Source: Methylobacter sp. (GTDB lineage Bacteria; Pseudomonadota; Gammaproteobacteria; Methylococcales; Methylomonadaceae). Taken from it: a stretch of 60,634 nt of DNA. The position numbers were made by a program, and so were the translations under genes. The stretch is taken from contig NZ_SCTW01000069.1 in assembly GCF_004322395.1 (NCBI RefSeq), positions 1-60,634 of the forward strand. Direction: 5' to 3'. Below the pieces are notes generated by a model. That model was not told the DNA's origin and ran no database searches. It saw nothing but the letters and a program-made list of their open reading frames with translations. This document shows, piece by piece, positions 1-60,634 of the stretch (its first letter is position 1; each line of letters starts with the position of its first letter).

Positions 1-9
1 AAAAGGCGA

Positions 10-157
10 CCCGGTTGCCGCTTTGTTCCTGTGCTCCTCGCTTTTGTCGAGGGTCAGCAGAAGGGGCTCCTGCCCCTCTGCTGACGTGCGGCCTCCCTGC
101 CGCACCCCTCACGGGCTGTTCTCGACAAAAGCTCCGGTGCTCGGTGCGGCAAACGGG
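10..157. repeat. Nested palindromic element (multi-branch fold)
   Basis: An outer 12-bp perfect stem (40-51 with 121-132, core CTTTTGTCGAG) encloses two independent hairpins. One is 53-66 with 73-85 (GTCAGCAG arm, one bulge) and the other is 86-92 with 99-105 (GTGCGGC arm, loop CTCCCT). A further, imperfect outermost pairing joins about 11-21 (GGTTGCCGC) with 146-157 (GCGGCAAACGG). The whole would fold as a multi-branched stem as DNA or RNA. I see no reading frame in it. It could be a dispersed repeat, a non-autonomous mobile element or a structured RNA; the sequence alone does not decide. Confidence 0.6.
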
Positions 158-188
158 AGAAATATCATCTGTGCCGTAACACCAGTTA

Positions 189-240
189 TTAAATCATAAG
201 CAATCAGCGTCATCAGCGTTCTATTTTGACTGCTGAGTAG
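189..240. repeat. Dispersed repeat, copy 1 (GCGTCATCNGCGTTCTATTTT)
   Basis: This stretch, ending just after the 3' end of the minus-strand methyltransferase gene, aligns over about 50 bases with 20262-20312, sharing AATCATAA, GCGTCATC, GCGTTCTATTTT and a GCT(A/G)AGTA end. The second copy also sits at the 3' end of a minus-strand gene (hemW). The copy here lacks the opposite inverted-repeat arm seen at 20205. Confidence 0.55.
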
Positions 241-249
241 TTACGAAAA

Positions 250-1011
250 CTATACCCGGTAGCAAAAAAGTTTCGTCCTGAGCCGATCTTCAATCTGTAC
301 GATCGATTCCGGCTCCCAATCCGGTATCGGAAAGGATGAAGAGATGAACAAGCTGCCGGGGCGCATTTCACGCCTGGCTTTCTCGCCCAATTCCGCCATA
401 ACCGCAGGGGAAAGAAAGGCAAACACCACATCATAACGGGTAAGAACGCAGCCCCATAAGCTGGCGCGTTTTACGGTCGCATTCGACAGTCTGCGGCAGC
501 GCCAGACGGTGATGAGCCACGGCAGCGGCGCATGTTCCCATGCATCGACTATCAGGGATCGATGCTGAGCCAGCGGCACTGCCACTGATCCGACTCCGGC
601 GCCAAGATCGGCGAACACCCCGGCATTTTCCCGCTTAATAATGGCTGCTACAGCATCTGCTACGATAGCCGAGGACAAAAATAGCGGCACATCGCCCTTA
701 ACCGTACCCCAGAACACCAGTGCCAGCAGCAGCACGGTCAGCAGATATAGCCAGGAAGGCAACTGCAAGGTGTGCATGGCGATTGCCGTGGGCAGAAACA
801 GTAAATGGATGGGAAACCACCAATAAGGCTGGCATAAAAAGCCGCTGCACAAGGCGGCTGCTATGCCTTGTGCCAATGCCAAACGCAACGCGCCATGAAA
901 CAATGCTGGAGACATCCATGTCAGCGTGATTGTAAATGTCAAGCCCAGAGTTTGTGCGACAAGCGCTTTGAGTAATGTTATCACGCCTGTTGTCCCGGCA
1001 ATTTTTATCAC
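250..1011 (-). CDS. Membrane-anchored class I SAM-dependent methyltransferase
   Basis: The 253-residue product has a hydrophobic N-terminal half with about three to four membrane segments (roughly residues 8-30, 36-55, 62-82, 88-105). A Rossmann-type methyltransferase core follows: motif I is ADLGAGVGS at about 134-142, and an acidic strand end (VDAWEH) at about 155-160 fits the ribose-binding position. The C-terminal half is short and contains no recognisable substrate domain, so the substrate is unknown. The membrane half suggests a lipid, quinone or membrane-protein substrate, but that is inference. An internal start is possible. No operon partner is visible; the next minus-strand gene ends about 100 bp upstream. 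Confidence 0.7.
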   Translation of the reverse strand: MIKIAGTTGVITLLKALVAQTLGLTFTITLTWMSPALFHGALRLALAQGIAAALCSGFLCQPYWWFPIHLLFLPTAIAMHTLQLPSWLYLLTVLLLALVFWGTVKGDVPLFLSSAIVADAVAAIIKRENAGVFADLGAGVGSVAVPLAQHRSLIVDAWEHAPLPWLITVWRCRRLSNATVKRASLWGCVLTRYDVVFAFLSPAVMAELGEKARREMRPGSLFISSSFPIPDWEPESIVQIEDRLRTKLFCYRV

Positions 1012-1108
1012 AATTGTGGGCTATAGGGCGGATTCAGTTCGTGCTCTATGAGTCCCGCCCCTCATTCTTATTTATAAAATTTGGCGGTTTGCCAAACGCG
1101 AAACAGCC

Positions 1109-1423
1109 TTACTTCTGCGTAGAATTCGGTTTAGTCGGGGAAATATCAGGGACAGGGACAGGAACAGGAGTTGGAACGGGTGCAGAAGATGGATTCAAGT
1201 TTTTCAAAATAATTTCTTTACTAGCCTTTTCCTCTAAAGCTTTTTGCCGGTTGCCTTCCCCAAAAAGCGTGGCGGTAATCATAAACAAGACGGTCGATAT
1301 AACCAGAATTAAAAATCTATTCGGTTTTTCCAAAAAGAATAAAGGCCATTTGGGTTTAATCATCCCAACTATAAAAAAAAGCAGGGTCCAGAGCCCTGTG
1401 TGAAAAGCGATGGTTGTCAGCAT
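1109..1423 (-). CDS. Small two-helix membrane protein with Pro-Val tail
   Basis: A 104-residue product with two hydrophobic segments (about residues 5-21 and 36-53), a charged linker rich in Lys and Glu, and a low-complexity C-terminus of alternating Pro and Val (PVPTPVPVPVP). The membrane pattern and the coherent composition favour this frame over the overlapping plus-strand frame at 975-1403, whose product is unremarkable. I recognise no family and assign no function. The Pro-Val repeat comes from a short direct DNA repeat (GGAACAGG-type) that could vary in length between strains. Confidence 0.55.
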   Translation of the reverse strand: MLTTIAFHTGLWTLLFFIVGMIKPKWPLFFLEKPNRFLILVISTVLFMITATLFGEGNRQKALEEKASKEIILKNLNPSSAPVPTPVPVPVPDISPTKPNSTQK

Positions 1424-1648
1424 TATAATTACTCGTTAACTTACATTTAGATAGATTTATATTATTATTAGTTGAGCGGTTATTTGCAACATGCCGCGGT
1501 GTTATTTTAACGGTTTTACTTTATCGGGGCCTGAATTGTTCAACATTGATTTTTCAGCGGCCCGCAATAAACAATTATAAATTGACACATTTCGTGTCAA
1601 AAAAGCTCTCATCTGTAGAGTTTTTTTATATAAAATCAGGAGAGTTCT

Positions 1649-2560
1649 ATGGGCGGTTTTGTTTTAGCATTATTGATTTTTGCTGTGTTGATAGTATTTA
1701 TGAGCGTCAAATCGGTTCCACAAGGCATGGAATATACGGTTGAACGCTTCGGTAAATATACTAATACATTGACGCCCGGCTTGAATATTATCGTGCCGAT
1801 TATTGACCGCATCGGCAAAAAAATGATTATGATGGAACAGGTGATGGACGTGCCGTCACAGGAAGTCATCACCAAAGATAATGCCATGGTTACTGTAGAC
1901 GGGGTCATTTTTTATCAGGTCATGGACGCCGCCAAAGCCGCTTATGAAGTCAGCCAGTTGGGCTGGGCCATTCTGAACTTGGTAATGACTAATATCCGTA
2001 CTGTGATGGGTTCAATGGACCTGGACGAATTGCTATCGCGCCGGGATGACATCAATGCAAAACTGCTGTCCGTCGTCGACGATGCCACAACACCGTGGGG
2101 CATCAAAGTTACCCGTATTGAAATAAAAGACATCGCTCCGCCCAAAGATTTGGTAGAAGCCATGGGCAGGCAAATGAAAGCCGAGCGCTTGAAACGCGCG
2201 TCCATTCTGGAAGCCGAAGGTTTAAGGCAATCCGAGATTTTACGTGCGGAAGGTGCACAGCAGGCGGCCATTCTGGAAGCGGAAGGCCGTAAAGAAGCTT
2301 CTTACCGCGATGCCGATGCCCGTGAACGTTTGGCTCAAGCCGAAGCCAGGGCGACATTAATGGTTTCGGAAGCAATCGGCAAAGGCGACGTCCAGGCCAT
2401 CAACTATTTTGTCGCGCAAAAGTACATTGAAGCGTTAAAAGATATTGGCATAGCTAACAACAGTAAACTGGTTTTTATGCCGCTGGATTCATCGAGTGTA
2501 ATTGGAGCCTTGGGCGGTATTAGCGAACTTGCTAAAGAAGCGATGACTAAAAAGAGCTGA
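1649..2560 (+). CDS. qmcA: SPFH/stomatin-family membrane protein QmcA
   Basis: The 303-residue product opens with one membrane helix (about 3-19), followed by the SPFH/prohibitin domain starting at [15 protein letters not shown] and containing [13 protein letters not shown] long Ala/Glu-rich coiled coil (about 175-245, repeated AEG units) follows. This is the paraslipin/QmcA architecture: an inner-membrane scaffold that forms large oligomeric cages and organises quality-control proteases or membrane microdomains. The start has a good ribosome site, AGGAGAG, 6-7 bases ahead. The downstream nfeD-like gene begins 2 bases after its stop, the classic stomatin-NfeD operon pair, which strengthens the call. 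Confidence 0.92.
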
Positions 2561-2561
2561 T

Positions 2562-3008
2562 ATGGCTGAACTAGAGATTGTTTTTTGGAACTGGTGGGTA
2601 CTAGCCCTTATCCTGCTGGTAGTCGAACTGCTGGCTCCCGGTTTTTTCTTTCTGTGGATGGCCGCCTCAGGCTTTGTAACCGGATGCCTGCTATTACTAA
2701 TGCCTGCGCTCAGCATAGAATTGCAGGTATCGATTTTTTCCGTTCTGTCCGTTGTTTTTATCACCTTATGGAAGCTTTACGGCAAAAAGCATCCGATAAC
2801 GACAGACCATCCCTTATTAAATAAACGAGGCGCTCAATACATCGGCAGAGTCTTTAGCTTGTACAAACCGATTGAAAATGGCGAAGGAAAAATAAAAGTC
2901 GACGATTCAATTTGGAAAGTTCACGGTGAAGATTGCGACATTAGCACCAAGGTAAAAGTCATCGCGATTCGCGGTACAGTGTTTGATGTGGAAAGGGTTA
3001 AGGAGTAG
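2562..3008 (+). CDS. NfeD-like membrane protein (partner of QmcA)
   Basis: A 148-residue protein with two long hydrophobic segments at about 10-30 and 35-65 and a C-terminal small beta-barrel (OB-like) domain at about 85-146, ending with IAIRGTVFDVERV. This is the short, protease-less NfeD form (YbbK type). NfeD proteins are membrane partners of SPFH proteins and are thought to anchor or cap the stomatin oligomer. The start codon lies just after the qmcA stop, so the two are almost certainly co-transcribed and translated in step. No serine-protease domain is present, unlike long NfeD proteins. Confidence 0.88.
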   Translation: MAELEIVFWNWWVLALILLVVELLAPGFFFLWMAASGFVTGCLLLLMPALSIELQVSIFSVLSVVFITLWKLYGKKHPITTDHPLLNKRGAQYIGRVFSLYKPIENGEGKIKVDDSIWKVHGEDCDISTKVKVIAIRGTVFDVERVKE

Positions 3009-3027
3009 CAATGCTTTTTAAGCAAAC

Positions 3028-3579
3028 CTATCCATCATATTTTTCGGACCGCCGCAACAACACAAAAACGGCCCCTGTCCCGCCGTCTTTAGGCGGTGCG
3101 GAACAAAAAGCCTGAATGTCTTTATGTTGTCTTAGCCATAAATTGAGATTGTTTTTAAGTACAGGATGGTTGTCGGCCGAACGATAGCCTTTGCCGTGTA
3201 CAATATGTACGCAGCGGCAGCCATCTTGCACGCAGTCATGCAGAAAATGCAGCAGTTGCCGTTTGGCTTCATTGCTATTCAGCCCGTGTAAATCGATTTC
3301 CGCGTCCAGTCCAAACTGTCCTTTGCGCAGTTTCTTTAAAATATTGTGCTGTAGTCCCTGAGCCAAAAAGCTTAATGAGTCTTCAATGCCCAGTTTTTCA
3401 TTATCAAATTCAGTCGCTTCGATTAAATGCTCCTCCATGTTAAGGGGCTGTAATTTAGGATAGGGCTTGGACTTGTTACCTAATGTTAATAGCACTTTAT
3501 CGTTTTTTACGGCATTTACTTTACCGATAGTTTGACGAAATAACTCGCTGTCTTCTGGAGGGAGATTTTTTTTTGTCAC
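3028..3579 (-). CDS. smrA: Smr-domain DNA/RNA endonuclease, SmrA/YdaL-like
   Basis: A 183-residue protein with a GTG start. The N-terminal third (EDSELFRQ) is the helical leader typical of proteobacterial Smr proteins. The Smr domain runs from about residue 92: DLHGL, then a helix with EAKRQLLHFL, HIVHGKG as the conserved H-G-x-G-like motif, and the end strand GAVFVLLRR. The stretch LAQGLQHNILKKLRKG and the ending with GGTGA resemble E. coli SmrA (YdaL) more than SmrB. Smr domains cleave nucleic acids; SmrB acts on collided ribosomes, whereas SmrA's role is less clear. It converges with nfeD, with only about 20 bp between stop codons. Confidence 0.82.
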   Translation of the reverse strand: MTKKNLPPEDSELFRQTIGKVNAVKNDKVLLTLGNKSKPYPKLQPLNMEEHLIEATEFDNEKLGIEDSLSFLAQGLQHNILKKLRKGQFGLDAEIDLHGLNSNEAKRQLLHFLHDCVQDGCRCVHIVHGKGYRSADNHPVLKNNLNLWLRQHKDIQAFCSAPPKDGGTGAVFVLLRRSEKYDG

Positions 3580-3653
3580 GAAAGCTGATTTTGTTGTGTA
3601 TTGTTGCTAATATGTTTGATTTTATAGACTAATCCGCTTCAAGGCGATTGATA

Positions 3654-4409
3654 ATGCATATTTTGTTAAGTAATGATGACGGGTACTTGGCTGAAGGACT
3701 CAATGCATTAGCCAGTGCGTTGAGTCCATATGCCGAAATATCGGTAGTGGCTCCGGATAGAAATCGCAGTGCAGCGAGTAATTCTTTAACACTGGAAATG
3801 CCGTTACGCGCTTACGAGGCGGATAATGGCTTTATTAAAGTCGACGGTACACCCACCGATTGCGTGCATTTGGCAATAACCGGTTTACTGAAAAGTGAGC
3901 CCGATATGGTTTTTGCAGGGGTTAATCATGGCTCCAATTTAGGTGATGATGTGCTTTATTCAGGTACTGTTGCAGCGGCAACCGAAGGCCGTTTTTTAGG
4001 TTTACCCGCTGTCGCTATTTCGTTGGTGGGCAATAATCCAAGCCATTTTGAAACCGCTGCACAGGTTGCGGTGACATTGATGCGGCAATTGATTAATAAT
4101 CCTTTGCCGCAAGATACTATTCTTAATGTCAATGTACCGGATGTCTCTATTAAAGATTTAAAAGGCTATCAGGCAACCCGGCTGGGACAACGGCATAAAT
4201 CTGAGCCGGTCATTAAGAGCGAAGATCCTCGCGGACGTATTATTTACTGGGTAGGCCCACCAGGCGCGGAACAGGATGCAGGCCCCGGAACTGACTTTTA
4301 TGCCATTAATGCAGGTTTCGTGTCGGTTACACCGTTACAAGTGGATTTAACTCGGTATGACCGGATCAATGATCTAAAGGCATGGTTACCCAAGGAGTAT
4401 GTTTTATGA
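3654..4409 (+). CDS. surE: 5'/3'-nucleotidase SurE
   Basis: The 251-residue product starts [11 protein letters not shown], the invariant SurE opening with the metal-binding Asp pair. [12 protein letters not shown] (metal-binding Ser/Asn), [11 protein letters not shown] and [21 protein letters not shown] are all present, and length matches the family. SurE is a divalent-metal survival phosphatase acting on nucleoside monophosphates and short polyphosphates. A TTG codon 6 bases upstream would add two residues; the ATG is preferred because it gives the family N-terminus and has AAGG about 9 bases ahead. The stop overlaps the pcm start (ATGA), the conserved surE-pcm stationary-phase pairing. Confidence 0.95.
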
Positions 4410-5068
4410 TTCAAAGTCTGCAAGGAATAGGCATGACCTCCTTGCGCACTCGTGAGCGCATGATTAATCGGCTGATGGACCAGGGCATCAGCAGCAATAA
4501 GATCCTGGATGTGATGCGCAACACACCCAGACATATTTTTATGGATGAGGCCTTGGCAAGCCGGGCTTATGAAGATACCGCGCTGCCTATCGGTTACAAT
4601 CAAACAATTTCCCAGCCTTATATAGTCGCCAAAATGACAGAGCTGCTGCTGGCGTCGTCAGATCGATTAACCAAAGTGTTGGAAATAGGTACAGGCTGCG
4701 GCTACCAAACAGCAATTTTGGCGCAGCTGGTCGATCATGTCTATTCCGTAGAAAGAATCGCGCCGTTGCAGAAAAAAGCCAAAGATCGCCTCTGGGGCCT
4801 CAAACTTAAAAATGTCAGTTTTTTGCACAGTGATGGTGGCTGGGGATGGCCTGATCATGCGCCCTATGATGGAATATTAGTTGCTGCCGCACCGCCCGAA
4901 GTACCGGTAATGCTGTTGCAGCAAATGGCTGTCGGAGGCGTGATGATAATCCCGGTCGGCAATGGTGGTAGCCAGCAATTACAGAGAATAACGCGTACGG
5001 AAAACAGTTATGAAGTTGAAAAGCTCGAGCCGGTTGTGTTTGTCCCTTTTTTATCGGGAAGAAAATAA
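4406..5068 (+). CDS. pcm: Protein-L-isoaspartate O-methyltransferase
   Basis: A 220-residue class I methyltransferase that repairs isoaspartyl damage in aged proteins. Seen: [20 protein letters not shown] (the family substrate/SAM-pocket signature), motif [16 protein letters not shown], the acidic VYSVER and the [19 protein letters not shown] region. The ATG at 4406 overlaps the surE stop as ATGA and has AAGGAG 8 bases upstream, so it is preferred over an in-frame upstream codon at 4382. Translational coupling to surE is expected. In enterobacteria nlpD and rpoS follow; here the next gene is the convergent fusA2, so that linkage is absent. Confidence 0.95.
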
Positions 5069-5237
5069 ACGCGTTTTAAAGCTGTACTGAAAAACAGGGC
5101 TGCGTCTCGGCATAAAACGACAAAAAAAGTTATCAGCTTGAAAGAACGAATCTGCTGATTTACTACGTGAACAAGGGTAGGATGCGTATGAGGGCGTAGC
5201 CAGGCAGACAAGCTGCCCGGCGTACCTTTTTAATATC

Positions 5238-7322
5238 TTACTTCTTTTTGTTGCGTTCGTTCACTTCTTTGATAACTTCTTCCGCTACGTTTTTCGGGCA
5301 CGGTAAATAGTGCGAGAATTCCATAGAGAACTGTCCGCGACCAGAGGTCATGGTACGTAAGTCACCAATGTAACCGAACATTTCGCTCAGCGGTACATCA
5401 GACTTGATACGAACGCCTGTTACGCCCGCATCTTGGGATTTAATCATGCCGCGGCGACGATTAAGGTCACCGATAACGTCGCCCACATGATCAGCCGGCG
5501 TAAAAGTATCAACTTTCATGATCGGTTCGATCAGTTGCGGTCCTGCTTTTGGAATCGACTGACGGAAAGCCGCTTTCGCAGCAATTTCGAACGCAATAGC
5601 AGAAGAGTCAACCGCATGGAAAGCACCGTCGGTTAAGATAACTTTAAAGTCCAGGCAAGGGAATCCGGCCAAAACGCCTTTATCCAACATGCTCTTAAAG
5701 CCTTTTTCAACCGCAGGCCAGTATTCGCGCGGTACGTTACCGCCGGTCACCGCTGATTCAAATACAAAACCGCTGCCTGGCTCGCCTGGCTCGATAATGT
5801 AGTTGATCTTGCCGTATTGACCTGAACCACCTGATTGCTTCTTGTGGGTGTATTCGTCTTCAACCGATTTGGTAATGGTTTCGCGGTAGGCCACTTGAGG
5901 TTTACCGACGATAACATCAACGCCGTGAGTACGTTTCAAGATATCGACTTTAATATCAAGATGCAGCTCGCCCATACCTTTAAGGATGGTTTCGCCACTG
6001 TCTTCATCGGTCTCAACGTGGAAAGACGGATCTTCCTGAATCATTTTACCCAGCGCGATACCCATTTTTTCGGAAGCCGCTTTGTCTTTCGGTGAAATCG
6101 CCAGTGAGATAACGGGATCAGGGAAGACCATCGGTTCCAATGTTGCAGGGAATTTTGGATCACACAGCGTGTGACCGGTTTGTACATTCTTCATACCCAA
6201 TACGGCAACAATGTCACCTGCTTGAGCTGAATCAAGTTCATTACGGGCATCGGCATGCATTTCCACGATACGGCCAATACGTTCGGTTTTGCCGGTGAAA
6301 GTATTCAGCACCGACGTGCCTTTTTCCAATTTGCCGGAGTAGATACGCAAGAACGTTAACGCGCCAAAGCGGTCATCCATAATCTTAAATGCCAACGCGC
6401 GTAGCGGTTTGTCGGCATCAACGACAGCAAAGCTGCCTGTTGCATTACCTTCCAAATCAACTTCAGGCTGTGGTTTAACTTCTGTTGGACTAGGTAGGTA
6501 ATCGATAACAGCATCAAGTACCAACTGTACGCCTTTATTTTTGAAAGACGAACCGCAGTAAGTCGGGAAGAAATCCAAGTTAATTGTACCCTTGCGAACA
6601 CAACGCTTGATGGTATCAATATCGGGCTCTTCGCCTTCAAGATATTTTTCCATGACATCATCATACTGATCGGCAACTTGGTCGATCAATTTTTCGCGCC
6701 ATTTCTCGACATCCGCTTCCATACCAGCAGGAATATCCTTGATTTCGTAGTTCATTGGATCGCCTGAGTCATCCCATATCCAGGCTTTGCGAGTCAGCAG
6801 GTCGACTACGCCGGAGAATTGGTCTTCTGTTCCAATAGGTAAGGTCATAACCAATGGCACCGCGCCGAGTACTTCTTCAACTTGCTTAACCACGCGATAG
6901 AAATCAGCGCCGATGCGATCCAGTTTGTTGATATAGATAACACGGGATACTTCAGAATCGTTGGCATAACGCCAGTTAGTTTCCGATTGGGGTTCTACGC
7001 CGCCTGAGCCGCAGAAAACACCGATACCGCCATCAAGAACTTTCAATGAGCGATAAACTTCAATAGTAAAATCAACGTGCCCTGGGGTGTCGATAATATT
7101 AAAGCGATGGTCTTTCCAGAAACAGGTAGTCGCAGCGGACTGAATGGTGATACCGCGCTCTTGCTCCTGCTCCATGAAGTCTGTGGTTGCCGCACCATCG
7201 TGCACTTCACCGATTTTGTGGATTTTACCGGTGAGTTTTAAAATCCGCTCGGTAGTCGTTGTTTTACCGGCATCGACGTGCGCGAAGATACCAATGTTTC
7301 TGTAATGCGATAAATCTGTCAT
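5238..7322 (-). CDS. fusA2: Elongation factor G, second-type (EF-G2)
   Basis: A full-length 694-residue translocase GTPase. G1 is [12 protein letters not shown] (about 14-25), the switch region [10 protein letters not shown]3 DTPGHVD, G4 NKLD, followed by domains II-V ending in a Lys-rich tail. Variant signatures such as [16 protein letters not shown] and [21 protein letters not shown] match the extra EF-G found alongside the str-operon copy in Vibrio-like gammaproteobacteria rather than the canonical FusA. It stands alone here, without rpsL, rpsG or tuf, which agrees with a second copy. Whether it is for translocation, ribosome recycling or a stress condition cannot be read from sequence. 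About 690 bp of gene-free DNA lies upstream. Confidence 0.9.
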
Positions 7323-8014
7323 GTTTTCACTCTAAAGTTGGGCATAAAAAACTTTTTTGGTGACCTCTTTACATAAGCATTCAAATTATCAATACTTATC
7401 AAAGGCTCGTACCGGGGCAGTGGGCTACATACCCCAGTCGCAACCTAAGACCGCGGTAGCGGTAGCCATCAGATTAAATAAAATGCGTCGGATACATGGA
7501 GGCAGCTCAAAGCCGAGTGAGGTGCATTTATTTGAGTCACCATCGCTGCTCACTCGTCCAGCTTCGAAAGTCCGCTATTTTAACCTAAAAACTTTGTAAA
7601 AACATATAAAACCATGCGTTATGTTGCAGTAACACTAAAATAAACGAATTTACGTGACCACGTAATGACAATATCTCGGATAAGAACCTGCATAGAACCT
7701 TGTCGGGTATAGCCCAAAGTATCTTTTTAAAGGCTGAGCAACATTCTTGTAGTTCGCTGCAATAGTTTTGATGATTTTGAAATTGTCGAACGAAAAGAAT
7801 AGCCTTAACTTAATTATTCCATCTTATAAATTAAAATCATTTCGGGTAAAAAGTTGCCCCTTATGTTTCGGCGGCCGTCCAGAAGCGGTGCTTAAAGAAT
7901 CGTTTGAAACATGGAATTTATCAGTCATAAATAATCGGACGCCACCGTAAAAACAGCTATATTTACTGACATGTTATTGTAAAATATCCGCTTGAAAACG
8001 AGGTGCTCCATATT
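7323..8014. other. Gene-poor intergenic region between fusA2 and the CBS gene
   Basis: No convincing gene is seen. Two short plus-strand frames exist (7357-7599 and 7768-7950) but neither has a recognisable product. The interval must hold the divergent promoters of fusA2 and the CBS gene. A hairpin with 8-bp arms CGAGTGAG/CTCACTCG (7514-7521 with 7549-7556) sits roughly 190 bases upstream of the fusA2 start. It could belong to a long fusA2 leader or an unannotated RNA. Confidence 0.4.
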
Positions 8015-8449
8015 ATGAAAGTCGCTGATATCATGACCGCCAATCCGGTTACGGTTAACATGGATACCGAACTGTTGTTGATCAAAGAAATTTTTGATCA
8101 CGTCTATTTTCATCATCTGCTGGTTGAAGATGATTCAGACAAAACCTTTATCGGCGTTATTTCGGATCGAGATTTATTAAAAGCTTTGAGCCCCTATATT
8201 CATACAGCCGCAGAAACCTTGCGCGATAAAGAAACATTAACAAAGCGGGCTCATCAGATTATGTCACGCCAAGTTGATACTGTGACACCTGCAACCGATT
8301 GCAATATTGCCGTACAAAAAATGTTGGATGCCGATATATCCTGTCTGCCTGTCATTAACGATGACAAGATTATTCTTGGCATCGTGACCTGGAAAGATTT
8401 CTTAAAAAATTATTTAAAACAACAACCGTCCGCAAACATCTCATCATGA
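8015..8449 (+). CDS. Tandem CBS-domain protein
   Basis: A 144-residue protein made of two CBS motifs forming one Bateman module: first copy about 4-60 (ADIMTANPVTV through GVISDRDLLKAL), second about 83-140 (IMSRQVDTVTPATDC through GIVTWKDFLK). CBS pairs bind adenine nucleotides or related ligands and act as energy or ligand sensors; stand-alone forms regulate partner proteins. ATG at 8015 is chosen because MKVADIMT is the usual start of such proteins and GAGG lies 11 bases ahead; a GTG at 8003 is possible. The HDOD-GAF gene follows after 90 bp on the same strand, so joint action in signalling is possible. Confidence 0.85.
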   Translation: MKVADIMTANPVTVNMDTELLLIKEIFDHVYFHHLLVEDDSDKTFIGVISDRDLLKALSPYIHTAAETLRDKETLTKRAHQIMSRQVDTVTPATDCNIAVQKMLDADISCLPVINDDKIILGIVTWKDFLKNYLKQQPSANISS

Positions 8450-8539
8450 AAACAATAAAAATTATTTTTTGTCATCATGAGTAAATATTTGCTTTGGCAA
8501 GGGTTAGGTTAAATCAAGTTATTAAAGGTAAAAAACTAA

Positions 8540-10036
8540 ATGTCATCGAAGAACGACCCTCTAGACCTTCATTTAATCGAAATGGACATGGAAGTAATTT
8601 CCCCCAAAATTATAGAGGGACCCCATTCTCTTAATGAATGGACTCATGTGTTGTGCAATGAAGAAATGCCTATTTTTTCCAATACTGCGTTATGTATCCA
8701 TGATATTTTGAACGATGATAGAAAAGGTGCCATGGAATTGGCATCTGTTATTTTGCAAGACCCCAATCTGACAGTTAAATTATTAAAAATCAGTAACACT
8801 CCCCATTACAATCCATCCCGTCAGAAAATGGTTACCGTATCCCGAGCCATTATTATGCTTGGTTCGGAGGTTATTCGTGAATTAACGTTGGTTTGCTCGT
8901 TTTTTGAATCAATTTTATCGTCAATCAACAAACAACAAGCCAACGAAGAAATAGCCCAAGCTATTCATGCCGCAGTACACGCCAAGTCGATAGCGATGGC
9001 GACAAACGATAAATCGCCAGAGGAGGTTTTTATTGCCACGTTGCTTAACCACATCGGCAGTATTTCTTTTTGGTGCTTTTGCGGTGAACAAGGAGAGAGC
9101 ATTCAAAATCTGGTAAGCAAAGGCGATTGCACGCGTGAAGAAGCAGAGAAAAAAGTTTTAGGTTTTAAATTGACAGAACTGGGAGCTTCTTTAAGTAAGG
9201 CTTGGAAATTAGGCAGCTTGGTTGAAGAATCGATCAAGCCAAATGCATTGTCCAAAAATTCCAGAGCAGGTTTGGTTCATTTAGGCTATGAAATTACTGA
9301 GGCATTAAAAGAGGGTATCGGTTCAAAAAAATACGAAACTTGTATCAGAAAAATTGAAGTTCTTACCAAACAATCTAAACAAGTTATAAAGGAAAAACTT
9401 AAAATTAATACGAGCACTGCGTCTGATATTGCTTGTCAATTTGGAGCCACTGACGCTGCCATGCTCATTCAAAGCCATTTAAATCAGACTGTTGATATTG
9501 AAGAACTCTCGCCAATTATCGACAAAAAACAATTACAATTTCAGATTTCACAGGATATAACATCAATAATAAGCGACCAAGTTGATATTAATCTATTGCT
9601 GGAAACGGTGCTTGAGGGAATTCATCGCGGTATCGGCATGGATCGAACTATTTTTTCTCTGTTAGCTACCGATAAACAGTCTCTTCGAGAAAAGTTGTCT
9701 TTGGGGTGGCGCAAAGAAATATATGAAGACAAGGTCATTTTCAATCTCTCGGAAACGCCGCCCAATCTTTTTTTTCATGCCCTAGCCGGTACTCATGCAT
9801 TTTGGGCTAAGCCCTCGGATAATGAAAAATTGTATACACTCCGGGATATTAACGCGATTGGAAAAAATGAATGTTTTATGATGCCTATCTTTTCCAATAA
9901 AACGCCAATCGGTTTAATTTATACTGATCGTGGACTTAGCAGCCAACCATTAACTAAAGAAGATTTTGATGCCTTTAAATACTTTACGCAACAGGCAAAC
10001 ATCGGTCTCACAATTTATCGTATGCAGCGCAGTTAA
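8540..10036 (+). CDS. HDOD-GAF signalling protein
   Basis: A 498-residue cytoplasmic protein. The N-terminal HDOD domain (about 38-240) has PIFSNTALCIHDIL, then LASVILQDPNLTVKLLKISN, SRAIIMLGSEVI and NHIGSISFW, the usual helical pattern of these HD-like domains without full catalytic residues. The C-terminal part (about 330-495) is a GAF domain: LLLETVLEGIHRGIGMDRTIFSLL through GLIYTDR and FTQQANIGL. HDOD proteins commonly regulate motility, surface behaviour or c-di-GMP output; GAF domains bind small ligands. No output domain follows, so it probably works through protein contacts. The start at 8540 is preceded by AAAGG about 9 bases away. Confidence 0.88.
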   Translation: MSSKNDPLDLHLIEMDMEVISPKIIEGPHSLNEWTHVLCNEEMPIFSNTALCIHDILNDDRKGAMELASVILQDPNLTVKLLKISNTPHYNPSRQKMVTVSRAIIMLGSEVIRELTLVCSFFESILSSINKQQANEEIAQAIHAAVHAKSIAMATNDKSPEEVFIATLLNHIGSISFWCFCGEQGESIQNLVSKGDCTREEAEKKVLGFKLTELGASLSKAWKLGSLVEESIKPNALSKNSRAGLVHLGYEITEALKEGIGSKKYETCIRKIEVLTKQSKQVIKEKLKINTSTASDIACQFGATDAAMLIQSHLNQTVDIEELSPIIDKKQLQFQISQDITSIISDQVDINLLLETVLEGIHRGIGMDRTIFSLLATDKQSLREKLSLGWRKEIYEDKVIFNLSETPPNLFFHALAGTHAFWAKPSDNEKLYTLRDINAIGKNECFMMPIFSNKTPIGLIYTDRGLSSQPLTKEDFDAFKYFTQQANIGLTIYRMQRS

Positions 10037-10068
10037 TAAAAAAGGAGCTACATTTAACCAAACGGCAG

Positions 10069-10764
10069 TTATTGGGTTTGCCAAGCAAACGGCTTGACAG
10101 GAGCTTCACAATATTGATCAAGTAACTTTATAAAATAGTTGCGGTCAATTTCCTGAGCACCAAAACTTTCCAAATGTTTTGTCTGCACTTGACAATCTAT
10201 CAGCTGATACCCCCATAACTTAAGCTGATTAACCAGGGTAACGAAGGCCACTTTAGAGGCATCGGTTCTGATGTGAAACATGGATTCGCCAAAAAAAACC
10301 TGCCCCAGCGCAACACCATACAATCCACCAACCAATTCATCACCAAGCCAAGTTTCAACCGAGTGAGCAAACCCTGCTTGGTGCAATTGATTATAAGCCG
10401 CATAAATTTCTGCTGTTATCCAGGTGCCGGTAGCATCTTTGCGGCGATCCGCACAAGCAGCAATAACTTCATTAAAAGCTTGATCAAAGGTTACCGAAAA
10501 AATATTTTTATGTAGGGTTTTACGCAAACTGCGGGAAATAATCAATTTATCAGGAAATAAAACCAAGCGGGGATCCGGCGACCACCACAATATAGGTTCG
10601 CCTGGGTTATACCAAGGGAATATTCCGTGCCGATAAGCATTCAACAGCCGATGCTGGGACAAACAGCCACCGACTGCAAGCAAGCCGTCCGGCTCTCGAA
10701 GGGCTTTATTCACCAGCGGAAAATCTTGCTCCGGGTTATTCGGGTCAAGAATAATCAGGCGCAT
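10069..10764 (-). CDS. aat: Leucyl/phenylalanyl-tRNA-protein transferase
   Basis: The 231-residue protein transfers Leu or Phe from tRNA to N-terminal Arg or Lys of proteins, creating N-degrons for ClpS/ClpAP. Diagnostic stretches are seen: GLLAVGGCLS, LLNAYRHGIFPWYNPGEPILWWSPDPR, TGTWITAEIYAAY, HSVETWLGDELVGGLYGVALGQVFFGESMF and the ending LIDCQVQT-HLESFGA. Size is normal. trxB lies upstream on the same strand, 58 bp away. In E. coli aat also lies near trxB, so the neighbourhood is conserved. Confidence 0.96.
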   Translation of the reverse strand: MRLIILDPNNPEQDFPLVNKALREPDGLLAVGGCLSQHRLLNAYRHGIFPWYNPGEPILWWSPDPRLVLFPDKLIISRSLRKTLHKNIFSVTFDQAFNEVIAACADRRKDATGTWITAEIYAAYNQLHQAGFAHSVETWLGDELVGGLYGVALGQVFFGESMFHIRTDASKVAFVTLVNQLKLWGYQLIDCQVQTKHLESFGAQEIDRNYFIKLLDQYCEAPVKPFAWQTQ

Positions 10765-10822
10765 AAGTCTGGCTTAACTTAAAATGTCTATGGCCGTCTA
10801 TTTTATAAGCTGAAACTGCAAC

Positions 10823-11932
<1,110 letters not shown>

Positions 11933-11947
11933 CTATAATCATGTTTT

Positions 11948-14260
11948 ATGAGTAATTTATGTAACGAGTTGTTGAATATGGCTGCTGTAATGGAAGAAAA
12001 GACCTTTCGCGGCTTGCGTGAAGTTGCTTTATTAGGCTTTATTGCAAGCGCATTATTTTTTTTAATTTCACTGATCACGTTTAGTAACGAGGACGCGGGC
12101 TGGACGCATAGCGGATCCGTGCAAACAGTCTCTAATGCTTGCGGCGTTTTTGGTGCTTGGATCGCTGATTTCATGCTCAGCTGTTTTGGTTTGGTCGCTT
12201 ACCTGTTTCCGGTCATTATCTTCTGGCAAGGTTATCTGATCTACACTCAGGGCAGACAAGGCCGCGAAAAAATGATTATCGCGCTACAATGGCTAGGATC
12301 TATAGCAACCATTATTTCCGGGTCGGCATTATTAAATTTGTATCTACTAAGAATAGGAATTGAACTGCCCAGCAATACCGGCGGTATTTTAGGCCAGGAA
12401 ACCGGCAATGCGTTGCTGGTAGTATTCGGTAACTCAGGCGCGACATTATTCTTGTTAATGGTTTTATTGGCCGGAGTTACCTTGGTTACCGGGCTATCAT
12501 GGATAGGGTTGATAGATGCCATCGGTAAATGTACGGTAGTTATCTGCCGAGTTTTGTGCAGTAGCGTCCTGGGCTTGTTACAGGATCACTCGGTCAAGCG
12601 CAGCCAGATGCCGACCGGAAATCTGGAAAAATCCGAACTAAAGAGAAAAACCAGCGCAAAAGCCATAGCCATTATCGAAAAGCCGATAGAAAAACCTGTC
12701 AAAAACAGCCCTCCTTCCAAAAAACAGCCGACTATTAAATACGATGCCAGTAAAGGCGTCTTACCTTCGCTGGAGTTGCTGGATCATCGCGATACTCGCG
12801 TTATAGGCTATTCGCAAACCGATTTGGAAGAAATGTCGCGCTTAGTGGAAGATATTCTGGCCGATTTTAATGTCGTCGTCTCCGTGGTTGGCTTTCATCC
12901 TGGCCCTGTTATCACCCGTTTTGAATTACAACCTGCTGCCGGCGTTAAAGTCAGTCGCATCAGCACGCTATCCAAAGACTTGGCTAGAGCCTTGTCAGTC
13001 ACCAGCGTTCGTATTGTAGAAATTATTCCCGGCAAATCCGTAGTCGGTCTTGAAATCCCCAACAGGGAACGGGAAATGGTAACCCTGCGCGAACTACTGG
13101 TGTCGGCACCTTTTGAAAAGTCCAAATCACTGCTGACCCTGGCTATGGGTAAGGACATCTCCGGCACGCCGATGGTTGCCGATCTTGGCAAAATGCCCCA
13201 TGCCCTGGTTGCCGGCACCACAGGTTCCGGTAAATCGGTCGCCATTAACACCATGATACTTAGCCTACTTTATAAAGCGACGCCGGAGCAGGTGCGATTG
13301 ATCATGATCGACCCCAAAATGCTGGAATTATCGGTCTATGAAGGCATCCCGCATTTATTGACCCCCGTCGTAACCGATATGAAGGAAGCCAGCAACGCGC
13401 TACGCTGGGCAGTTGCCGAAATGGAAAGGCGTTACAAACTAATGTCCAAAATGGGCGTCAGAAACCTTGCCGGATTTAATCAGTTGATAAACGACGCGAC
13501 CGAAAGAGGCGAAACAATTAGAGACCCTATGTTTCAAATGATCAACCCGCTGGAAGAAGGGGAAGAGTATCCCACCTTAAGCACTCTACCCAGCATTGTC
13601 ATTGTTATCGACGAACTAGCCGACATGATGATGATTGTCGGTAAAAAAGTTGAAGAACTGATTGCCCGCCTGGCGCAAAAAGCCCGAGCGGCCGGCATTC
13701 ATTTGATCTTGGCCACGCAACGTCCATCGGTTGACGTATTAACCGGCCTGATCAAAGCCAACGTGCCAACCCGGATTTCATTTCAGGTTTCATCACGCAT
13801 CGACTCGCGCACCATTCTCGACCAAGGCGGCGCCGAAACTCTGCTGGGCAACGGCGACATGCTGTTTTTGCCCTCAGGCACTAGCATTCCGGTACGCGCT
13901 CATGGCGCTTTTGTCGATGACCATGAAGTGCATCGGGTGGTTGAATTTTTAAAACAAACCGCACCGCCTGATTATCTGGAAGACATTACCCGCGAACCGT
14001 CCGATTCCGGTGATGGCTATAGCATGAGTGGTGGCAGCAATGGCAATGGCGATGCCGAAAGCGATGCCTTGTATGATGAAGCGGTGCAATTTGTCACAGA
14101 AACTCGCAAAGCTTCAATATCGAGTGTACAAAGACGCTTTAAAGTCGGCTACAACCGTGCAGCAACCATGATTGAAACCATGGAAGCGGCCGGCGTTGTC
14201 AGCCCTGCGGAAAGCAACGGTTCAAGAGTCGTGCTGGCTCCGCCGCCTGTAAGAGATTAA
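11948..14260 (+). CDS. ftsK: DNA translocase FtsK (short form)
   Basis: A 770-residue divisome protein that pumps DNA and activates XerCD at dif. The N-terminal 200 residues hold four membrane segments; a short basic linker (about 215-265) follows, then the translocase motor with Walker [10 protein letters not shown] near residue 425, Walker [12 protein letters not shown], and [12 protein letters not shown]. The C-terminal gamma domain that reads KOPS is present (about 700-765, [10 protein letters not shown] through [12 protein letters not shown]). The linker is far shorter than in E. coli FtsK, as in many gammaproteobacteria. The true start may be one of the internal ATGs (for example 11978 or 11990), since no strong ribosome site marks 11948. 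Confidence 0.94.
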
Positions 14261-14278
14261 CGATAAATATTATGTTCT

Positions 14279-14307
14279 GGAGCTGCCATCATACCGATGG
14301 CAGCTCC
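14279..14307 (+). terminator. Hairpin downstream of ftsK
   Basis: A perfect 12-bp stem GGAGCTGCCATC / GATGGCAGCTCC with a 5-base loop lies 18 bases after the ftsK stop. No long T tract follows, so it may be an imperfect intrinsic terminator or an mRNA-stabilising 3' hairpin. The rest of the gap to aroG (about 14310-14571) shows nothing else I can support. Confidence 0.6.
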
Positions 14308-14571
14308 GGCCGAAATTCTTATCGCTGATCTTAATTCTCCAAAGTAGCTAATATAAGTTAAAGCAAAACGTTTCGGCCTTTATTTCGGAACTAAACAGAT
14401 AACTTTCATTGTGATGGCTTCTGGCTTTTTCTTTCTATTAAAGTCTATTCTACGATTCTTTTGTCTTAACCGGATAGATGGACAATCCGCGGCAAGAACT
14501 AACAAAAGCAGTTTAAAATCGGTTAAAATAATAAATTCTGATAATAATCCCGCAATGGGTTGATAGCTTTC

Positions 14572-15660
14572 ATGCAAACAAAATATAACACCGATGACTT
14601 GAGAATATGCGAGACGACAGAAGTCATTCCGCCTGCTCAGGTTCACACTGAAATGCCGATTAGCGAGGCTGCGGCGCAAACGACTTCACTAGCTCGACAG
14701 GACATACACAAAATACTGACCGGCCTGGATGATCGTTTAGTCGTGGTGGTAGGTCCATGCTCCATTCATGACCCGATAGCTGCGCATGAATATGCCCGGC
14801 TTTTGAAAGTGGTTAAAGACGAGCTGGAAGAAGATCTTGTGATCGTGATGCGAGTCTATTTTGAAAAACCGCGAACTACGGTAGGCTGGAAAGGACTGAT
14901 TAACGACCCCGACCTGGATTCCAGCTTTAATATCAACAAAGGTCTGCGCATTGCCAGACAGTTGTTATTGGATATAAATGAGGCGGGCGTTCCGGCCGCA
15001 ACCGAGTATCTGGATTTAATTACACCGCAATATGTTTCCGACCTGATCGCGTGGGGCGCGATTGGCGCCAGAACTACCGAAAGTCAGGGACACCGTGAAT
15101 TGGCTTCGGGCGTGTCTTGTCCTATCGGCTTTAAAAACTCTACCGATGGCACTATAAAAATCGCCATTGATGCGATAGGTGCGGCAATGAGCCCACACCA
15201 CTTCATCTCTCTGAACAAAGCCGGTCATTCGGCTATTTTTTCAACCACCGGAAATGAAGATGTACATATTATTTTAAGAGGCGGCAATGATCGCCCTAAC
15301 TATGATGCAGTCAGTGTAGAGCAAGTCGCTGAAGGCTTGGTAAATGCAAAGCTAAAGCCGAATATCATGATTGACTTTAGTCATGCTAATAGCTTGAAAC
15401 AATGCCAGCGGCAATTGATAGTCGGTGATGATGTCGCCAGACAAATCACCAATGGCGACCATCGGATTATGGGCGTGATGATCGAGAGCCATCTTAGGGC
15501 GGGCAGTCAAAAGGTTGTTGACGGGCAGCCGTTAGTCTATGGCCAAAGCATTACCGATGCCTGTTTATCTTGGGATGATACCGTCCCGTTGTTAAGAGAG
15601 TTGGCGCTAGCGGTGCAAAAACGCAGAACCGTGGACACCAACCGGAGTTTAAGCAAATGA
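14572..15660 (+). CDS. aroG: 3-deoxy-7-phosphoheptulonate synthase (class I DAHP synthase)
   Basis: The first enzyme of aromatic amino-acid synthesis, condensing PEP and erythrose-4-phosphate. The 362-residue product aligns closely with enterobacterial Aro[59 protein letters not shown] and IDFSHANS are present. It has the N-terminal extension (from [12 protein letters not shown]) that carries the feedback site, but which amino acid regulates it cannot be told by eye, so the G letter is nominal. ATG 14572 is chosen over TTG 14560 because it matches the family start. The stop overlaps the thiSG start as ATGA. Confidence 0.92.
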
Positions 15661-16637
15661 TAATCTATGTTAACGGCGAGACCCGTGACTGCGCCGAGAA
15701 CAGCCGGGTTGCCGATATCGTTGCCGACTTGGGACTGACCGGCAAAAAAATTGCAATTGAATTGAATAAGGAAATTTTACCATTCCAGCAATATGATGCT
15801 CAGGTCTTACAGACCGGGGATCGTTTGGAAATTGTCCACGCGATTGGCGGCGGGCAAGATGATTCTTTTTTGCTTGCCGGAGTCAAGTATCATTCAAGAT
15901 TGCTGGTCGGCACGGGAAAATATAAGGATCTGGAAGAAACACGTCTGGCTATTGAGGCCAGCGGCGCACAAATTGTGACGGTAGCGATCCGCCGTACCAA
16001 TATCGGTCAGAATCCCGGCGAGCCTAATTTACTTGATGTCATTTCGCCGGATAAATATACCATCCTGCCTAATACCGCCGGTTGTTATACCGCGGAAGAT
16101 GCGGTAAGAACCTGTCGTTTGGGCCGGGAGTTGCTCGGCGGCCGTAAGCTGGTCAAGTTGGAAGTGCTGGCTGATCAACTTACCTTATTTCCTGACGTGG
16201 CAGAAACTTATGTAGCCGCTGAACTGCTGGTTAAAGACGGCTTTGATGTGATGGTATACACGAATGATGATCCGATTGCCGCCAAAAGACTGGAAGATAT
16301 CGGTTGTGTGGCAGTAATGCCGCTGGCCGCGCCGATCGGTTCGGGTTTGGGTGTGCGCAATCCCTATAATATTTTAACTATAGTTGAAAATGCCACCGTA
16401 CCAATTTTGGTCGATGCCGGTGTCGGTACGGCTTCTGATGCAGCAATTGCGATGGAGCTGGGTTGTGACGGGGTCTTGATGAATACAGCGATTGCCGCCG
16501 CTAAAAATCCGATATTGATGGCCTCAGCCATGCGCAAGGGTATCGAAGCCGGCAGGGAAGCATTTTTAGCGGGACGTATGCCGCGCAAGCGTTTTGCTTC
16601 TGCATCATCGCCAATAGACGGTTTGTTTTTTAGTTAA
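15657..16637 (+). CDS. thiSG: Fused sulfur carrier ThiS - thiazole synthase ThiG
   Basis: A 326-residue fusion. Residues 1-66 are a complete beta-grasp ThiS ([36 protein letters not shown]); residues about 70-326 are a complete ThiG TIM barrel ([32 protein letters not shown] with the DXP-binding Lys, [23 protein letters not shown]). The enzyme makes the thiazole phosphate of thiamine. The usual ThiS works through a free C-terminal Gly-Gly thiocarboxylate; here the Gly triplet at 64-66 continues straight into ThiG, so activation must need cleavage, a separate ThiS or other chemistry. Such bifunctional annotations exist in databases. It is translationally coupled to aroG (ATGA overlap). Confidence 0.93.
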
Positions 16638-16686
16638 CTAGTGTAGGTTTGAAGCACTTGCTGCAAACCTGCTGTCAATATCTTTT

Positions 16687-17376
16687 ATGCTCTCTCCCGA
16701 AAAAAATACCCCGCACAGAATCCGTAGCTTTATCCGTCGACAAGGACGAATCACCCAAGGCCAACAATTGGCTTTAGATAATCATTGGGACAAGTATTGC
16801 CTAGATCCTAATGCCGGCTATGATTTTAACCAGGTTTTCGGCCGTACTGCACCGTTGATTGTTGAAATAGGCTTCGGTACCGGCGACAGTTTGGCAAAGA
16901 TGGCTGCCGCTAATCCCGATAACGATTATATCGGGATTGAAGTGCATAGACCGGGTGTTGGGCATTTAATGCTGCTGCTGGATCAGCAAGGCCTCACCAA
17001 CGTCAGAATTTATTGCCATGATGCTATTGATATTATCGAGCACAAGATTGCCGACAATAGCTTAGCTGGCGTGCATTTATTTTTTCCCGACCCGTGGCCG
17101 AAGAAGAAGCATCACAAGCGACGTATCGTCCGTTCCAGTTTCGTTGAATTATTAGTCAGGAAATTAAAGCCGGGCGGCTATTTTCATGCAGCCACAGACT
17201 GGCAAAACTACGCAGAAAACATGTTACAAGTGCTGTCGAGCGGCGTCGGCATCAGCAATGCCAGCCATACCGGCGACTATTGCGAACGGCCTGAATACCG
17301 GCCATTAACAAAGTTTGAACAGCGCGGCATACGCTTGGGACATGGCGTATGGGATTTGATTTTCAGAAAAGAATGA
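16687..17376 (+). CDS. trmB: tRNA (guanine-46-N7)-methyltransferase
   Basis: A 229-residue SAM-dependent enzyme that makes m7G46 in tRNA variable loops. Seen: RIRSFIRRQGRIT, LIVEIGFGTGDSLAKMA (motif I), YIGIEVHRPGVG, the family signature LFFPDPWPKKKHHKRR, and the C-terminal TKFEQRG. Length and motif order are those of bacterial TrmB. It lies 49 bp after thiSG on the same strand and could be in the same transcript. Confidence 0.96.
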   Translation: MLSPEKNTPHRIRSFIRRQGRITQGQQLALDNHWDKYCLDPNAGYDFNQVFGRTAPLIVEIGFGTGDSLAKMAAANPDNDYIGIEVHRPGVGHLMLLLDQQGLTNVRIYCHDAIDIIEHKIADNSLAGVHLFFPDPWPKKKHHKRRIVRSSFVELLVRKLKPGGYFHAATDWQNYAENMLQVLSSGVGISNASHTGDYCERPEYRPLTKFEQRGIRLGHGVWDLIFRKE

Positions 17377-17416
17377 AAAGAGGCTCAAAATTCGAAAAAT
17401 TTGAATCTTATATCGC

Positions 17417-19345
17417 TTAACTCTCTGCATCCAGTTGCATGTCTTTAATAATGAGAGCCAATTCGTCGCGCTGCCGTTTTAACGGCTCCAATTCCGCTTC
17501 AAGGTGGGCAATGTTTTCAATAATGCTGCCTTTTGATTCATTAATTTTCCTCAGCATTTGCAGACGGCCTTCAATTTGTTTTTTATGATCCTTAATTTGA
17601 TGCATCAATGGCGTTAAAACCCCATTACTCCAGGTTGTCGCATCCGCATGTGCTTGCCTGAGTATGTTTCTGGCCTTAGCAATCAAGGTGCTGTAAAGCT
17701 TGTTGATGACGATGCTTTGTTCTGACATCGTGGTTCTGGCACTGGAACGAAATGCTTCACCTTCATCAAAAATCTGTTCCAGTTCAATCTGGTATTGTTT
17801 GATTGAAAACAGCTGGGGTTCGATCTCTTTAAAGCCGTACTCGTCCTTAAATTTTTTGTGTATCGCTTTTACCAGACGCCGGGTTTCATTGGTAATATCA
17901 ACAGAATCCTGCAATAGATCCCGTAATTCATCAAATAATTTTCGGATATTTTGCTTCATGCCGTAAGTTGTCAGACTCTTAGACATATCCTGTTTGGTAG
18001 TTTTGATGATTTCATCAACTTTTTCTTTGGCAAATGAGTCAATCAGCGTCTGGGCTTGGACAGCAAAAACCCGGCGACTGGCCTGGAAATTTTCGACATT
18101 AGCCATATAAAGATTTTGTCGATCCCGTGTTTCGGCCATCAATTTGCCAGTCATATCCTGGTTTTGAAAGTCGATTTTTTTAAATTCGTCAAGCTGTGCA
18201 ACGGCATTGGCTAATGAAGCATTTGTTAAATTGGATGACTCATTAACTAAAAAACCGATGTCGCGAGCAATGGTTCCGAGAAGAATGTTTTTACGCTGTT
18301 TTAAAATATCATTGGCAAGGTAGTTTTCTAATGCCGCCAGACGACTTTTTACCAACAAATCCTCATCCGCCTTAACCTTAGCAAGCAAAGCTTGTTTGGC
18401 AGAGACAGGAAAAATGACACTCTCATCTATTTTTAACGTGGTCGCCGAGGTTTTTATTTGCGAGCGGATAGAATCATCATAGCCGTTTTCGCCAGCAAGG
18501 TCATCCCACATAGCATCAATTTTATTCATCACCACGGCTAATCCTTGTCTACTACCGCCGCGATTATGGCAAACATGATTATGCCACATTTCCAGGTCGC
18601 TTTTGGTAACGCCAGTATCGGCAGCGAGCACAAAAACAATAGCCTGAGCGCTGGGTAGCATGCTTAAGGTTAATTCCGGCTCGGTTCCCAAAGCATTTAA
18701 GCCGGGAGTATCCAATATCGATAAGCCTTCTATTAATAACGGATGAGGAAAACTGATTAAGGCATGACGCCAGCAAGGAATTTCAACTTTCTCCGGATTG
18801 ATAATGCCTTGCTCCGCTGCCTCACGCTCATTCCACAAGCCCAGTTTATCGGCCACGTCCCGCTCAACCAACTTGGTGGCGACCAGTTCCTTAAACGCTT
18901 CCTGCATTTGCGTGGGCGAGTCGCAGTCTAAGTCGATCTGTGTCCATCGGTCTGGATTTTTTTTAAATTCAGACAGAGAAATATCTTCAAGACGGCTTTC
19001 AATATTAAGCAAACGGATATAATTACCGCCTTTTTCATCATGAAAAAGTTCGGTGGGTGACATGGTGGTACGCCCTGGTGAAGACGGGAGTAATCTGACG
19101 CCTGTTTCGGCAAAAAACAGGGAATTGATCAATTCAGTTTTACCGCGCGAAAATTCAGCAACAAAAGCCAGCGTAATCTTGTCCGATTGCAAGCCATTAA
19201 GAATATTTAAAATGGTTTCGTTACTGTGTGGATCGTTCATACCATAGCGGTTACGCCATTGGTGATACATTTCTATAGCTTGAACCAGTTTTGCACGCCA
19301 CTGCGAATATTCGTGCATTTGCTCTTTAAATTCCATATTCCTCAT
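17417..19345 (-). CDS. Dynamin-family large GTPase
   Basis: A 642-residue soluble protein. The GTPase domain has G1 AEFSRGKT (63-70), switch Thr around RTTMSP (92-97), G3 DTPG (212-215) and G4 NKID (274-277). After it come long helices with coiled coils (about 340-480 and 560-640, the last very rich in Glu/Lys/Leu). No clear membrane span is visible, unlike some bacterial dynamin-like proteins, so membrane contact, if any, would be peripheral. Bacterial dynamins remodel or protect membranes, some under phage or stress; the role here is unknown. The start at 19345 has an alternative Met three codons in. Confidence 0.82.
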   Translation of the reverse strand: MRNMEFKEQMHEYSQWRAKLVQAIEMYHQWRNRYGMNDPHSNETILNILNGLQSDKITLAFVAEFSRGKTELINSLFFAETGVRLLPSSPGRTTMSPTELFHDEKGGNYIRLLNIESRLEDISLSEFKKNPDRWTQIDLDCDSPTQMQEAFKELVATKLVERDVADKLGLWNEREAAEQGIINPEKVEIPCWRHALISFPHPLLIEGLSILDTPGLNALGTEPELTLSMLPSAQAIVFVLAADTGVTKSDLEMWHNHVCHNRGGSRQGLAVVMNKIDAMWDDLAGENGYDDSIRSQIKTSATTLKIDESVIFPVSAKQALLAKVKADEDLLVKSRLAALENYLANDILKQRKNILLGTIARDIGFLVNESSNLTNASLANAVAQLDEFKKIDFQNQDMTGKLMAETRDRQNLYMANVENFQASRRVFAVQAQTLIDSFAKEKVDEIIKTTKQDMSKSLTTYGMKQNIRKLFDELRDLLQDSVDITNETRRLVKAIHKKFKDEYGFKEIEPQLFSIKQYQIELEQIFDEGEAFRSSARTTMSEQSIVINKLYSTLIAKARNILRQAHADATTWSNGVLTPLMHQIKDHKKQIEGRLQMLRKINESKGSIIENIAHLEAELEPLKRQRDELALIIKDMQLDAES

Positions 19346-19486
19346 GGCAGGCCTTTTGTTGCTAACATGATTTTATTTAAGTTAGTAGAAATGTCGGGTG
19401 ACGATAATTTTGGGGTAATTGTAGTCTATATCCAAAGAACTGTTAGCTTAAGACAATTTTATTTTTTAGCCAAACTTATGTATTCG

Positions 19487-20131
19487 TTAAATACCGTAAA
19501 GACGCTGATAGGCTTGTATTGCTTCAAGTAGAGATGCGTCCACCTCGGCATCAACCGTTAAATATTCAATGATATTTGTCAAGCTGATGATAGCAATCAC
19601 CGGCATTGCAAATTGATCTTTAACTTCCTGAATAGCCGAAACATTATTTTGGCCTTTTTCCTGTCTGTCCAAAGCAATTAATACGCCTGATGGTGTTGCA
19701 TGTGCATTTTTTATGATGTCTACGGATTCCCTGACTGAAGTGCCGGCAGTAATCACATCGTCAAGAATGAGTACTTTACCCTGTAGCGACGCACCTACCA
19801 GACTACCGCCTTCACCATGATCTTTTGCTTCTTTACGATTGAAAGCAAAAGGAATATCTTGTCCAGTTAGCTGGGCATAGGCAATCGATGTTGCGCTGAC
19901 CAATGGGATGCCTTTATAAGCAGGTCCGTAAAGAATATCCGGTTTAAGACCGGATTGAATCAATGCCTGAGCATAAAACTGCCCCAGCTTTCCAAGCTGA
20001 GCACCGGTATTGAACAAACCTGTATTGAAAAAGTAAGGACTGGTGCGGCCTGACTTTAGCTGGAACTCGCCGAATTTTAATACTCCGCACTCCAAGGCGT
20101 AGGAAATAAAGTCTTTTTGATAATCAAGCAT
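19487..20131 (-). CDS. pyrE: Orotate phosphoribosyltransferase
   Basis: A 214-residue pyrimidine-synthesis enzyme that joins orotate and PRPP to give OMP. The family start ([20 protein letters not shown]-type), [35 protein letters not shown] (catalytic Lys-rich loop) and the PRPP motif [13 protein letters not shown] are all seen. Length is normal. It stands between the dynamin-like gene and a repeat-bearing gap ahead of hemW. Confidence 0.96.
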
Positions 20132-20204
20132 GAGAATTATGAGTAGTGAGTTTGCAGGGGATTAAGGAATAAATTGTAACCACTCAACACCGTTAAATAC
20201 AATG

Positions 20205-20292
20205 GAACGCAGATGACGCGGATGAATATAATAAACACAGATAATTTAAGAAAAATCTTATTTAATCATAATTATCTGCGTCATCTGCGTTC
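20205..20292. repeat. Inverted-repeat element (AACGCAGATGACGC)
   Basis: Left arm GAACGCAGATGACGC from 20205 pairs perfectly with GCGTCATCTGCGTTC ending at 20292; the outer pairing continues with mismatches, and an inner CAGATAATT/AATTATCTG pairing (20238-20246 with 20270-20278) completes a long hairpin. The right half, extended to about 20312, recurs at 189-240. The element lies between pyrE and hemW and may serve as the hemW 3' end. Confidence 0.7.
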
Positions 20293-20304
20293 TATTTTTG
20301 TCGG

Positions 20305-21444
20305 CTAAGTAATAACTATGAATTTCTCTAAAATATTATCCAGAAAGTTCCAACCTTGTTCCGAGCAATAATAATGATTATATTGTCGGACAAGCAAGCT
20401 TTGTTTCACACAATCGGATAACGCAGGTTCCAGCGTAGCCACCCCAAGCCCGGTGGCAGCTTGATAAGCTTCCAGAGTAAACCCCTGCTTTAGACGCAAA
20501 TGGTTCATGATAAATTCCAAAGGCAACTCGCTCATATCAATAACTTCTGTTCCGCCGCTTTGGTGAGAGTCGATCAAATATTTTTCCGGGCTTTTAGGCT
20601 TAAAACTGCGAATAATTCGATGCGGTAGCTCTTGAGTGATTTTCCCGTGAGCGCCCGCGCCTATGCCCAAATAATCGCCGAATTGCCAATAGTTTACATT
20701 ATGTCGGCATTGCGAACCTTGTTTGCTGTATGCAGAAATCTCATATTGCTGATAACCGTGTTCCGCCAATATTTGCTGACACTGTTTTTGTGTGCTGAAA
20801 ATTGTTTCATCATCGGGCAATTTGGGCGGAAACTTATGAAACCACGTATTAGGTTCCAACGTTAGCTGGTAAAAAGAAATATGCCTAGGCTTGAGGTCAA
20901 TAGCGGTTTCTATATCTATTTTGCTGCTGTCAGGATCGGCACCCGGCAAACCAAACATTAAATCCAGGTTGAAATTATCAAAACCGGATTGGAGGGCAAT
21001 CTCGGCTGCACGAATAGCTTCCTGCGCGGAATGAACCCGGCCCAGATTTTTTAGTAAGGAATCGTTAAAACTTTGTATGCCTATCGACAACCGGTTGATA
21101 CCCAGCGCTCTGAATTCGGCAAACTTATGACTCTCGAAAGTGCCGGGATTGGCTTCAAGGGTGATTTCCAAACCCTCTTTAAGTTCCAGCTGTTGGCCTA
21201 TGCCCAGTAATAACCGTTCAATCGATTCGGGTGAAAACAAACTGGGCGTACCACCGCCGATAAAAATACTGCTTATCGGTCTAGTGATGCTATACCGCTG
21301 TATATCGAGGGCCAAATCATTCAGCAATGCGGCGATATATTCAGTTTCAGGCGTGTCGGATTTAATCGCATGCGAATTAAAATCGCAATAAGGGCATTTT
21401 TGAATACACCAGGGAATGTGAATATAAAGGCTAAGCGGCAACAA
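20305..21444 (-). CDS. hemW: Radical-SAM heme chaperone HemW
   Basis: A 379-residue radical SAM protein. The cluster motif is C13-x3-C17-x2-C20 in WCIQKCPYCDFNSH, with GGGTPS and EANPGT following. HNVNYW near residue 255 is the HemW marker and the protein lacks the extra N-terminal region of true coproporphyrinogen dehydrogenase HemN, so HemW (heme binding and delivery to membrane haem enzymes) is preferred although many databases call it HemN-like. The multi-haem cytochromes in this window make haem handling relevant but no operon link exists. Confidence 0.9.
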   Translation of the reverse strand: MLPLSLYIHIPWCIQKCPYCDFNSHAIKSDTPETEYIAALLNDLALDIQRYSITRPISSIFIGGGTPSLFSPESIERLLLGIGQQLELKEGLEITLEANPGTFESHKFAEFRALGINRLSIGIQSFNDSLLKNLGRVHSAQEAIRAAEIALQSGFDNFNLDLMFGLPGADPDSSKIDIETAIDLKPRHISFYQLTLEPNTWFHKFPPKLPDDETIFSTQKQCQQILAEHGYQQYEISAYSKQGSQCRHNVNYWQFGDYLGIGAGAHGKITQELPHRIIRSFKPKSPEKYLIDSHQSGGTEVIDMSELPLEFIMNHLRLKQGFTLEAYQAATGLGVATLEPALSDCVKQSLLVRQYNHYYCSEQGWNFLDNILEKFIVIT

Positions 21445-21602
21445 GAGATTTTTTGCTATATGGTTTAAAATACTTGCCAGTTTAACACGCGAGCCTTTGA
21501 TAGATAAAACGCTAGCCGGCTTTCAAAAACTTAAGTAGAACTTAATTTTGCTGAGTTACGCTGGGCCTATTTGTGGATAACTAACTATTTTAGCGAGAAT
21601 AT

Positions 21603-22262
21603 ATGCGATTGTTATTGGTTGAAGACGACGAAATATTGGGCGATGGACTGGTTGAAGGCTTAAAAATGGAAGGTTATGCCGTTGACTGGCTAACCAACGG
21701 CAAGCTGGCCGACGAGGCGCTGAAACTCAACAGCTACGAACTGGTCGTGCTCGACCTGAACCTGCCGGATATGGAAGGCCTGGATATTTTGAAAGCGTTA
21801 AGAGCGCGCAAGGATGAAACGCCGGTGATGGTTTTGACCGCTAAGGATACCGTTCCTGATCGCGTACTGGGCCTGGATAGCGGCGCCGATGATTTTGTCA
21901 TTAAACCGTTTGAACTGGATGAAGTTTGCGCACGATTAAGAGCATTGGCGAGAAGAAACGAAGGCCGTAGCGCCCCTAATATTGAATATAAAGGCATTGT
22001 TTTGGATCCGGCCTCGCATCAGGTTACCTGGAACGAGGAAAAGGTCGATCTATCGCAAAAAGAGTTCGAAATATTGAGCTTTTTAATGAGCAATATCGGC
22101 CGGGTCATTTCCCGCGCCCGGCTTGAAGAAAGCTTGTATTCATGGGATTCGGACGTGGAGAGCAACACCGTCGAAGTTCATATTCACCACTTGAGGAAAA
22201 AACTCGACCCGTCCATTATCCGCACCGTCAGGGGGGTGGGTTATATTATCGATGAAGATTAG
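21603..22262 (+). CDS. OmpR-family response regulator (QseB/PmrA type)
   Basis: A 219-residue transcription regulator: receiver domain with LLVEDDE, phospho-acceptor D51 (VLDLNLP), T78 and K100 (VIKPF), followed by a winged-helix DNA-binding domain (about 125-217, SQKEFEILSFLM, EVHIHHLRKKLD, TVRGVGYIID). The cognate histidine kinase begins 171 bp downstream, with an inverted repeat between the two genes. Its targets are unknown; QseB/PmrA relatives control envelope and surface traits. Confidence 0.92.
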   Translation: MRLLLVEDDEILGDGLVEGLKMEGYAVDWLTNGKLADEALKLNSYELVVLDLNLPDMEGLDILKALRARKDETPVMVLTAKDTVPDRVLGLDSGADDFVIKPFELDEVCARLRALARRNEGRSAPNIEYKGIVLDPASHQVTWNEEKVDLSQKEFEILSFLMSNIGRVISRARLEESLYSWDSDVESNTVEVHIHHLRKKLDPSIIRTVRGVGYIIDED

Positions 22263-22292
22263 GATTAACTTTAATAATGGAACGCGAATAAA

Positions 22293-22340
22293 AAAGGCGA
22301 AAGACAAAAAAACAACTTTTTGCCTTTGTCTTTCGCCTTT
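22293..22340. repeat. 16-bp perfect inverted repeat inside two-component operon
   Basis: AAAGGCGAAAGACAAA (22293-22308) pairs with TTTGTCTTTCGCCTTT (22325-22340) around a 16-base loop. The left arm with its A tail recurs at 58894-58912. The hairpin sits between the response-regulator and kinase genes and could reduce kinase expression relative to the regulator. Confidence 0.7.
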
Positions 22341-22433
22341 CGTCTTGTGCCTTTTATCAGAGTACTTACCAACCTAACCCGCATCATCCCTATTCCATTT
22401 TTCTAACCATCCAGTAGTCACCACCGAGAATTA

Positions 22434-24035
22434 ATGAATTATTCGCTACGCCAACTGCTGTTATTTAGCCTGCTTTCCGCATCCATGTTGATCTGGGGAG
22501 TAACAGCCTATATGAGCTACAAAGTCACCCGCGACGAAGTCGCCAGTTTGTTTGACGCAGAATTGGCGCAATCGGCAAAAGTGCTGCATGTGTTTGTAGA
22601 AAGTCTGGTGCGTGAAGGTTCATTATCCAAACATTGGGCGCAAACACAGACCGATGAGCGGTTACATCCCTATACCGGGCGTAAAAATAAAAGGCAAAGC
22701 GCGTTTCAACTCTGGGCTAAAGAGGACGACTTGTTGATGCGCTCCGGCAGTTCGGCTGAATCCAAAGCGCACGTATTAAGCAAAAAAAACATTGATGATC
22801 AATTATGGGACGTATTTGACGGGCTTTTGGAAGCAAGTGCTTTAGGTCATAAATACGAAAGAAAAGTCGCTTTCCAGCTATGGTCCAAAAATGACGGACT
22901 GTTACTGCGTTCGGAAAGTGCGCCCACTTTCGCCTTTTCCTCTGCAACGCATGGTTTTAGCGAAACCGACATCGATGGACATGTGTGGCACGTGTTCAGT
23001 ATTTCCAGCTCAAATGATGAATATATTATTCATGTCGGCCAAAAGGAAGAGATACGCGCCGAATTAACCGATGAAATATCGGCGCAATTGGTGATGCAAT
23101 TCCTGGTCGGGTTGCCGATTTTAGGCATCGTTATCTGGATTATTGTCGGACATGCGTTAAAGCCGCTCAATCGATTGGAAATAGCCTTGTCCAGGCGGGA
23201 AGCCAGTTTTCTTAAACCGCTATCCAGTAAAAAACTGCCCAAAGAAATCATCCCGGTGGTCAATGAGATCAACAACTTGTTTGCCCAGCTAGAGCAGGCC
23301 TTTGAACATGAACGCCGATTTACCGCCGATGCCTCGCACGAATTAAGAACACCGTTGGCAGGACTGCTCACCCAGGCTCAGGTTGCAATGCGCACCGGTG
23401 ACGAAAAGGTCCGCCATCAAGCGCTCAAGCGAATCGAGCAAGCCGTTAATCGCATGACTTATATGGTGCAACAGCTACTGACCTTTTCACGCATTGAATC
23501 CGGCACTGAGTATTTAGCCAAAGAAACCACCGTGCTCAGCCGTGAAGTACCGCGAATCATTGCGGAACTCGATCCGGAGGCGCATAAAAAAGGGATTCAC
23601 ATGGAGTACGATGAAGTCAATGCGGTAACTATCGTAGCAAATACCTTGCTAATCAATATCCTGGTTAGAAACATTATCGACAATGCGATCAAATATACGC
23701 CGATTCAAGGGACCGTAAAGGTTAGCCTGATAGGCACCGAACATCAATTACGGCTATGTATTGAGGACTCGGGACCTGGCATATCGCCGGATCAATATGA
23801 AAACTCGCTAAAACGATTCCATCGTTGCGTTGAAACCGCCAATAAAGTACAGGGTACCGGCCTGGGCTTTTCAATTGTTCAGCGCATTGCAACAATACAT
23901 GACGCCGAGCTTGTCTTGGATGAATCCGAATTTGGCGGTTTAAAAGTAACGGTGATTTTTACTTTGCCGACCAGAGCCGCGGTTAAAAAGAATCTTAGTA
24001 AATTAAGTTTTTTTACTATCAAGAAAAGCGCTTGA
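22434..24035 (+). CDS. QseC-type sensor histidine kinase with duplicated sensor segment
   Basis: A 533-residue inner-membrane kinase. Membrane helices lie at about 9-28 and 221-240, enclosing a periplasmic sensor. The sensor carries the 2CSK_N-type block AFQLW-K--LL-RS ... I-D--WDVF twice (about 88-128 and 144-188), an internal duplication; QseC normally has one. Then come a short linker, the H box with H302 (ADASHELRTPLAG), and an HATPase domain (NIIDNAIKYTP, EDSGPGI, GTGLGFSIV). The phosphate should pass to the regulator encoded just upstream. The operon's signal is unknown. Confidence 0.9.
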   Translation: MNYSLRQLLLFSLLSASMLIWGVTAYMSYKVTRDEVASLFDAELAQSAKVLHVFVESLVREGSLSKHWAQTQTDERLHPYTGRKNKRQSAFQLWAKEDDLLMRSGSSAESKAHVLSKKNIDDQLWDVFDGLLEASALGHKYERKVAFQLWSKNDGLLLRSESAPTFAFSSATHGFSETDIDGHVWHVFSISSSNDEYIIHVGQKEEIRAELTDEISAQLVMQFLVGLPILGIVIWIIVGHALKPLNRLEIALSRREASFLKPLSSKKLPKEIIPVVNEINNLFAQLEQAFEHERRFTADASHELRTPLAGLLTQAQVAMRTGDEKVRHQALKRIEQAVNRMTYMVQQLLTFSRIESGTEYLAKETTVLSREVPRIIAELDPEAHKKGIHMEYDEVNAVTIVANTLLINILVRNIIDNAIKYTPIQGTVKVSLIGTEHQLRLCIEDSGPGISPDQYENSLKRFHRCVETANKVQGTGLGFSIVQRIATIHDAELVLDESEFGGLKVTVIFTLPTRAAVKKNLSKLSFFTIKKSA

Positions 24036-24077
24036 GATGCTGATTATTCAAAAAGTGCAATGAACCTATGCTGGAAA

Positions 24078-24506
24078 TCACCAACAGTCAGTCACGGGAA
24101 GAGCGGTTGAAATACCTCTAGCTCCGGTTTGCGTTAATGATAGCGTGCCGCATTTATCATTGGACTGAGCGCCGGTTGGCGCCGCATTCAAGGTGTAGCT
24201 GCTGGCAGTCACAGCATTAATAGTCAAATTATAATACGGTGTGCCCCCATCTACCGGACTGGTGACCGAGAAAATAGTTGGACTTCCGGTATTACCGTCA
24301 GTCGTACCAGCTCCTAAATAACTGTTCGTTTCTGTGAAATGGCGCTCCATTGCATTAGCGAACCCCAGTAACGCCCCTTTCGCATCCGCTCGACGCGATT
24401 TCATGACGCTATCCTGATAGCTGGGATAAGCGATACTTGCAAAAATACCCACGATTGCCACGGTAACCATCAGTTCAATTAAAGTAAAAGCTTGTTGTTT
24501 GTTCAT
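24078..24506 (-). CDS. pilE: Type IV minor pilin PilE-like
   Basis: A 142-residue prepilin. The class III leader is only six residues (MNKQQA) before FTLIELMVTVAIVGIFASIAYPSY, with the usual Glu at +5. The residue just before the cleavage site is Ala rather than the near-invariant Gly. A C-terminal Cys pair (DKC and TDC) should form the D-region disulfide. It is the last gene of the minor-pilin operon, directly after pilY1, as in Pseudomonas. PilE primes pilus assembly with FimU, PilV, PilW and PilX. Confidence 0.88.
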   Translation of the reverse strand: MNKQQAFTLIELMVTVAIVGIFASIAYPSYQDSVMKSRRADAKGALLGFANAMERHFTETNSYLGAGTTDGNTGSPTIFSVTSPVDGGTPYYNLTINAVTASSYTLNAAPTGAQSNDKCGTLSLTQTGARGISTALPVTDCW

Positions 24507-24560
24507 GTTATTTAATAAATGAGTGAAAAATTAATATTGAGCACGAACGCTCTGTATTGC

Positions 24561-27500
24561 TTAACGTAATTGTCGCCAAGATTGGCGACTTCCACCGCCG
24601 GATGTCGACTCCGTCGTGCTCTCCAATGATCCCGAGGATCCACTGGTATATTTGTATTCAACAGTTCCCGCGCTTACTACACCAGGAGTCTTAATAATAC
24701 CTACCGTTGATTTTTTACCGGATACCGATATGTTATCGTCACTACTGTTGACACTATTATCGCCGTTAGTATCAACAAGTTTAACCATATCTTCGATATT
24801 GATAATGCCATTACCTGTTAAATCGAAAGGCGTTTCATTAAGACGGTTACCTGTAAGCGCGTCCAACTCCATTAGCCAACTGCTGCCTCCAAAAGAGCAT
24901 TTGCCGTTATCGGGCGTCATGGTGGCAAAAATAATTCGCCCGTTTCTTAATAGTGCCTGCACAACTACGCGCTCGCCGGCAGCGGTACTGGGCGGTGTTA
25001 GTAAATCCATGTACCAGCCTTTTTTGTCAGGATCGCCATGGACATTAGCGTCATTTTTGGATGTCACCCGTACACTAAAATTACCCTTGGTGCCTTCAAC
25101 CAGAATGGATTGTTGTACCAGTTCTGAACGTACGGCATTGGGGGAGCTACTGCCGCATGTGTCGCTGGTGCCGGCGCGTTTTACGCAAAGGTCTTTAATG
25201 CCGTAAAAGCTTTGTGTTTGCGGTGATGCAGGTACGGTATTGTCACCGGTTTCAAAATATTTACCGGTTCCTACATAAACCAATACCCCGTATGTGCCTA
25301 ATGAAGGTGGATGTAGACCTGCCTGCGGTTTGGCTGTAATAGGCTGGACAACTCCAGAGCTGTCTTTAGCTATAAATAGCGGCTTGGGGGTACTGCCGGT
25401 TTTGAATGCCACCTCCCACTGGCTTGCGGTGCTGCTACTGACATCGAATTTCCAGAGATTCCCTTTAAAATCGCCTGCGTAAATGGCATCAACGATACGA
25501 TCGCCGTTAACGTCAACACAAATAGGCGTTGATAGACCATTCGGACTGCTGGCATCGCCGGTTTCCGTTGAGATTGATTTGATAAGCGCGCCGGTTTTTA
25601 TATCGACAATATACAGTACGGCTTTTTGATTGACGCTGTTGTAACCATTACCGAATACCGCGGCAAAATTACCGTTCGCCATGCGCACGATCGAGGCTTG
25701 GCCTAGCATATAGCCTAAATGATTGGTAAAGCCATAGCGTTTATTACTGCCTGATAGATCATCTGTCAGATCAGTTGCCACGGGGGCGGAACTGGCGTTG
25801 ATTTCCCATAACACTCTATTTGCAGTAAAGCTTGTTTCAGCGCTCGCATAGTTGGCCGGGTTCAGAAAAGTGACATCCAAAGCGAAGATGCCCTTGCCGC
25901 CGGCGCCCAAGGTTTCAACCAGTGCGGTCCGCCACTCTTTCTGACCGTTGCCATCGGCATCGAAATAAGCATCGCCGGCAATAGGAGCACCGTCGACAAA
26001 ATATTTATGCTGACCGCTGCTTAAGTAGGTCGGGGAAGTGAATGCCGATAAATTGGCTAATACAGTGTGGGGCACATAAGCGAAAAGCTCGTTTCCGTTG
26101 CCGGTACCCGTGATATTGGCGTTAAAAACGTGCAGCATGCCATCGTTTCCGCCAATTGCCACCATCGGTGTTCTGGCCTTAAACGCAGCACTGTTACGAA
26201 AAGTTAAGTAATTACTGCCTTCGGCGCCAGGCAGTTTATCAAAGCCAAAATTGCGGTTACTGTTGATAAACCACGGGTCGGAATTAACCAAATCACCCAA
26301 TAATGCGTTTGTACCCGTACGTTTGCGTAGCGAACCGAAGGGTTGTTCGTTAGTTTGGTCGCCACGCAGATAGTCGACTTGGTTTTCGGTAAGCAATGCC
26401 TGCTGAGTCGCATTCAAATTACTCCATAGAAATGAAATGCCCTTTGGTGTCGCTGTCGGGTTATAACTAAAAATCGAACGGTCATTCATGCCTTGTGCGG
26501 TTACCCGTTGCCCGGCATCCCAGGTTGGATTGCTGGCGATGCTGCCATTGGCATTGATCGAATAGGCGAGTAATTGGCCTGTCCAATCGCCACTGTTGAA
26601 TTTAGCTTGGTAAACAACGCTGTTGGTGTCCAGGCGGGTTGAATTGGTGGTTACCGACGCTGATGACCCGGATTTGACCAGTACATCGTTAAGAATGGTA
26701 TCCAGCGCATTTTCCAGAAGCGCGGGATTGGAAGCCCTGAAAAATGCATCGGGTATGCCATTGTTATCTTTATCCCAGGATTGGTTGGCAGGATTATCCG
26801 CCAAACTGGAATCGACAGTATCGAAACCGCCGTATTTGGCTGTGTACCACAGCGGGTTTTCCAGTAACTTGGTGCTGGGTGTGCCTTGGGTATAGCTGGT
26901 GGTCGTGGGACTTGTGACGCCGGATGGTAAAGCAGCGCCTAAATTGAAGTTGCTGCCTCCGGGACGCAAAATCGGCAGCACGACGCCATCGCTAGTGGTG
27001 CCGGTTATGGTGTAACCAAAGCGCAATGCATGCCCTGCAGCGGCTTGCAGTACGGAAGCTTCGACTTTGATGGTCGTATTCCCCGCACTGGGAGTGGCAT
27101 TATTTGTGGCGCCCGGCGTGCAACTTGAACCTACACAGAATTTAAGTCCGGCGATGCCGTCCATGTCGTAATCATTACCCCAGGTTGAATCTTCCCAGTT
27201 GACTTTTAAACTGCCGGAAACCAATTTGCCGTCGGCATAGGTGAGGCTTTCCACCGTTAAATCGGTCATGCTGCAAATACGCCAGTTGCTGGTGGCGGCA
27301 GTTGCACTGGCCGTAGAATTGGCTTCGCAAGCAGGCAGCAAAGTGACGGTGCCGTTGCCGACGGGGATTTCAAACTTCGGTAAGCTTTCTGCAAGAGCTA
27401 CGCTGTAGGTATTAACATTTTGTTTTCCGTCCCTATCGGAGCGCAAGTCGTGGGTGCGGGCGTAATAAGCCAAACCGGCGATATTATAGGTGCCTTCCAA

Positions 27501-29048
27501 ACTGGGTACTTCAGGGCAAATGCCCGCCACCGACGATAAATTACTGACCGACTTGGAGCTGCACTGTTTATTGTTCGTAGTGCCATTGCTGCCGACCAAA
27601 TAGTCGCCGCTAATGTTTTCTGCGGTGCCAACGGCGTCGGTTTCGGTTGCGGCATTGATGCCCAAATCGTTGCTGAGCTCATTGCCATCAAAAGAGTTAA
27701 GCCCCGTTGAAATCGCTATGACTGAATTGGTTGCGCACCATTCGGCGGCAGGCATCGGATCGACCCAGCTGACCTGGGGCAGTGAGGGAATGAAAGTGGA
27801 ATCGCTGGTGTCAAAAGCCGTCGTCGGATTAGCCTTACCGGCCAGATAACGCAACGATTCCAAATAAGTTTCGCTTAAAGGGTTGCCCCATTCCACGCAT
27901 TGCCCATTATTAAAACTGAGCAAACCGGGGCTGTTGCAGGAACTTTGGTAAACATGATTGGTGAAATCATAACTGCTGATTCTAAACCGGTTCAAGGCAT
28001 TGATAATGCCGGCATCGGTAGTTGCCTGATTAAGAAATTGACCATTGGTTTTATCGATCTCGTTGGCGCTGCCGGTACTGTTGTCAAACATCTGGTTCAC
28101 GTTGCGGCGTAACACACCGCCCGATTTGTTTTTATTCCAACTGCCGGTCATCAAGCCGAAATACACCGGTTTGCTGGCTTCGGCGTATTTTTGCAGCAAA
28201 CCGGTGGGTTTCTTATTGCTGCCGTAAGTTTTGCAATTGGTTTCTTCCAGGCCCGATACGCAAACCTTGACCCGTACATTGAGTCCGGTGTCCGCATTTG
28301 CGCTTACCAAGTTGGCACTATTGGCCGGCCGTGTTCCTGAGCCCCACTGGCACTGGGTTACTTCGGAAGCTGCCCAGCTTGGAAAACTGCCGCTCGCTAT
28401 CCGCAGCAGAGGGGGGTAGGTGGTGGTGCCGGCATCCTTGGCAAGGCCGGAGCCCTGAGTGAGGTTACACAAACTGATGGACGTTTGGGCATAAGGGACG
28501 TATTTTTGCATATCCGTTGTTGATGCCGCGGTAAATACCTTGGCGAAGGAATGCACATCGTAAGGTATCAAACTGCGTTCCAGTACCGTATCGGTAGTAT
28601 CCGTGGATCGAAAACCGCCGTATAGCACTTTGCGGATAACGTCCATTCGCGTCATCGTGGCCCAGTTCAGGAAGTTGCCGCTCCATTGACTGCTACAGTG
28701 ATGGCTGTTGGCGCCTATTGCGGCACTTGCCGGCTCAAAGCGGCTATTGGTGTAGGTGTAGCATTTTTGATTATCGAAATAGCCGTAGTAATCAAAAGTA
28801 TCGATATAACTGGTGTCCAGTGTACCGTTGTTATCCAGATCGGAATAATCGGTATAAGCTTTGATGTAAAGCTGGTGATCGCGGGACATGGTGAGCATGA
28901 CTCGTGGCGATGCCGCCTGCGAAATGGTCAATGGCGACTGGGCAATGTTTAAATCCACAGCAAAAGCTGTTGGCAGCATGCTCGAACAGGCGGCAAAGAC
29001 AACCTGAAAAACGATATACAGGCATCTTTTAGTGTTGTTCGTTTTCAT
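24561..29048 (-). CDS. pilY1: PilY1-like pilus tip adhesin / assembly factor
   Basis: A 1495-residue secreted protein, larger than Pseudomonas PilY1. Signal peptide about 1-30 (ending TAFA). The N-terminal half is Ser/Thr/Asn-rich and Cys-containing; the C-terminal half (about 880-1400) is the PilY1 beta-propeller with KTPMVAIGGNDGMLHVFNA-like blades and the calcium site DVNGDRIVD followed by AGDFKGNLWKFD. Near the C-terminus, a dockerin-like pair (LTGNGIINIEDM and DTNGDNSVNSSDD) may bind further calcium. PilY1 sits at the pilus tip, promotes extension and mediates attachment and surface sensing. Calcium-dependent retraction control is known for the family. Confidence 0.92.
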   Translation of the reverse strand: MKTNNTKRCLYIVFQVVFAACSSMLPTAFAVDLNIAQSPLTISQAASPRVMLTMSRDHQLYIKAYTDYSDLDNNGTLDTSYIDTFDYYGYFDNQKCYTYTNSRFEPASAAIGANSHHCSSQWSGNFLNWATMTRMDVIRKVLYGGFRSTDTTDTVLERSLIPYDVHSFAKVFTAASTTDMQKYVPYAQTSISLCNLTQGSGLAKDAGTTTYPPLLRIASGSFPSWAASEVTQCQWGSGTRPANSANLVSANADTGLNVRVKVCVSGLEETNCKTYGSNKKPTGLLQKYAEASKPVYFGLMTGSWNKNKSGGVLRRNVNQMFDNSTGSANEIDKTNGQFLNQATTDAGIINALNRFRISSYDFTNHVYQSSCNSPGLLSFNNGQCVEWGNPLSETYLESLRYLAGKANPTTAFDTSDSTFIPSLPQVSWVDPMPAAEWCATNSVIAISTGLNSFDGNELSNDLGINAATETDAVGTAENISGDYLVGSNGTTNNKQCSSKSVSNLSSVAGICPEVPSLEGTYNIAGLAYYARTHDLRSDRDGKQNVNTYSVALAESLPKFEIPVGNGTVTLLPACEANSTASATAATSNWRICSMTDLTVESLTYADGKLVSGSLKVNWEDSTWGNDYDMDGIAGLKFCVGSSCTPGATNNATPSAGNTTIKVEASVLQAAAGHALRFGYTITGTTSDGVVLPILRPGGSNFNLGAALPSGVTSPTTTSYTQGTPSTKLLENPLWYTAKYGGFDTVDSSLADNPANQSWDKDNNGIPDAFFRASNPALLENALDTILNDVLVKSGSSASVTTNSTRLDTNSVVYQAKFNSGDWTGQLLAYSINANGSIASNPTWDAGQRVTAQGMNDRSIFSYNPTATPKGISFLWSNLNATQQALLTENQVDYLRGDQTNEQPFGSLRKRTGTNALLGDLVNSDPWFINSNRNFGFDKLPGAEGSNYLTFRNSAAFKARTPMVAIGGNDGMLHVFNANITGTGNGNELFAYVPHTVLANLSAFTSPTYLSSGQHKYFVDGAPIAGDAYFDADGNGQKEWRTALVETLGAGGKGIFALDVTFLNPANYASAETSFTANRVLWEINASSAPVATDLTDDLSGSNKRYGFTNHLGYMLGQASIVRMANGNFAAVFGNGYNSVNQKAVLYIVDIKTGALIKSISTETGDASSPNGLSTPICVDVNGDRIVDAIYAGDFKGNLWKFDVSSSTASQWEVAFKTGSTPKPLFIAKDSSGVVQPITAKPQAGLHPPSLGTYGVLVYVGTGKYFETGDNTVPASPQTQSFYGIKDLCVKRAGTSDTCGSSSPNAVRSELVQQSILVEGTKGNFSVRVTSKNDANVHGDPDKKGWYMDLLTPPSTAAGERVVVQALLRNGRIIFATMTPDNGKCSFGGSSWLMELDALTGNRLNETPFDLTGNGIINIEDMVKLVDTNGDNSVNSSDDNISVSGKKSTVGIIKTPGVVSAGTVEYKYTSGSSGSLESTTESTSGGGSRQSWRQLR

Positions 29049-29096
29049 GAGAGCCGCTCCGATTGTGTGTGGCGATATTCGGGTTTGATAGAAGAA

Positions 29097-29600
29097 TTAG
29101 CGTTTATAAACCGATTGCAGTACGACAACGGCAGTACTGGTACCACCAACTGCTCGCGCAGTGATCCGATATAATTCATTTTCGTTGTAATTCCCGGCAT
29201 CCAGAGTGCTGCTGCCGATAGTGTTTAATTGTTGAATCACATAAAGAGGGGCACTGGCCGTATGGCTTAAAGAGGGCGCGCTGTAGGTTACCGTGTTGAA
29301 GCTTGACCAATCGTCGTTCTGTTGAGGCGGCGTGGCAACTTCATTGTATAAACCGTCGGTGCCTGTTGCTGTGAACGTGGGCAAAGTGGCTTGCTTCAAA
29401 AATGTTTCGCCGCCACGCAATGCCGCTTCTGCCGCTTGAAAAGCAATATTAGTGTCCCTGCTGTTTCCGGCCATTTTCTCTTCAAGGCCGGTTACTTGAC
29501 TGGCGGTGATGCCGATTAAGGTGAGCAACAGCAACATAATCATACTGACGGGCAGCACCACGCCGGATTGATGCTTAAATGGGGAATATTTGTTTACCAT
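29097..29600 (-). CDS. pilX: Type IV minor pilin PilX
   Basis: A 167-residue protein beginning MVNKYSPFKHQSG before VVLPVSMIMLLLLTLIGI, with no Glu at +5, as usual for PilX. The QAAEAALRGGE segment at about 60-70 is the PilX_N signature. An upstream in-frame ATG at 29639 overlaps pilW; 29600 is chosen because it lies just past the pilW stop and yields a proper leader peptide. PilX is a priming minor pilin that links to PilY1. Confidence 0.87.
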   Translation of the reverse strand: MVNKYSPFKHQSGVVLPVSMIMLLLLTLIGITASQVTGLEEKMAGNSRDTNIAFQAAEAALRGGETFLKQATLPTFTATGTDGLYNEVATPPQQNDDWSSFNTVTYSAPSLSHTASAPLYVIQQLNTIGSSTLDAGNYNENELYRITARAVGGTSTAVVVLQSVYKR

Positions 29601-29613
29601 TAATATCTTCCTT

Positions 29614-30657
29614 TTATGGCAACCGATTGCGTAACGCAATGGTTGAAGTAAAAACCCGCCTGATTCGTCGATCGGTCGGCGTGACCGTTGCGCCGTTGTA
29701 TGTATAGGCTACCGGCTGAGCGGCTAATCCGTCATTCATGCTTCTTACTAAAACACTGACGCGGATGCTGACCACTTGATTCATATTGAGTCCGGCTGTG
29801 CCCGCAGGCACATAATAATTGGCCGTGCCATCCGGCGTTGCATCAGTATCTGCACCATATAAAATCTGCATATTCTCAACGCCCTCAATCAATTCGATAG
29901 GATTAGTTGTGCTTACAGATTTGGAATTATCCAACCGCCATAATGCCGGTTCACCGCTGGCATTGTTACGGATAAAAAAGCTGTATGATCGATATGCCAA
30001 TAATTCTGCATCCGAACCGTAAGCCTTACTTAGTTTATTATCGGAATTTTGATTTTGGGCATGCGCGATAGTCTGGATTCCGCTGCCGGATGAGGCGTTC
30101 GTTGCTATGAAAATGTCCGTTGAGCTGCAATCGGAAATCATTAGCACATCATAAGCACTGATATTGCAGCTGTTAACTGCCGGTATTTGAATATTGGCGT
30201 TTACTGAAGCCAAATTACCGGTTAAGTAAGCGCAACTTGCGCCAAAATGATAAGTGATCGCATCGGTTCCGGCTACGCAATCATTGGAGGCACCGCATGC
30301 ACTGGCGCTCCAATTATTGGCAACATTATTGATACCGATAAGCGGCGTGCTAAGACCGCCGGCAAGCGTAACAGGAGCGGGGTTCGGATTGGGATTTTGA
30401 CGAGCGACTATAACGTTAGGAGTTATTGATCGGGTTGCACAACCCTGAAATCCCATCATGCGATTATCCCTTGTAATAAAATCCATTACAAACCGGCCAT
30501 TTTCCTGAAGCCTGGACAGGTTTTCCTGCATTCTATAGGTCTGTCTGGAGCCGAGAAAAATTTGCATGATGCCGCCTATTAAGAACGCACCCAATAACAT
30601 GGCTATCATGAGTTCTACCAGCGTAAAACCTGTTTGCGGGCTTTTAGGCCGTTTCAT
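29614..30657 (-). CDS. pilW: Type IV minor pilin PilW
   Basis: A 347-residue prepilin: leader ending QTG before FTLVELMIAMLLGAFLIGGI, with the PilW-family segment FLGSRQTYRMQENLSRLQENGRFVMDFI at about 28-55. The large C-terminal region has several Cys that can form disulfides. Its start overlaps the pilV stop (ATGA), so the two are translationally coupled. PilW is the large minor pilin of the priming complex. Confidence 0.9.
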   Translation of the reverse strand: MKRPKSPQTGFTLVELMIAMLLGAFLIGGIMQIFLGSRQTYRMQENLSRLQENGRFVMDFITRDNRMMGFQGCATRSITPNVIVARQNPNPNPAPVTLAGGLSTPLIGINNVANNWSASACGASNDCVAGTDAITYHFGASCAYLTGNLASVNANIQIPAVNSCNISAYDVLMISDCSSTDIFIATNASSGSGIQTIAHAQNQNSDNKLSKAYGSDAELLAYRSYSFFIRNNASGEPALWRLDNSKSVSTTNPIELIEGVENMQILYGADTDATPDGTANYYVPAGTAGLNMNQVVSIRVSVLVRSMNDGLAAQPVAYTYNGATVTPTDRRIRRVFTSTIALRNRLP

Positions 30658-31148
30658 AACTGAAAGCTCACTGAGAAATTCGGGTCGGAAGTGTTGACTG
30701 CCCCATCACGGTTATCATCCCAATTAACGGTAATAGTAAAAACCCGAGTTGCAGCGACAACCGTTATCGTTCCTGTACCGCTGGGCAGGGTGCTGGTTAA
30801 GGCGGCATTCCACTGGAATAGGTCATTTTGAGCCATTTGCGCACCGGTACAGCCGGTCGTGGTTTTGCAGCTTGCCTGATCTGCGGCAGCTGTCGGGGCC
30901 ATAGTTACAGTAAGGTATGTACCGGCTGTAATAACATTGCCGGTTGCCGGATTTATACTTTCATTTTTATTAGCCCGCATTCTGTCGGCCATGTCATAGG
31001 CCAACTGTGTAGCCTGGCTACGATTATAGGCGCTCAGGTTATTTTTGATGCTGGCAGCTTGAAGTCCTGCCAGCCCGAGTAAGCCGACAGCTAAAACAAG
31101 CGTCGCGATTAAAACTTCAATTAAGGTAAATCCGCTATTTTTATTCAT
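30654..31148 (-). CDS. pilV: Type IV minor pilin PilV
   Basis: A 164-residue prepilin with leader MNKNSG before FTLIEVLIATLVLAVGLLGLAGLQ, the GspI/PilV signature, followed by YNRSQATQLAYDMADRMRAN. The downstream globular part includes two Cys (SCKTTTGC). The end overlaps pilW. PilV is part of the minor-pilin priming complex. Confidence 0.9.
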   Translation of the reverse strand: MNKNSGFTLIEVLIATLVLAVGLLGLAGLQAASIKNNLSAYNRSQATQLAYDMADRMRANKNESINPATGNVITAGTYLTVTMAPTAAADQASCKTTTGCTGAQMAQNDLFQWNAALTSTLPSGTGTITVVAATRVFTITVNWDDNRDGAVNTSDPNFSVSFQL

Positions 31149-31182
31149 AAGGCATCAGAGGCCAAAAGAGTTTTTGGTTAGA

Positions 31183-31710
31183 TTAAGGACATGCTGTTGT
31201 TCCTTGATACGTTCTTGACCGACCTACAGCATTTATTTCAATTGCACGGGAATTCAGGGTGTCGGCTGAACTATCGCATAATCTGAATGTGTCGCCGATA
31301 GAGCTTAAGCTTAAGCCGCTGGGCAAATAAGCCGCAAAATCCTGATAGCCGGCAGTCCCGGTTCTTAAGGTAAAACCGTTCGTTAACGCCGGGTAGGTTT
31401 TTAATAAAGTATCTACAGTATCTAGTATGCCATCTCCGTCCAAATCGGTAAAAATATCCCAACCTGAATCCCAGTTTTGATTTGTACTTCCTTTCCTTCT
31501 GACGCTGACTTGCACACCTCGTTTAACGGCTTCACTACGCGCCAAATTTAACGAGGTAACCAGCTCATTGGCATAGGTCGTTAGCCGGGTGCTTCTTATG
31601 ACTGAGCTAAAGCTTGGTATGGCTATGCCTACAAGAATAGCGACAATGGATATCGTGACTATGAGCTCAATCAAAGTAAAACCAAGGCTTTTTGTTAACT
31701 TGTTACTCAT
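31183..31710 (-). CDS. fimT: Type IV minor pilin FimT/FimU (GspH-type)
   Basis: A 175-residue prepilin: leader ending SLG before FTLIELIVTISIVAILVGIAIPSF, then the GspH domain with TYANELVTSLNLARSEAVKRG and two C-terminal Cys. It is the first gene of the minus-strand minor-pilin operon. In Pseudomonas the equivalent FimU joins the priming complex; FimT relatives bind DNA during natural uptake. Which of the two functions applies here cannot be decided by eye. Confidence 0.85.
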   Translation of the reverse strand: MSNKLTKSLGFTLIELIVTISIVAILVGIAIPSFSSVIRSTRLTTYANELVTSLNLARSEAVKRGVQVSVRRKGSTNQNWDSGWDIFTDLDGDGILDTVDTLLKTYPALTNGFTLRTGTAGYQDFAAYLPSGLSLSSIGDTFRLCDSSADTLNSRAIEINAVGRSRTYQGTTACP

Positions 31711-32562
31711 CAGCGATCAATCTCCATGCATTATCGGTTTTGAATACACCTAATCAAAATACAAAACATAGTATCTTTTATATTCAATTCTTAAATATTA
31801 GGCTAGGGCAAGCACAGCTAATCACAAGCTGTTGGTATTACGACGGCATTACTGCCGGTATCAAACGTCGCATTATAGGTTTTGAATAGAATTAATGAAG
31901 TAACTATTCAGCACATCAAGAAAAAAAGGAATAATTCCTGATTAGTAAAGCGCAAAACAAACTTGGCTCTGAAGTATCCCCACAAAATATTTATATGCCA
32001 CCGAACGGCAGATCAAGGTCAATAGCGGCTCAAAACATTCGCCGTATTCGCTAATTTTTCTCGGCAAAATCGCCTGCCGCTATGTTGCGTTTGAACTATC
32101 GGATGATTATTTAAAACTGGCGCAGGCACTCTTAGTAGGCTATTTTGAAAAATTAGAGGAAAGATAATTCGTGGGAATACGTCAGAACCTGACCCCCTTT
32201 CTTTATGCATGCCGACGATTTCTGCCGGTTGCGGGCGCTCCTTGCTTCTCCCCTCATCCTTCCGTTTACCTTCTCCCCTGCCCGCTACCGCGACCGAGGC
32301 CTGCTTTCTGTTGGGCCCGGCCAACACACCACAACTATTTAGTTTTCAGATACTTGGCTTGAGCATCCCGTCATGGCGTTGGGGCTTCCCAACAATACCC
32401 GATCGGCCACGGTTCCACGATAAACTCGTATCCCTTTGTTGTTAATGGCGATTTTAATGTTGGCACGATCTTTTCACTTAGTTTGGGCATGGAGCGGAAA
32501 AACCTCTCCATGACACCTTAACAACATAATAACAATTCACCCCCAAACAGAGGAAAACGGTC
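31711..32562. other. Accessory junction upstream of the GRAS gene, mostly non-coding
   Basis: About 850 bp between the pilus operon and the small ORF. It must hold the fimT promoter. It also includes an open fragment at 31982-32166 (separate entry), a GTCAGAACCTGACCCCC motif near 32181 that is frequent near mobile repeats, and a stretch (32200-32450) that is more C-rich than its neighbours. Short frames here (for example 32019-32327 minus, 32171-32362 plus) have no coherent products. Confidence 0.4.
31982..32166 (+). pseudogene. Truncated reading-frame remnant
   Basis: An open frame with no start codon runs from after an in-frame stop to TAA at about 32166. Its product tail is protein-like (SPYSLIFLGKIACRYVAFEL, then a Leu/Ala-rich helix ending FEKLEER). 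I do not recognise the family. It looks like the 3' end of a gene whose 5' part was lost when the neighbouring island inserted, but it could be chance. Confidence 0.3.
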
Positions 32563-32685
32563 ATGAACATTCACACGCACCCCGGCATTTGCACATTCTC
32601 GGCCTGTTGGTCTAAGCGAGCATCGCAACGAGTTCCCACTTCGGAGACTCCGAAAAATACCATCCCAACATTTTCCGTCCTATGA
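32563..32685 (+). CDS. Small ORF (40 codons) ahead of the GRAS gene
   Basis: A 40-residue frame with a good ribosome site (AGAGGAAAA, spacer about 7) and a stop 16 bases before the GRAS start. The product begins MNIHTHPGICTFSACWSKR and is rich in Ser, Thr and Pro, with two Cys. I recognise no family. It could be a translated leader that couples to the GRAS gene, a small peptide substrate, or a chance frame. There is no membrane segment or signal peptide. Confidence 0.4.
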   Translation: MNIHTHPGICTFSACWSKRASQRVPTSETPKNTIPTFSVL

Positions 32686-32701
32686 GCACGAGGTCCCGAG
32701 T

Positions 32702-33832
32702 ATGAAAAACGTTCATGAAAAATTAACGCAAGGATTTAGCGAACAACAGGCTTTCGCCTTGCTTTCTGCAACTGCGGAACATCTTGAAAACGGCCGCTCC
32801 CCGGAAGCGGAAACATTATTGACGTCGCTGATCGAAACCCAGGGCGCGCATTCCGTCTCGGCAAACGTACAAAGCCTGATCTTCGCCAAGGCATTGTTGA
32901 AAAATATCAACGAAGAAAAGGCCGAAGAGGCCAACCTGTATCTCAAGGAGTTCGATATGCCACAGATCGAACTATTCGATCTTTTGGCAAAACACGTGCC
33001 GCTGGTGAATATCCCGGGGCAAATCGTCAATGAGATGATCTGCCAGTTTCTCCGGCAAAGTGAAGAATATGTGCTTCTCGACATTGGCATCGGTTCCGGC
33101 CGGCAGGAAATCAGGCTGCTCGAAAAACTGGCCGCACATTCCTGCCGGAAATTGACTTTGATCGGTATTGAGCCGGCGGTTGAGGCCCTCAGGGAGTCCG
33201 AAAAAGCCATCCGGCAGAAAGCCGATGAACTCGGCATCGAATTGATGTTTTATCCCATCGGCAAGAAGATCGAAGATTTCAACAGGGAGGACTGGAATTT
33301 TCTGGAAAACTTCAGGGGAAAACTGGTCATCAACGAGGCGTTCTCTCTGCACCATGTGGTCCGTCACCACTCCCGAGGCGATCTCAAGGACCGGGTGATC
33401 GAGCGATTATATGGACTGGATCCGGTGTTCTTCGTCCTGACCGAGCCCCATTCCGATCATGAAACCCCGAGCCTGAGCCGGAGATTGGCCGAGGCTTGGT
33501 CCCATTTCGGCGCGACCTTCAGGTTCATCGACCAGTTATCCGAGCTGGATGAGCATCAAAAGGCTGCGCTCAAAACCCGGTTCTTCGCCAGGGAGATTGA
33601 GGATATTCTTCAGATGGATGATTCCCTGCGGGTGGAACGCCATGAAAAAGCCGAGCAATGGATTTCGAGGCTTCAGAAAACCAAGTTTCGCACTCTGGAT
33701 TTGAAAGACTTCATGAGGAACGTCGGTCTTTCTGCCGGAAGCGCTCTGAAGCTCTCCGTCCGACAGGATTATCTGAGTCTCGATTTCGAAGATCAAACTA
33801 TTGTCTCGATCATCGGTGCTCAAGCGGCGTAG
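32702..33832 (+). CDS. Bacterial GRAS-domain protein (Rossmann methyltransferase-like)
   Basis: A 376-residue protein whose whole length follows the GRAS domain known from plant DELLA/SCARECROW regulators. An N-terminal helical repeat (13-70, LLSATAEHLENGRSPEAETLL) comes first; a VHIID-like strand and glycine loop, YVLLDIGIGSG, is at 123-133. RGKLVINEAFSLHHV (206-220) matches the Leu-rich block before PFYRE, PVFFVLTEPHSDHETPSLSRR the PFYRE region, and AREIEDIL with RVERHEKAEQW (297-320) is the strongest motif. A SAW-like end covers 340-376. Bacterial GRAS proteins have been predicted to be SAM-dependent methyltransferases of small molecules; the substrate is unknown. The gene is GC-richer in style than its neighbours and lies beside transposase debris, so transfer is likely. 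Confidence 0.85.
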   Translation: MKNVHEKLTQGFSEQQAFALLSATAEHLENGRSPEAETLLTSLIETQGAHSVSANVQSLIFAKALLKNINEEKAEEANLYLKEFDMPQIELFDLLAKHVPLVNIPGQIVNEMICQFLRQSEEYVLLDIGIGSGRQEIRLLEKLAAHSCRKLTLIGIEPAVEALRESEKAIRQKADELGIELMFYPIGKKIEDFNREDWNFLENFRGKLVINEAFSLHHVVRHHSRGDLKDRVIERLYGLDPVFFVLTEPHSDHETPSLSRRLAEAWSHFGATFRFIDQLSELDEHQKAALKTRFFAREIEDILQMDDSLRVERHEKAEQWISRLQKTKFRTLDLKDFMRNVGLSAGSALKLSVRQDYLSLDFEDQTIVSIIGAQAA

Positions 33833-34044
33833 GACAGGGGGTATCGACATGCGCGCCAAGTTATGAGATCAAGAAGCGCAGAATCCTAACTCCCTGCAAG
33901 CCTTATGGAGTTGAATCACGGGTTCTGGCAGGGTTTGCAAAGCACGCCGCCGGGGACGCTTCTTACTGACCTGCTGGCATAAAGGCCAGTTCGCTTCTTG
34001 CCGACGGTGAACTTCGAGGATCCAGGCATCCACTTGGTTCCTGA
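33833..34044. other. Unassigned segment between GRAS gene and transposase
   Basis: This segment lies where the helix-turn-helix part of the IS630 transposase would be expected, but the plus-strand frame is broken by stops. The minus strand is open across it (frame ending at 33869) and encodes a basic peptide with KKRPRRRALQ that I do not recognise. It may be scrambled transposon sequence. No terminal inverted repeats could be placed with confidence. Confidence 0.35.
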
Positions 34045-34863
34045 CCATTTTCAGGAGGCGCCAAGGCTCGGCTGGTCGAGTCGGCCCCCTTGGGTGCCGA
34101 AGAGCTTCTGGATAACGAAACGGAACGGGTAGAACTTGAAAACGAGCTGGAGCAGGCTCCCTATCGAGCTCGGTTGTTGCCAGCACGGTTTCATGAGCGA
34201 ACCGGAAAAACCGTGGCCTTTTCAACGATCAAGCGTTGGCTGAAAGAACGTCATTGGGTTTGGAAACGCTGCCGGCGAAGTCTTAAGACGAAACAAGATC
34301 CTGTTGCCTTCGAGGAAGGACAGCGTGCGCTGCAGGTCCTGAAAACCCAGGAGGTCGCTGGCGAGATTGATTTGTTTTTTCTGGACGAAAGCGGTTTCAG
34401 TGCCGGTACCTGTCTCCCTTACGCATGGAAACCCCAGGGAAAAACGCTTGCGCTACCGGCAAATAGTCCAGGCCGCGTGAACGCCATCGGATTGGTGAGC
34501 TTGCAAGGCGCCAGTTATTTTCATACGGTCGAAACCACGGTGACTTCGGCGAATATCACAGAGGCCATGGCCGGTTTTATATGTTTCCGAATCACCGAAA
34601 AATTGACGGTAGTGGTCATGGATAATGCACCTTTTCACCGAAAAGCCGAGCGAGAAAATCAAGCACTTTGGTTGCTAAGTGGCGTGTGGGTCTGGTTTTT
34701 GCCGCCTTATTCGCCAGAGTTAAATCTTATTGAAATTCTATGGAAGAAAATCAAATACGAATGGCTGCCCTGGGAAGCTTACGCCAGTTTTCAGACGCTT
34801 CGCTCCGCCTTGCTGGACGTCTTGCATAACTATGGCGAAAAATACCGGGTTAATTTTGTATGA
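34045..34863 (+). pseudogene. IS630-family transposase, N-terminally truncated
   Basis: The frame is open from just after a stop at 34042 and ends GEKYRVNFV, the normal IS630 C-terminus. The DDE catalytic core is intact: FFLDESGFS (first Asp), VVVMDNAPFHR (second Asp) and PPYSPELNLIEILWKKIKYEWLP (Glu). The second helix-turn-helix remnant (FSTIKRWLKERHW) is present, but the first DNA-binding domain of the usual roughly 340-residue protein is missing. No ATG or good ribosome site starts the frame; a TTG occurs at 34090. It is probably inactive. Confidence 0.8.
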
Positions 34864-35059
34864 GTGCTTACGTAGCTGTAAATTTCACTACATTGTTAAT
34901 TTTTGCCCCCTTATTCAACTTTATTTCCAACAAATTTGAAGATCAAAAAACCGCAACAAGCCGAAATGACCAGCCTTAAGTGAGAGAACAACAAACTTGA
35001 AAAGGAAATATACAAGATATTTCAGGTTTCACCCGCTACAACTGCCTACGCCACATCAT

Positions 35060-37672
35060 TCACTGAATTCGGTACTGTATAAATACGCCGAAAACATGAT
35101 TGGCATAATTTTCAGGAACGGCATTTAGAAAAAGATGATTGCCGATCAGAGGCGAGAGTCCATCATAGTGCCAGTCTTGTGTACCGCTGTGTTCATAACG
35201 ATGGTAGAACCGCATTGATACATCCTTGTGCAGATTCCACCTTAAGCCGGTTTCCAAAACTTGCCGGGTAAAAGTAATGGCCGGAAATGTATTATTAATT
35301 GCCTGGCTTCTGATTTCCGGATTGGCGAAAGCCAGATTGGATACTGCATCATAGCCAACATCAGTGTGCGCCCAATTGTATGAATAACGCATGTCGATGT
35401 CGAACGGGTCAAATTGGTAACGAAAGCCGAGCCCTACTAAGTGGTTGATGTCGTCAACGGATTCTTTCCAGGCCGCAACATAAGGAAAGCGTCTACCGCC
35501 GGCATTGGGGTCGGCCGAAAAGCCGACGTCGTTGATATTGCTCAATCGGCTTTGCTGCTTCTGAAAACTGTAGAAAGCATAGGCATTCAATCGCGGCGAA
35601 GGCTGATAGTTACCCTCCAAGTTGGCCGAGATGGTCCGGGCGCTTTGTAGTCCATAATGGGCGTTATAGTCATTGTTTATCCAGTTGACGGAAGCAAGTA
35701 AATCCATGTCGTCCCGCAGCAGAAAATTGGCCTGGGCTTTAATCTGGTTCTGGCGCCGGTCACTCAGGTCGTATTTTCTTAAATCGGCGAGCGTATACGG
35801 TGTTACACCATTGGGCAGCGCTGATTTGAATCCGATAAGCGAGTCGGTGTAGAAGGGCATATAGGGATTGTAATCATAATGGCTGCCGTCCCGAATCGCG
35901 TATTCGTAAGATAAGCGTAAAGTCGACCAGGATAATGAGCGATTGGATAAATGAATCTTCAGATGATTTTCATCGGTCCGGGCGCGTTCCCGGTAGGCAG
36001 GGTCATGTTGTTCAAAGTGATAGCTAAAACCCGCTGTAGTTTTGTAACTAAGCCGGTAATCACTATCGAAAAACCACTCCATAACCTTTTGCGCAAAAGG
36101 AGTGCTGCGATACCGAAATGAGTTTTGCGGCGATGCCGGCCTGAAAACCTCGCCGCCTTCCGAACCGTCTTCGAGGACATAGCCGAATTGATTGGTCAAT
36201 GGATTAAACGCTGTATAGTTAGTATCGTTATCTTCGTCGTAATGGCGAAATTTTGCTTTTAGCGTTAAAGGATCCCATGGCGTCAATTGCAGGCCTATTT
36301 GAAACAGCTTGTTGGTGATCTTCGCATTGGCCGTCTTTTGCGATAGCGATGCTGTGGAATTCCACTGGTCCATATTAATGCCGGTAAAAGTCGAACCCGA
36401 ATTGATGGTCGAAGGGAGCAGATCATCATCCTGATGCATTTGCGACCACGATAAGGTTGAGGTCAATTGCCCCTGTAGCGGCAATCTATAGGCGAGGTCG
36501 GTTTTGACTTGGTGGAAAGTGTTATCGGGATACAAATCAAAGCGGCCGCGTTCGACGATAAAGTTAGTGTCGGGAAGATTGGTAAAAGGGTTATCAAACG
36601 TTAATTGACCTTTATTATTCGCAAAAAACGAGCCGGTATAGTTCAGATTGAGTTCTAAACCGGTATTCGCGTAGCTAAAACCGGAACTTATTTCGTTGGT
36701 TGTATAATCGATGGGCTCGATGGTTTCGACCATACCGCCCGAGTTTTCGGTGCTATAGAACGGGGGCAGAAACGATCCGCCAAAAGCCCGCTTGCCCTGA
36801 CGCGTTTGATGGGAATAATTGGCGGAAAATTTAGTACTCAGTGTCGGCGTATAATCAACGCCGATATTGCCTTCCTCCCTGTTTATGCCAAGACCGGGAT
36901 TATAAGCCGATGCCAAGGCTTGCCGGATCTGCTCCCGGCTATTGTTACCGGGTATCAGTCCGAGTGGTAATGTCAGGTTTTCGCTGCCGACGCCTTGAAA
37001 CAAAGTCACGGCATTGTCGGTATAAGTATGCGGTGTTTGGTTGAAAAAGCCGTTAATCTTGAAACTACCGAGCTGTCCTGTCGATAATTGATAATATTGA
37101 TCGTTACGTCCGACGCCGCCGCCTTGAGCCTCCAGAAAATATCCTTTGCGTTCCTGCCAACCCGATAATGCGAAGTAATTGAGCAAGGGCCCATTGCTCC
37201 AATCGCTGTAATCACTGAATTTCGAAGTCGTTTTATTACCGCTGCCGAATAAATAGCCAAAATCCAGGCTGCCCCGGTATCGCCAGTCTTCATTCAGTTT
37301 TTTATAGCTTAAAGGTTCATAAGGGGTATCGTACAGTAACCCGCTCGGCGTTCTGGAAGGGTGTTCTTTGATAGCGGAAAGCCCCGCCTGTGATTTTGTC
37401 CGTGTGATATCTGTTCTGGTGGGATTGAGATTGTTCCCGGCTGGGCTGCCTGCGCCTATGGCTGACGATGCAAACATAAGCGATGTACTAACGATTATTC
37501 CGCTAACACGCCTAAAAATAATGTAGCGGCTACCGCCGTATCGGTATCGGCCGGTAAAGATCGGCAGCCGCGTCGCTGCCAACCTATCGGTGAAACAGTA
37601 CGCCCGACGAATGATTGGATCCATGAATCTGGGCATGGCAGTTTTGACAGCTTCGGTTAATGAGGCGCGCAT
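35060..37672 (-). CDS. MtrB/PioB-family outer-membrane porin of a decaheme conduit
   Basis: Up to 870 residues. After a basic region and a hydrophobic signal (about 55-74, ending AIGA), the protein is a large transmembrane beta-barrel: repeated alternating aromatic strands (for example WRYRGSLDFGYLFGSG, FSANYSHQTRQGKRAFGG) and a final strand HVFGVFIQYRI. MtrB-like barrels sheathe a decaheme cytochrome and carry electrons through the outer membrane. The gene follows the decaheme cytochrome gene on the same strand and overlaps its end if the first ATG is used (a later start, such as 37624, is plausible). No N-terminal CxxC, found in Shewanella MtrB, is seen. Confidence 0.85.
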   Translation of the reverse strand: MRASLTEAVKTAMPRFMDPIIRRAYCFTDRLAATRLPIFTGRYRYGGSRYIIFRRVSGIIVSTSLMFASSAIGAGSPAGNNLNPTRTDITRTKSQAGLSAIKEHPSRTPSGLLYDTPYEPLSYKKLNEDWRYRGSLDFGYLFGSGNKTTSKFSDYSDWSNGPLLNYFALSGWQERKGYFLEAQGGGVGRNDQYYQLSTGQLGSFKINGFFNQTPHTYTDNAVTLFQGVGSENLTLPLGLIPGNNSREQIRQALASAYNPGLGINREEGNIGVDYTPTLSTKFSANYSHQTRQGKRAFGGSFLPPFYSTENSGGMVETIEPIDYTTNEISSGFSYANTGLELNLNYTGSFFANNKGQLTFDNPFTNLPDTNFIVERGRFDLYPDNTFHQVKTDLAYRLPLQGQLTSTLSWSQMHQDDDLLPSTINSGSTFTGINMDQWNSTASLSQKTANAKITNKLFQIGLQLTPWDPLTLKAKFRHYDEDNDTNYTAFNPLTNQFGYVLEDGSEGGEVFRPASPQNSFRYRSTPFAQKVMEWFFDSDYRLSYKTTAGFSYHFEQHDPAYRERARTDENHLKIHLSNRSLSWSTLRLSYEYAIRDGSHYDYNPYMPFYTDSLIGFKSALPNGVTPYTLADLRKYDLSDRRQNQIKAQANFLLRDDMDLLASVNWINNDYNAHYGLQSARTISANLEGNYQPSPRLNAYAFYSFQKQQSRLSNINDVGFSADPNAGGRRFPYVAAWKESVDDINHLVGLGFRYQFDPFDIDMRYSYNWAHTDVGYDAVSNLAFANPEIRSQAINNTFPAITFTRQVLETGLRWNLHKDVSMRFYHRYEHSGTQDWHYDGLSPLIGNHLFLNAVPENYANHVFGVFIQYRIQ

Positions 37673-38528
37673 CCGGATTGGATCCGGCCGCCAGATTCGC
37701 GGTCGTCAACAAATCGTTGGGATGTCCCCGATTGGTATGGCAAGACTGGCATAAAAACGGTCTGGCACTGACCAGTAATGACTCGTGATTAGAGCCATGC
37801 GGCTGATGGCAATTAAGACAGCTTTCCCGAACCGGCGCATGCTCCCAAATAAAAGGGCCGCGCTTTTCCTGATGGCATTGATAACAAAGCTGATTGACCG
37901 TATCGGCTTTAATCAATGCCGATGTGCTGGAACCGTGGGGATTATGGCAATCGGTGCAGGTTACTTTTCCTTCGGGTAAAGGCATATGTGAGCGTTTCCT
38001 GAACTCGGCACGTTGTTGCTGATGGCAGCTATAGCAGGTCTGGTTTATGCCGTCTTTGCGCAGCAAACCTTTATCAGAAAACTGAGCCATTGGATTATGA
38101 CAATCGCTGCAACTCAGATCGTTCATTTGATGAGCGGATCCTGACCAAGCGATACGCTCTTTGCCTCGATGACATTGCAGACACATGGAATTCTGTTGGT
38201 TGATCGTAGAACCTGACAGGCGAGTGAATACCATGATTTTCGATTTATCGGCGGGATCCGACACATGTTCCGATCCGGGACCATGACAGGTTTCACAGCC
38301 CTGGATCTGTGGATTTTCCGGCGCGGCAAGATTAGGAATGCGCGCATGGATCGTATGAGACCAGTGGTTAGTTTCAAGTTCATGACAGCTGGAACAAACA
38401 CTTTCTCCAACATAATGGGCTTGGATTTGAGCTTTGTTCAGTTCCGGCTTTAACGATAACGGTGATAATGGCGAACAACTCATTATCGCCACTATGCCTG
38501 CGATTAAACTTAGATAAACTAGACTCAT
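37584..38528 (-). CDS. Decaheme c-type cytochrome, DmsE/MtrA family
   Basis: A 314-residue protein with exactly ten CxxCH haem-binding motifs (CSSCH, CETCH, CLQCH, CSDCH, CYSCH, CTDCH, CYQCH, CLNCH, CQSCH, CQNCH). The spacing and size match MtrA/DmsE periplasmic decahemes. The N-terminal signal (1-18) ends AIMSC, an imperfect lipobox, so it may be a lipoprotein rather than soluble. It is followed immediately by the MtrB-like barrel gene, the established electron-conduit pairing. Direction of electron flow (metal or DMSO reduction, or iron oxidation) is not decided by sequence. Ccm maturation is needed but not encoded here. Confidence 0.93.
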   Translation of the reverse strand: MSLVYLSLIAGIVAIMSCSPLSPLSLKPELNKAQIQAHYVGESVCSSCHELETNHWSHTIHARIPNLAAPENPQIQGCETCHGPGSEHVSDPADKSKIMVFTRLSGSTINQQNSMCLQCHRGKERIAWSGSAHQMNDLSCSDCHNPMAQFSDKGLLRKDGINQTCYSCHQQQRAEFRKRSHMPLPEGKVTCTDCHNPHGSSTSALIKADTVNQLCYQCHQEKRGPFIWEHAPVRESCLNCHQPHGSNHESLLVSARPFLCQSCHTNRGHPNDLLTTANLAAGSNPDARLINRSCQNCHAQIHGSNHSSGVLFHR

Positions 38529-38586
38529 ACGCGTGATGAGGAATCCGTCATTAATTACCGCCTTCTCATAATATAAAAATGATCCA

Positions 38587-38633
38587 ATCCACTAAACCAG
38601 CAATGCTCAAACCTCATTGCTGGTTTAGTGGAT
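38587..38633 (-). terminator. Intrinsic terminator between monoheme and decaheme genes
   Basis: A perfect 19-bp stem (ATCCACTAAACCAGCAATG and its complement) with a 9-base loop lies 10 bases after the minus-strand monoheme gene; on the minus strand a T run follows a few bases later. It should separate the monoheme transcript from mtrAB or attenuate read-through. Confidence 0.75.
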
Positions 38634-38643
38634 ATTATTGTAC

Positions 38644-39318
38644 TTAGGGTATAACGGTAGAACTTATTAAGGTAAACATCACCGGATTAGAGTCTGTTAC
38701 CAATGTCATTTCGGCACTTACCCGACCTTGGCTGATGCCATTTTGTACCAGCTCGACAGAAGGAATAGTCAATCCCCCTGTTTCAGGGAAAAAAGTCGCG
38801 GCATTGTCTGAGGACGCGGTAGTCGGCGCGGCCCTTTCTAATACGAAGCCAATACCGGTTGGACTAGTGTCGAGAGGGATTTGTCTAAGAGTTGCTTGGA
38901 ATTTATAATTGCCGATATTAACGACAGGGAGTGTCAGAAGAGAGTTATCGGACAAGGTGGCAACAGACAAGGTGGCTCTGGGGAACCCGGCATTTTGCCA
39001 CGCGAGCATGGCGGTTCTTTGCTCTTCATCGAGCAGCGGGATACCACTAGAAGCGGGCGGCATCGTCATCAGGTTCACGGCTCTTTCGATAGCACGAGTA
39101 GCATTCGGTAGCGTTGCCTCATAAGTATCCCAATTGACAGACGACGGTGCGCCGTTACGAGCCGAACCGACCAGATTGGATGAATGACAGAACAGGCAAT
39201 TGGTTGCGAATACTTTCTCCCGAATGCCGTTTGCACCTTCATAGACCGGATCAATAGCGAAAGCATGGCCTGTGATAAAAAAAAGAAATAGTATGGTGAA
39301 CGTGCTTTTTATATTCAT
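38644..39318 (-). CDS. Monoheme c-type cytochrome with C-terminal beta domain
   Basis: A 224-residue secreted protein: signal peptide about 1-21 (ending HAFA), one haem motif CLFCH near residue 40, and a likely axial Met in MTMPPASSG with the class I helix LLDEEQRTAMLAWQNAGFP. The second half (about 115-224) is beta-rich with no Cys. ATG 39318 is chosen for its strong GGAGG site 7 bases ahead and its signal peptide; an upstream frame start at 39399 lacks both. It lies upstream of the decaheme-porin pair in the same direction, so it may be a periplasmic donor or acceptor, but a terminator separates them. Confidence 0.8.
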   Translation of the reverse strand: MNIKSTFTILFLFFITGHAFAIDPVYEGANGIREKVFATNCLFCHSSNLVGSARNGAPSSVNWDTYEATLPNATRAIERAVNLMTMPPASSGIPLLDEEQRTAMLAWQNAGFPRATLSVATLSDNSLLTLPVVNIGNYKFQATLRQIPLDTSPTGIGFVLERAAPTTASSDNAATFFPETGGLTIPSVELVQNGISQGRVSAEMTLVTDSNPVMFTLISSTVIP

Positions 39319-40017
39319 AAGGGTACCTCCTCTATGTATGCTTGAATTAATAGAGCCACTAACATTCACTTTCCTATAACACAAGCCTATGCAGGCCATT
39401 GAAACTTAAAACAATTCCTTTTAGAAATTGAATTAATAGAGGTTCCTTTAATAGAGTATTGACATAAAATTGGACATATTGCCCAGACAAATTGCCAGCG
39501 AGTTTAAGGACGTTTCGAAAAATACTGTTTGCCGTTCTCTCGCAACAACCTGGATACACGCTTTCGAAGATAGGACGAATTTTTAGAAATTCCCTTAAGA
39601 TGGTCTCGTCTTCGTTACAGCGAGTTCGATGTTCCACTGCTTCAGAAGAATCCTGTTATCACCAAAATGATCAACGATCTATGCACGTCACGGTCTTCTA
39701 TCCGATAGGCTTTATTCGGTGTTTTATAACTCATAAAGCACAGAAAAAATTACCTGTAAAATTATTTTGTTCCCAAAAAGCAGTATTGTTCAATACGTAT
39801 GATTACACACCTTCTAAGTCCTATTTAACCGTCCTAAAGCCGGTACCGATACTGGGATAAAGAAAATGGGGACGGAATCCAATGCCCTCTTTCCTCCACA
39901 TCAAAGGGCTTGCCATAAATTGGCTAGCACTAAGCTCCAGAATTGGACTCTGAAAGCTAGAGCTTCGCCTTTGAAAACTAGGTGTATTCATGATGATTTG
40001 ATGTGGCCTGCCTAACA
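39319..40017. other. Intergenic region between cytochrome and FAH genes
   Basis: About 700 bp. It holds the GGAGG ribosome site and presumably the promoter of the monoheme gene. I could not support a gene: frames at 39374-39637 (minus), 39492-39860 (plus) and 39821-40021 (minus) have no coherent products. A small palindrome AATTTTTAGAAATT occurs near 39580-39593. Confidence 0.4.
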
Positions 40018-40884
40018 TCAACTTAAGCCATCCGGTTCCTCAATAACCGGATTAACCAGCGTTCCGATGCCTTCAATTTCAATACGCGCGGTCTGTCCCG
40101 GCAACATATAGCCGCGTGGTTTCATTTTTACACCAACCCCGCCGGGTGTGCCGGTGCTGATTACATCGCCGGGTTCCAGCGTCATCGCTTGCGTTAAATA
40201 GGCGATCATCTCGTAACAGTTAAAAATCATATACTTGGTATTGGAATTTTGCCGCAACTCATCATCAATCCAGGTTTTAAGAGTCAGGTTATGCGGATCG
40301 GGGATTTCATCAGAGGTAACGATCCACGGGCCAAGGGGACCATGGGTATCGAATGATTTGCCCACTGTGAACGTCGGCGAACGAAATTGCCAATCGCGCA
40401 CCGAAACATCATTGGCAATAGTAAATCCGGCAATGACTTGATGAGCCTTTTCGACAGGCACATGGCGGCAACGCGTGCCGATAACAAAAGCCAGCTCCCC
40501 TTCATAATCCAACTTATCGGACACTTTCGGCCGATGTATCGCATCGCCTGGCCCTATCACACAGGTGCTTTGTTTGGTAAAAAAACTGGGATACTCCGGT
40601 TTATCCAGACCGATTTCTTCGATATGGTCGGCATAGTTCAGGCTGATAGCTAAATATTTTCCCGGCCTGGGTACCGGCGCATGCAGTTTGATCCGATCCA
40701 GTGCGATGCGGTCATTGCCGCTGTCGATTTGCTGGCGCATCGCATCCAGCGCGCTGGAACCTGCGCTCAGAAATTCGAGCATCGTTGCAGGGATTTTAGT
40801 ATTATTTTTGCTGTCGACGACAAAGTCACCAACGACAGCGCCTACACGGGTTTCGTTATTATGAGTAAAAGTTACCAGTTTCAT
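40018..40884 (-). CDS. Fumarylacetoacetate hydrolase-family protein
   Basis: A 288-residue enzyme of the FAH/acylpyruvase superfamily. Seen: KYLAISLNYADHIEE, PSFFTKQSTCVIGPGDAIHRP, the metal-binding E-x-E pair in DYEGELAFVIG, NDVSVRDWQ, GKSFDTHGPLGPW and GDVISTGTPGGVG. These enzymes hydrolyse or decarboxylate beta-keto acids using Mg2+ or Mn2+. The exact substrate (acylpyruvate, oxaloacetate, aromatic-degradation intermediates) cannot be fixed from sequence, and no degradation operon is adjacent. It diverges from rpe. Confidence 0.9.
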   Translation of the reverse strand: MKLVTFTHNNETRVGAVVGDFVVDSKNNTKIPATMLEFLSAGSSALDAMRQQIDSGNDRIALDRIKLHAPVPRPGKYLAISLNYADHIEEIGLDKPEYPSFFTKQSTCVIGPGDAIHRPKVSDKLDYEGELAFVIGTRCRHVPVEKAHQVIAGFTIANDVSVRDWQFRSPTFTVGKSFDTHGPLGPWIVTSDEIPDPHNLTLKTWIDDELRQNSNTKYMIFNCYEMIAYLTQAMTLEPGDVISTGTPGGVGVKMKPRGYMLPGQTARIEIEGIGTLVNPVIEEPDGLS

Positions 40885-40989
40885 GAGTTAAGCTTATCCG
40901 TACGATTTGAAGTGCCGATATTGTAAACATAAGAGTTTGTGCAAAAAAAAGATATAATCAGTAATTTTTCAATTTAAGAGGATCAGAAA

Positions 40990-41661
40990 ATGAACGAAAA
41001 CTGGATTGCTCCGTCCATCCTGTCAGCCAACTTCGCCAAACTGGGTGAAGAAGTCGATAACGTTTTAAAAGCGGGCGCCGATGTTGTGCATTTTGATGTG
41101 ATGGACAATCATTTCGTGCCCAACCTGACCATCGGGCCTTTGGTTTGCGAAGCGTTAAAAAAACACGGCGTTACCGCGCCGATCGATGTGCATTTGATGA
41201 TTGAGCCAGTTGACCGTATTATTCCCGACTTCGCTAAAGCCGGAGCCGATATTATTACTTTCCATCCCGAAGCCTCTGTGCATATAGACCGTACCCTGCA
41301 ACTGATTAAGGATTCAGGTTGCAAAGCTGGCCTAGTGTTTAACCCAGGCACACCGCTGCATTATTTGGATTACGTGATGGACAAACTGGACATGATTTTG
41401 TTGATGTCGGTTAACCCTGGCTTTGGCGGCCAGTCTTTCATCCCTTCATCGCTGGGTAAATTGCGTGAAGTCAGAAAAAGAATCGACGACAGCGGCTTGA
41501 ATATCCGTCTGGAAATCGACGGCGGCGTTAAAACCGACAATATCCGCGCGATTAAAGAAGCTGGCGCCGATACCTTTGTCGCAGGTTCGGCGATTTTCGG
41601 CCAGCCGGATTACAAGAAAGTGATCGATGACATGCGTGCTGAGTTGGCTAAAGCAGTTTAA
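40990..41661 (+). CDS. rpe: Ribulose-phosphate 3-epimerase
   Basis: A 223-residue TIM-barrel enzyme interconverting ribulose-5-P and xylulose-5-P. Metal ligands are seen at H34, D36 ([13 protein letters not shown]), H68 (DVHLMIEP) and D177 (LEIDGGVK); [12 protein letters not shown] is the phosphate-binding loop. A clear ribosome site (AGAGGA) lies ahead of ATG 40990. The position before trpE is conserved in gammaproteobacteria, although the usual gph between them is absent. The enzyme also serves the ribulose monophosphate and pentose phosphate cycles. Confidence 0.96.
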
Positions 41662-41674
41662 AAATTGGTTGCAG

Positions 41675-41701
41675 GTTGGGTTAACGCTAGCGTAACCCAA
41701 C
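41675..41701. repeat. Palindromic repeat between rpe and trpE
   Basis: GTTGGGTTA and TAACCCAAC flank ACGCTAGCG, a near-perfect palindrome of the GGTTGGGTTA...TAACCCAAC type that is widespread as a dispersed intergenic repeat in bacteria. It lies 14 bases after rpe and could act as the rpe 3' hairpin. Confidence 0.65.
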
Positions 41702-41736
41702 AGTCCAGTTTGCATATACCTAATTGAATAACCAAA

Positions 41737-43224
41737 ATGACCCCAGAACAATTCAATCACTATGCCCGGCAGGGTTACAACCGCATCCCGATTTGCCGCG
41801 AAGTGCTGGCCGATTTGGACACGCCTTTGAGCGCCTACCTGAAATTGGCCGACGGCGCTTATTCCTATTTGTTTGAATCGGTACACGGCGGTGAGCAGTG
41901 GGGTCGCTATTCGATCATCGGCCTGCCCTGCAAAACCATCGTTAAAATTACCGGCAATCAAATCCGTCTGGAACAAAACGGCGAACTGCTGGAAACGGTA
42001 ACACACGATAACCCGCTGTTCTGGATAGAGCAATTTAAAGAACGATACAACGTTCCCGACATTGACACCCTGCCCCGCTTTAATGGCGGTCTGGTCGGCT
42101 ATTTCGGCTATGAAACCATCGGCTATATCGAGCCGAAGTTACGTGGCACGGAAAAATCCGACCCTCTGGGTAATCCCGACATTCTGCTGATGGTGTCGGA
42201 AGAAATGCTGGTATTCGATAACCTGTCCGGCAAAATGCTGTTGCTGACTCACGCCAATCCTGAAGAAAACGACGCCTATAACCGCGCCGTCGCACGAGTG
42301 AATGATTTGGCCGTCAAGCTGCGCGAGCTGCAAGCCAAACCGAAAAACCATCATATTCCCAAACAGGTCGAAGAATCCGATTTTATCTCGGGCTTTACTC
42401 AACAGGGCTTTGAAGATGCGGTGTTGAAAGCCAAGGAATACATTACCGACGGCGACATCATGCAGGTGGTGTTATCGCAACGCATGTCCATCCCTTACAC
42501 TGCCTCGCCGCTTAATTTGTATCGCGCTTTACGTTGCTTAAATCCTTCGCCGTACATGTTTTACCTGAACCTGGACGATTTCCATATCGTCGGTTCGTCG
42601 CCGGAAATCCTGGTCAGGCTGGAAGATGATATGGTCACGGTTCGTCCGATTGCCGGCACCCGTCGGCGCGGTACGACGCCGGAGCAGGATATTGAACTGG
42701 AAAAAGACTTGCTGGCCGATCCCAAAGAACTGGCCGAGCATTTAATGCTGATTGACCTTGGCCGCAATGATGTGGGCCGGGTCGCCGAAATCGGCACCGT
42801 GCAGTTGACCGATAAGATGATCGTCGAACGCTATTCGCATGTCATGCACATCGTCTCCAACGTCACCGGACAGTTACAGCAAGGTGAAAATGCATTTGAT
42901 GTGCTGGCAGCAACCTTTCCGGCCGGAACCGTCAGCGGCGCGCCGAAAATCCGCGCGATGGAAATTATCGACGAGCTCGAACCGGTCAAACGCGGCGTTT
43001 ATGCAGGCGCAGTCGGCTACATAGCGTGGTCGGGAAACCTGGATACCGCGATCGCGATCAGGACCGCTGTTATCAAAAACAACATGTTACATATACAAGC
43101 CGGTGCCGGTATCGTTTACGATTCCGTACCCAGAAACGAATGGGATGAAACCATGAATAAAGGCCGCGCAATTTTCCGCGCTGTGAGTATGGCCGAAGCA
43201 GGCTTGGAAGGGGAACAACTATGA
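41737..43224 (+). CDS. trpE: Anthranilate synthase component I
   Basis: A 495-residue chorismate-using enzyme that, with the TrpG amidotransferase, makes anthranilate for tryptophan synthesis. N-terminal regulatory region with [20 protein letters not shown] (ESV part of the Trp feedback site); catalytic core with [55 protein letters not shown] and [18 protein letters not shown]. Complete. The stop overlaps the trpG start (ATGA), so the two subunits are co-translated. No obvious Trp-rich leader peptide is seen in the 75 bp before it. Confidence 0.96.
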
Positions 43225-43811
43225 GTGCCGTCAAAGTAGTGATGGTCGATAACTACGACTCGTTCACTTACAACCTGGTGCAGTATTTAGGCGAGTTAGG
43301 CGCCGACGTCACCGTAGTGCGTAACGATCAGGTCACCGTAGAAGACGTGAAAAAATTGGCGCCCGATAAACTAGTGATCTCTCCCGGCCCTTGCACGCCA
43401 AAAGAAGCGGGCATATCGGTTGAAGCCATTTTAAAATTTGCAGGAAAAACTCCTATCTTGGGCGTTTGTCTCGGGCATCAAAGTATCGGCTATGCGTTCG
43501 GCGGCAAAATCGTCCATGCTAAAAGCATCATGCACGGCAAAACTTCGCTGGTTTACCATCATAATCAAGGCGTATTCAAAGGGCTTAGCAACCCGTTTAC
43601 CGCCACCCGTTATCATTCACTGGTCATTGAACAGGAGAGCATTCCCGATTGCCTGGAAATCACCGCCTGGACACAAAATGCGGAGGGCGAACTGGATGAG
43701 ATCATGGGCGTAAGGCACAAACAGCTGGATATTGAAGGTGTGCAATTTCATCCCGAGTCGATTTTGACTGAACATGGGCATGATATGTTGAGGAATTTTT
43801 TGGAAAGATGA
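43221..43811 (+). CDS. trpG: Anthranilate synthase component II (glutamine amidotransferase)
   Basis: A 196-residue class I amidotransferase giving ammonia to TrpE, and often shared with PabB. Triad: catalytic Cys in [15 protein letters not shown], and His/Glu in [32 protein letters not shown] and [11 protein letters not shown] are the family openings. It overlaps trpE by four bases. trpD and trpC, which normally follow, are not present; an ATPase-nuclease pair follows instead. Confidence 0.96.
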
Positions 43812-43885
43812 TTGTTGTTACTCTATCTCCCGATTAGAGAGCCATAAATGGTTAAAATTGCGTTTATTCCTGAGGAGAAAAAGCA

Positions 43886-44932
43886 ATGCTAAAACGGATA
43901 ACGCTCAAAAATATGACCGTCTTTTCAGAGACCGATCTGAAATTTGGACGGAATTTGAATGTGATTATCGGCGAAAACGGCGCAGGTAAAACACATTTGC
44001 TTAAGATGATCTATTCGGTATTAGCCGTAAGCGCAGAAGAAGGACGCAAGCCAAAGACTTCGATTCCCACTAAGTCGTTTTTACAAACACGGCTTGCCGA
44101 TAAATTGGTTAATATTTTCCGCCCCGAATCGCTAGGCCGTCTAGCGAAGAGACAACAAGGGCGGCAGCGATGTGATATTCATTTAGTCTTTGAGCAAAGT
44201 AATTGTGATATAGCGTTTAGCTTTGCCGGCAATAGTAAAACTGAAGTAAGTATCGAAAAGTTGCCGGAGGCCTGGATAGATGTTTCTCCTGCATATTTAC
44301 CTACGCGAGAATTGTTAACCATATTTCCTAATTTCATCTCAGTTTACGAAGGCCACTATCTTGAGTTTGAAGAAACTTGGCGAGATACCTGCCTTTTGCT
44401 CGGGGCATTAATACAAAGAGGCCCTAAGGAAAAACGAATTCGTGAACTTCTTGAACCTTTAGAAATAGCAATGGGTGGGGCAATAGAACTTGATAAAAAC
44501 GGGCGCTTTTATTTAAGAAATGATAGCGGCCGCATGGAAATGCCATTGGTTGCCGAGGGCTTACGCAAGTTAGGTATGCTTGCACGCTTGATTGCAACTG
44601 GAGCACTTCTGGATAAAGGCTACCTGTTCTGGGATGAACCTGAAGCCAATCTCAACCCCGTGCTCATAAAACAAGTAGCAAAAAGTATTTTGGATCTGTG
44701 CGATTCCGGTATCCAAGTTTTTATTGCTACACATAGCCTTTTCTTGCTACGGGAGCTTGAAATATTGCTGTCTGATAAAAACCATAAAAAAGTTAAATCA
44801 AAATTCTTTGGACTTCATCAAACCGAGGACGGCGTTAAAATCGATCAAGGTTCCAGTATAGATGACATAGGTGATATAGCTGCACTAGACGAAGAGCTGG
44901 CACAATCTGACCGCTTTCTGGCAGTCGATTGA
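43886..44932 (+). CDS. AAA ATPase (OLD/SMC-like, AAA_21 type) of a two-gene module
   Basis: A 348-residue ABC-class ATPase. Walker A GENGAGKT at 29-36 follows a RecF-like opening ([25 protein letters not shown]). Walker B is YLFWDEPEA with catalytic Glu at 251, and the H-loop is [12 protein letters not shown] with His283. Between 50 and 220 is a family-specific insert; [13 protein letters not shown] (224-236) takes the place of the ABC signature. There is no TOPRIM domain, so it is not a full OLD nuclease. A strong AGGAG site precedes the ATG. Its stop is 2 bases before the next ORF's ATG, so the pair should be co-expressed. ATPases of this kind drive defence effectors (for example Septu, PARIS). 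Confidence 0.85.
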
Positions 44933-44934
44933 TT

Positions 44935-45441
44935 ATGCAACGTTTTAATGTGGATGGATTAAATTTTGATTTTCCTGATAATTGGCAGGTCAGCAAATAC
45001 GATGACTGGTCATTTTATCGGAATCAGTTCTCACGAATGTGGAACGGTATCAAGTCTTTGGATTTGCTTGCTATTGATTTAGATAAAACAGCATGGTTAA
45101 TTGAGGTCAAAGATTATCGTGTCAATTCCCGCACAAAACCTTCTGATTTGTCAGAAGAAGTCGCGCACAAGGTTTTTGATACATTGGCGGCAATCATTCC
45201 AGCAAAAATTCATGCAACCAATCCTGATGAAAAGCAATTAGCCCATGCGGTATCGGCTTCACGTAAGTTGAGAGTCGTCTTGCATCTTGAGCAACCGGCG
45301 AAGCATTCAAAGCTGTTTCCACGCGCCATCAATCCTGCGGATGTGCAACAAAAAATTCGGCAATTACTAAAAGCTGTTGATGCACATTCACTGGTTGTTG
45401 ACATGGTGTCAATGAGAGGACTCGATTGGAATGTGAGTTAA
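44935..45441 (+). CDS. PD-(D/E)XK nuclease-like protein paired with AAA ATPase
   Basis: A 168-residue protein. SLDLLAIDLDKTAWLIEVKDYR (about 41-62) has the D-x(n)-E-x-K arrangement of PD-(D/E)XK nucleases: candidate acids D43 or D48, E57 and K59, on two adjacent strands, as in restriction-enzyme-like folds. The region before (DDWSFYRNQFSRM) and after (KVFDTLAAI, a helix) is consistent with that fold, but no family name comes to mind. ATG 44935 is used; a TTG at 44929 overlaps the ATPase stop and is an alternative. The functional pairing with the ATPase is inferred from tight linkage. Confidence 0.65.
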   Translation: MQRFNVDGLNFDFPDNWQVSKYDDWSFYRNQFSRMWNGIKSLDLLAIDLDKTAWLIEVKDYRVNSRTKPSDLSEEVAHKVFDTLAAIIPAKIHATNPDEKQLAHAVSASRKLRVVLHLEQPAKHSKLFPRAINPADVQQKIRQLLKAVDAHSLVVDMVSMRGLDWNVS

Positions 45442-45561
45442 CAAGTAGCACCACATAAATAATTGTAAAGAGTCCCTAATCAGAGCAAGGACTCACCAAC
45501 TTAAGACATGAAAAACTTCGTGTCCTTCGTGTCTTCGTGATTAATCAATCAGGAGTGCATC

Positions 45562-48500
45562 ATGAGTCGTATCGTCTGGCTATTTCTAAGCGCAGTATTG
45601 TTTACTTCAGCCGCTCAGGCAAAGCCGCTATCCCCTGAACAAGTGCCGGAGCCTCTCAAACCCTGGATAGCCTGGGTATTGCAGGATAGCCCTGAACCCG
45701 CCTGCCCTTTCATCTATAACAGTTACGAGCAACAGCGCTGTAGTTGGCCTAGCCAAACCCAACTGGATTTAACCGCCGAAAAAGGCGCTTTTTCGATGAG
45801 CTGGACGGTGTATCGGGATAGCTGGATCAGCTTGCCGGGCGATAAAACACATTGGCCGCTTAATGTGACTGTTGATAACAAAACCGCGCTGGTCATGGAT
45901 AAAGACGATATCCCCTCGATTAAAGTGACCATAGGCTTACACCAGATCAAGGGCGAATTCTTGTGGAACGCTATTCCTGATAACTTAAAGGTACCTGCGG
46001 ATACCGGATTGGTTGACCTGCGCATTAATGGACTGACCATACCGACACCGGCTCTTAAAGACGGACAGCTGTGGTTAAAGGAAAGCGAGATAGGTTTAAA
46101 GAGACCGGAAAACATCCAAAACAATCTGGACATTCAGGTATTTCGAAAGATCATCGATGAAGTTCCTGCACAGGTTTTAACCCGGCTGGTGCTGGAAGTC
46201 TCCGGGGAGCAACGTGAAGTTAAACTGCCCCGGCCTATTTTGGAAGGCTTTATTCCGCTGAGCTTGCAAAGCCCACTGCCCGCCCGGCTGGAACCCGACG
46301 GGCAGTTACTGATCCAGCTACGCCCCGGCCACTGGCAACTCGACATACTGGCGAGAAACAGCAAAGAGCTGAATGAGCTCAAGGGCGACCAGCCGGCCGG
46401 CCCTACGGGACAGAATATAAAATGGCCGGAATCGGAAATCTGGGTATACGATGCACGACCCGAACTGCGCGTTGTTGAAATCGAACAGTTAGCGGCCATC
46501 GATCCCAATCAGACCAATTTGCCCGACGACTGGAAAAGTCTCCCCGCCTATAAAATCAGTCAAGGCCAGTCCATGGTTTTTAAAACCATACGCCGAGGCG
46601 ATCCGGAACCTGAACCCAATCAACTCAATCTAACCAGAAAACTATGGTTGGATTTCGAAGGCAAAGGCTACACCGTCAATGATACGATTACCGGCAACAT
46701 GACCAGGGGTTGGCGGCTTAATACTTTGCCGCAAACACAATTGGGAAAAGTCATCTTAAACGGCAGCAACCAGTTTATTACTCAGGATATAACCGGCAAG
46801 CAAGGCGTGGAAGTCCGAACCGGTACGATAACACTGGATGCCGACAGCCGTGTCATCGGTCCCGTTAGCGCGATCAGCGCAGTAGGCTGGGAACAGGATT
46901 TTCACAACGTCAGCGCCGAACTGAACCTGCCGCCGGGCTGGCGTTTGCTAGCGGCCGGCGGCGTTGACAATGTGCCTGACAGCTGGATTTCCCGCTGGAC
47001 ATTGCTGGACTTGTTCCTGGTTTTAATTGCAGCGCTGGCAACAGGCAGGCTGTGGAATCCTTACTGGGGCGGTCTTGCGCTGGTAACACTGGTGTTAATC
47101 TGGCATGAACCGGGCTCGCCGCATTTCGTCTGGCTGAATATTCTGGCTGCGATTGCATTGATCAAGGTATTGCCTCAGGGTAAGTTTTTAAAATTCATGT
47201 GCTGGTATCGCAATGCTTTCTGGCTGGCGTTAATTATCACGACCTTGCCGTTTATGGTCGCGCAGGTGCGCACCGGGCTTTATCCGCAATTGGAAAAACC
47301 TTGGCAAACGATCAACATGCAGGAGCCCCAATATGGCGTTGCCACTGAAATGAATGCACCGGCACCAGCGTATGAGGCGATGAGTAAGATGGAAGAAGAG
47401 ATGTCGAAAAGATCAATGGCATCAAAATCTCCGGTATCGCCTCATCCAGACACGGCAGTCAATTTTGACCGCATCGACCCTAAAGCCAAAATACAGACTG
47501 GCCCCGGCTTGCCTCAATGGCAATGGAACACAGTATTGTTGTCATGGAACGGTTCGGTTGATGCGGGGCAACAGTTGCACTTATGGTATTTAACGCCGAC
47601 GTTGACCATGCTGCTCAATTTCATCCGCGTAATTTTAGTCGCAGCGCTGGCCCTGCTGATGTTCGGCGTGGCGGAAAAGTTCAGGTTGAAAGGCATCCGG
47701 CCTTCGACGCCGTTGCTGCTGGGCTTTTTGCTGTTGCCGATGCTGTCCATGCCGTCACCCAAAGCATATGCCGATATTCCTGATAAAGCCGTGCTCGACG
47801 AGCTTAGAAACAAGCTGGTGGAAAAACCGGTGCCGCCGGACTGTTTGCCGAGTTGCGCGCAAATTCCACAGATGAAAATAACGATTACCGATAAGGAATT
47901 GAAAATTGCGCTGCAAGTTCACGCCCAACAATCCGTGGCTATTCCTTTACCCGCCGAATATGAACAATGGTTTCCTAATCAAATCCTTGTTGACGACAAA
48001 GCAGCACTAGGGCTTTACCGCGATGACAACGGCTTGTGGATTAACCTCAGCGAAGGCGAGCATCAGGTTGTGTTGAATGGAGTTACGCCTTTATTAAGCA
48101 AATTCACGCTGCCTTTGCCGTTAAAGCCAAACTGGGTCGGCATTCAAAATACCGGCTGGCAAGTCATCGGCATACAGGACAATAACCAAGTTGACGATCA
48201 ACTGCAATTTAGCCGGATAAACCGGACTGCTCAGCAGCAAAGTGAATCGACACTGGAGCCTGGAGCCTTGCCGCCGTTTGTCAGGATTGAGCGCACCCTG
48301 CAACTGGGCTTGGATTGGCGTGTTATTACCCGTATCATCCGCGTTTCACCAGATGGTTCCGCCGTGTTTTTGTCCGTCCCGTTGCTACCGGGGGAGTCGG
48401 TCACTACGTCAGGCATCCGGGTTAAAGAGGGCAAAGCCGAAGTGAATATTCCGGCACAGCAACCCGAACTGCTATGGGAGTCTACGCTCGAAAAATCCGA

Positions 48501-49671
48501 AAAAATCGATTTTGCCGCGGCCGAAACCGAACAATGGATAGAGGTATTGAAAGCGGATGTCAGCCCAATCTGGCATCTTGAAACATCCGGCATAGCAATG
48601 ATACACCTGAATAACGACGGGCAATGGCTGCCGGAATGGCATCCCTGGCCGGGCGAAAAAATCACCCTGCAAATAACCCGGCCTGCCGCAGTAGAAGGAC
48701 AAACCTTGACCATCGACAGCAGCCGGTTAAGCATCAAACCAGGGCAACGCAACCAGGAAAGCGAATTGAATATCAGCGTGAGAAGTTCGCAAGGATCGCA
48801 ACATACGCTAATTCTGCCCGAAAAAGCCGTATTACAATCTGTCGCTATTAACGGACAAAACCAACCGATCAGGCAAGAAGGCAGAAAGCTCACCGTGCCG
48901 ATCAATCCCGGCAAGCAGGAAGTCTCAATCAACTGGCGTGAAGCGATCGGCATAACAAGCATCATGTCTACGCCGCAGGTAGATTTAGGACTATCGAGCG
49001 TTAACGCGAACCTGAATATCGGCTTGGGGCAGGATCGCTGGGTATTGTTTGCTATGGGGCCGAAATTGGGGCCCGCGGTTTTATTTTGGGGTGTGCTGAT
49101 TGTTATTGTTATGTTGTCTTTGGGAATGGGCAAAATCCGGCTGACCCCCTTAAAAGCCTTGCAATGGTTTTTATTATTGGTCGGGCTTAGCCAAATCTCC
49201 CTTGAATCGGCAGGCATTGTTATTGCGTGGTTAATACTATTAGGATGGCGCAAGGAGCAGCAAGTTTCCGGCTTACGCTATTTTAATGCTTTGCAAGTTA
49301 TCATTGGCGTATTAACCCTGGTATCGTTGGGCATGTTGTTTTTAGCGGTCGAACAGGGATTGCTGGGCTCGCCCGATATGCAGATCATCGGCAACCAGTC
49401 CTCAGCGTATAACTTAAACTGGTATCAGGACAGAAGCTTGGCGAACTTACCAATAGCAACGCTGATTTCAGTACCGCTGATAGTGTATCGAGTGTTGATG
49501 CTGGCTTGGTCACTCTGGTTGGCGGTGTCGTTGCTGAACTGGCTGAAATGGGGTTGGGAGTGTTTTTCAAGTAATGGACTTTGGAATAAGGCAGTAGCTA
49601 AAAAAGAAGCTGTAGCCGTTGAGCCGGAAAGCAAATGGTTAGCGGATAAGCCAAAAGAAAAAGATCAATAG
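45562..49671 (+). CDS. Very large envelope protein with duplicated periplasmic domains
   Basis: A 1369-residue protein with a signal peptide (1-20, cut after AQA), two large beta-rich periplasmic regions (about 21-480 and 770-1150) and membrane segments clustered near 485-570, 700-750 and 1160-1340. The two periplasmic regions begin alike: a Cys-pair stretch (CPFIYNSYEQQRC; CLPSC), then a strand-rich block with VDNKTALVMDKDD (about 104-116) and VDDKAALGLYRDD (about 805-817), followed by a similar GLHQIKG/GEHQVVLNG turn. I read this as an internal duplication. It resembles conserved uncharacterised proteins of gammaproteobacteria; I assign no function. A good site (CAGGAG) precedes the start. 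Confidence 0.85.
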   Translation: MSRIVWLFLSAVLFTSAAQAKPLSPEQVPEPLKPWIAWVLQDSPEPACPFIYNSYEQQRCSWPSQTQLDLTAEKGAFSMSWTVYRDSWISLPGDKTHWPLNVTVDNKTALVMDKDDIPSIKVTIGLHQIKGEFLWNAIPDNLKVPADTGLVDLRINGLTIPTPALKDGQLWLKESEIGLKRPENIQNNLDIQVFRKIIDEVPAQVLTRLVLEVSGEQREVKLPRPILEGFIPLSLQSPLPARLEPDGQLLIQLRPGHWQLDILARNSKELNELKGDQPAGPTGQNIKWPESEIWVYDARPELRVVEIEQLAAIDPNQTNLPDDWKSLPAYKISQGQSMVFKTIRRGDPEPEPNQLNLTRKLWLDFEGKGYTVNDTITGNMTRGWRLNTLPQTQLGKVILNGSNQFITQDITGKQGVEVRTGTITLDADSRVIGPVSAISAVGWEQDFHNVSAELNLPPGWRLLAAGGVDNVPDSWISRWTLLDLFLVLIAALATGRLWNPYWGGLALVTLVLIWHEPGSPHFVWLNILAAIALIKVLPQGKFLKFMCWYRNAFWLALIITTLPFMVAQVRTGLYPQLEKPWQTINMQEPQYGVATEMNAPAPAYEAMSKMEEEMSKRSMASKSPVSPHPDTAVNFDRIDPKAKIQTGPGLPQWQWNTVLLSWNGSVDAGQQLHLWYLTPTLTMLLNFIRVILVAALALLMFGVAEKFRLKGIRPSTPLLLGFLLLPMLSMPSPKAYADIPDKAVLDELRNKLVEKPVPPDCLPSCAQIPQMKITITDKELKIALQVHAQQSVAIPLPAEYEQWFPNQILVDDKAALGLYRDDNGLWINLSEGEHQVVLNGVTPLLSKFTLPLPLKPNWVGIQNTGWQVIGIQDNNQVDDQLQFSRINRTAQQQSESTLEPGALPPFVRIERTLQLGLDWRVITRIIRVSPDGSAVFLSVPLLPGESVTTSGIRVKEGKAEVNIPAQQPELLWESTLEKSEKIDFAAAETEQWIEVLKADVSPIWHLETSGIAMIHLNNDGQWLPEWHPWPGEKITLQITRPAAVEGQTLTIDSSRLSIKPGQRNQESELNISVRSSQGSQHTLILPEKAVLQSVAINGQNQPIRQEGRKLTVPINPGKQEVSINWREAIGITSIMSTPQVDLGLSSVNANLNIGLGQDRWVLFAMGPKLGPAVLFWGVLIVIVMLSLGMGKIRLTPLKALQWFLLLVGLSQISLESAGIVIAWLILLGWRKEQQVSGLRYFNALQVIIGVLTLVSLGMLFLAVEQGLLGSPDMQIIGNQSSAYNLNWYQDRSLANLPIATLISVPLIVYRVLMLAWSLWLAVSLLNWLKWGWECFSSNGLWNKAVAKKEAVAVEPESKWLADKPKEKDQ

Positions 49672-49824
49672 CGCCGCCCTTCATGCCAAATATAAGTAAT
49701 AACGTCGTCACGGCAGAAAATGCCGGTATTCGATCGCAATGCTGAATCAGGCCAAAAATCTGGCCAGACGAGACCGCTTTTTGAGCTATTTTTTAAAAAA
49801 TGGCGTTTTTCATACATTCACTCT

Positions 49825-49867
49825 AGCACATCCCTGTGCTCTGGATCCCGGCATTCCCTGCCGGGAT
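49825..49867. repeat. Double-hairpin dispersed repeat
   Basis: Two adjacent perfect hairpins: AGCACA-TCCC-TGTGCT (49825-49840) and ATCCCGGCA-TTCCC-TGCCGGGAT (49845-49867). A degenerate partner ACACATCCCTGTGT lies near 50889-50902. The pair sits in the leader of trmN6 or at the 3' end of the large envelope gene. Confidence 0.65.
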
Positions 49868-49932
49868 GACGTGTTATATAGATGCCTATGCTTTCCAGGA
49901 AAGTGCCTCCTACACGAGAGCTTTCTAAAAAA

Positions 49933-50703
49933 ATGGCCCAATATAACCAAACTCTTAAACCCAACAAAAGCATGTCAACTTTCCACTTTCAGCAGTTCTC
50001 CGTATTGCAAAAAAACGCCGGCATGAAAATATGCACCGATGCCGTTCTATTCGGCGCTATGGCCCCGGTCAATCAGGGCGACCACGTGCTGGACATCGGC
50101 ACCGGAACCGGCGTGCTTGCGCTAATGGCAGCCCAGCTTGGCGCAGTAAAAGTTACAGCAGTGGAATTGACCGAAGAAGCTTTTAAAGAAGCCGATATTA
50201 ATTTCAACAATAGTCCATGGCCGGAGCGACTTGAAGCGGTGCATCAAGATATTCAAAGCTTTGCCTTAACAGTCAACCGGCAATACGACCTGATCGTCAG
50301 CAATCCGCCGTTTTTTGAAAACCACTTAAAAACCGTCAATGTTCTTAGAAATACCGCCCGGCACACCGACCAACTGCCCTATGCCGATTTGATCGGTATA
50401 GCCGAACAATTATTATCTCCACAGGGTTTGTTTTATCTGTTGATTCCCTCTCATGCAGTCGCAAAGTTTTCCGCTCAAGCTTTAGCAGCGGGGTTTTTCT
50501 TGATTAATCAAACCGATTTTCAAGGCTATGCGCATAACGAAGCCAAAGTATCCGCGCTGACATTCAGCCTTACAGAGGAAACGTTTACGGCAAGGTTGCT
50601 GACGATTTATGAATCCAACAATGTTTATAGCCAGGATAGTGAAACTTATTTAGCAAATTTTCTGTTGCGGTTTGCTAAAGGCAAGTTTAAGCGGCCTACC
50701 TGA
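49933..50703 (+). CDS. trmN6: tRNA1(Val) (adenine-37-N6)-methyltransferase
   Basis: A Rossmann N6-adenine methyltransferase of the YfiC family that modifies A37 of tRNA-Val. Seen: FHFQQFSVLQ, MKICTDAVLFGAMAPV (the YfiC signature MKxxTDxxLLGA), motif I VLDIGTGTGVLALMAAQ, and catalytic NPPF in LIVSNPPFFENHL. The start is uncertain: ATG 49933 gives a leader similar in length to E. coli YfiC and has GAGAG ahead; ATG 49972 is also possible, and an earlier frame start at 49882 looks too long. Confidence 0.88.
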   Translation: MAQYNQTLKPNKSMSTFHFQQFSVLQKNAGMKICTDAVLFGAMAPVNQGDHVLDIGTGTGVLALMAAQLGAVKVTAVELTEEAFKEADINFNNSPWPERLEAVHQDIQSFALTVNRQYDLIVSNPPFFENHLKTVNVLRNTARHTDQLPYADLIGIAEQLLSPQGLFYLLIPSHAVAKFSAQALAAGFFLINQTDFQGYAHNEAKVSALTFSLTEETFTARLLTIYESNNVYSQDSETYLANFLLRFAKGKFKRPT

Positions 50704-50938
50704 AGCGCTAACAAATTAGGTTGGATTATGAAGAACCAAATAATAAAACGACAAAATTGCTCTGTGCGGAAAATCAGCAATTGTTCGATCAATATCGGAT
50801 GATGAAAAAAGGAACTTTCTTTATTTTGAAAATCAAGAATCGATTCCAACGTAAATTTCGCCGTTAGGTCGATCCGGAAGCTCTGTGGGCATACACATCC
50901 CTGTGTAGCTATATTACAGTTTTTAAATGTTAACCTGA

Positions 50939-51334
50939 TCAGTTAACAATACGATGTCCGCGGTTTCTCATACAGTTTGCATAGGCTCTTTTGTATGTTG
51001 ATTCACTCTCAAAACCTTGTTTAGCGCCGCCGCCAATACCACCGGCTGCCGCGCCTATCGCTGCGCCTGTTCCAGGATTTCCAACGATTGCACCTACTGC
51101 CGCGCCGCCGGCCGCGCCAATTAAACCGCCTACGCCTGCACCGATAGCGGTTTCTTTTGCAGTACCGCCGGATGCATGATTCGCCAAATTTTTGCACTCA
51201 GCCATATCCTGATTGATTCGATAGGCATTAGGATCGTTATAGGCATCAACGGTTGGCGTCCATCCGCCTTGGCTGTAGCAACCAGAGATTAAAACGCTGC
51301 CTACAAAAACGATAGTAGTTGTTATTTTTTTCAT
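50939..51334 (-). CDS. Glycine-zipper outer-membrane lipoprotein
   Basis: A 131-residue lipoprotein: signal peptide with lipobox LISGC (Cys about 19). A strongly Gly/Ala-rich zipper at about 66-105 (repeats of GAGVGGLIGAAGGAAVGA type) should form a membrane-embedded helix pair, flanked by a Cys-containing part (AECKNL; NCMRNRG). This is the layout of YmgG/Gly-zipper proteins, whose members affect membrane integrity or inhibit proteases. No function can be named. Flanking intergenic DNA (50704-50938, 51335-51580) shows nothing else. Confidence 0.8.
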   Translation of the reverse strand: MKKITTTIVFVGSVLISGCYSQGGWTPTVDAYNDPNAYRINQDMAECKNLANHASGGTAKETAIGAGVGGLIGAAGGAAVGAIVGNPGTGAAIGAAAGGIGGGAKQGFESESTYKRAYANCMRNRGHRIVN

Positions 51335-51580
51335 ATTGATTATTACCTGAAAATTGTTTTTTTAGAGAATACTTCATTTTTATGAATAAAGTATGAACAC
51401 CATAGCACTATAGTGAGCTAGTGCTTTGCAAATACATTTATCATAAAAAATCCAATTCCTGCAATTAATAAATAAGTAATGTTACTGACTGGCAAAGTTT
51501 CAGGGATAATCTGATCAGCAAAATATCTCAGCTAATATCAAAAATTAGAGAAAGCGGCCCCGTTGAATCCAAATCAAGAG

Positions 51581-54064
51581 TTATAGCTCTTTTAGAACCT
51601 GAAGCGGAGATTTGTTAACCACATTTCTTACGCCCCAATATCCAGCCAGGCCCACAAATAAAGCACCGGTTAGCGGCACAATTCCCCATAAATAAAAATT
51701 ACTCCTGTACTCCATATGTATGACATAGGTGTACAAAACATAGAGTATGGTTTCCGAGATGACGACCGCTAACAGACCGGAAGTCAGCCCGAGCAGGTTA
51801 AACTCAATGATGTGAGTTTTTCTTAAAAATGAGCGATTGGCGCCCAGTGTCCGCATTAACGCGCCCTCATGAATACGGCTGTCCAACGTTGCATAAACGG
51901 CGGCGAACAACACCGTGATTCCAGCCATCAGCGCAAGATACAGCAGATAATTTATGGCTTCAGTCAATTGGCTCAGTATGGTTTGAAATTGGCGCAAAAT
52001 TAAATCGACTTCCAAAAGGGTTGTACTGGGGTATTTTTTTACCAGTACATTTAAAAAATCTTTTTGGCTCTCCGGCAAATAAAAGCTGGTGATAAAAGTA
52101 CTGGGGAAAGCATCCAGTGTGCCGGGCGAAAAAATCATGTAAAAATTCGGCTTCATGGTATTCCACTGAAGCTCGCGGACGCTAGCAACGGTGGCTATAA
52201 GCTGCTGACTGCCGACGGTAAAAGTTAACAGGTCGCCCAGTTTGATTTTCAGGCTATCGGCCAATTTCTGCTCGACAGAAACCTGCCCGGCTTGAGCATC
52301 TTTCCACCAACTTCCGGCAGTGATTTTATTATCCTCAGGCAGTTCTTTTGTCCAGGTAAGGCTTAATTCCCGATGCGTGGCGCTTTCGCCTTGCGAGTCT
52401 TTGCTGACGATTTGTTGAACCGGTGTGTTGTTGATGGCTACCAGACGACCCCTGACTACCGGATAAAATTGGCTGCCGTTGATTCGTTGCTGTTGCAGAT
52501 CTTGTTGAAAGTTTTGTTGTTGATCGGGAAAAATATTCAGCGCGAAATGATTGGGCGCATTAGCGGGCAGCTGTTTGTGCCAGTCATTGATTAAATCGGT
52601 ACGCACGGTAAAACTGAGCACCATCGCCACTAAGGTAATGGAGAAAGCTAATATTTGACCGACGCTGCCCCGGCTGTTTTTTAATAATCCCTGCAAACCG
52701 AAACGCCAGGTCAGACCAAGATGCGGCAACAGTCTCCGGCTAAAGCGCAACAAGGTATAAAGCAAAAACCCGAGCAGTAGCAAGACAATCAAGCCGACGC
52801 CGATAATAGTCGCGGTCAGTTTAAGGTCATCGGTATAACGCCAGATCAATATGCCGAGAATGCCGATTGCCGATCCGTAGATCAGCCATGCACTACTTGG
52901 CAAAGGTTCCAGCTCACGACGCAACACTCGCAACGGCGAAACCTTTTTAAGGCGCAATAGCGGCGGCAGCGCAAACCCCAACAAAATAGCCATGCCGACA
53001 ATAAATCCGAAAAAGACCGCCAATAAACCCGGATTGGCGACTTGCTGGGGTAATAGCGATCTTAATAAGTGAAACAACCCCTGCTGAGCAATCCAGCCCA
53101 ACAGACAGCCAATAGCGCTGGCTAGTAAACCTAAAACGACAAACTGGCTGCCGAAAAGCCAGAGTATTTCATTCTGCTTGCAGCCAAGACAACGCAATAT
53201 TGCAGTGGCGTTAAAATGCCGTTCGGTATAACGCCGCGTCGCCATCGCAATCGCTACGCCGGAAATTAAAATGACAACAATGCTGGATAAGCCCAAATAG
53301 CGTTCCGCGCGTTCCAATGCCGAACCCAGTTCCGGGCGGTCTTCATGTATATCCATGATACGCTGGGACGGATTCAGCTGCGGCTTGATCCAATGATTGA
53401 GCTCGGTTAAAGCTTTGCTGTCGCCGCTGAATTGGAAGAAATAATGCACATGACTGCCCGGCTGCAAAATACCGGTAGACTGCAAATCTTCTACATTGAT
53501 CATCACACGCGGCGAGAAGCTGTAAAAATCGCCGCGCTTGTCAGGTTCGTAAGTAATGATGTTGCTGACGGTCAGCTGTTTTTCTCCGACATGTAATGCA
53601 TCGCCCGGATTCAGTTTAAGCGCCGATAAAATGCGTTTTTCAACCCAGGCTGTTCCAGGTTTTGGACCGGAGTGTTCGACGGTTTCAGCCGAATAATCCG
53701 AGGCGGTGGCTTTTAAATATCCGCGCAGTGGGTAAGCGGAACTGACCGCTTTAATACCTGCGAGTATTAGCTCGTCATGCTCAATCAACACGCTGGAAAA
53801 TTCGACCGTTTGCGCTTGAGCAAGATTAAGTTGCATTGCTTTGGACAACCATTCGGCAGGGATCACGGTCGGGCTTGCGACCACCAAATCGGCCGCCAAA
53901 AATTCCGCGGCCTGAGTGGTCATGGTTCGTTGCAATCGGTCTGCAAATAGCGATATGGCTGTCGAACTGGTGATAGCAATTATCAAGGCCAGTATCAGTA
54001 TGGTTAATTCGCCGGAACGGCTGTCACGCCATAACATCCGTAATGCCAAATTAAAACGTGTCAT
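51581..54064 (-). CDS. ybbP: YbbP/FtsX-family ABC transporter permease
   Basis: An 827-residue permease of the MacB/FtsX class: helices near 18-38, 260-280, 310-335, 350-375, 400-455, 475-495 and four more at the C-terminus (705-725, 755-785, 795-815). Two large extracytoplasmic domains lie at about 45-255 and 500-695. WRDSRSGELTILILALIIA, RRYTERHFNATAILRCLG and the C-terminal EGALMRTLGANRSFL are YbbP-type motifs. Such permeases work with a YbbA ATPase, usually encoded next to them; none is present here. YbbAP is linked to lipid or lysophospholipid handling. The transporter's direction is inferred only. Confidence 0.88.
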   Translation of the reverse strand: MTRFNLALRMLWRDSRSGELTILILALIIAITSSTAISLFADRLQRTMTTQAAEFLAADLVVASPTVIPAEWLSKAMQLNLAQAQTVEFSSVLIEHDELILAGIKAVSSAYPLRGYLKATASDYSAETVEHSGPKPGTAWVEKRILSALKLNPGDALHVGEKQLTVSNIITYEPDKRGDFYSFSPRVMINVEDLQSTGILQPGSHVHYFFQFSGDSKALTELNHWIKPQLNPSQRIMDIHEDRPELGSALERAERYLGLSSIVVILISGVAIAMATRRYTERHFNATAILRCLGCKQNEILWLFGSQFVVLGLLASAIGCLLGWIAQQGLFHLLRSLLPQQVANPGLLAVFFGFIVGMAILLGFALPPLLRLKKVSPLRVLRRELEPLPSSAWLIYGSAIGILGILIWRYTDDLKLTATIIGVGLIVLLLLGFLLYTLLRFSRRLLPHLGLTWRFGLQGLLKNSRGSVGQILAFSITLVAMVLSFTVRTDLINDWHKQLPANAPNHFALNIFPDQQQNFQQDLQQQRINGSQFYPVVRGRLVAINNTPVQQIVSKDSQGESATHRELSLTWTKELPEDNKITAGSWWKDAQAGQVSVEQKLADSLKIKLGDLLTFTVGSQQLIATVASVRELQWNTMKPNFYMIFSPGTLDAFPSTFITSFYLPESQKDFLNVLVKKYPSTTLLEVDLILRQFQTILSQLTEAINYLLYLALMAGITVLFAAVYATLDSRIHEGALMRTLGANRSFLRKTHIIEFNLLGLTSGLLAVVISETILYVLYTYVIHMEYRSNFYLWGIVPLTGALFVGLAGYWGVRNVVNKSPLQVLKEL

Positions 54065-54208
54065 AAATGAGCCTAAAACCTAAAAATCAGTAGATATCCC
54101 CTAATCATTTACCGCACCAATTTTTCGGAAACACCCTGTGCTAAGTTTAAGCAGTCTATCGTCTCAAAAAATTTAAGTCATTACTTTCCATATAATGAAA
54201 TAACTACA

Positions 54209-54381
54209 GTCCACGAAAGGCACGAAAAGCACGAAAAATTTAGAGCCGTATATTTCTCTGTTTACAGAGTATCCTAAATCATTTACTTGTCTTTGCTGCC
54301 CCTAAGAAAACTATGTGACTGGATACTAGCTCCATGTTGCTCTGTTCCAGTTTTTTCGTGCTTTTCGTGCCTTTCGTGGAC
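54209..54381. repeat. 30-bp perfect inverted repeat (GTCCACGAAAGGCACGAAAAG)
   Basis: Left arm 54209-54238 and right arm 54352-54381 are exact reverse complements over 30 bp, separated by 113 bp. Each arm is itself a run of CACGAAA-type subunits. A related string (CTTCGTGTCCTTCGTGTCTTCGTG) occurs at 45518-45541. The element fills the gap between ybbP and htpG; its spacer shows no reading frame of note. It resembles a MITE-like or arrested replication/packaging repeat, but I cannot name it. Confidence 0.75.
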
Positions 54382-54435
54382 AGTGAGTACAATTGATATA
54401 TAAATCCTCGCACCAACAATAAAACCATCGCGCAT

Positions 54436-54465
54436 AAAAAAGGCTGGATATTCTCCAGCCTTTTT
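54436..54465 (-). terminator. Intrinsic terminator of htpG
   Basis: GGCTGGA/TCCAGCC with a 5-base loop, flanked by A and T tracts on both sides, lies 11 bases after the htpG stop. On the minus strand it ends in six Ts. The symmetrical tracts would also let it stop plus-strand transcripts. Confidence 0.85.
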
Positions 54466-54476
54466 AGTTTTAACGA

Positions 54477-56408
54477 TTAATGCAACAAGCCTTGCAAGAG
54501 TGCGTTCAATTTATGCACAAAAGCCGCCGGATCATCCAACTGACCGCCTTCGCTTAAGATAGCCTGATCGAACAAAATATGAGTCAGGTCGGCAAAACGA
54601 GTGTCATCCTGCTCTTCTTTCATACGAACCACTAAAGGATGAGTTGGATTAAGTTCGAAGATCGGCTTTCTGCCCATCCCCATGCCCAAACCTTGTCCGG
54701 CCTCTTTCATGATTCTTTCCATATTCAGGCTCATGCCGTAGACATCGGCAACCAGACAAGCGGGAGATTCGGTTAAACGATGGCTCAAACGCACTTCACT
54801 GACTTTCTCGCCCAGCACGTCTTTAATTTGTTTGAGTACCGTTTCGAAATCTTTATTCACTTCCTCCTGGGCTGCTTTGTCTTCTTCGGCATCCAAAACA
54901 CCCAAGTCCAGGTCGCCTTTGGCGACAGACTGCAAATGCTTGCCGTCGAATTCATCCAGGTTAGACACCAGCCATTCGTCGATACGATCCGACAGCAATA
55001 ACACTTCAATGCCTTTCTTGCGGAAAATTTCCAGATGCGGGCTGTTTTTTGCAGCCGAGAAAGTATCTGCGGTTACATAATAAATCTTGTCCTGCCCTTC
55101 TTTCATGCGGCTGACGTAAGCTTCCAGCGTAACATCCTGCTTGTCGGTATCGGTATGGGTTGAAGCGAAGCGCAGCAATTTGGCGACGCGCTCTTTGTTG
55201 GCATGGTCTTCAATCGGGCCTTCTTTGATGACCGGGCCGAATTGGGACCAAAATTTCTCGTATTTTTCCGGCTCAGTCTTGGCCAAATCTTCTAGCATTC
55301 CCAGCACTTTTTTAACGGCGCCCGATTTGATGGTGCTGATTTGCTTGCTTTGTTGCAGAATTTCTCGCGATACGTTCAACGGCAGGGAATTGGCGTCGAT
55401 AACCCCTCTGATGAAGCGCAAATAGCGCGGCATTAACTGCTCGGCATCGTCTGTGATAAACACTTTGCGTATGTACAATTTTACGCCGTGTTTGGTGTCC
55501 CTGTCCCACAGGTCAAAAGGCGCGCGTGACGGTACATAAAGCAACAACGTGTATTCATTGGTGCCTTCGACTTTGCTGTGTACATGGGTTAACGGGTCTT
55601 GGAAGTCGTGACCGACATGCTTGTAAAATTCGTTATACGCCTCATCGGAAATTTCCTGACGGGCTTTGGTCCATAACGCGGAAGCCGAATTAACGGTCTC
55701 TTCGACGATTTCCGCCGGTTTTTTCTCTTCGCCTTCTTCATCGCCCATTGATGGCGCGACTTCTTTGTCCATCACGATAGGCAAGGAAATATGATCGGAG
55801 AATTTTCTGACGATAGAGCGGATACGATAGCCGTCCAGGAACTCGCTTTCATCCTCTTTCAAATGCAGAACGATTTCGGTTCCGCGTTGGGCTTTTTCTA
55901 TGGATTCGAGCGTGTAATCGCCTTCGCCTGCCGATTCCCAACGTACGCCTTGGCTCTTGTCGGCGCCGGCCTTGCGGGTGGTTAAAGTCACCTTATCGGC
56001 AACAATAAATGCAGAATAAAAACCTACGCCGAACTGGCCGATTAATTCGCTGTCTTTAGCTTGGTCGCCGGTTAGCGCCTGAAAAAACTGTTTAGTACCT
56101 GATTTTGCGATGGTGCCGATATGTTCCTGGACTTCCGCACGGGTCATGCCGATACCGTTATCGATAATGGTAATAGTGCGCTTGTCTTTGTCATATTCCA
56201 GGCGGATTTTCAGCTCACTGTCGCCTTCATATAGGCTATCATTGGACAGCGCCTCAAAGCGCAGTTTATCTGCTGCATCCGACGCATTGGAAATCAATTC
56301 GCGTAAGAATATTTCTTTGTTGCTATATAATGAATGAATCATTAAGTGCAATAGATGCTTAACTTCAGTTTCAAATCCTAATGTTTCTTTTTTTACTTCA
56401 ACAGTCAT
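54477..56408 (-). CDS. htpG: Molecular chaperone HtpG (Hsp90)
   Basis: A 643-residue homodimeric chaperone. ATPase domain: [26 protein letters not shown] with the key Glu/Asn, DNGIGM, and [11 protein letters not shown] lid motif. Middle domain: [11 protein letters not shown] and [16 protein letters not shown]. The C-terminal dimerisation part is complete. It helps fold stress-labile clients with DnaK/J/GrpE. A good sigma-32 promoter match lies just upstream. Confidence 0.96.
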
Positions 56409-56442
56409 GTTTATTAATCCTGATTAATTATAAGATTAGCGC

Positions 56443-56472
56443 TAATATTGGGACATGTTGTTCTTTTTCAAG
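56443..56472 (-). promoter_or_regulatory. Heat-shock (sigma-32-type) promoter of htpG
   Basis: On the minus strand GGGCTTGAA is followed after 14 bases by CCCAATATTA. This matches the RpoH consensus (CTTGAA, 13-15 base spacer, CCCCATNTA) at most positions. It places transcription start about 30 bases before the htpG ATG. Found by eye only. Confidence 0.6.
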
Positions 56473-56515
56473 CCCAAACTGAACAGATGAAATTTAAATT
56501 TAAAATTAATTTCTT

Positions 56516-58132
56516 ATGGCATTGAATCTCTCTTCAAAAAAAATATTGGTCGTTGAAGATCAATCAATCATGCGCGAAACCATTAAACATATATTGGTTT
56601 TATTTGGCGCCCGGTTCATTGTTGAGGCAGAATCCGGCATCAATGCAATAACGGCGATGAGGATTGACAAGTTTGATATTGTGCTTTGCGATTACAATCT
56701 GCTCAGAGGGAAAAACGGTCAGCAGGTTCTGGAAGAAGCCAGACATTTTAAGTTATTGCCGGTTAAGTCCATTTTTATCATGGTCACTTGTGAACAGAAC
56801 CAAGAGATGGTGCTAAGCGCTATCGATAACAAACCCGATGACTACCTGATTAAACCCTTCAACCAACAGCAATTATTAAACCGCATTGAAAAATGCTATG
56901 CTCGAAAGGAATACTTGGCCAGCATTGAAAATGAAGTAGACAGCGGCAATCTTTATCAGGCCATACGTAATTGCGAACAACTGCTTCAGTTGGATGATAA
57001 AAAAATGCGCATGCAATTATTGAAAATACATGCCGAATTAGCCATTAAGATTGGCGATTTTAAGAAAGCCGAGGAAATTTATCAGAATATTCTGCAAGAA
57101 AGAGATTTACCTTGGGCCAGATTGGGATTGGGCGTTGTTGCTTTTTTTCTTGGCGATTACGAACAAGCTATCAACACTTTTCAGTATCTTATCGAGCATT
57201 ATCCAGTGATGTTGGAGGCTTATGATTGGCTGGCAAAAGCGCATGAATTGATGGGTAACGATGAGCATGCTGTCTCTTCCCTTAATTCAGCCGTTACGCT
57301 TTCGCCACTATCCATCTTAAGGCAAAAAAAACTGGCTTCGCTGGCTGACAAAACCCAAAACCTCCCTGTTGCCAAGAAAGCCTACACAGCCACCATTAAA
57401 TTGGGCAAAAACTCCATACACAGATCATCCGGCGACTATTCGGGCTTGGCCAATTTCTACTTAAAAAGCAATGCCACCAACGAAGCGCTAAAAATATTAG
57501 GTGAACTAAATCAGCAATTTCACAATGATCCTGAAGCAAAACTTAGGGCTGCCCTGTTAGAAACCGAAATTCATCAGACAAAAGGCAACAAAGCACTGGC
57601 TCAGCAGTCTTATGGAAAAGCATTTAAATTAAACGAGCAATTTAACAAACGGCTATCCCGAGAACTGCGGCTGGAAATGGCAAAAATTTTCTATCTGAAT
57701 GGAAACAGCGAAACTTGCGATGGAATTTTGAGTGACTTAATTAAAACCAATATTGACGATAAACTTTTTATCAAAGACATCGTCAAAATGTGTACCGCCA
57801 TTGTCGGCGAAAATTATGCGGAAACACTGATTCAACAAGTAAAAAAAGAATTGGTCGATATCAATAACAAAGGCGTCAGCCTGTTCCAGGAGGGTAATAT
57901 CAAAGGAGCTCTTGCGGTTTTTGAGAAAGCCGTCGCCAGTATGCCGGATAATCATACGATTATATTAAACGTGATAAAAATCATTATTCATGGTATTAAA
58001 ACATCTAAGCCCGATCCGGAAAAAATCCTAAGCGCCCAGTCCTATATCAATAAAGCCATTCAAGTAGGCATACCCCACCATCAAATCAACGTTCTTCAAG
58101 CAGAGCTGGACAGCCTCTCAATTCAAAGTTAA
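56516..58132 (+). CDS. Response regulator with C-terminal TPR domain
   Basis: A 538-residue cytoplasmic protein. Residues 8-128 are a receiver domain: VVEDQS, phospho-acceptor D59 (VLCDYNL), T91 and K113 (LIKPF). The rest is a TPR superhelix (about 135-510) with repeats such as KKAEEIYQNILQERDLPWARLGLGVVAFFLGDYEQAINTF-type helices, and a last pair IKGALAVFEKAVASMPDN. There is no DNA-binding or enzymatic output domain, so it signals by protein contacts. A small kinase gene follows 16 bp later. RR-TPR proteins of this layout occur in Pseudomonas-like genomes. Confidence 0.85.
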   Translation: MALNLSSKKILVVEDQSIMRETIKHILVLFGARFIVEAESGINAITAMRIDKFDIVLCDYNLLRGKNGQQVLEEARHFKLLPVKSIFIMVTCEQNQEMVLSAIDNKPDDYLIKPFNQQQLLNRIEKCYARKEYLASIENEVDSGNLYQAIRNCEQLLQLDDKKMRMQLLKIHAELAIKIGDFKKAEEIYQNILQERDLPWARLGLGVVAFFLGDYEQAINTFQYLIEHYPVMLEAYDWLAKAHELMGNDEHAVSSLNSAVTLSPLSILRQKKLASLADKTQNLPVAKKAYTATIKLGKNSIHRSSGDYSGLANFYLKSNATNEALKILGELNQQFHNDPEAKLRAALLETEIHQTKGNKALAQQSYGKAFKLNEQFNKRLSRELRLEMAKIFYLNGNSETCDGILSDLIKTNIDDKLFIKDIVKMCTAIVGENYAETLIQQVKKELVDINNKGVSLFQEGNIKGALAVFEKAVASMPDNHTIILNVIKIIIHGIKTSKPDPEKILSAQSYINKAIQVGIPHHQINVLQAELDSLSIQS

Positions 58133-58148
58133 TCAATGATCCGCTAAA

Positions 58149-58835
58149 ATGTTTAATACTCATATGCTCTCAATCGGTTTTCCGGCCATTCTGGCCTCGT
58201 CAGTGCATGACATAAAGAATTCGCTAACGACTCTTAGGGTGCTCCTCGGTCAGCTTGAAAAAATCCACCAAGATCCGAGGCCTACTGAATTCAGGCAATT
58301 GGAATTTGAAACCAATCGCATGAACAATAGCCTCATGCAACTACTGACACTTTATAAAATTGATTTATCCCAATTTAGCCTAGCTATAGACGAACATAGC
58401 GCCAGTGATATATTGGAGGATATTGTCGCCCAACAATCGACCTTATTATCTTTAAGCAATATTCAACTTATTACCGAATGCCATGGCGACTTGTTTTGTT
58501 ATTGCGACAGCTCCTTGATCAGCAATGCCCTTTGTACGCTGGTCAATAACGCACAACGCTATTGCTTCAGCAAAATCTTGCTTTCCGCAGCCCAGGAAGA
58601 TGACTATGTGGTTTTTTGTATTGAAGATGATGGCAAAGGTTTTCCGGAGAATCTTTTATCGTCCGATTACAAACAACTCCCCCAAGTTAATCTGGCTAAC
58701 GGCAATACCGGCTTGGGATTGTTTTTTGCCGAGACCATTGCTCAATTACATGTCCAATCGGACAAACGGGGCTTTATTGTAACGGACAATAACAGTCAGT
58801 TTGGCGGAGCCAGATTTAAGCTTTATTTGCCATGA
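58149..58835 (+). CDS. Minimal soluble sensor histidine kinase
   Basis: A 228-residue protein consisting of only a dimerisation/phosphoacceptor part and an HATPase domain. H box: SSVHDIKNSLTTL with His about 20. N box: ISNALCTLVNNAQRY; G1: EDDGKGFP; G2: GNTGLGLFFAETIA. There is no membrane segment, PAS or GAF domain, so sensing must come from partner proteins. The adjacent TPR response regulator is the obvious phosphate target. Confidence 0.85.
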   Translation: MFNTHMLSIGFPAILASSVHDIKNSLTTLRVLLGQLEKIHQDPRPTEFRQLEFETNRMNNSLMQLLTLYKIDLSQFSLAIDEHSASDILEDIVAQQSTLLSLSNIQLITECHGDLFCYCDSSLISNALCTLVNNAQRYCFSKILLSAAQEDDYVVFCIEDDGKGFPENLLSSDYKQLPQVNLANGNTGLGLFFAETIAQLHVQSDKRGFIVTDNNSQFGGARFKLYLP

Positions 58836-58893
58836 TTGAGTTCAGCTGTTAGAAAAATAGGACTCGTATGAAAAAGACGAAGGACGAAAGGCG

Positions 58894-58912
58894 AAAGGCG
58901 AAAGACAAAAAA
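58894..58912. repeat. Copy of AAAGGCGAAAGACAAAA repeat
   Basis: AAAGGCGAAAGACAAAAAA is identical over 18 bases to 22293-22310, where it forms one arm of the hairpin in the two-component operon. Here it is preceded by a degenerate run of GGCGAAA and could pair imperfectly with the AGCCTTT array at 58948-58982, making a hairpin between the convergent kinase and holA genes. Confidence 0.6.
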
Positions 58913-58947
58913 GCTTGCATTTGGATTTAAGGAGCGCTGCAATTTTT

Positions 58948-58982
58948 AGCCTTTAGCCTTTAGCCTTTAGCCTTTAGCCTTT
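58948..58982. repeat. Heptamer array AGCCTTT x5 overlapping holA 3' end
   Basis: Five exact copies of AGCCTTT. It includes the holA stop codon (58967-58969): read on the minus strand, units AAAGGCT encode the last residues LKAKG and then TAA. The opposite orientation of the same heptamer repeats 16 times at 60515-60626, on the other side of the holA-lptE pair. Confidence 0.85.
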
Positions 58983-59980
58983 AACGCAAACATCAGGCAA
59001 ATGGACAGTAACGTTTCCCAAGGTTCTCCTTGCTGCCGGCCTTTAATCTGCCGATCCGCTTTTGCACTTAACGTCAATATGCTGTTGAGATCGTTATCGG
59101 TCAGTCTGTTCAACGCGTCACTAACCAACTGCTGACGCTTATCCCAGATTTGGTTGTTTTTAAAAACCTGCGTCCTATTTTGCCCCTGAGCCAGCGCCTG
59201 CTTAATCTTGATTAATAGCCGTGCTTCCCGCGTCAAAGCCCATAACACCACTGGTGCCGCAATACCCTCTGCCTGCAAACCGGACAATATCCTGAAAATC
59301 CGATCTACCTTAGCCGCCAGTACGCTATCCATCAACTTAAACACATCGAATCTGGAACTATCGGCTACTACATCAAAAATCTGCTGATTGCTGAGATGAC
59401 CGGCGCCATATAAAACATAAAGTTTTTCTATTTCCTGAGCGGCCGCCAGCAGATTCCCTTCGATTCTTGACGCCAGCATCGTTATACCCTCCGTTTGGGC
59501 CTGTAGCCCGCGCTGCTGCATTCTTTGCTGCAACCAACGTATCAAGTCCGCTCCCTCTAACGGCCAAACCTGAATAACACAACCGACCTTATCCAAAGCC
59601 TGAAACCACTGCGTTTTTAATGAGCTACTGGCTAATTTTGTTGCGGTAATCAGCAACAGCGTATCTTCCGGCAAATGTCCGCAATAAGCGATTAAGGCTT
59701 TAGCACCGTCAGCGCCCGGCGTACCGGTGGGCAATCTTAAGTCGATGATTTTTTTATCGGCAAAAATGGATAAAGAACCGGACGATTCCGTTAATTGATT
59801 CCATGAAAACCCGGCATCCGCAACAAGCACTTCGCGTGCGTCATAACCTGCATTTCGTGCCGCCGCCCTGACTGCATCAGCTATTTCGCCCAACTGCAAC
59901 GGCTCGTCGCCGCTAATAAAATAAATCGGCGCCAACCCCTTTTGCAAAGCTGGAGCGATCTGTTCAGGCTGGAGCCGCAT
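58967..59980 (-). CDS. holA: DNA polymerase III delta subunit
   Basis: A 337-residue clamp-loader subunit that opens the beta clamp. Family stretches: N-terminal PIYFISGDEPLQLGEIADAVR, EGNLLAAAQEIEKLYVL and the helical collar with ALTREARLLIKIKQAL and ILTLSAKADRQIKGR. Size is normal. The C-terminal five codons and the stop lie within a heptamer array. It starts one base after the lptE stop, the conserved lptE-holA order (leuS usually precedes). Confidence 0.93.
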   Translation of the reverse strand: MRLQPEQIAPALQKGLAPIYFISGDEPLQLGEIADAVRAAARNAGYDAREVLVADAGFSWNQLTESSGSLSIFADKKIIDLRLPTGTPGADGAKALIAYCGHLPEDTLLLITATKLASSSLKTQWFQALDKVGCVIQVWPLEGADLIRWLQQRMQQRGLQAQTEGITMLASRIEGNLLAAAQEIEKLYVLYGAGHLSNQQIFDVVADSSRFDVFKLMDSVLAAKVDRIFRILSGLQAEGIAAPVVLWALTREARLLIKIKQALAQGQNRTQVFKNNQIWDKRQQLVSDALNRLTDNDLNSILTLSAKADRQIKGRQQGEPWETLLSICLMFALKAKG

Positions 59981-59981
59981 G

Positions 59982-60482
59982 TTACTTAGCGTCTGCCTCT
60001 AATACAACCCTGGCACGATTAACGATGGTATGCACTGCCTGTTGATACATTTCATTGCGTATCACCGCTTCTTCATTATCCTTGGCAAGCACAAATTGCT
60101 GAACATCGTTGAAATATTCACGTCTGACTTCAACCGTCTGCCGTTCCATCAACGGGGTATCGCTGGCATTTGCAAATTCATAGTCTAGGCGATAAACAAG
60201 TTCAAACTCGTTAGTCTTACCTGCGGCACCCAACGACAATACGCGCCGGTTAAAATCTTCGTTAAGTATCTTAATAACAATACCGGCCCCTTTTCTGGAA
60301 CTGACAAGCTGAGCGGAAGATGTCTTCATAATCTGCCCGAATTGTTGGTGCAGAAGCCCTGATCCCCCCTCTACATAAACATTTTTCATATTGGCAGGCA
60401 ATTCAAGAGCGCCTCGTAAATGATAGCCGCACGCACTCAATAACAAGGCTAAAACAAAGACGATTGATTTTTTTGTAAACAC
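59982..60482 (-). CDS. lptE: LPS-assembly lipoprotein LptE
   Basis: A 166-residue outer-membrane lipoprotein that plugs the LptD barrel and helps insert lipopolysaccharide. Signal peptide with lipobox LLSAC (Cys at about 18) followed by GYHLRGALELPANMKNVYVEG, the LptE/RlpB opening; later YRLDYEFANA and RREYFNDVQQFVLAKDNEE are also family-like. Directly ahead of holA on the same transcript. leuS, the usual upstream gene, would lie beyond the window edge after the repeat array. Confidence 0.92.
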   Translation of the reverse strand: MFTKKSIVFVLALLLSACGYHLRGALELPANMKNVYVEGGSGLLHQQFGQIMKTSSAQLVSSRKGAGIVIKILNEDFNRRVLSLGAAGKTNEFELVYRLDYEFANASDTPLMERQTVEVRREYFNDVQQFVLAKDNEEAVIRNEMYQQAVHTIVNRARVVLEADAK

Positions 60483-60514
60483 TGGTATCCCCTTAATGAG
60501 AAGAGCAAGGCTAT

Positions 60515-60629
60515 AAAGGCTAAAGGCTAAAGGCTAAAGGCTAAAGGCTAAAGGCTAAAGGCTAAAGGCTAAAGGCTAAAGGCTAAAGGCTAAAGGCTAA
60601 AGGCTAAAGGCTAAAGGCTAAAGGCTAAA
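60515..60629. repeat. Heptamer tandem array AAAGGCT x16
   Basis: Sixteen exact copies of AAAGGCT from 60515 to 60626, then AAA, ahead of the lptE start. The unit is 7 bp, so a reading frame through it would shift every copy; it lies outside any gene. It is the inverse of the array at 58948. The number of copies may vary between isolates and the array may run on past the window. Confidence 0.9.
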
Positions 60630-60634
60630 AATTG

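Follow-up and report, generated by a model that had tools for sequence, protein, structure and literature searches.

The window, by which we mean the whole stretch of 60,634 nucleotides analysed here, carries an intact gene of the GRAS family (32702..33832, + strand), a family best known from regulators of plant growth, and its product of 376 amino acids is a predicted class I SAM-dependent methyltransferase. Judging from the sequence comparisons described below, this intact bacterial GRAS protein is probably an enzyme of this class with a small metabolite as its methyl acceptor, and the host likely acquired the gene alone, by horizontal transfer. The window forms contig 39 in a genome of 4.6 Mb; because two pmoA-type genes are found in that genome, the host was regarded as a methane oxidiser. 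The link between bacterial GRAS proteins and Rossmann methyltransferases is already known (Zhang, Iyer and Aravind 2012, in the passages quoted in PMC4279901 and PMC5834537); the present protein is like theirs in its bacterial GRAS domain and in the Rossmann methyltransferase relationship, and differs in that its gene stands alone, in a methane-oxidising host. The methanotroph gene is a further bacterial GRAS, and the part for which no precedent was found in print, within the literature searched, is the link between GRAS and PncC in the myxobacterial loci. The same literature gave no substrate for any bacterial GRAS protein. Searches for GRAS together with CinA, Myxococcus or nicotinamide gave nothing relevant (most subscription papers were outside the search), and no methanotroph work with the term 'GRAS domain' was among the matches listed.

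The GRAS domain and the predicted SAM pocket

The reading frame is open over 376 codons from an ATG start, with a likely ribosome-binding site (GAGG, 32690..32693, +) 8 bases before it; the frame tested on the opposite strand has stops. The GC contents at the three codon positions are 0.58, 0.33 and 0.63, and the coding signal is intact. The protein matches Pfam GRAS (PF03514) with 116.2 bits (curated cut-off, 27; E 2.1e-33), and solved plant GRAS structures are matched by sequence, both with the single protein (SCL3, 3.1e-12; SCR, 2.6e-8) and with a profile built from 20 bacterial members (SCL3, 4.6e-34; DELLA1, 1e-30). The assignment of a GRAS domain to a bacterial protein, made in the sequence-only reading, is therefore upheld. 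The same reading had followed the domain from its helical start to a SAW-like end, and that end was not upheld: the Pfam match, significant and not full-length, covers residues 20-338 on profile positions 4-333 of 374, so that the C-terminal SAW motif is unmatched. A shortened match is usual, not universal, in bacteria, because the profile match stops no later than position 339 for 50 of the 53 myxobacterial-phylum places and runs to 350, 368 and 369 in the other three. The block common to plant GRAS (FFAREIEDIL ... RVERHE, residues 294-315, 33581..33646, +) lies inside the SCL3 match at residues 230-334, the best single-sequence stretch, in agreement with its earlier choice as the best block. 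From homology to the solved GRAS structures, we infer a Rossmann core with a helical N-terminal cap.

Residue conservation was examined in 57 distinct bacterial GRAS sequences (the window protein, two from Skermanella, four from other methanotrophs, and 50 from the 53 myxobacterial-phylum places; the remaining three places, which had no fetched locus, were omitted, and doubly fetched genes were counted once). Class I methyltransferases bind SAM with a glycine loop and an acid that holds the ribose, and both elements are present in the window protein. The loop YVLLDIGIGSG is at residues 123-133 (33068..33100, +), where it had been placed from the letters alone, and contains the D/E-x-G-x-G-x-G motif as DIGIGSG (residues 127-133). 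D127, G129 and G131 are kept in all 57 sequences and G133 in 55. The acid after the second strand, E157 (33170..33172, +), is expected to hold the SAM ribose; the 57 sequences have either D (34) or E (23) at this position. NEAFSLHH (residues 211-218, 33332..33355, +) is the expected active-site strand and loop: H217, together with E248, is found in 57/57 sequences, and H218 in 55/57. In the proposed mechanism, the helical N-terminal part (about residues 1-105) would cap the Rossmann domain, SAM would bind at the D127-x-G-x-G-x-G133 loop, its ribose held by E157, and the methyl-acceptor side would be lined by H217/H218 and E248; the acceptor would most likely be a small metabolite.

The domain is shared, for most of its length, with plant SCL3, SCR and DELLA. 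When SCR, DELLA1 and SCL3 were compared residue by residue, all three kept D127, whereas the loop glycines were reduced to G133 in SCR, to G129 and G133 in DELLA1, and to none of the three in SCL3, and the acid at 157 was absent from all of them. Thus, the view that the SAM loop is mostly lost in plants was borne out for these three, none of which has the full GxGxG loop or the acid that the window protein has.

Kinship with known methyltransferases was evident in a divergent relative, L064 (genome G951, 8975-9847, -), a protein intermediate between GRAS and ordinary Methyltransf_25: the same protein matches GRAS (4.7e-13) and Methyltransf_25 (6.9e-9), a putative methyltransferase structure (3.5e-7), and the bacterial GRAS profile (E 8.7e-11). 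Through this bridge, GRAS is continuous in sequence with known methyltransferases, and L064 may mark the root of the family. Together with the conservation of the motif across the 57 bacterial sequences, this supports a SAM site of the methyltransferase type, as the sequence-only reading had supposed. At E <= 0.01, Methyltransf_12 matches 5 and Methyltransf_25 matches 3 of 20 bacterial GRAS members; neither matches the window protein at that threshold, its matches to generic methyltransferase models being weak (E 0.0045 to 0.07) and all under the cut-offs. Its best NCBIfam match (E 0.0045) is the alpha-keto acid C-methyltransferase model (2-ketoarginine type, TIGR04543), which was rejected at 16 bits (cut-off, 425); at E <= 0.01 the model also picks up 4 of 20 bacterial members, 0.00047 being the lowest value. 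PDB 8ftr, which we take from its length to be SgvM, matches the bacterial GRAS profile with E 5.7e-5. For SgvM, a zinc-enolate mechanism is described in passages of PMC10502145. A profile comparison with L080, a member of the alpha-keto acid family from another genome, gave 35% probability (E 0.0004) over part of the SAM domain, and L080 has Q where bacterial GRAS has H217; for these reasons a kinship of the SgvM zinc-enolate kind was dropped.

Distribution, horizontal gain and local neighbourhood

Note that the counts for relatives, order, class and phylum include the host genome itself. A search with the window protein found GRAS in 1 of 41 relatives and in none of the other 22 genomes belonging to the genus. 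The wider counts were 5 of 311 genomes for the order, and 1 of 369 and 1 of 398 for samples of the class and the phylum. In a sample of another class of the phylum, taken as Alphaproteobacteria, the count was 0/337, a sample zero that is not the same as absence. Two of 72,556 plasmid records had GRAS, both of them Skermanella plasmids. A scan of species contigs with short exact patterns matched one Pyxidicoccus only, and in its phylum GRAS was present in 47 of 195 genomes, at 53 places. No GRAS relative was seen in viral contigs with pattern scans of this kind, which can miss distant relatives, and no match in phage records with tblastn; viral carriage was accordingly set aside.

The GC3 of the GRAS gene is 0.629, above all 21 other window genes (mean 0.500, sd 0.050, max 0.615). 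On account of this value and of the patchy distribution in the order and the genus, the gene was likely gained horizontally, as a lone gene without partners. It had been proposed to have been acquired with mobile DNA, and of this proposal the horizontal gain holds, while carriage by an element does not find support. The remnant of a transposase, matching the DDE_3 catalytic domain almost completely (PF13358, E 7.2e-32), begins at TTG 257 bases downstream of the gene (34090..34863, +), with stops in all three frames just upstream, and another contig carries a further partial copy, 194 bases long at 93%. However, no element ends enclosing both GRAS and the remnant were found, and a composite transposon was rejected, the repeats around the two being short and imperfect (15-20 bases). 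One genome of the same genus with good synteny (G010) matches the window at 35062-39350; because the remaining fetched stretch of that genome matches nothing in window 23001-42000, no empty site was definable.

None of the neighbours of the window GRAS is a co-located pathway gene that names a substrate. A 40-codon ORF lies just upstream (32563-32685, +), and a RiPP-like peptide was considered and rejected, as this 40-aa ORF and the 46-aa ORF before a Skermanella GRAS are dissimilar by eye. A defence system was also rejected (weak PADLOC match, E 0.0028), and Rfam had no match in 31000-35200. Elsewhere in the window, an MtrB/PioB outer-membrane porin (PF11854, E 9e-125) stands beside a multihaem cytochrome with doubled CXXCH motifs (35060-38528, -), apparently a pair for extracellular electron transfer in this methane-oxidising host, and a Dynamin-family GTPase (PF00350, E 9e-14) is encoded at 17417-19345 (-), on the host chromosome.

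By identity, core myxobacterial GRAS proteins are the closest to the window gene (32-36%, 25 core rows). The two Skermanella plasmid proteins (WP_203101398.1 and WP_202684580.1) have the same domain with 28-29% identity over 348 columns and the SAM motif kept, but their genes have as neighbours a LysR regulator, a nucleobase transporter and an amidohydrolase, none of which was seen by eye near the window gene. Four other methanotroph GRAS proteins, also at 28-29% identity, form one clade with supports of 99/100 and 100/100 in two trees (44 and 42 of 58 rows; 14 close core rows were left out). In topology tests with 29 rows, p-AU was 0.237 for a clade of the window gene with these methanotrophs, 0.151 with core myxobacteria and 0.351 with Skermanella, so that none of the three was supported or rejected. 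Common descent within methanotrophs was not adopted.

GRAS and PncC in myxobacterial loci

Forty of the 53 places in the myxobacterial phylum were taken with flanks, and genes were called by a codon-composition script for GC-rich DNA, so that starts are approximate. The labels 'core' and 'accessory' were introduced in this analysis. Thirty-two of the 40 loci are of the core type (L038-L057 and L066-L077), and in 31 of these a PncC/CinA gene directly follows GRAS on the same strand, the exception being L052; 30 loci were assigned by gene calls and L049 by inspection of the sequence, the script having missed its GRAS gene. A 4-base overlap of the GRAS stop with the PncC start is seen in 21 of the 30 core loci that have gene calls (the script's count of 23 takes in two open frames that are not PncC). 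After PncC, a third gene on the same strand encoding 120-145 amino acids was present in 30/30 loci; a SpoIIAA-like match was obtained for one of two such proteins tested. The next most widespread neighbour family occurs in 20 loci. Since the 25 core GRAS proteins that were compared diverge down to 40% identity and the other neighbours differ between clades, the trio outlasts the surrounding synteny, although all core loci may belong to one bacterial lineage. The six accessory loci have one conserved gene after GRAS, with DUF885 in the one tested. With five tblastn queries, PncC was found neither in the 60-kb window, where the core form would have it coupled to GRAS, nor in the two Skermanella stretches, the four other methanotroph stretches, or L052, L058, L064 and L065; by gene calls, none was present in L059-L063.

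NMN deamidase converts NMN to NaMN (PMC3855486). For the Agrobacterium enzyme, passages of PMC5384747 describe S31 and K63 as required for catalysis, Y58, S48 and R145 as binding phosphate, and the activity of the S31A mutant as undetectable; an alternative mechanism, with a water activated by the lysine, has also been proposed. Among the 31 PncC proteins linked to GRAS, Ala replaces S31 in 29 and Ser is retained in two (L046 and L048), whereas Y58, K63, T105, G46 and S48 are invariant. R145 is found in 30, the remaining sequence having a gap there, and position C32 is variable (C in 25, S in 5, G in 1). As S31 is mostly Ala while the NMN pocket is kept, most of these partners resemble proteins that bind NMN and have lost the usual route of deamidation. 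The Ser in the two near relatives argues for caution in this reading.

Bacterial GRAS methyltransferases might then have a role in the pyridine-nucleotide (NAD) cycle, with core GRAS working alongside an NMN-binding, non-cutting PncC-like protein and either methylating NMN, nicotinate or a related pyridine, or being switched by NMN. We regard this as rather unlikely: no PncC lies near the window gene or near any of the non-core genes tested, and the Skermanella neighbours named above point toward it at best loosely. An origin in soil bacteria is ascribed to the plant GRAS regulators (PMC9942845), and if the NAD-cycle role were true, the ligand pocket of these hormone-pathway regulators would descend from a vitamin B3 enzyme. 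With the conserved methyltransferase pocket and a myxobacterial gene group pointing to NMN, the ancestral chemistry becomes testable with a short list of substrates.

Alternative explanations

A non-catalytic GRAS, binding SAM, SAH or another ligand and acting through contacts with other proteins in the manner of the plant regulators, would accord with the homology of the window protein to those regulators and with the ERHE block common to both; the coupling of core GRAS to a PncC-like protein with alanine for the catalytic serine in 29/31 would also suit it, as the pair could be a sensor. We consider it unlikely, because the D127, G129 and G131 of the SAM motif are kept in every bacterial sequence of the set, unlike in the three plant sequences. 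Methylation of a macromolecule (rRNA, tRNA or protein) is suggested by weak matches of residues 117-178 to the NpmA 16S rRNA methyltransferase (E 0.0065) and of residues 111-175 to PCMT (E 0.07). These matches are below the cut-offs (16 vs 60 bits and 13 vs 20 bits, respectively) and cover the SAM region only, Pfam finds no RNA-binding domain in the window protein, and GRAS is sparse in the order, all of which makes a macromolecular substrate improbable.

The gene could also be functionless cargo decaying beside a broken transposase, which would be compatible with the GRAS family assignment and with both the adjoining DDE_3 remnant and the lack of GRAS in the other genomes of the genus. Such decay appears very improbable, as the 376 codons are open, the residues near-universal in bacterial GRAS are kept, and the GC at the codon positions is normal; furthermore, a pair of methanotroph relatives (G1355 and G1356) looks to be under purifying selection, with pN/pS of 0.147, uncorrected for multiple hits. 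The predicted small-molecule methyltransferase is thus preferred. Among the methanotroph GRAS loci of another genus, one (L106) has genes for a beta-ketoacyl synthase and for a synthase III-like protein within about 7 kb, and another (L105) has a group II intron reverse transcriptase nearby.
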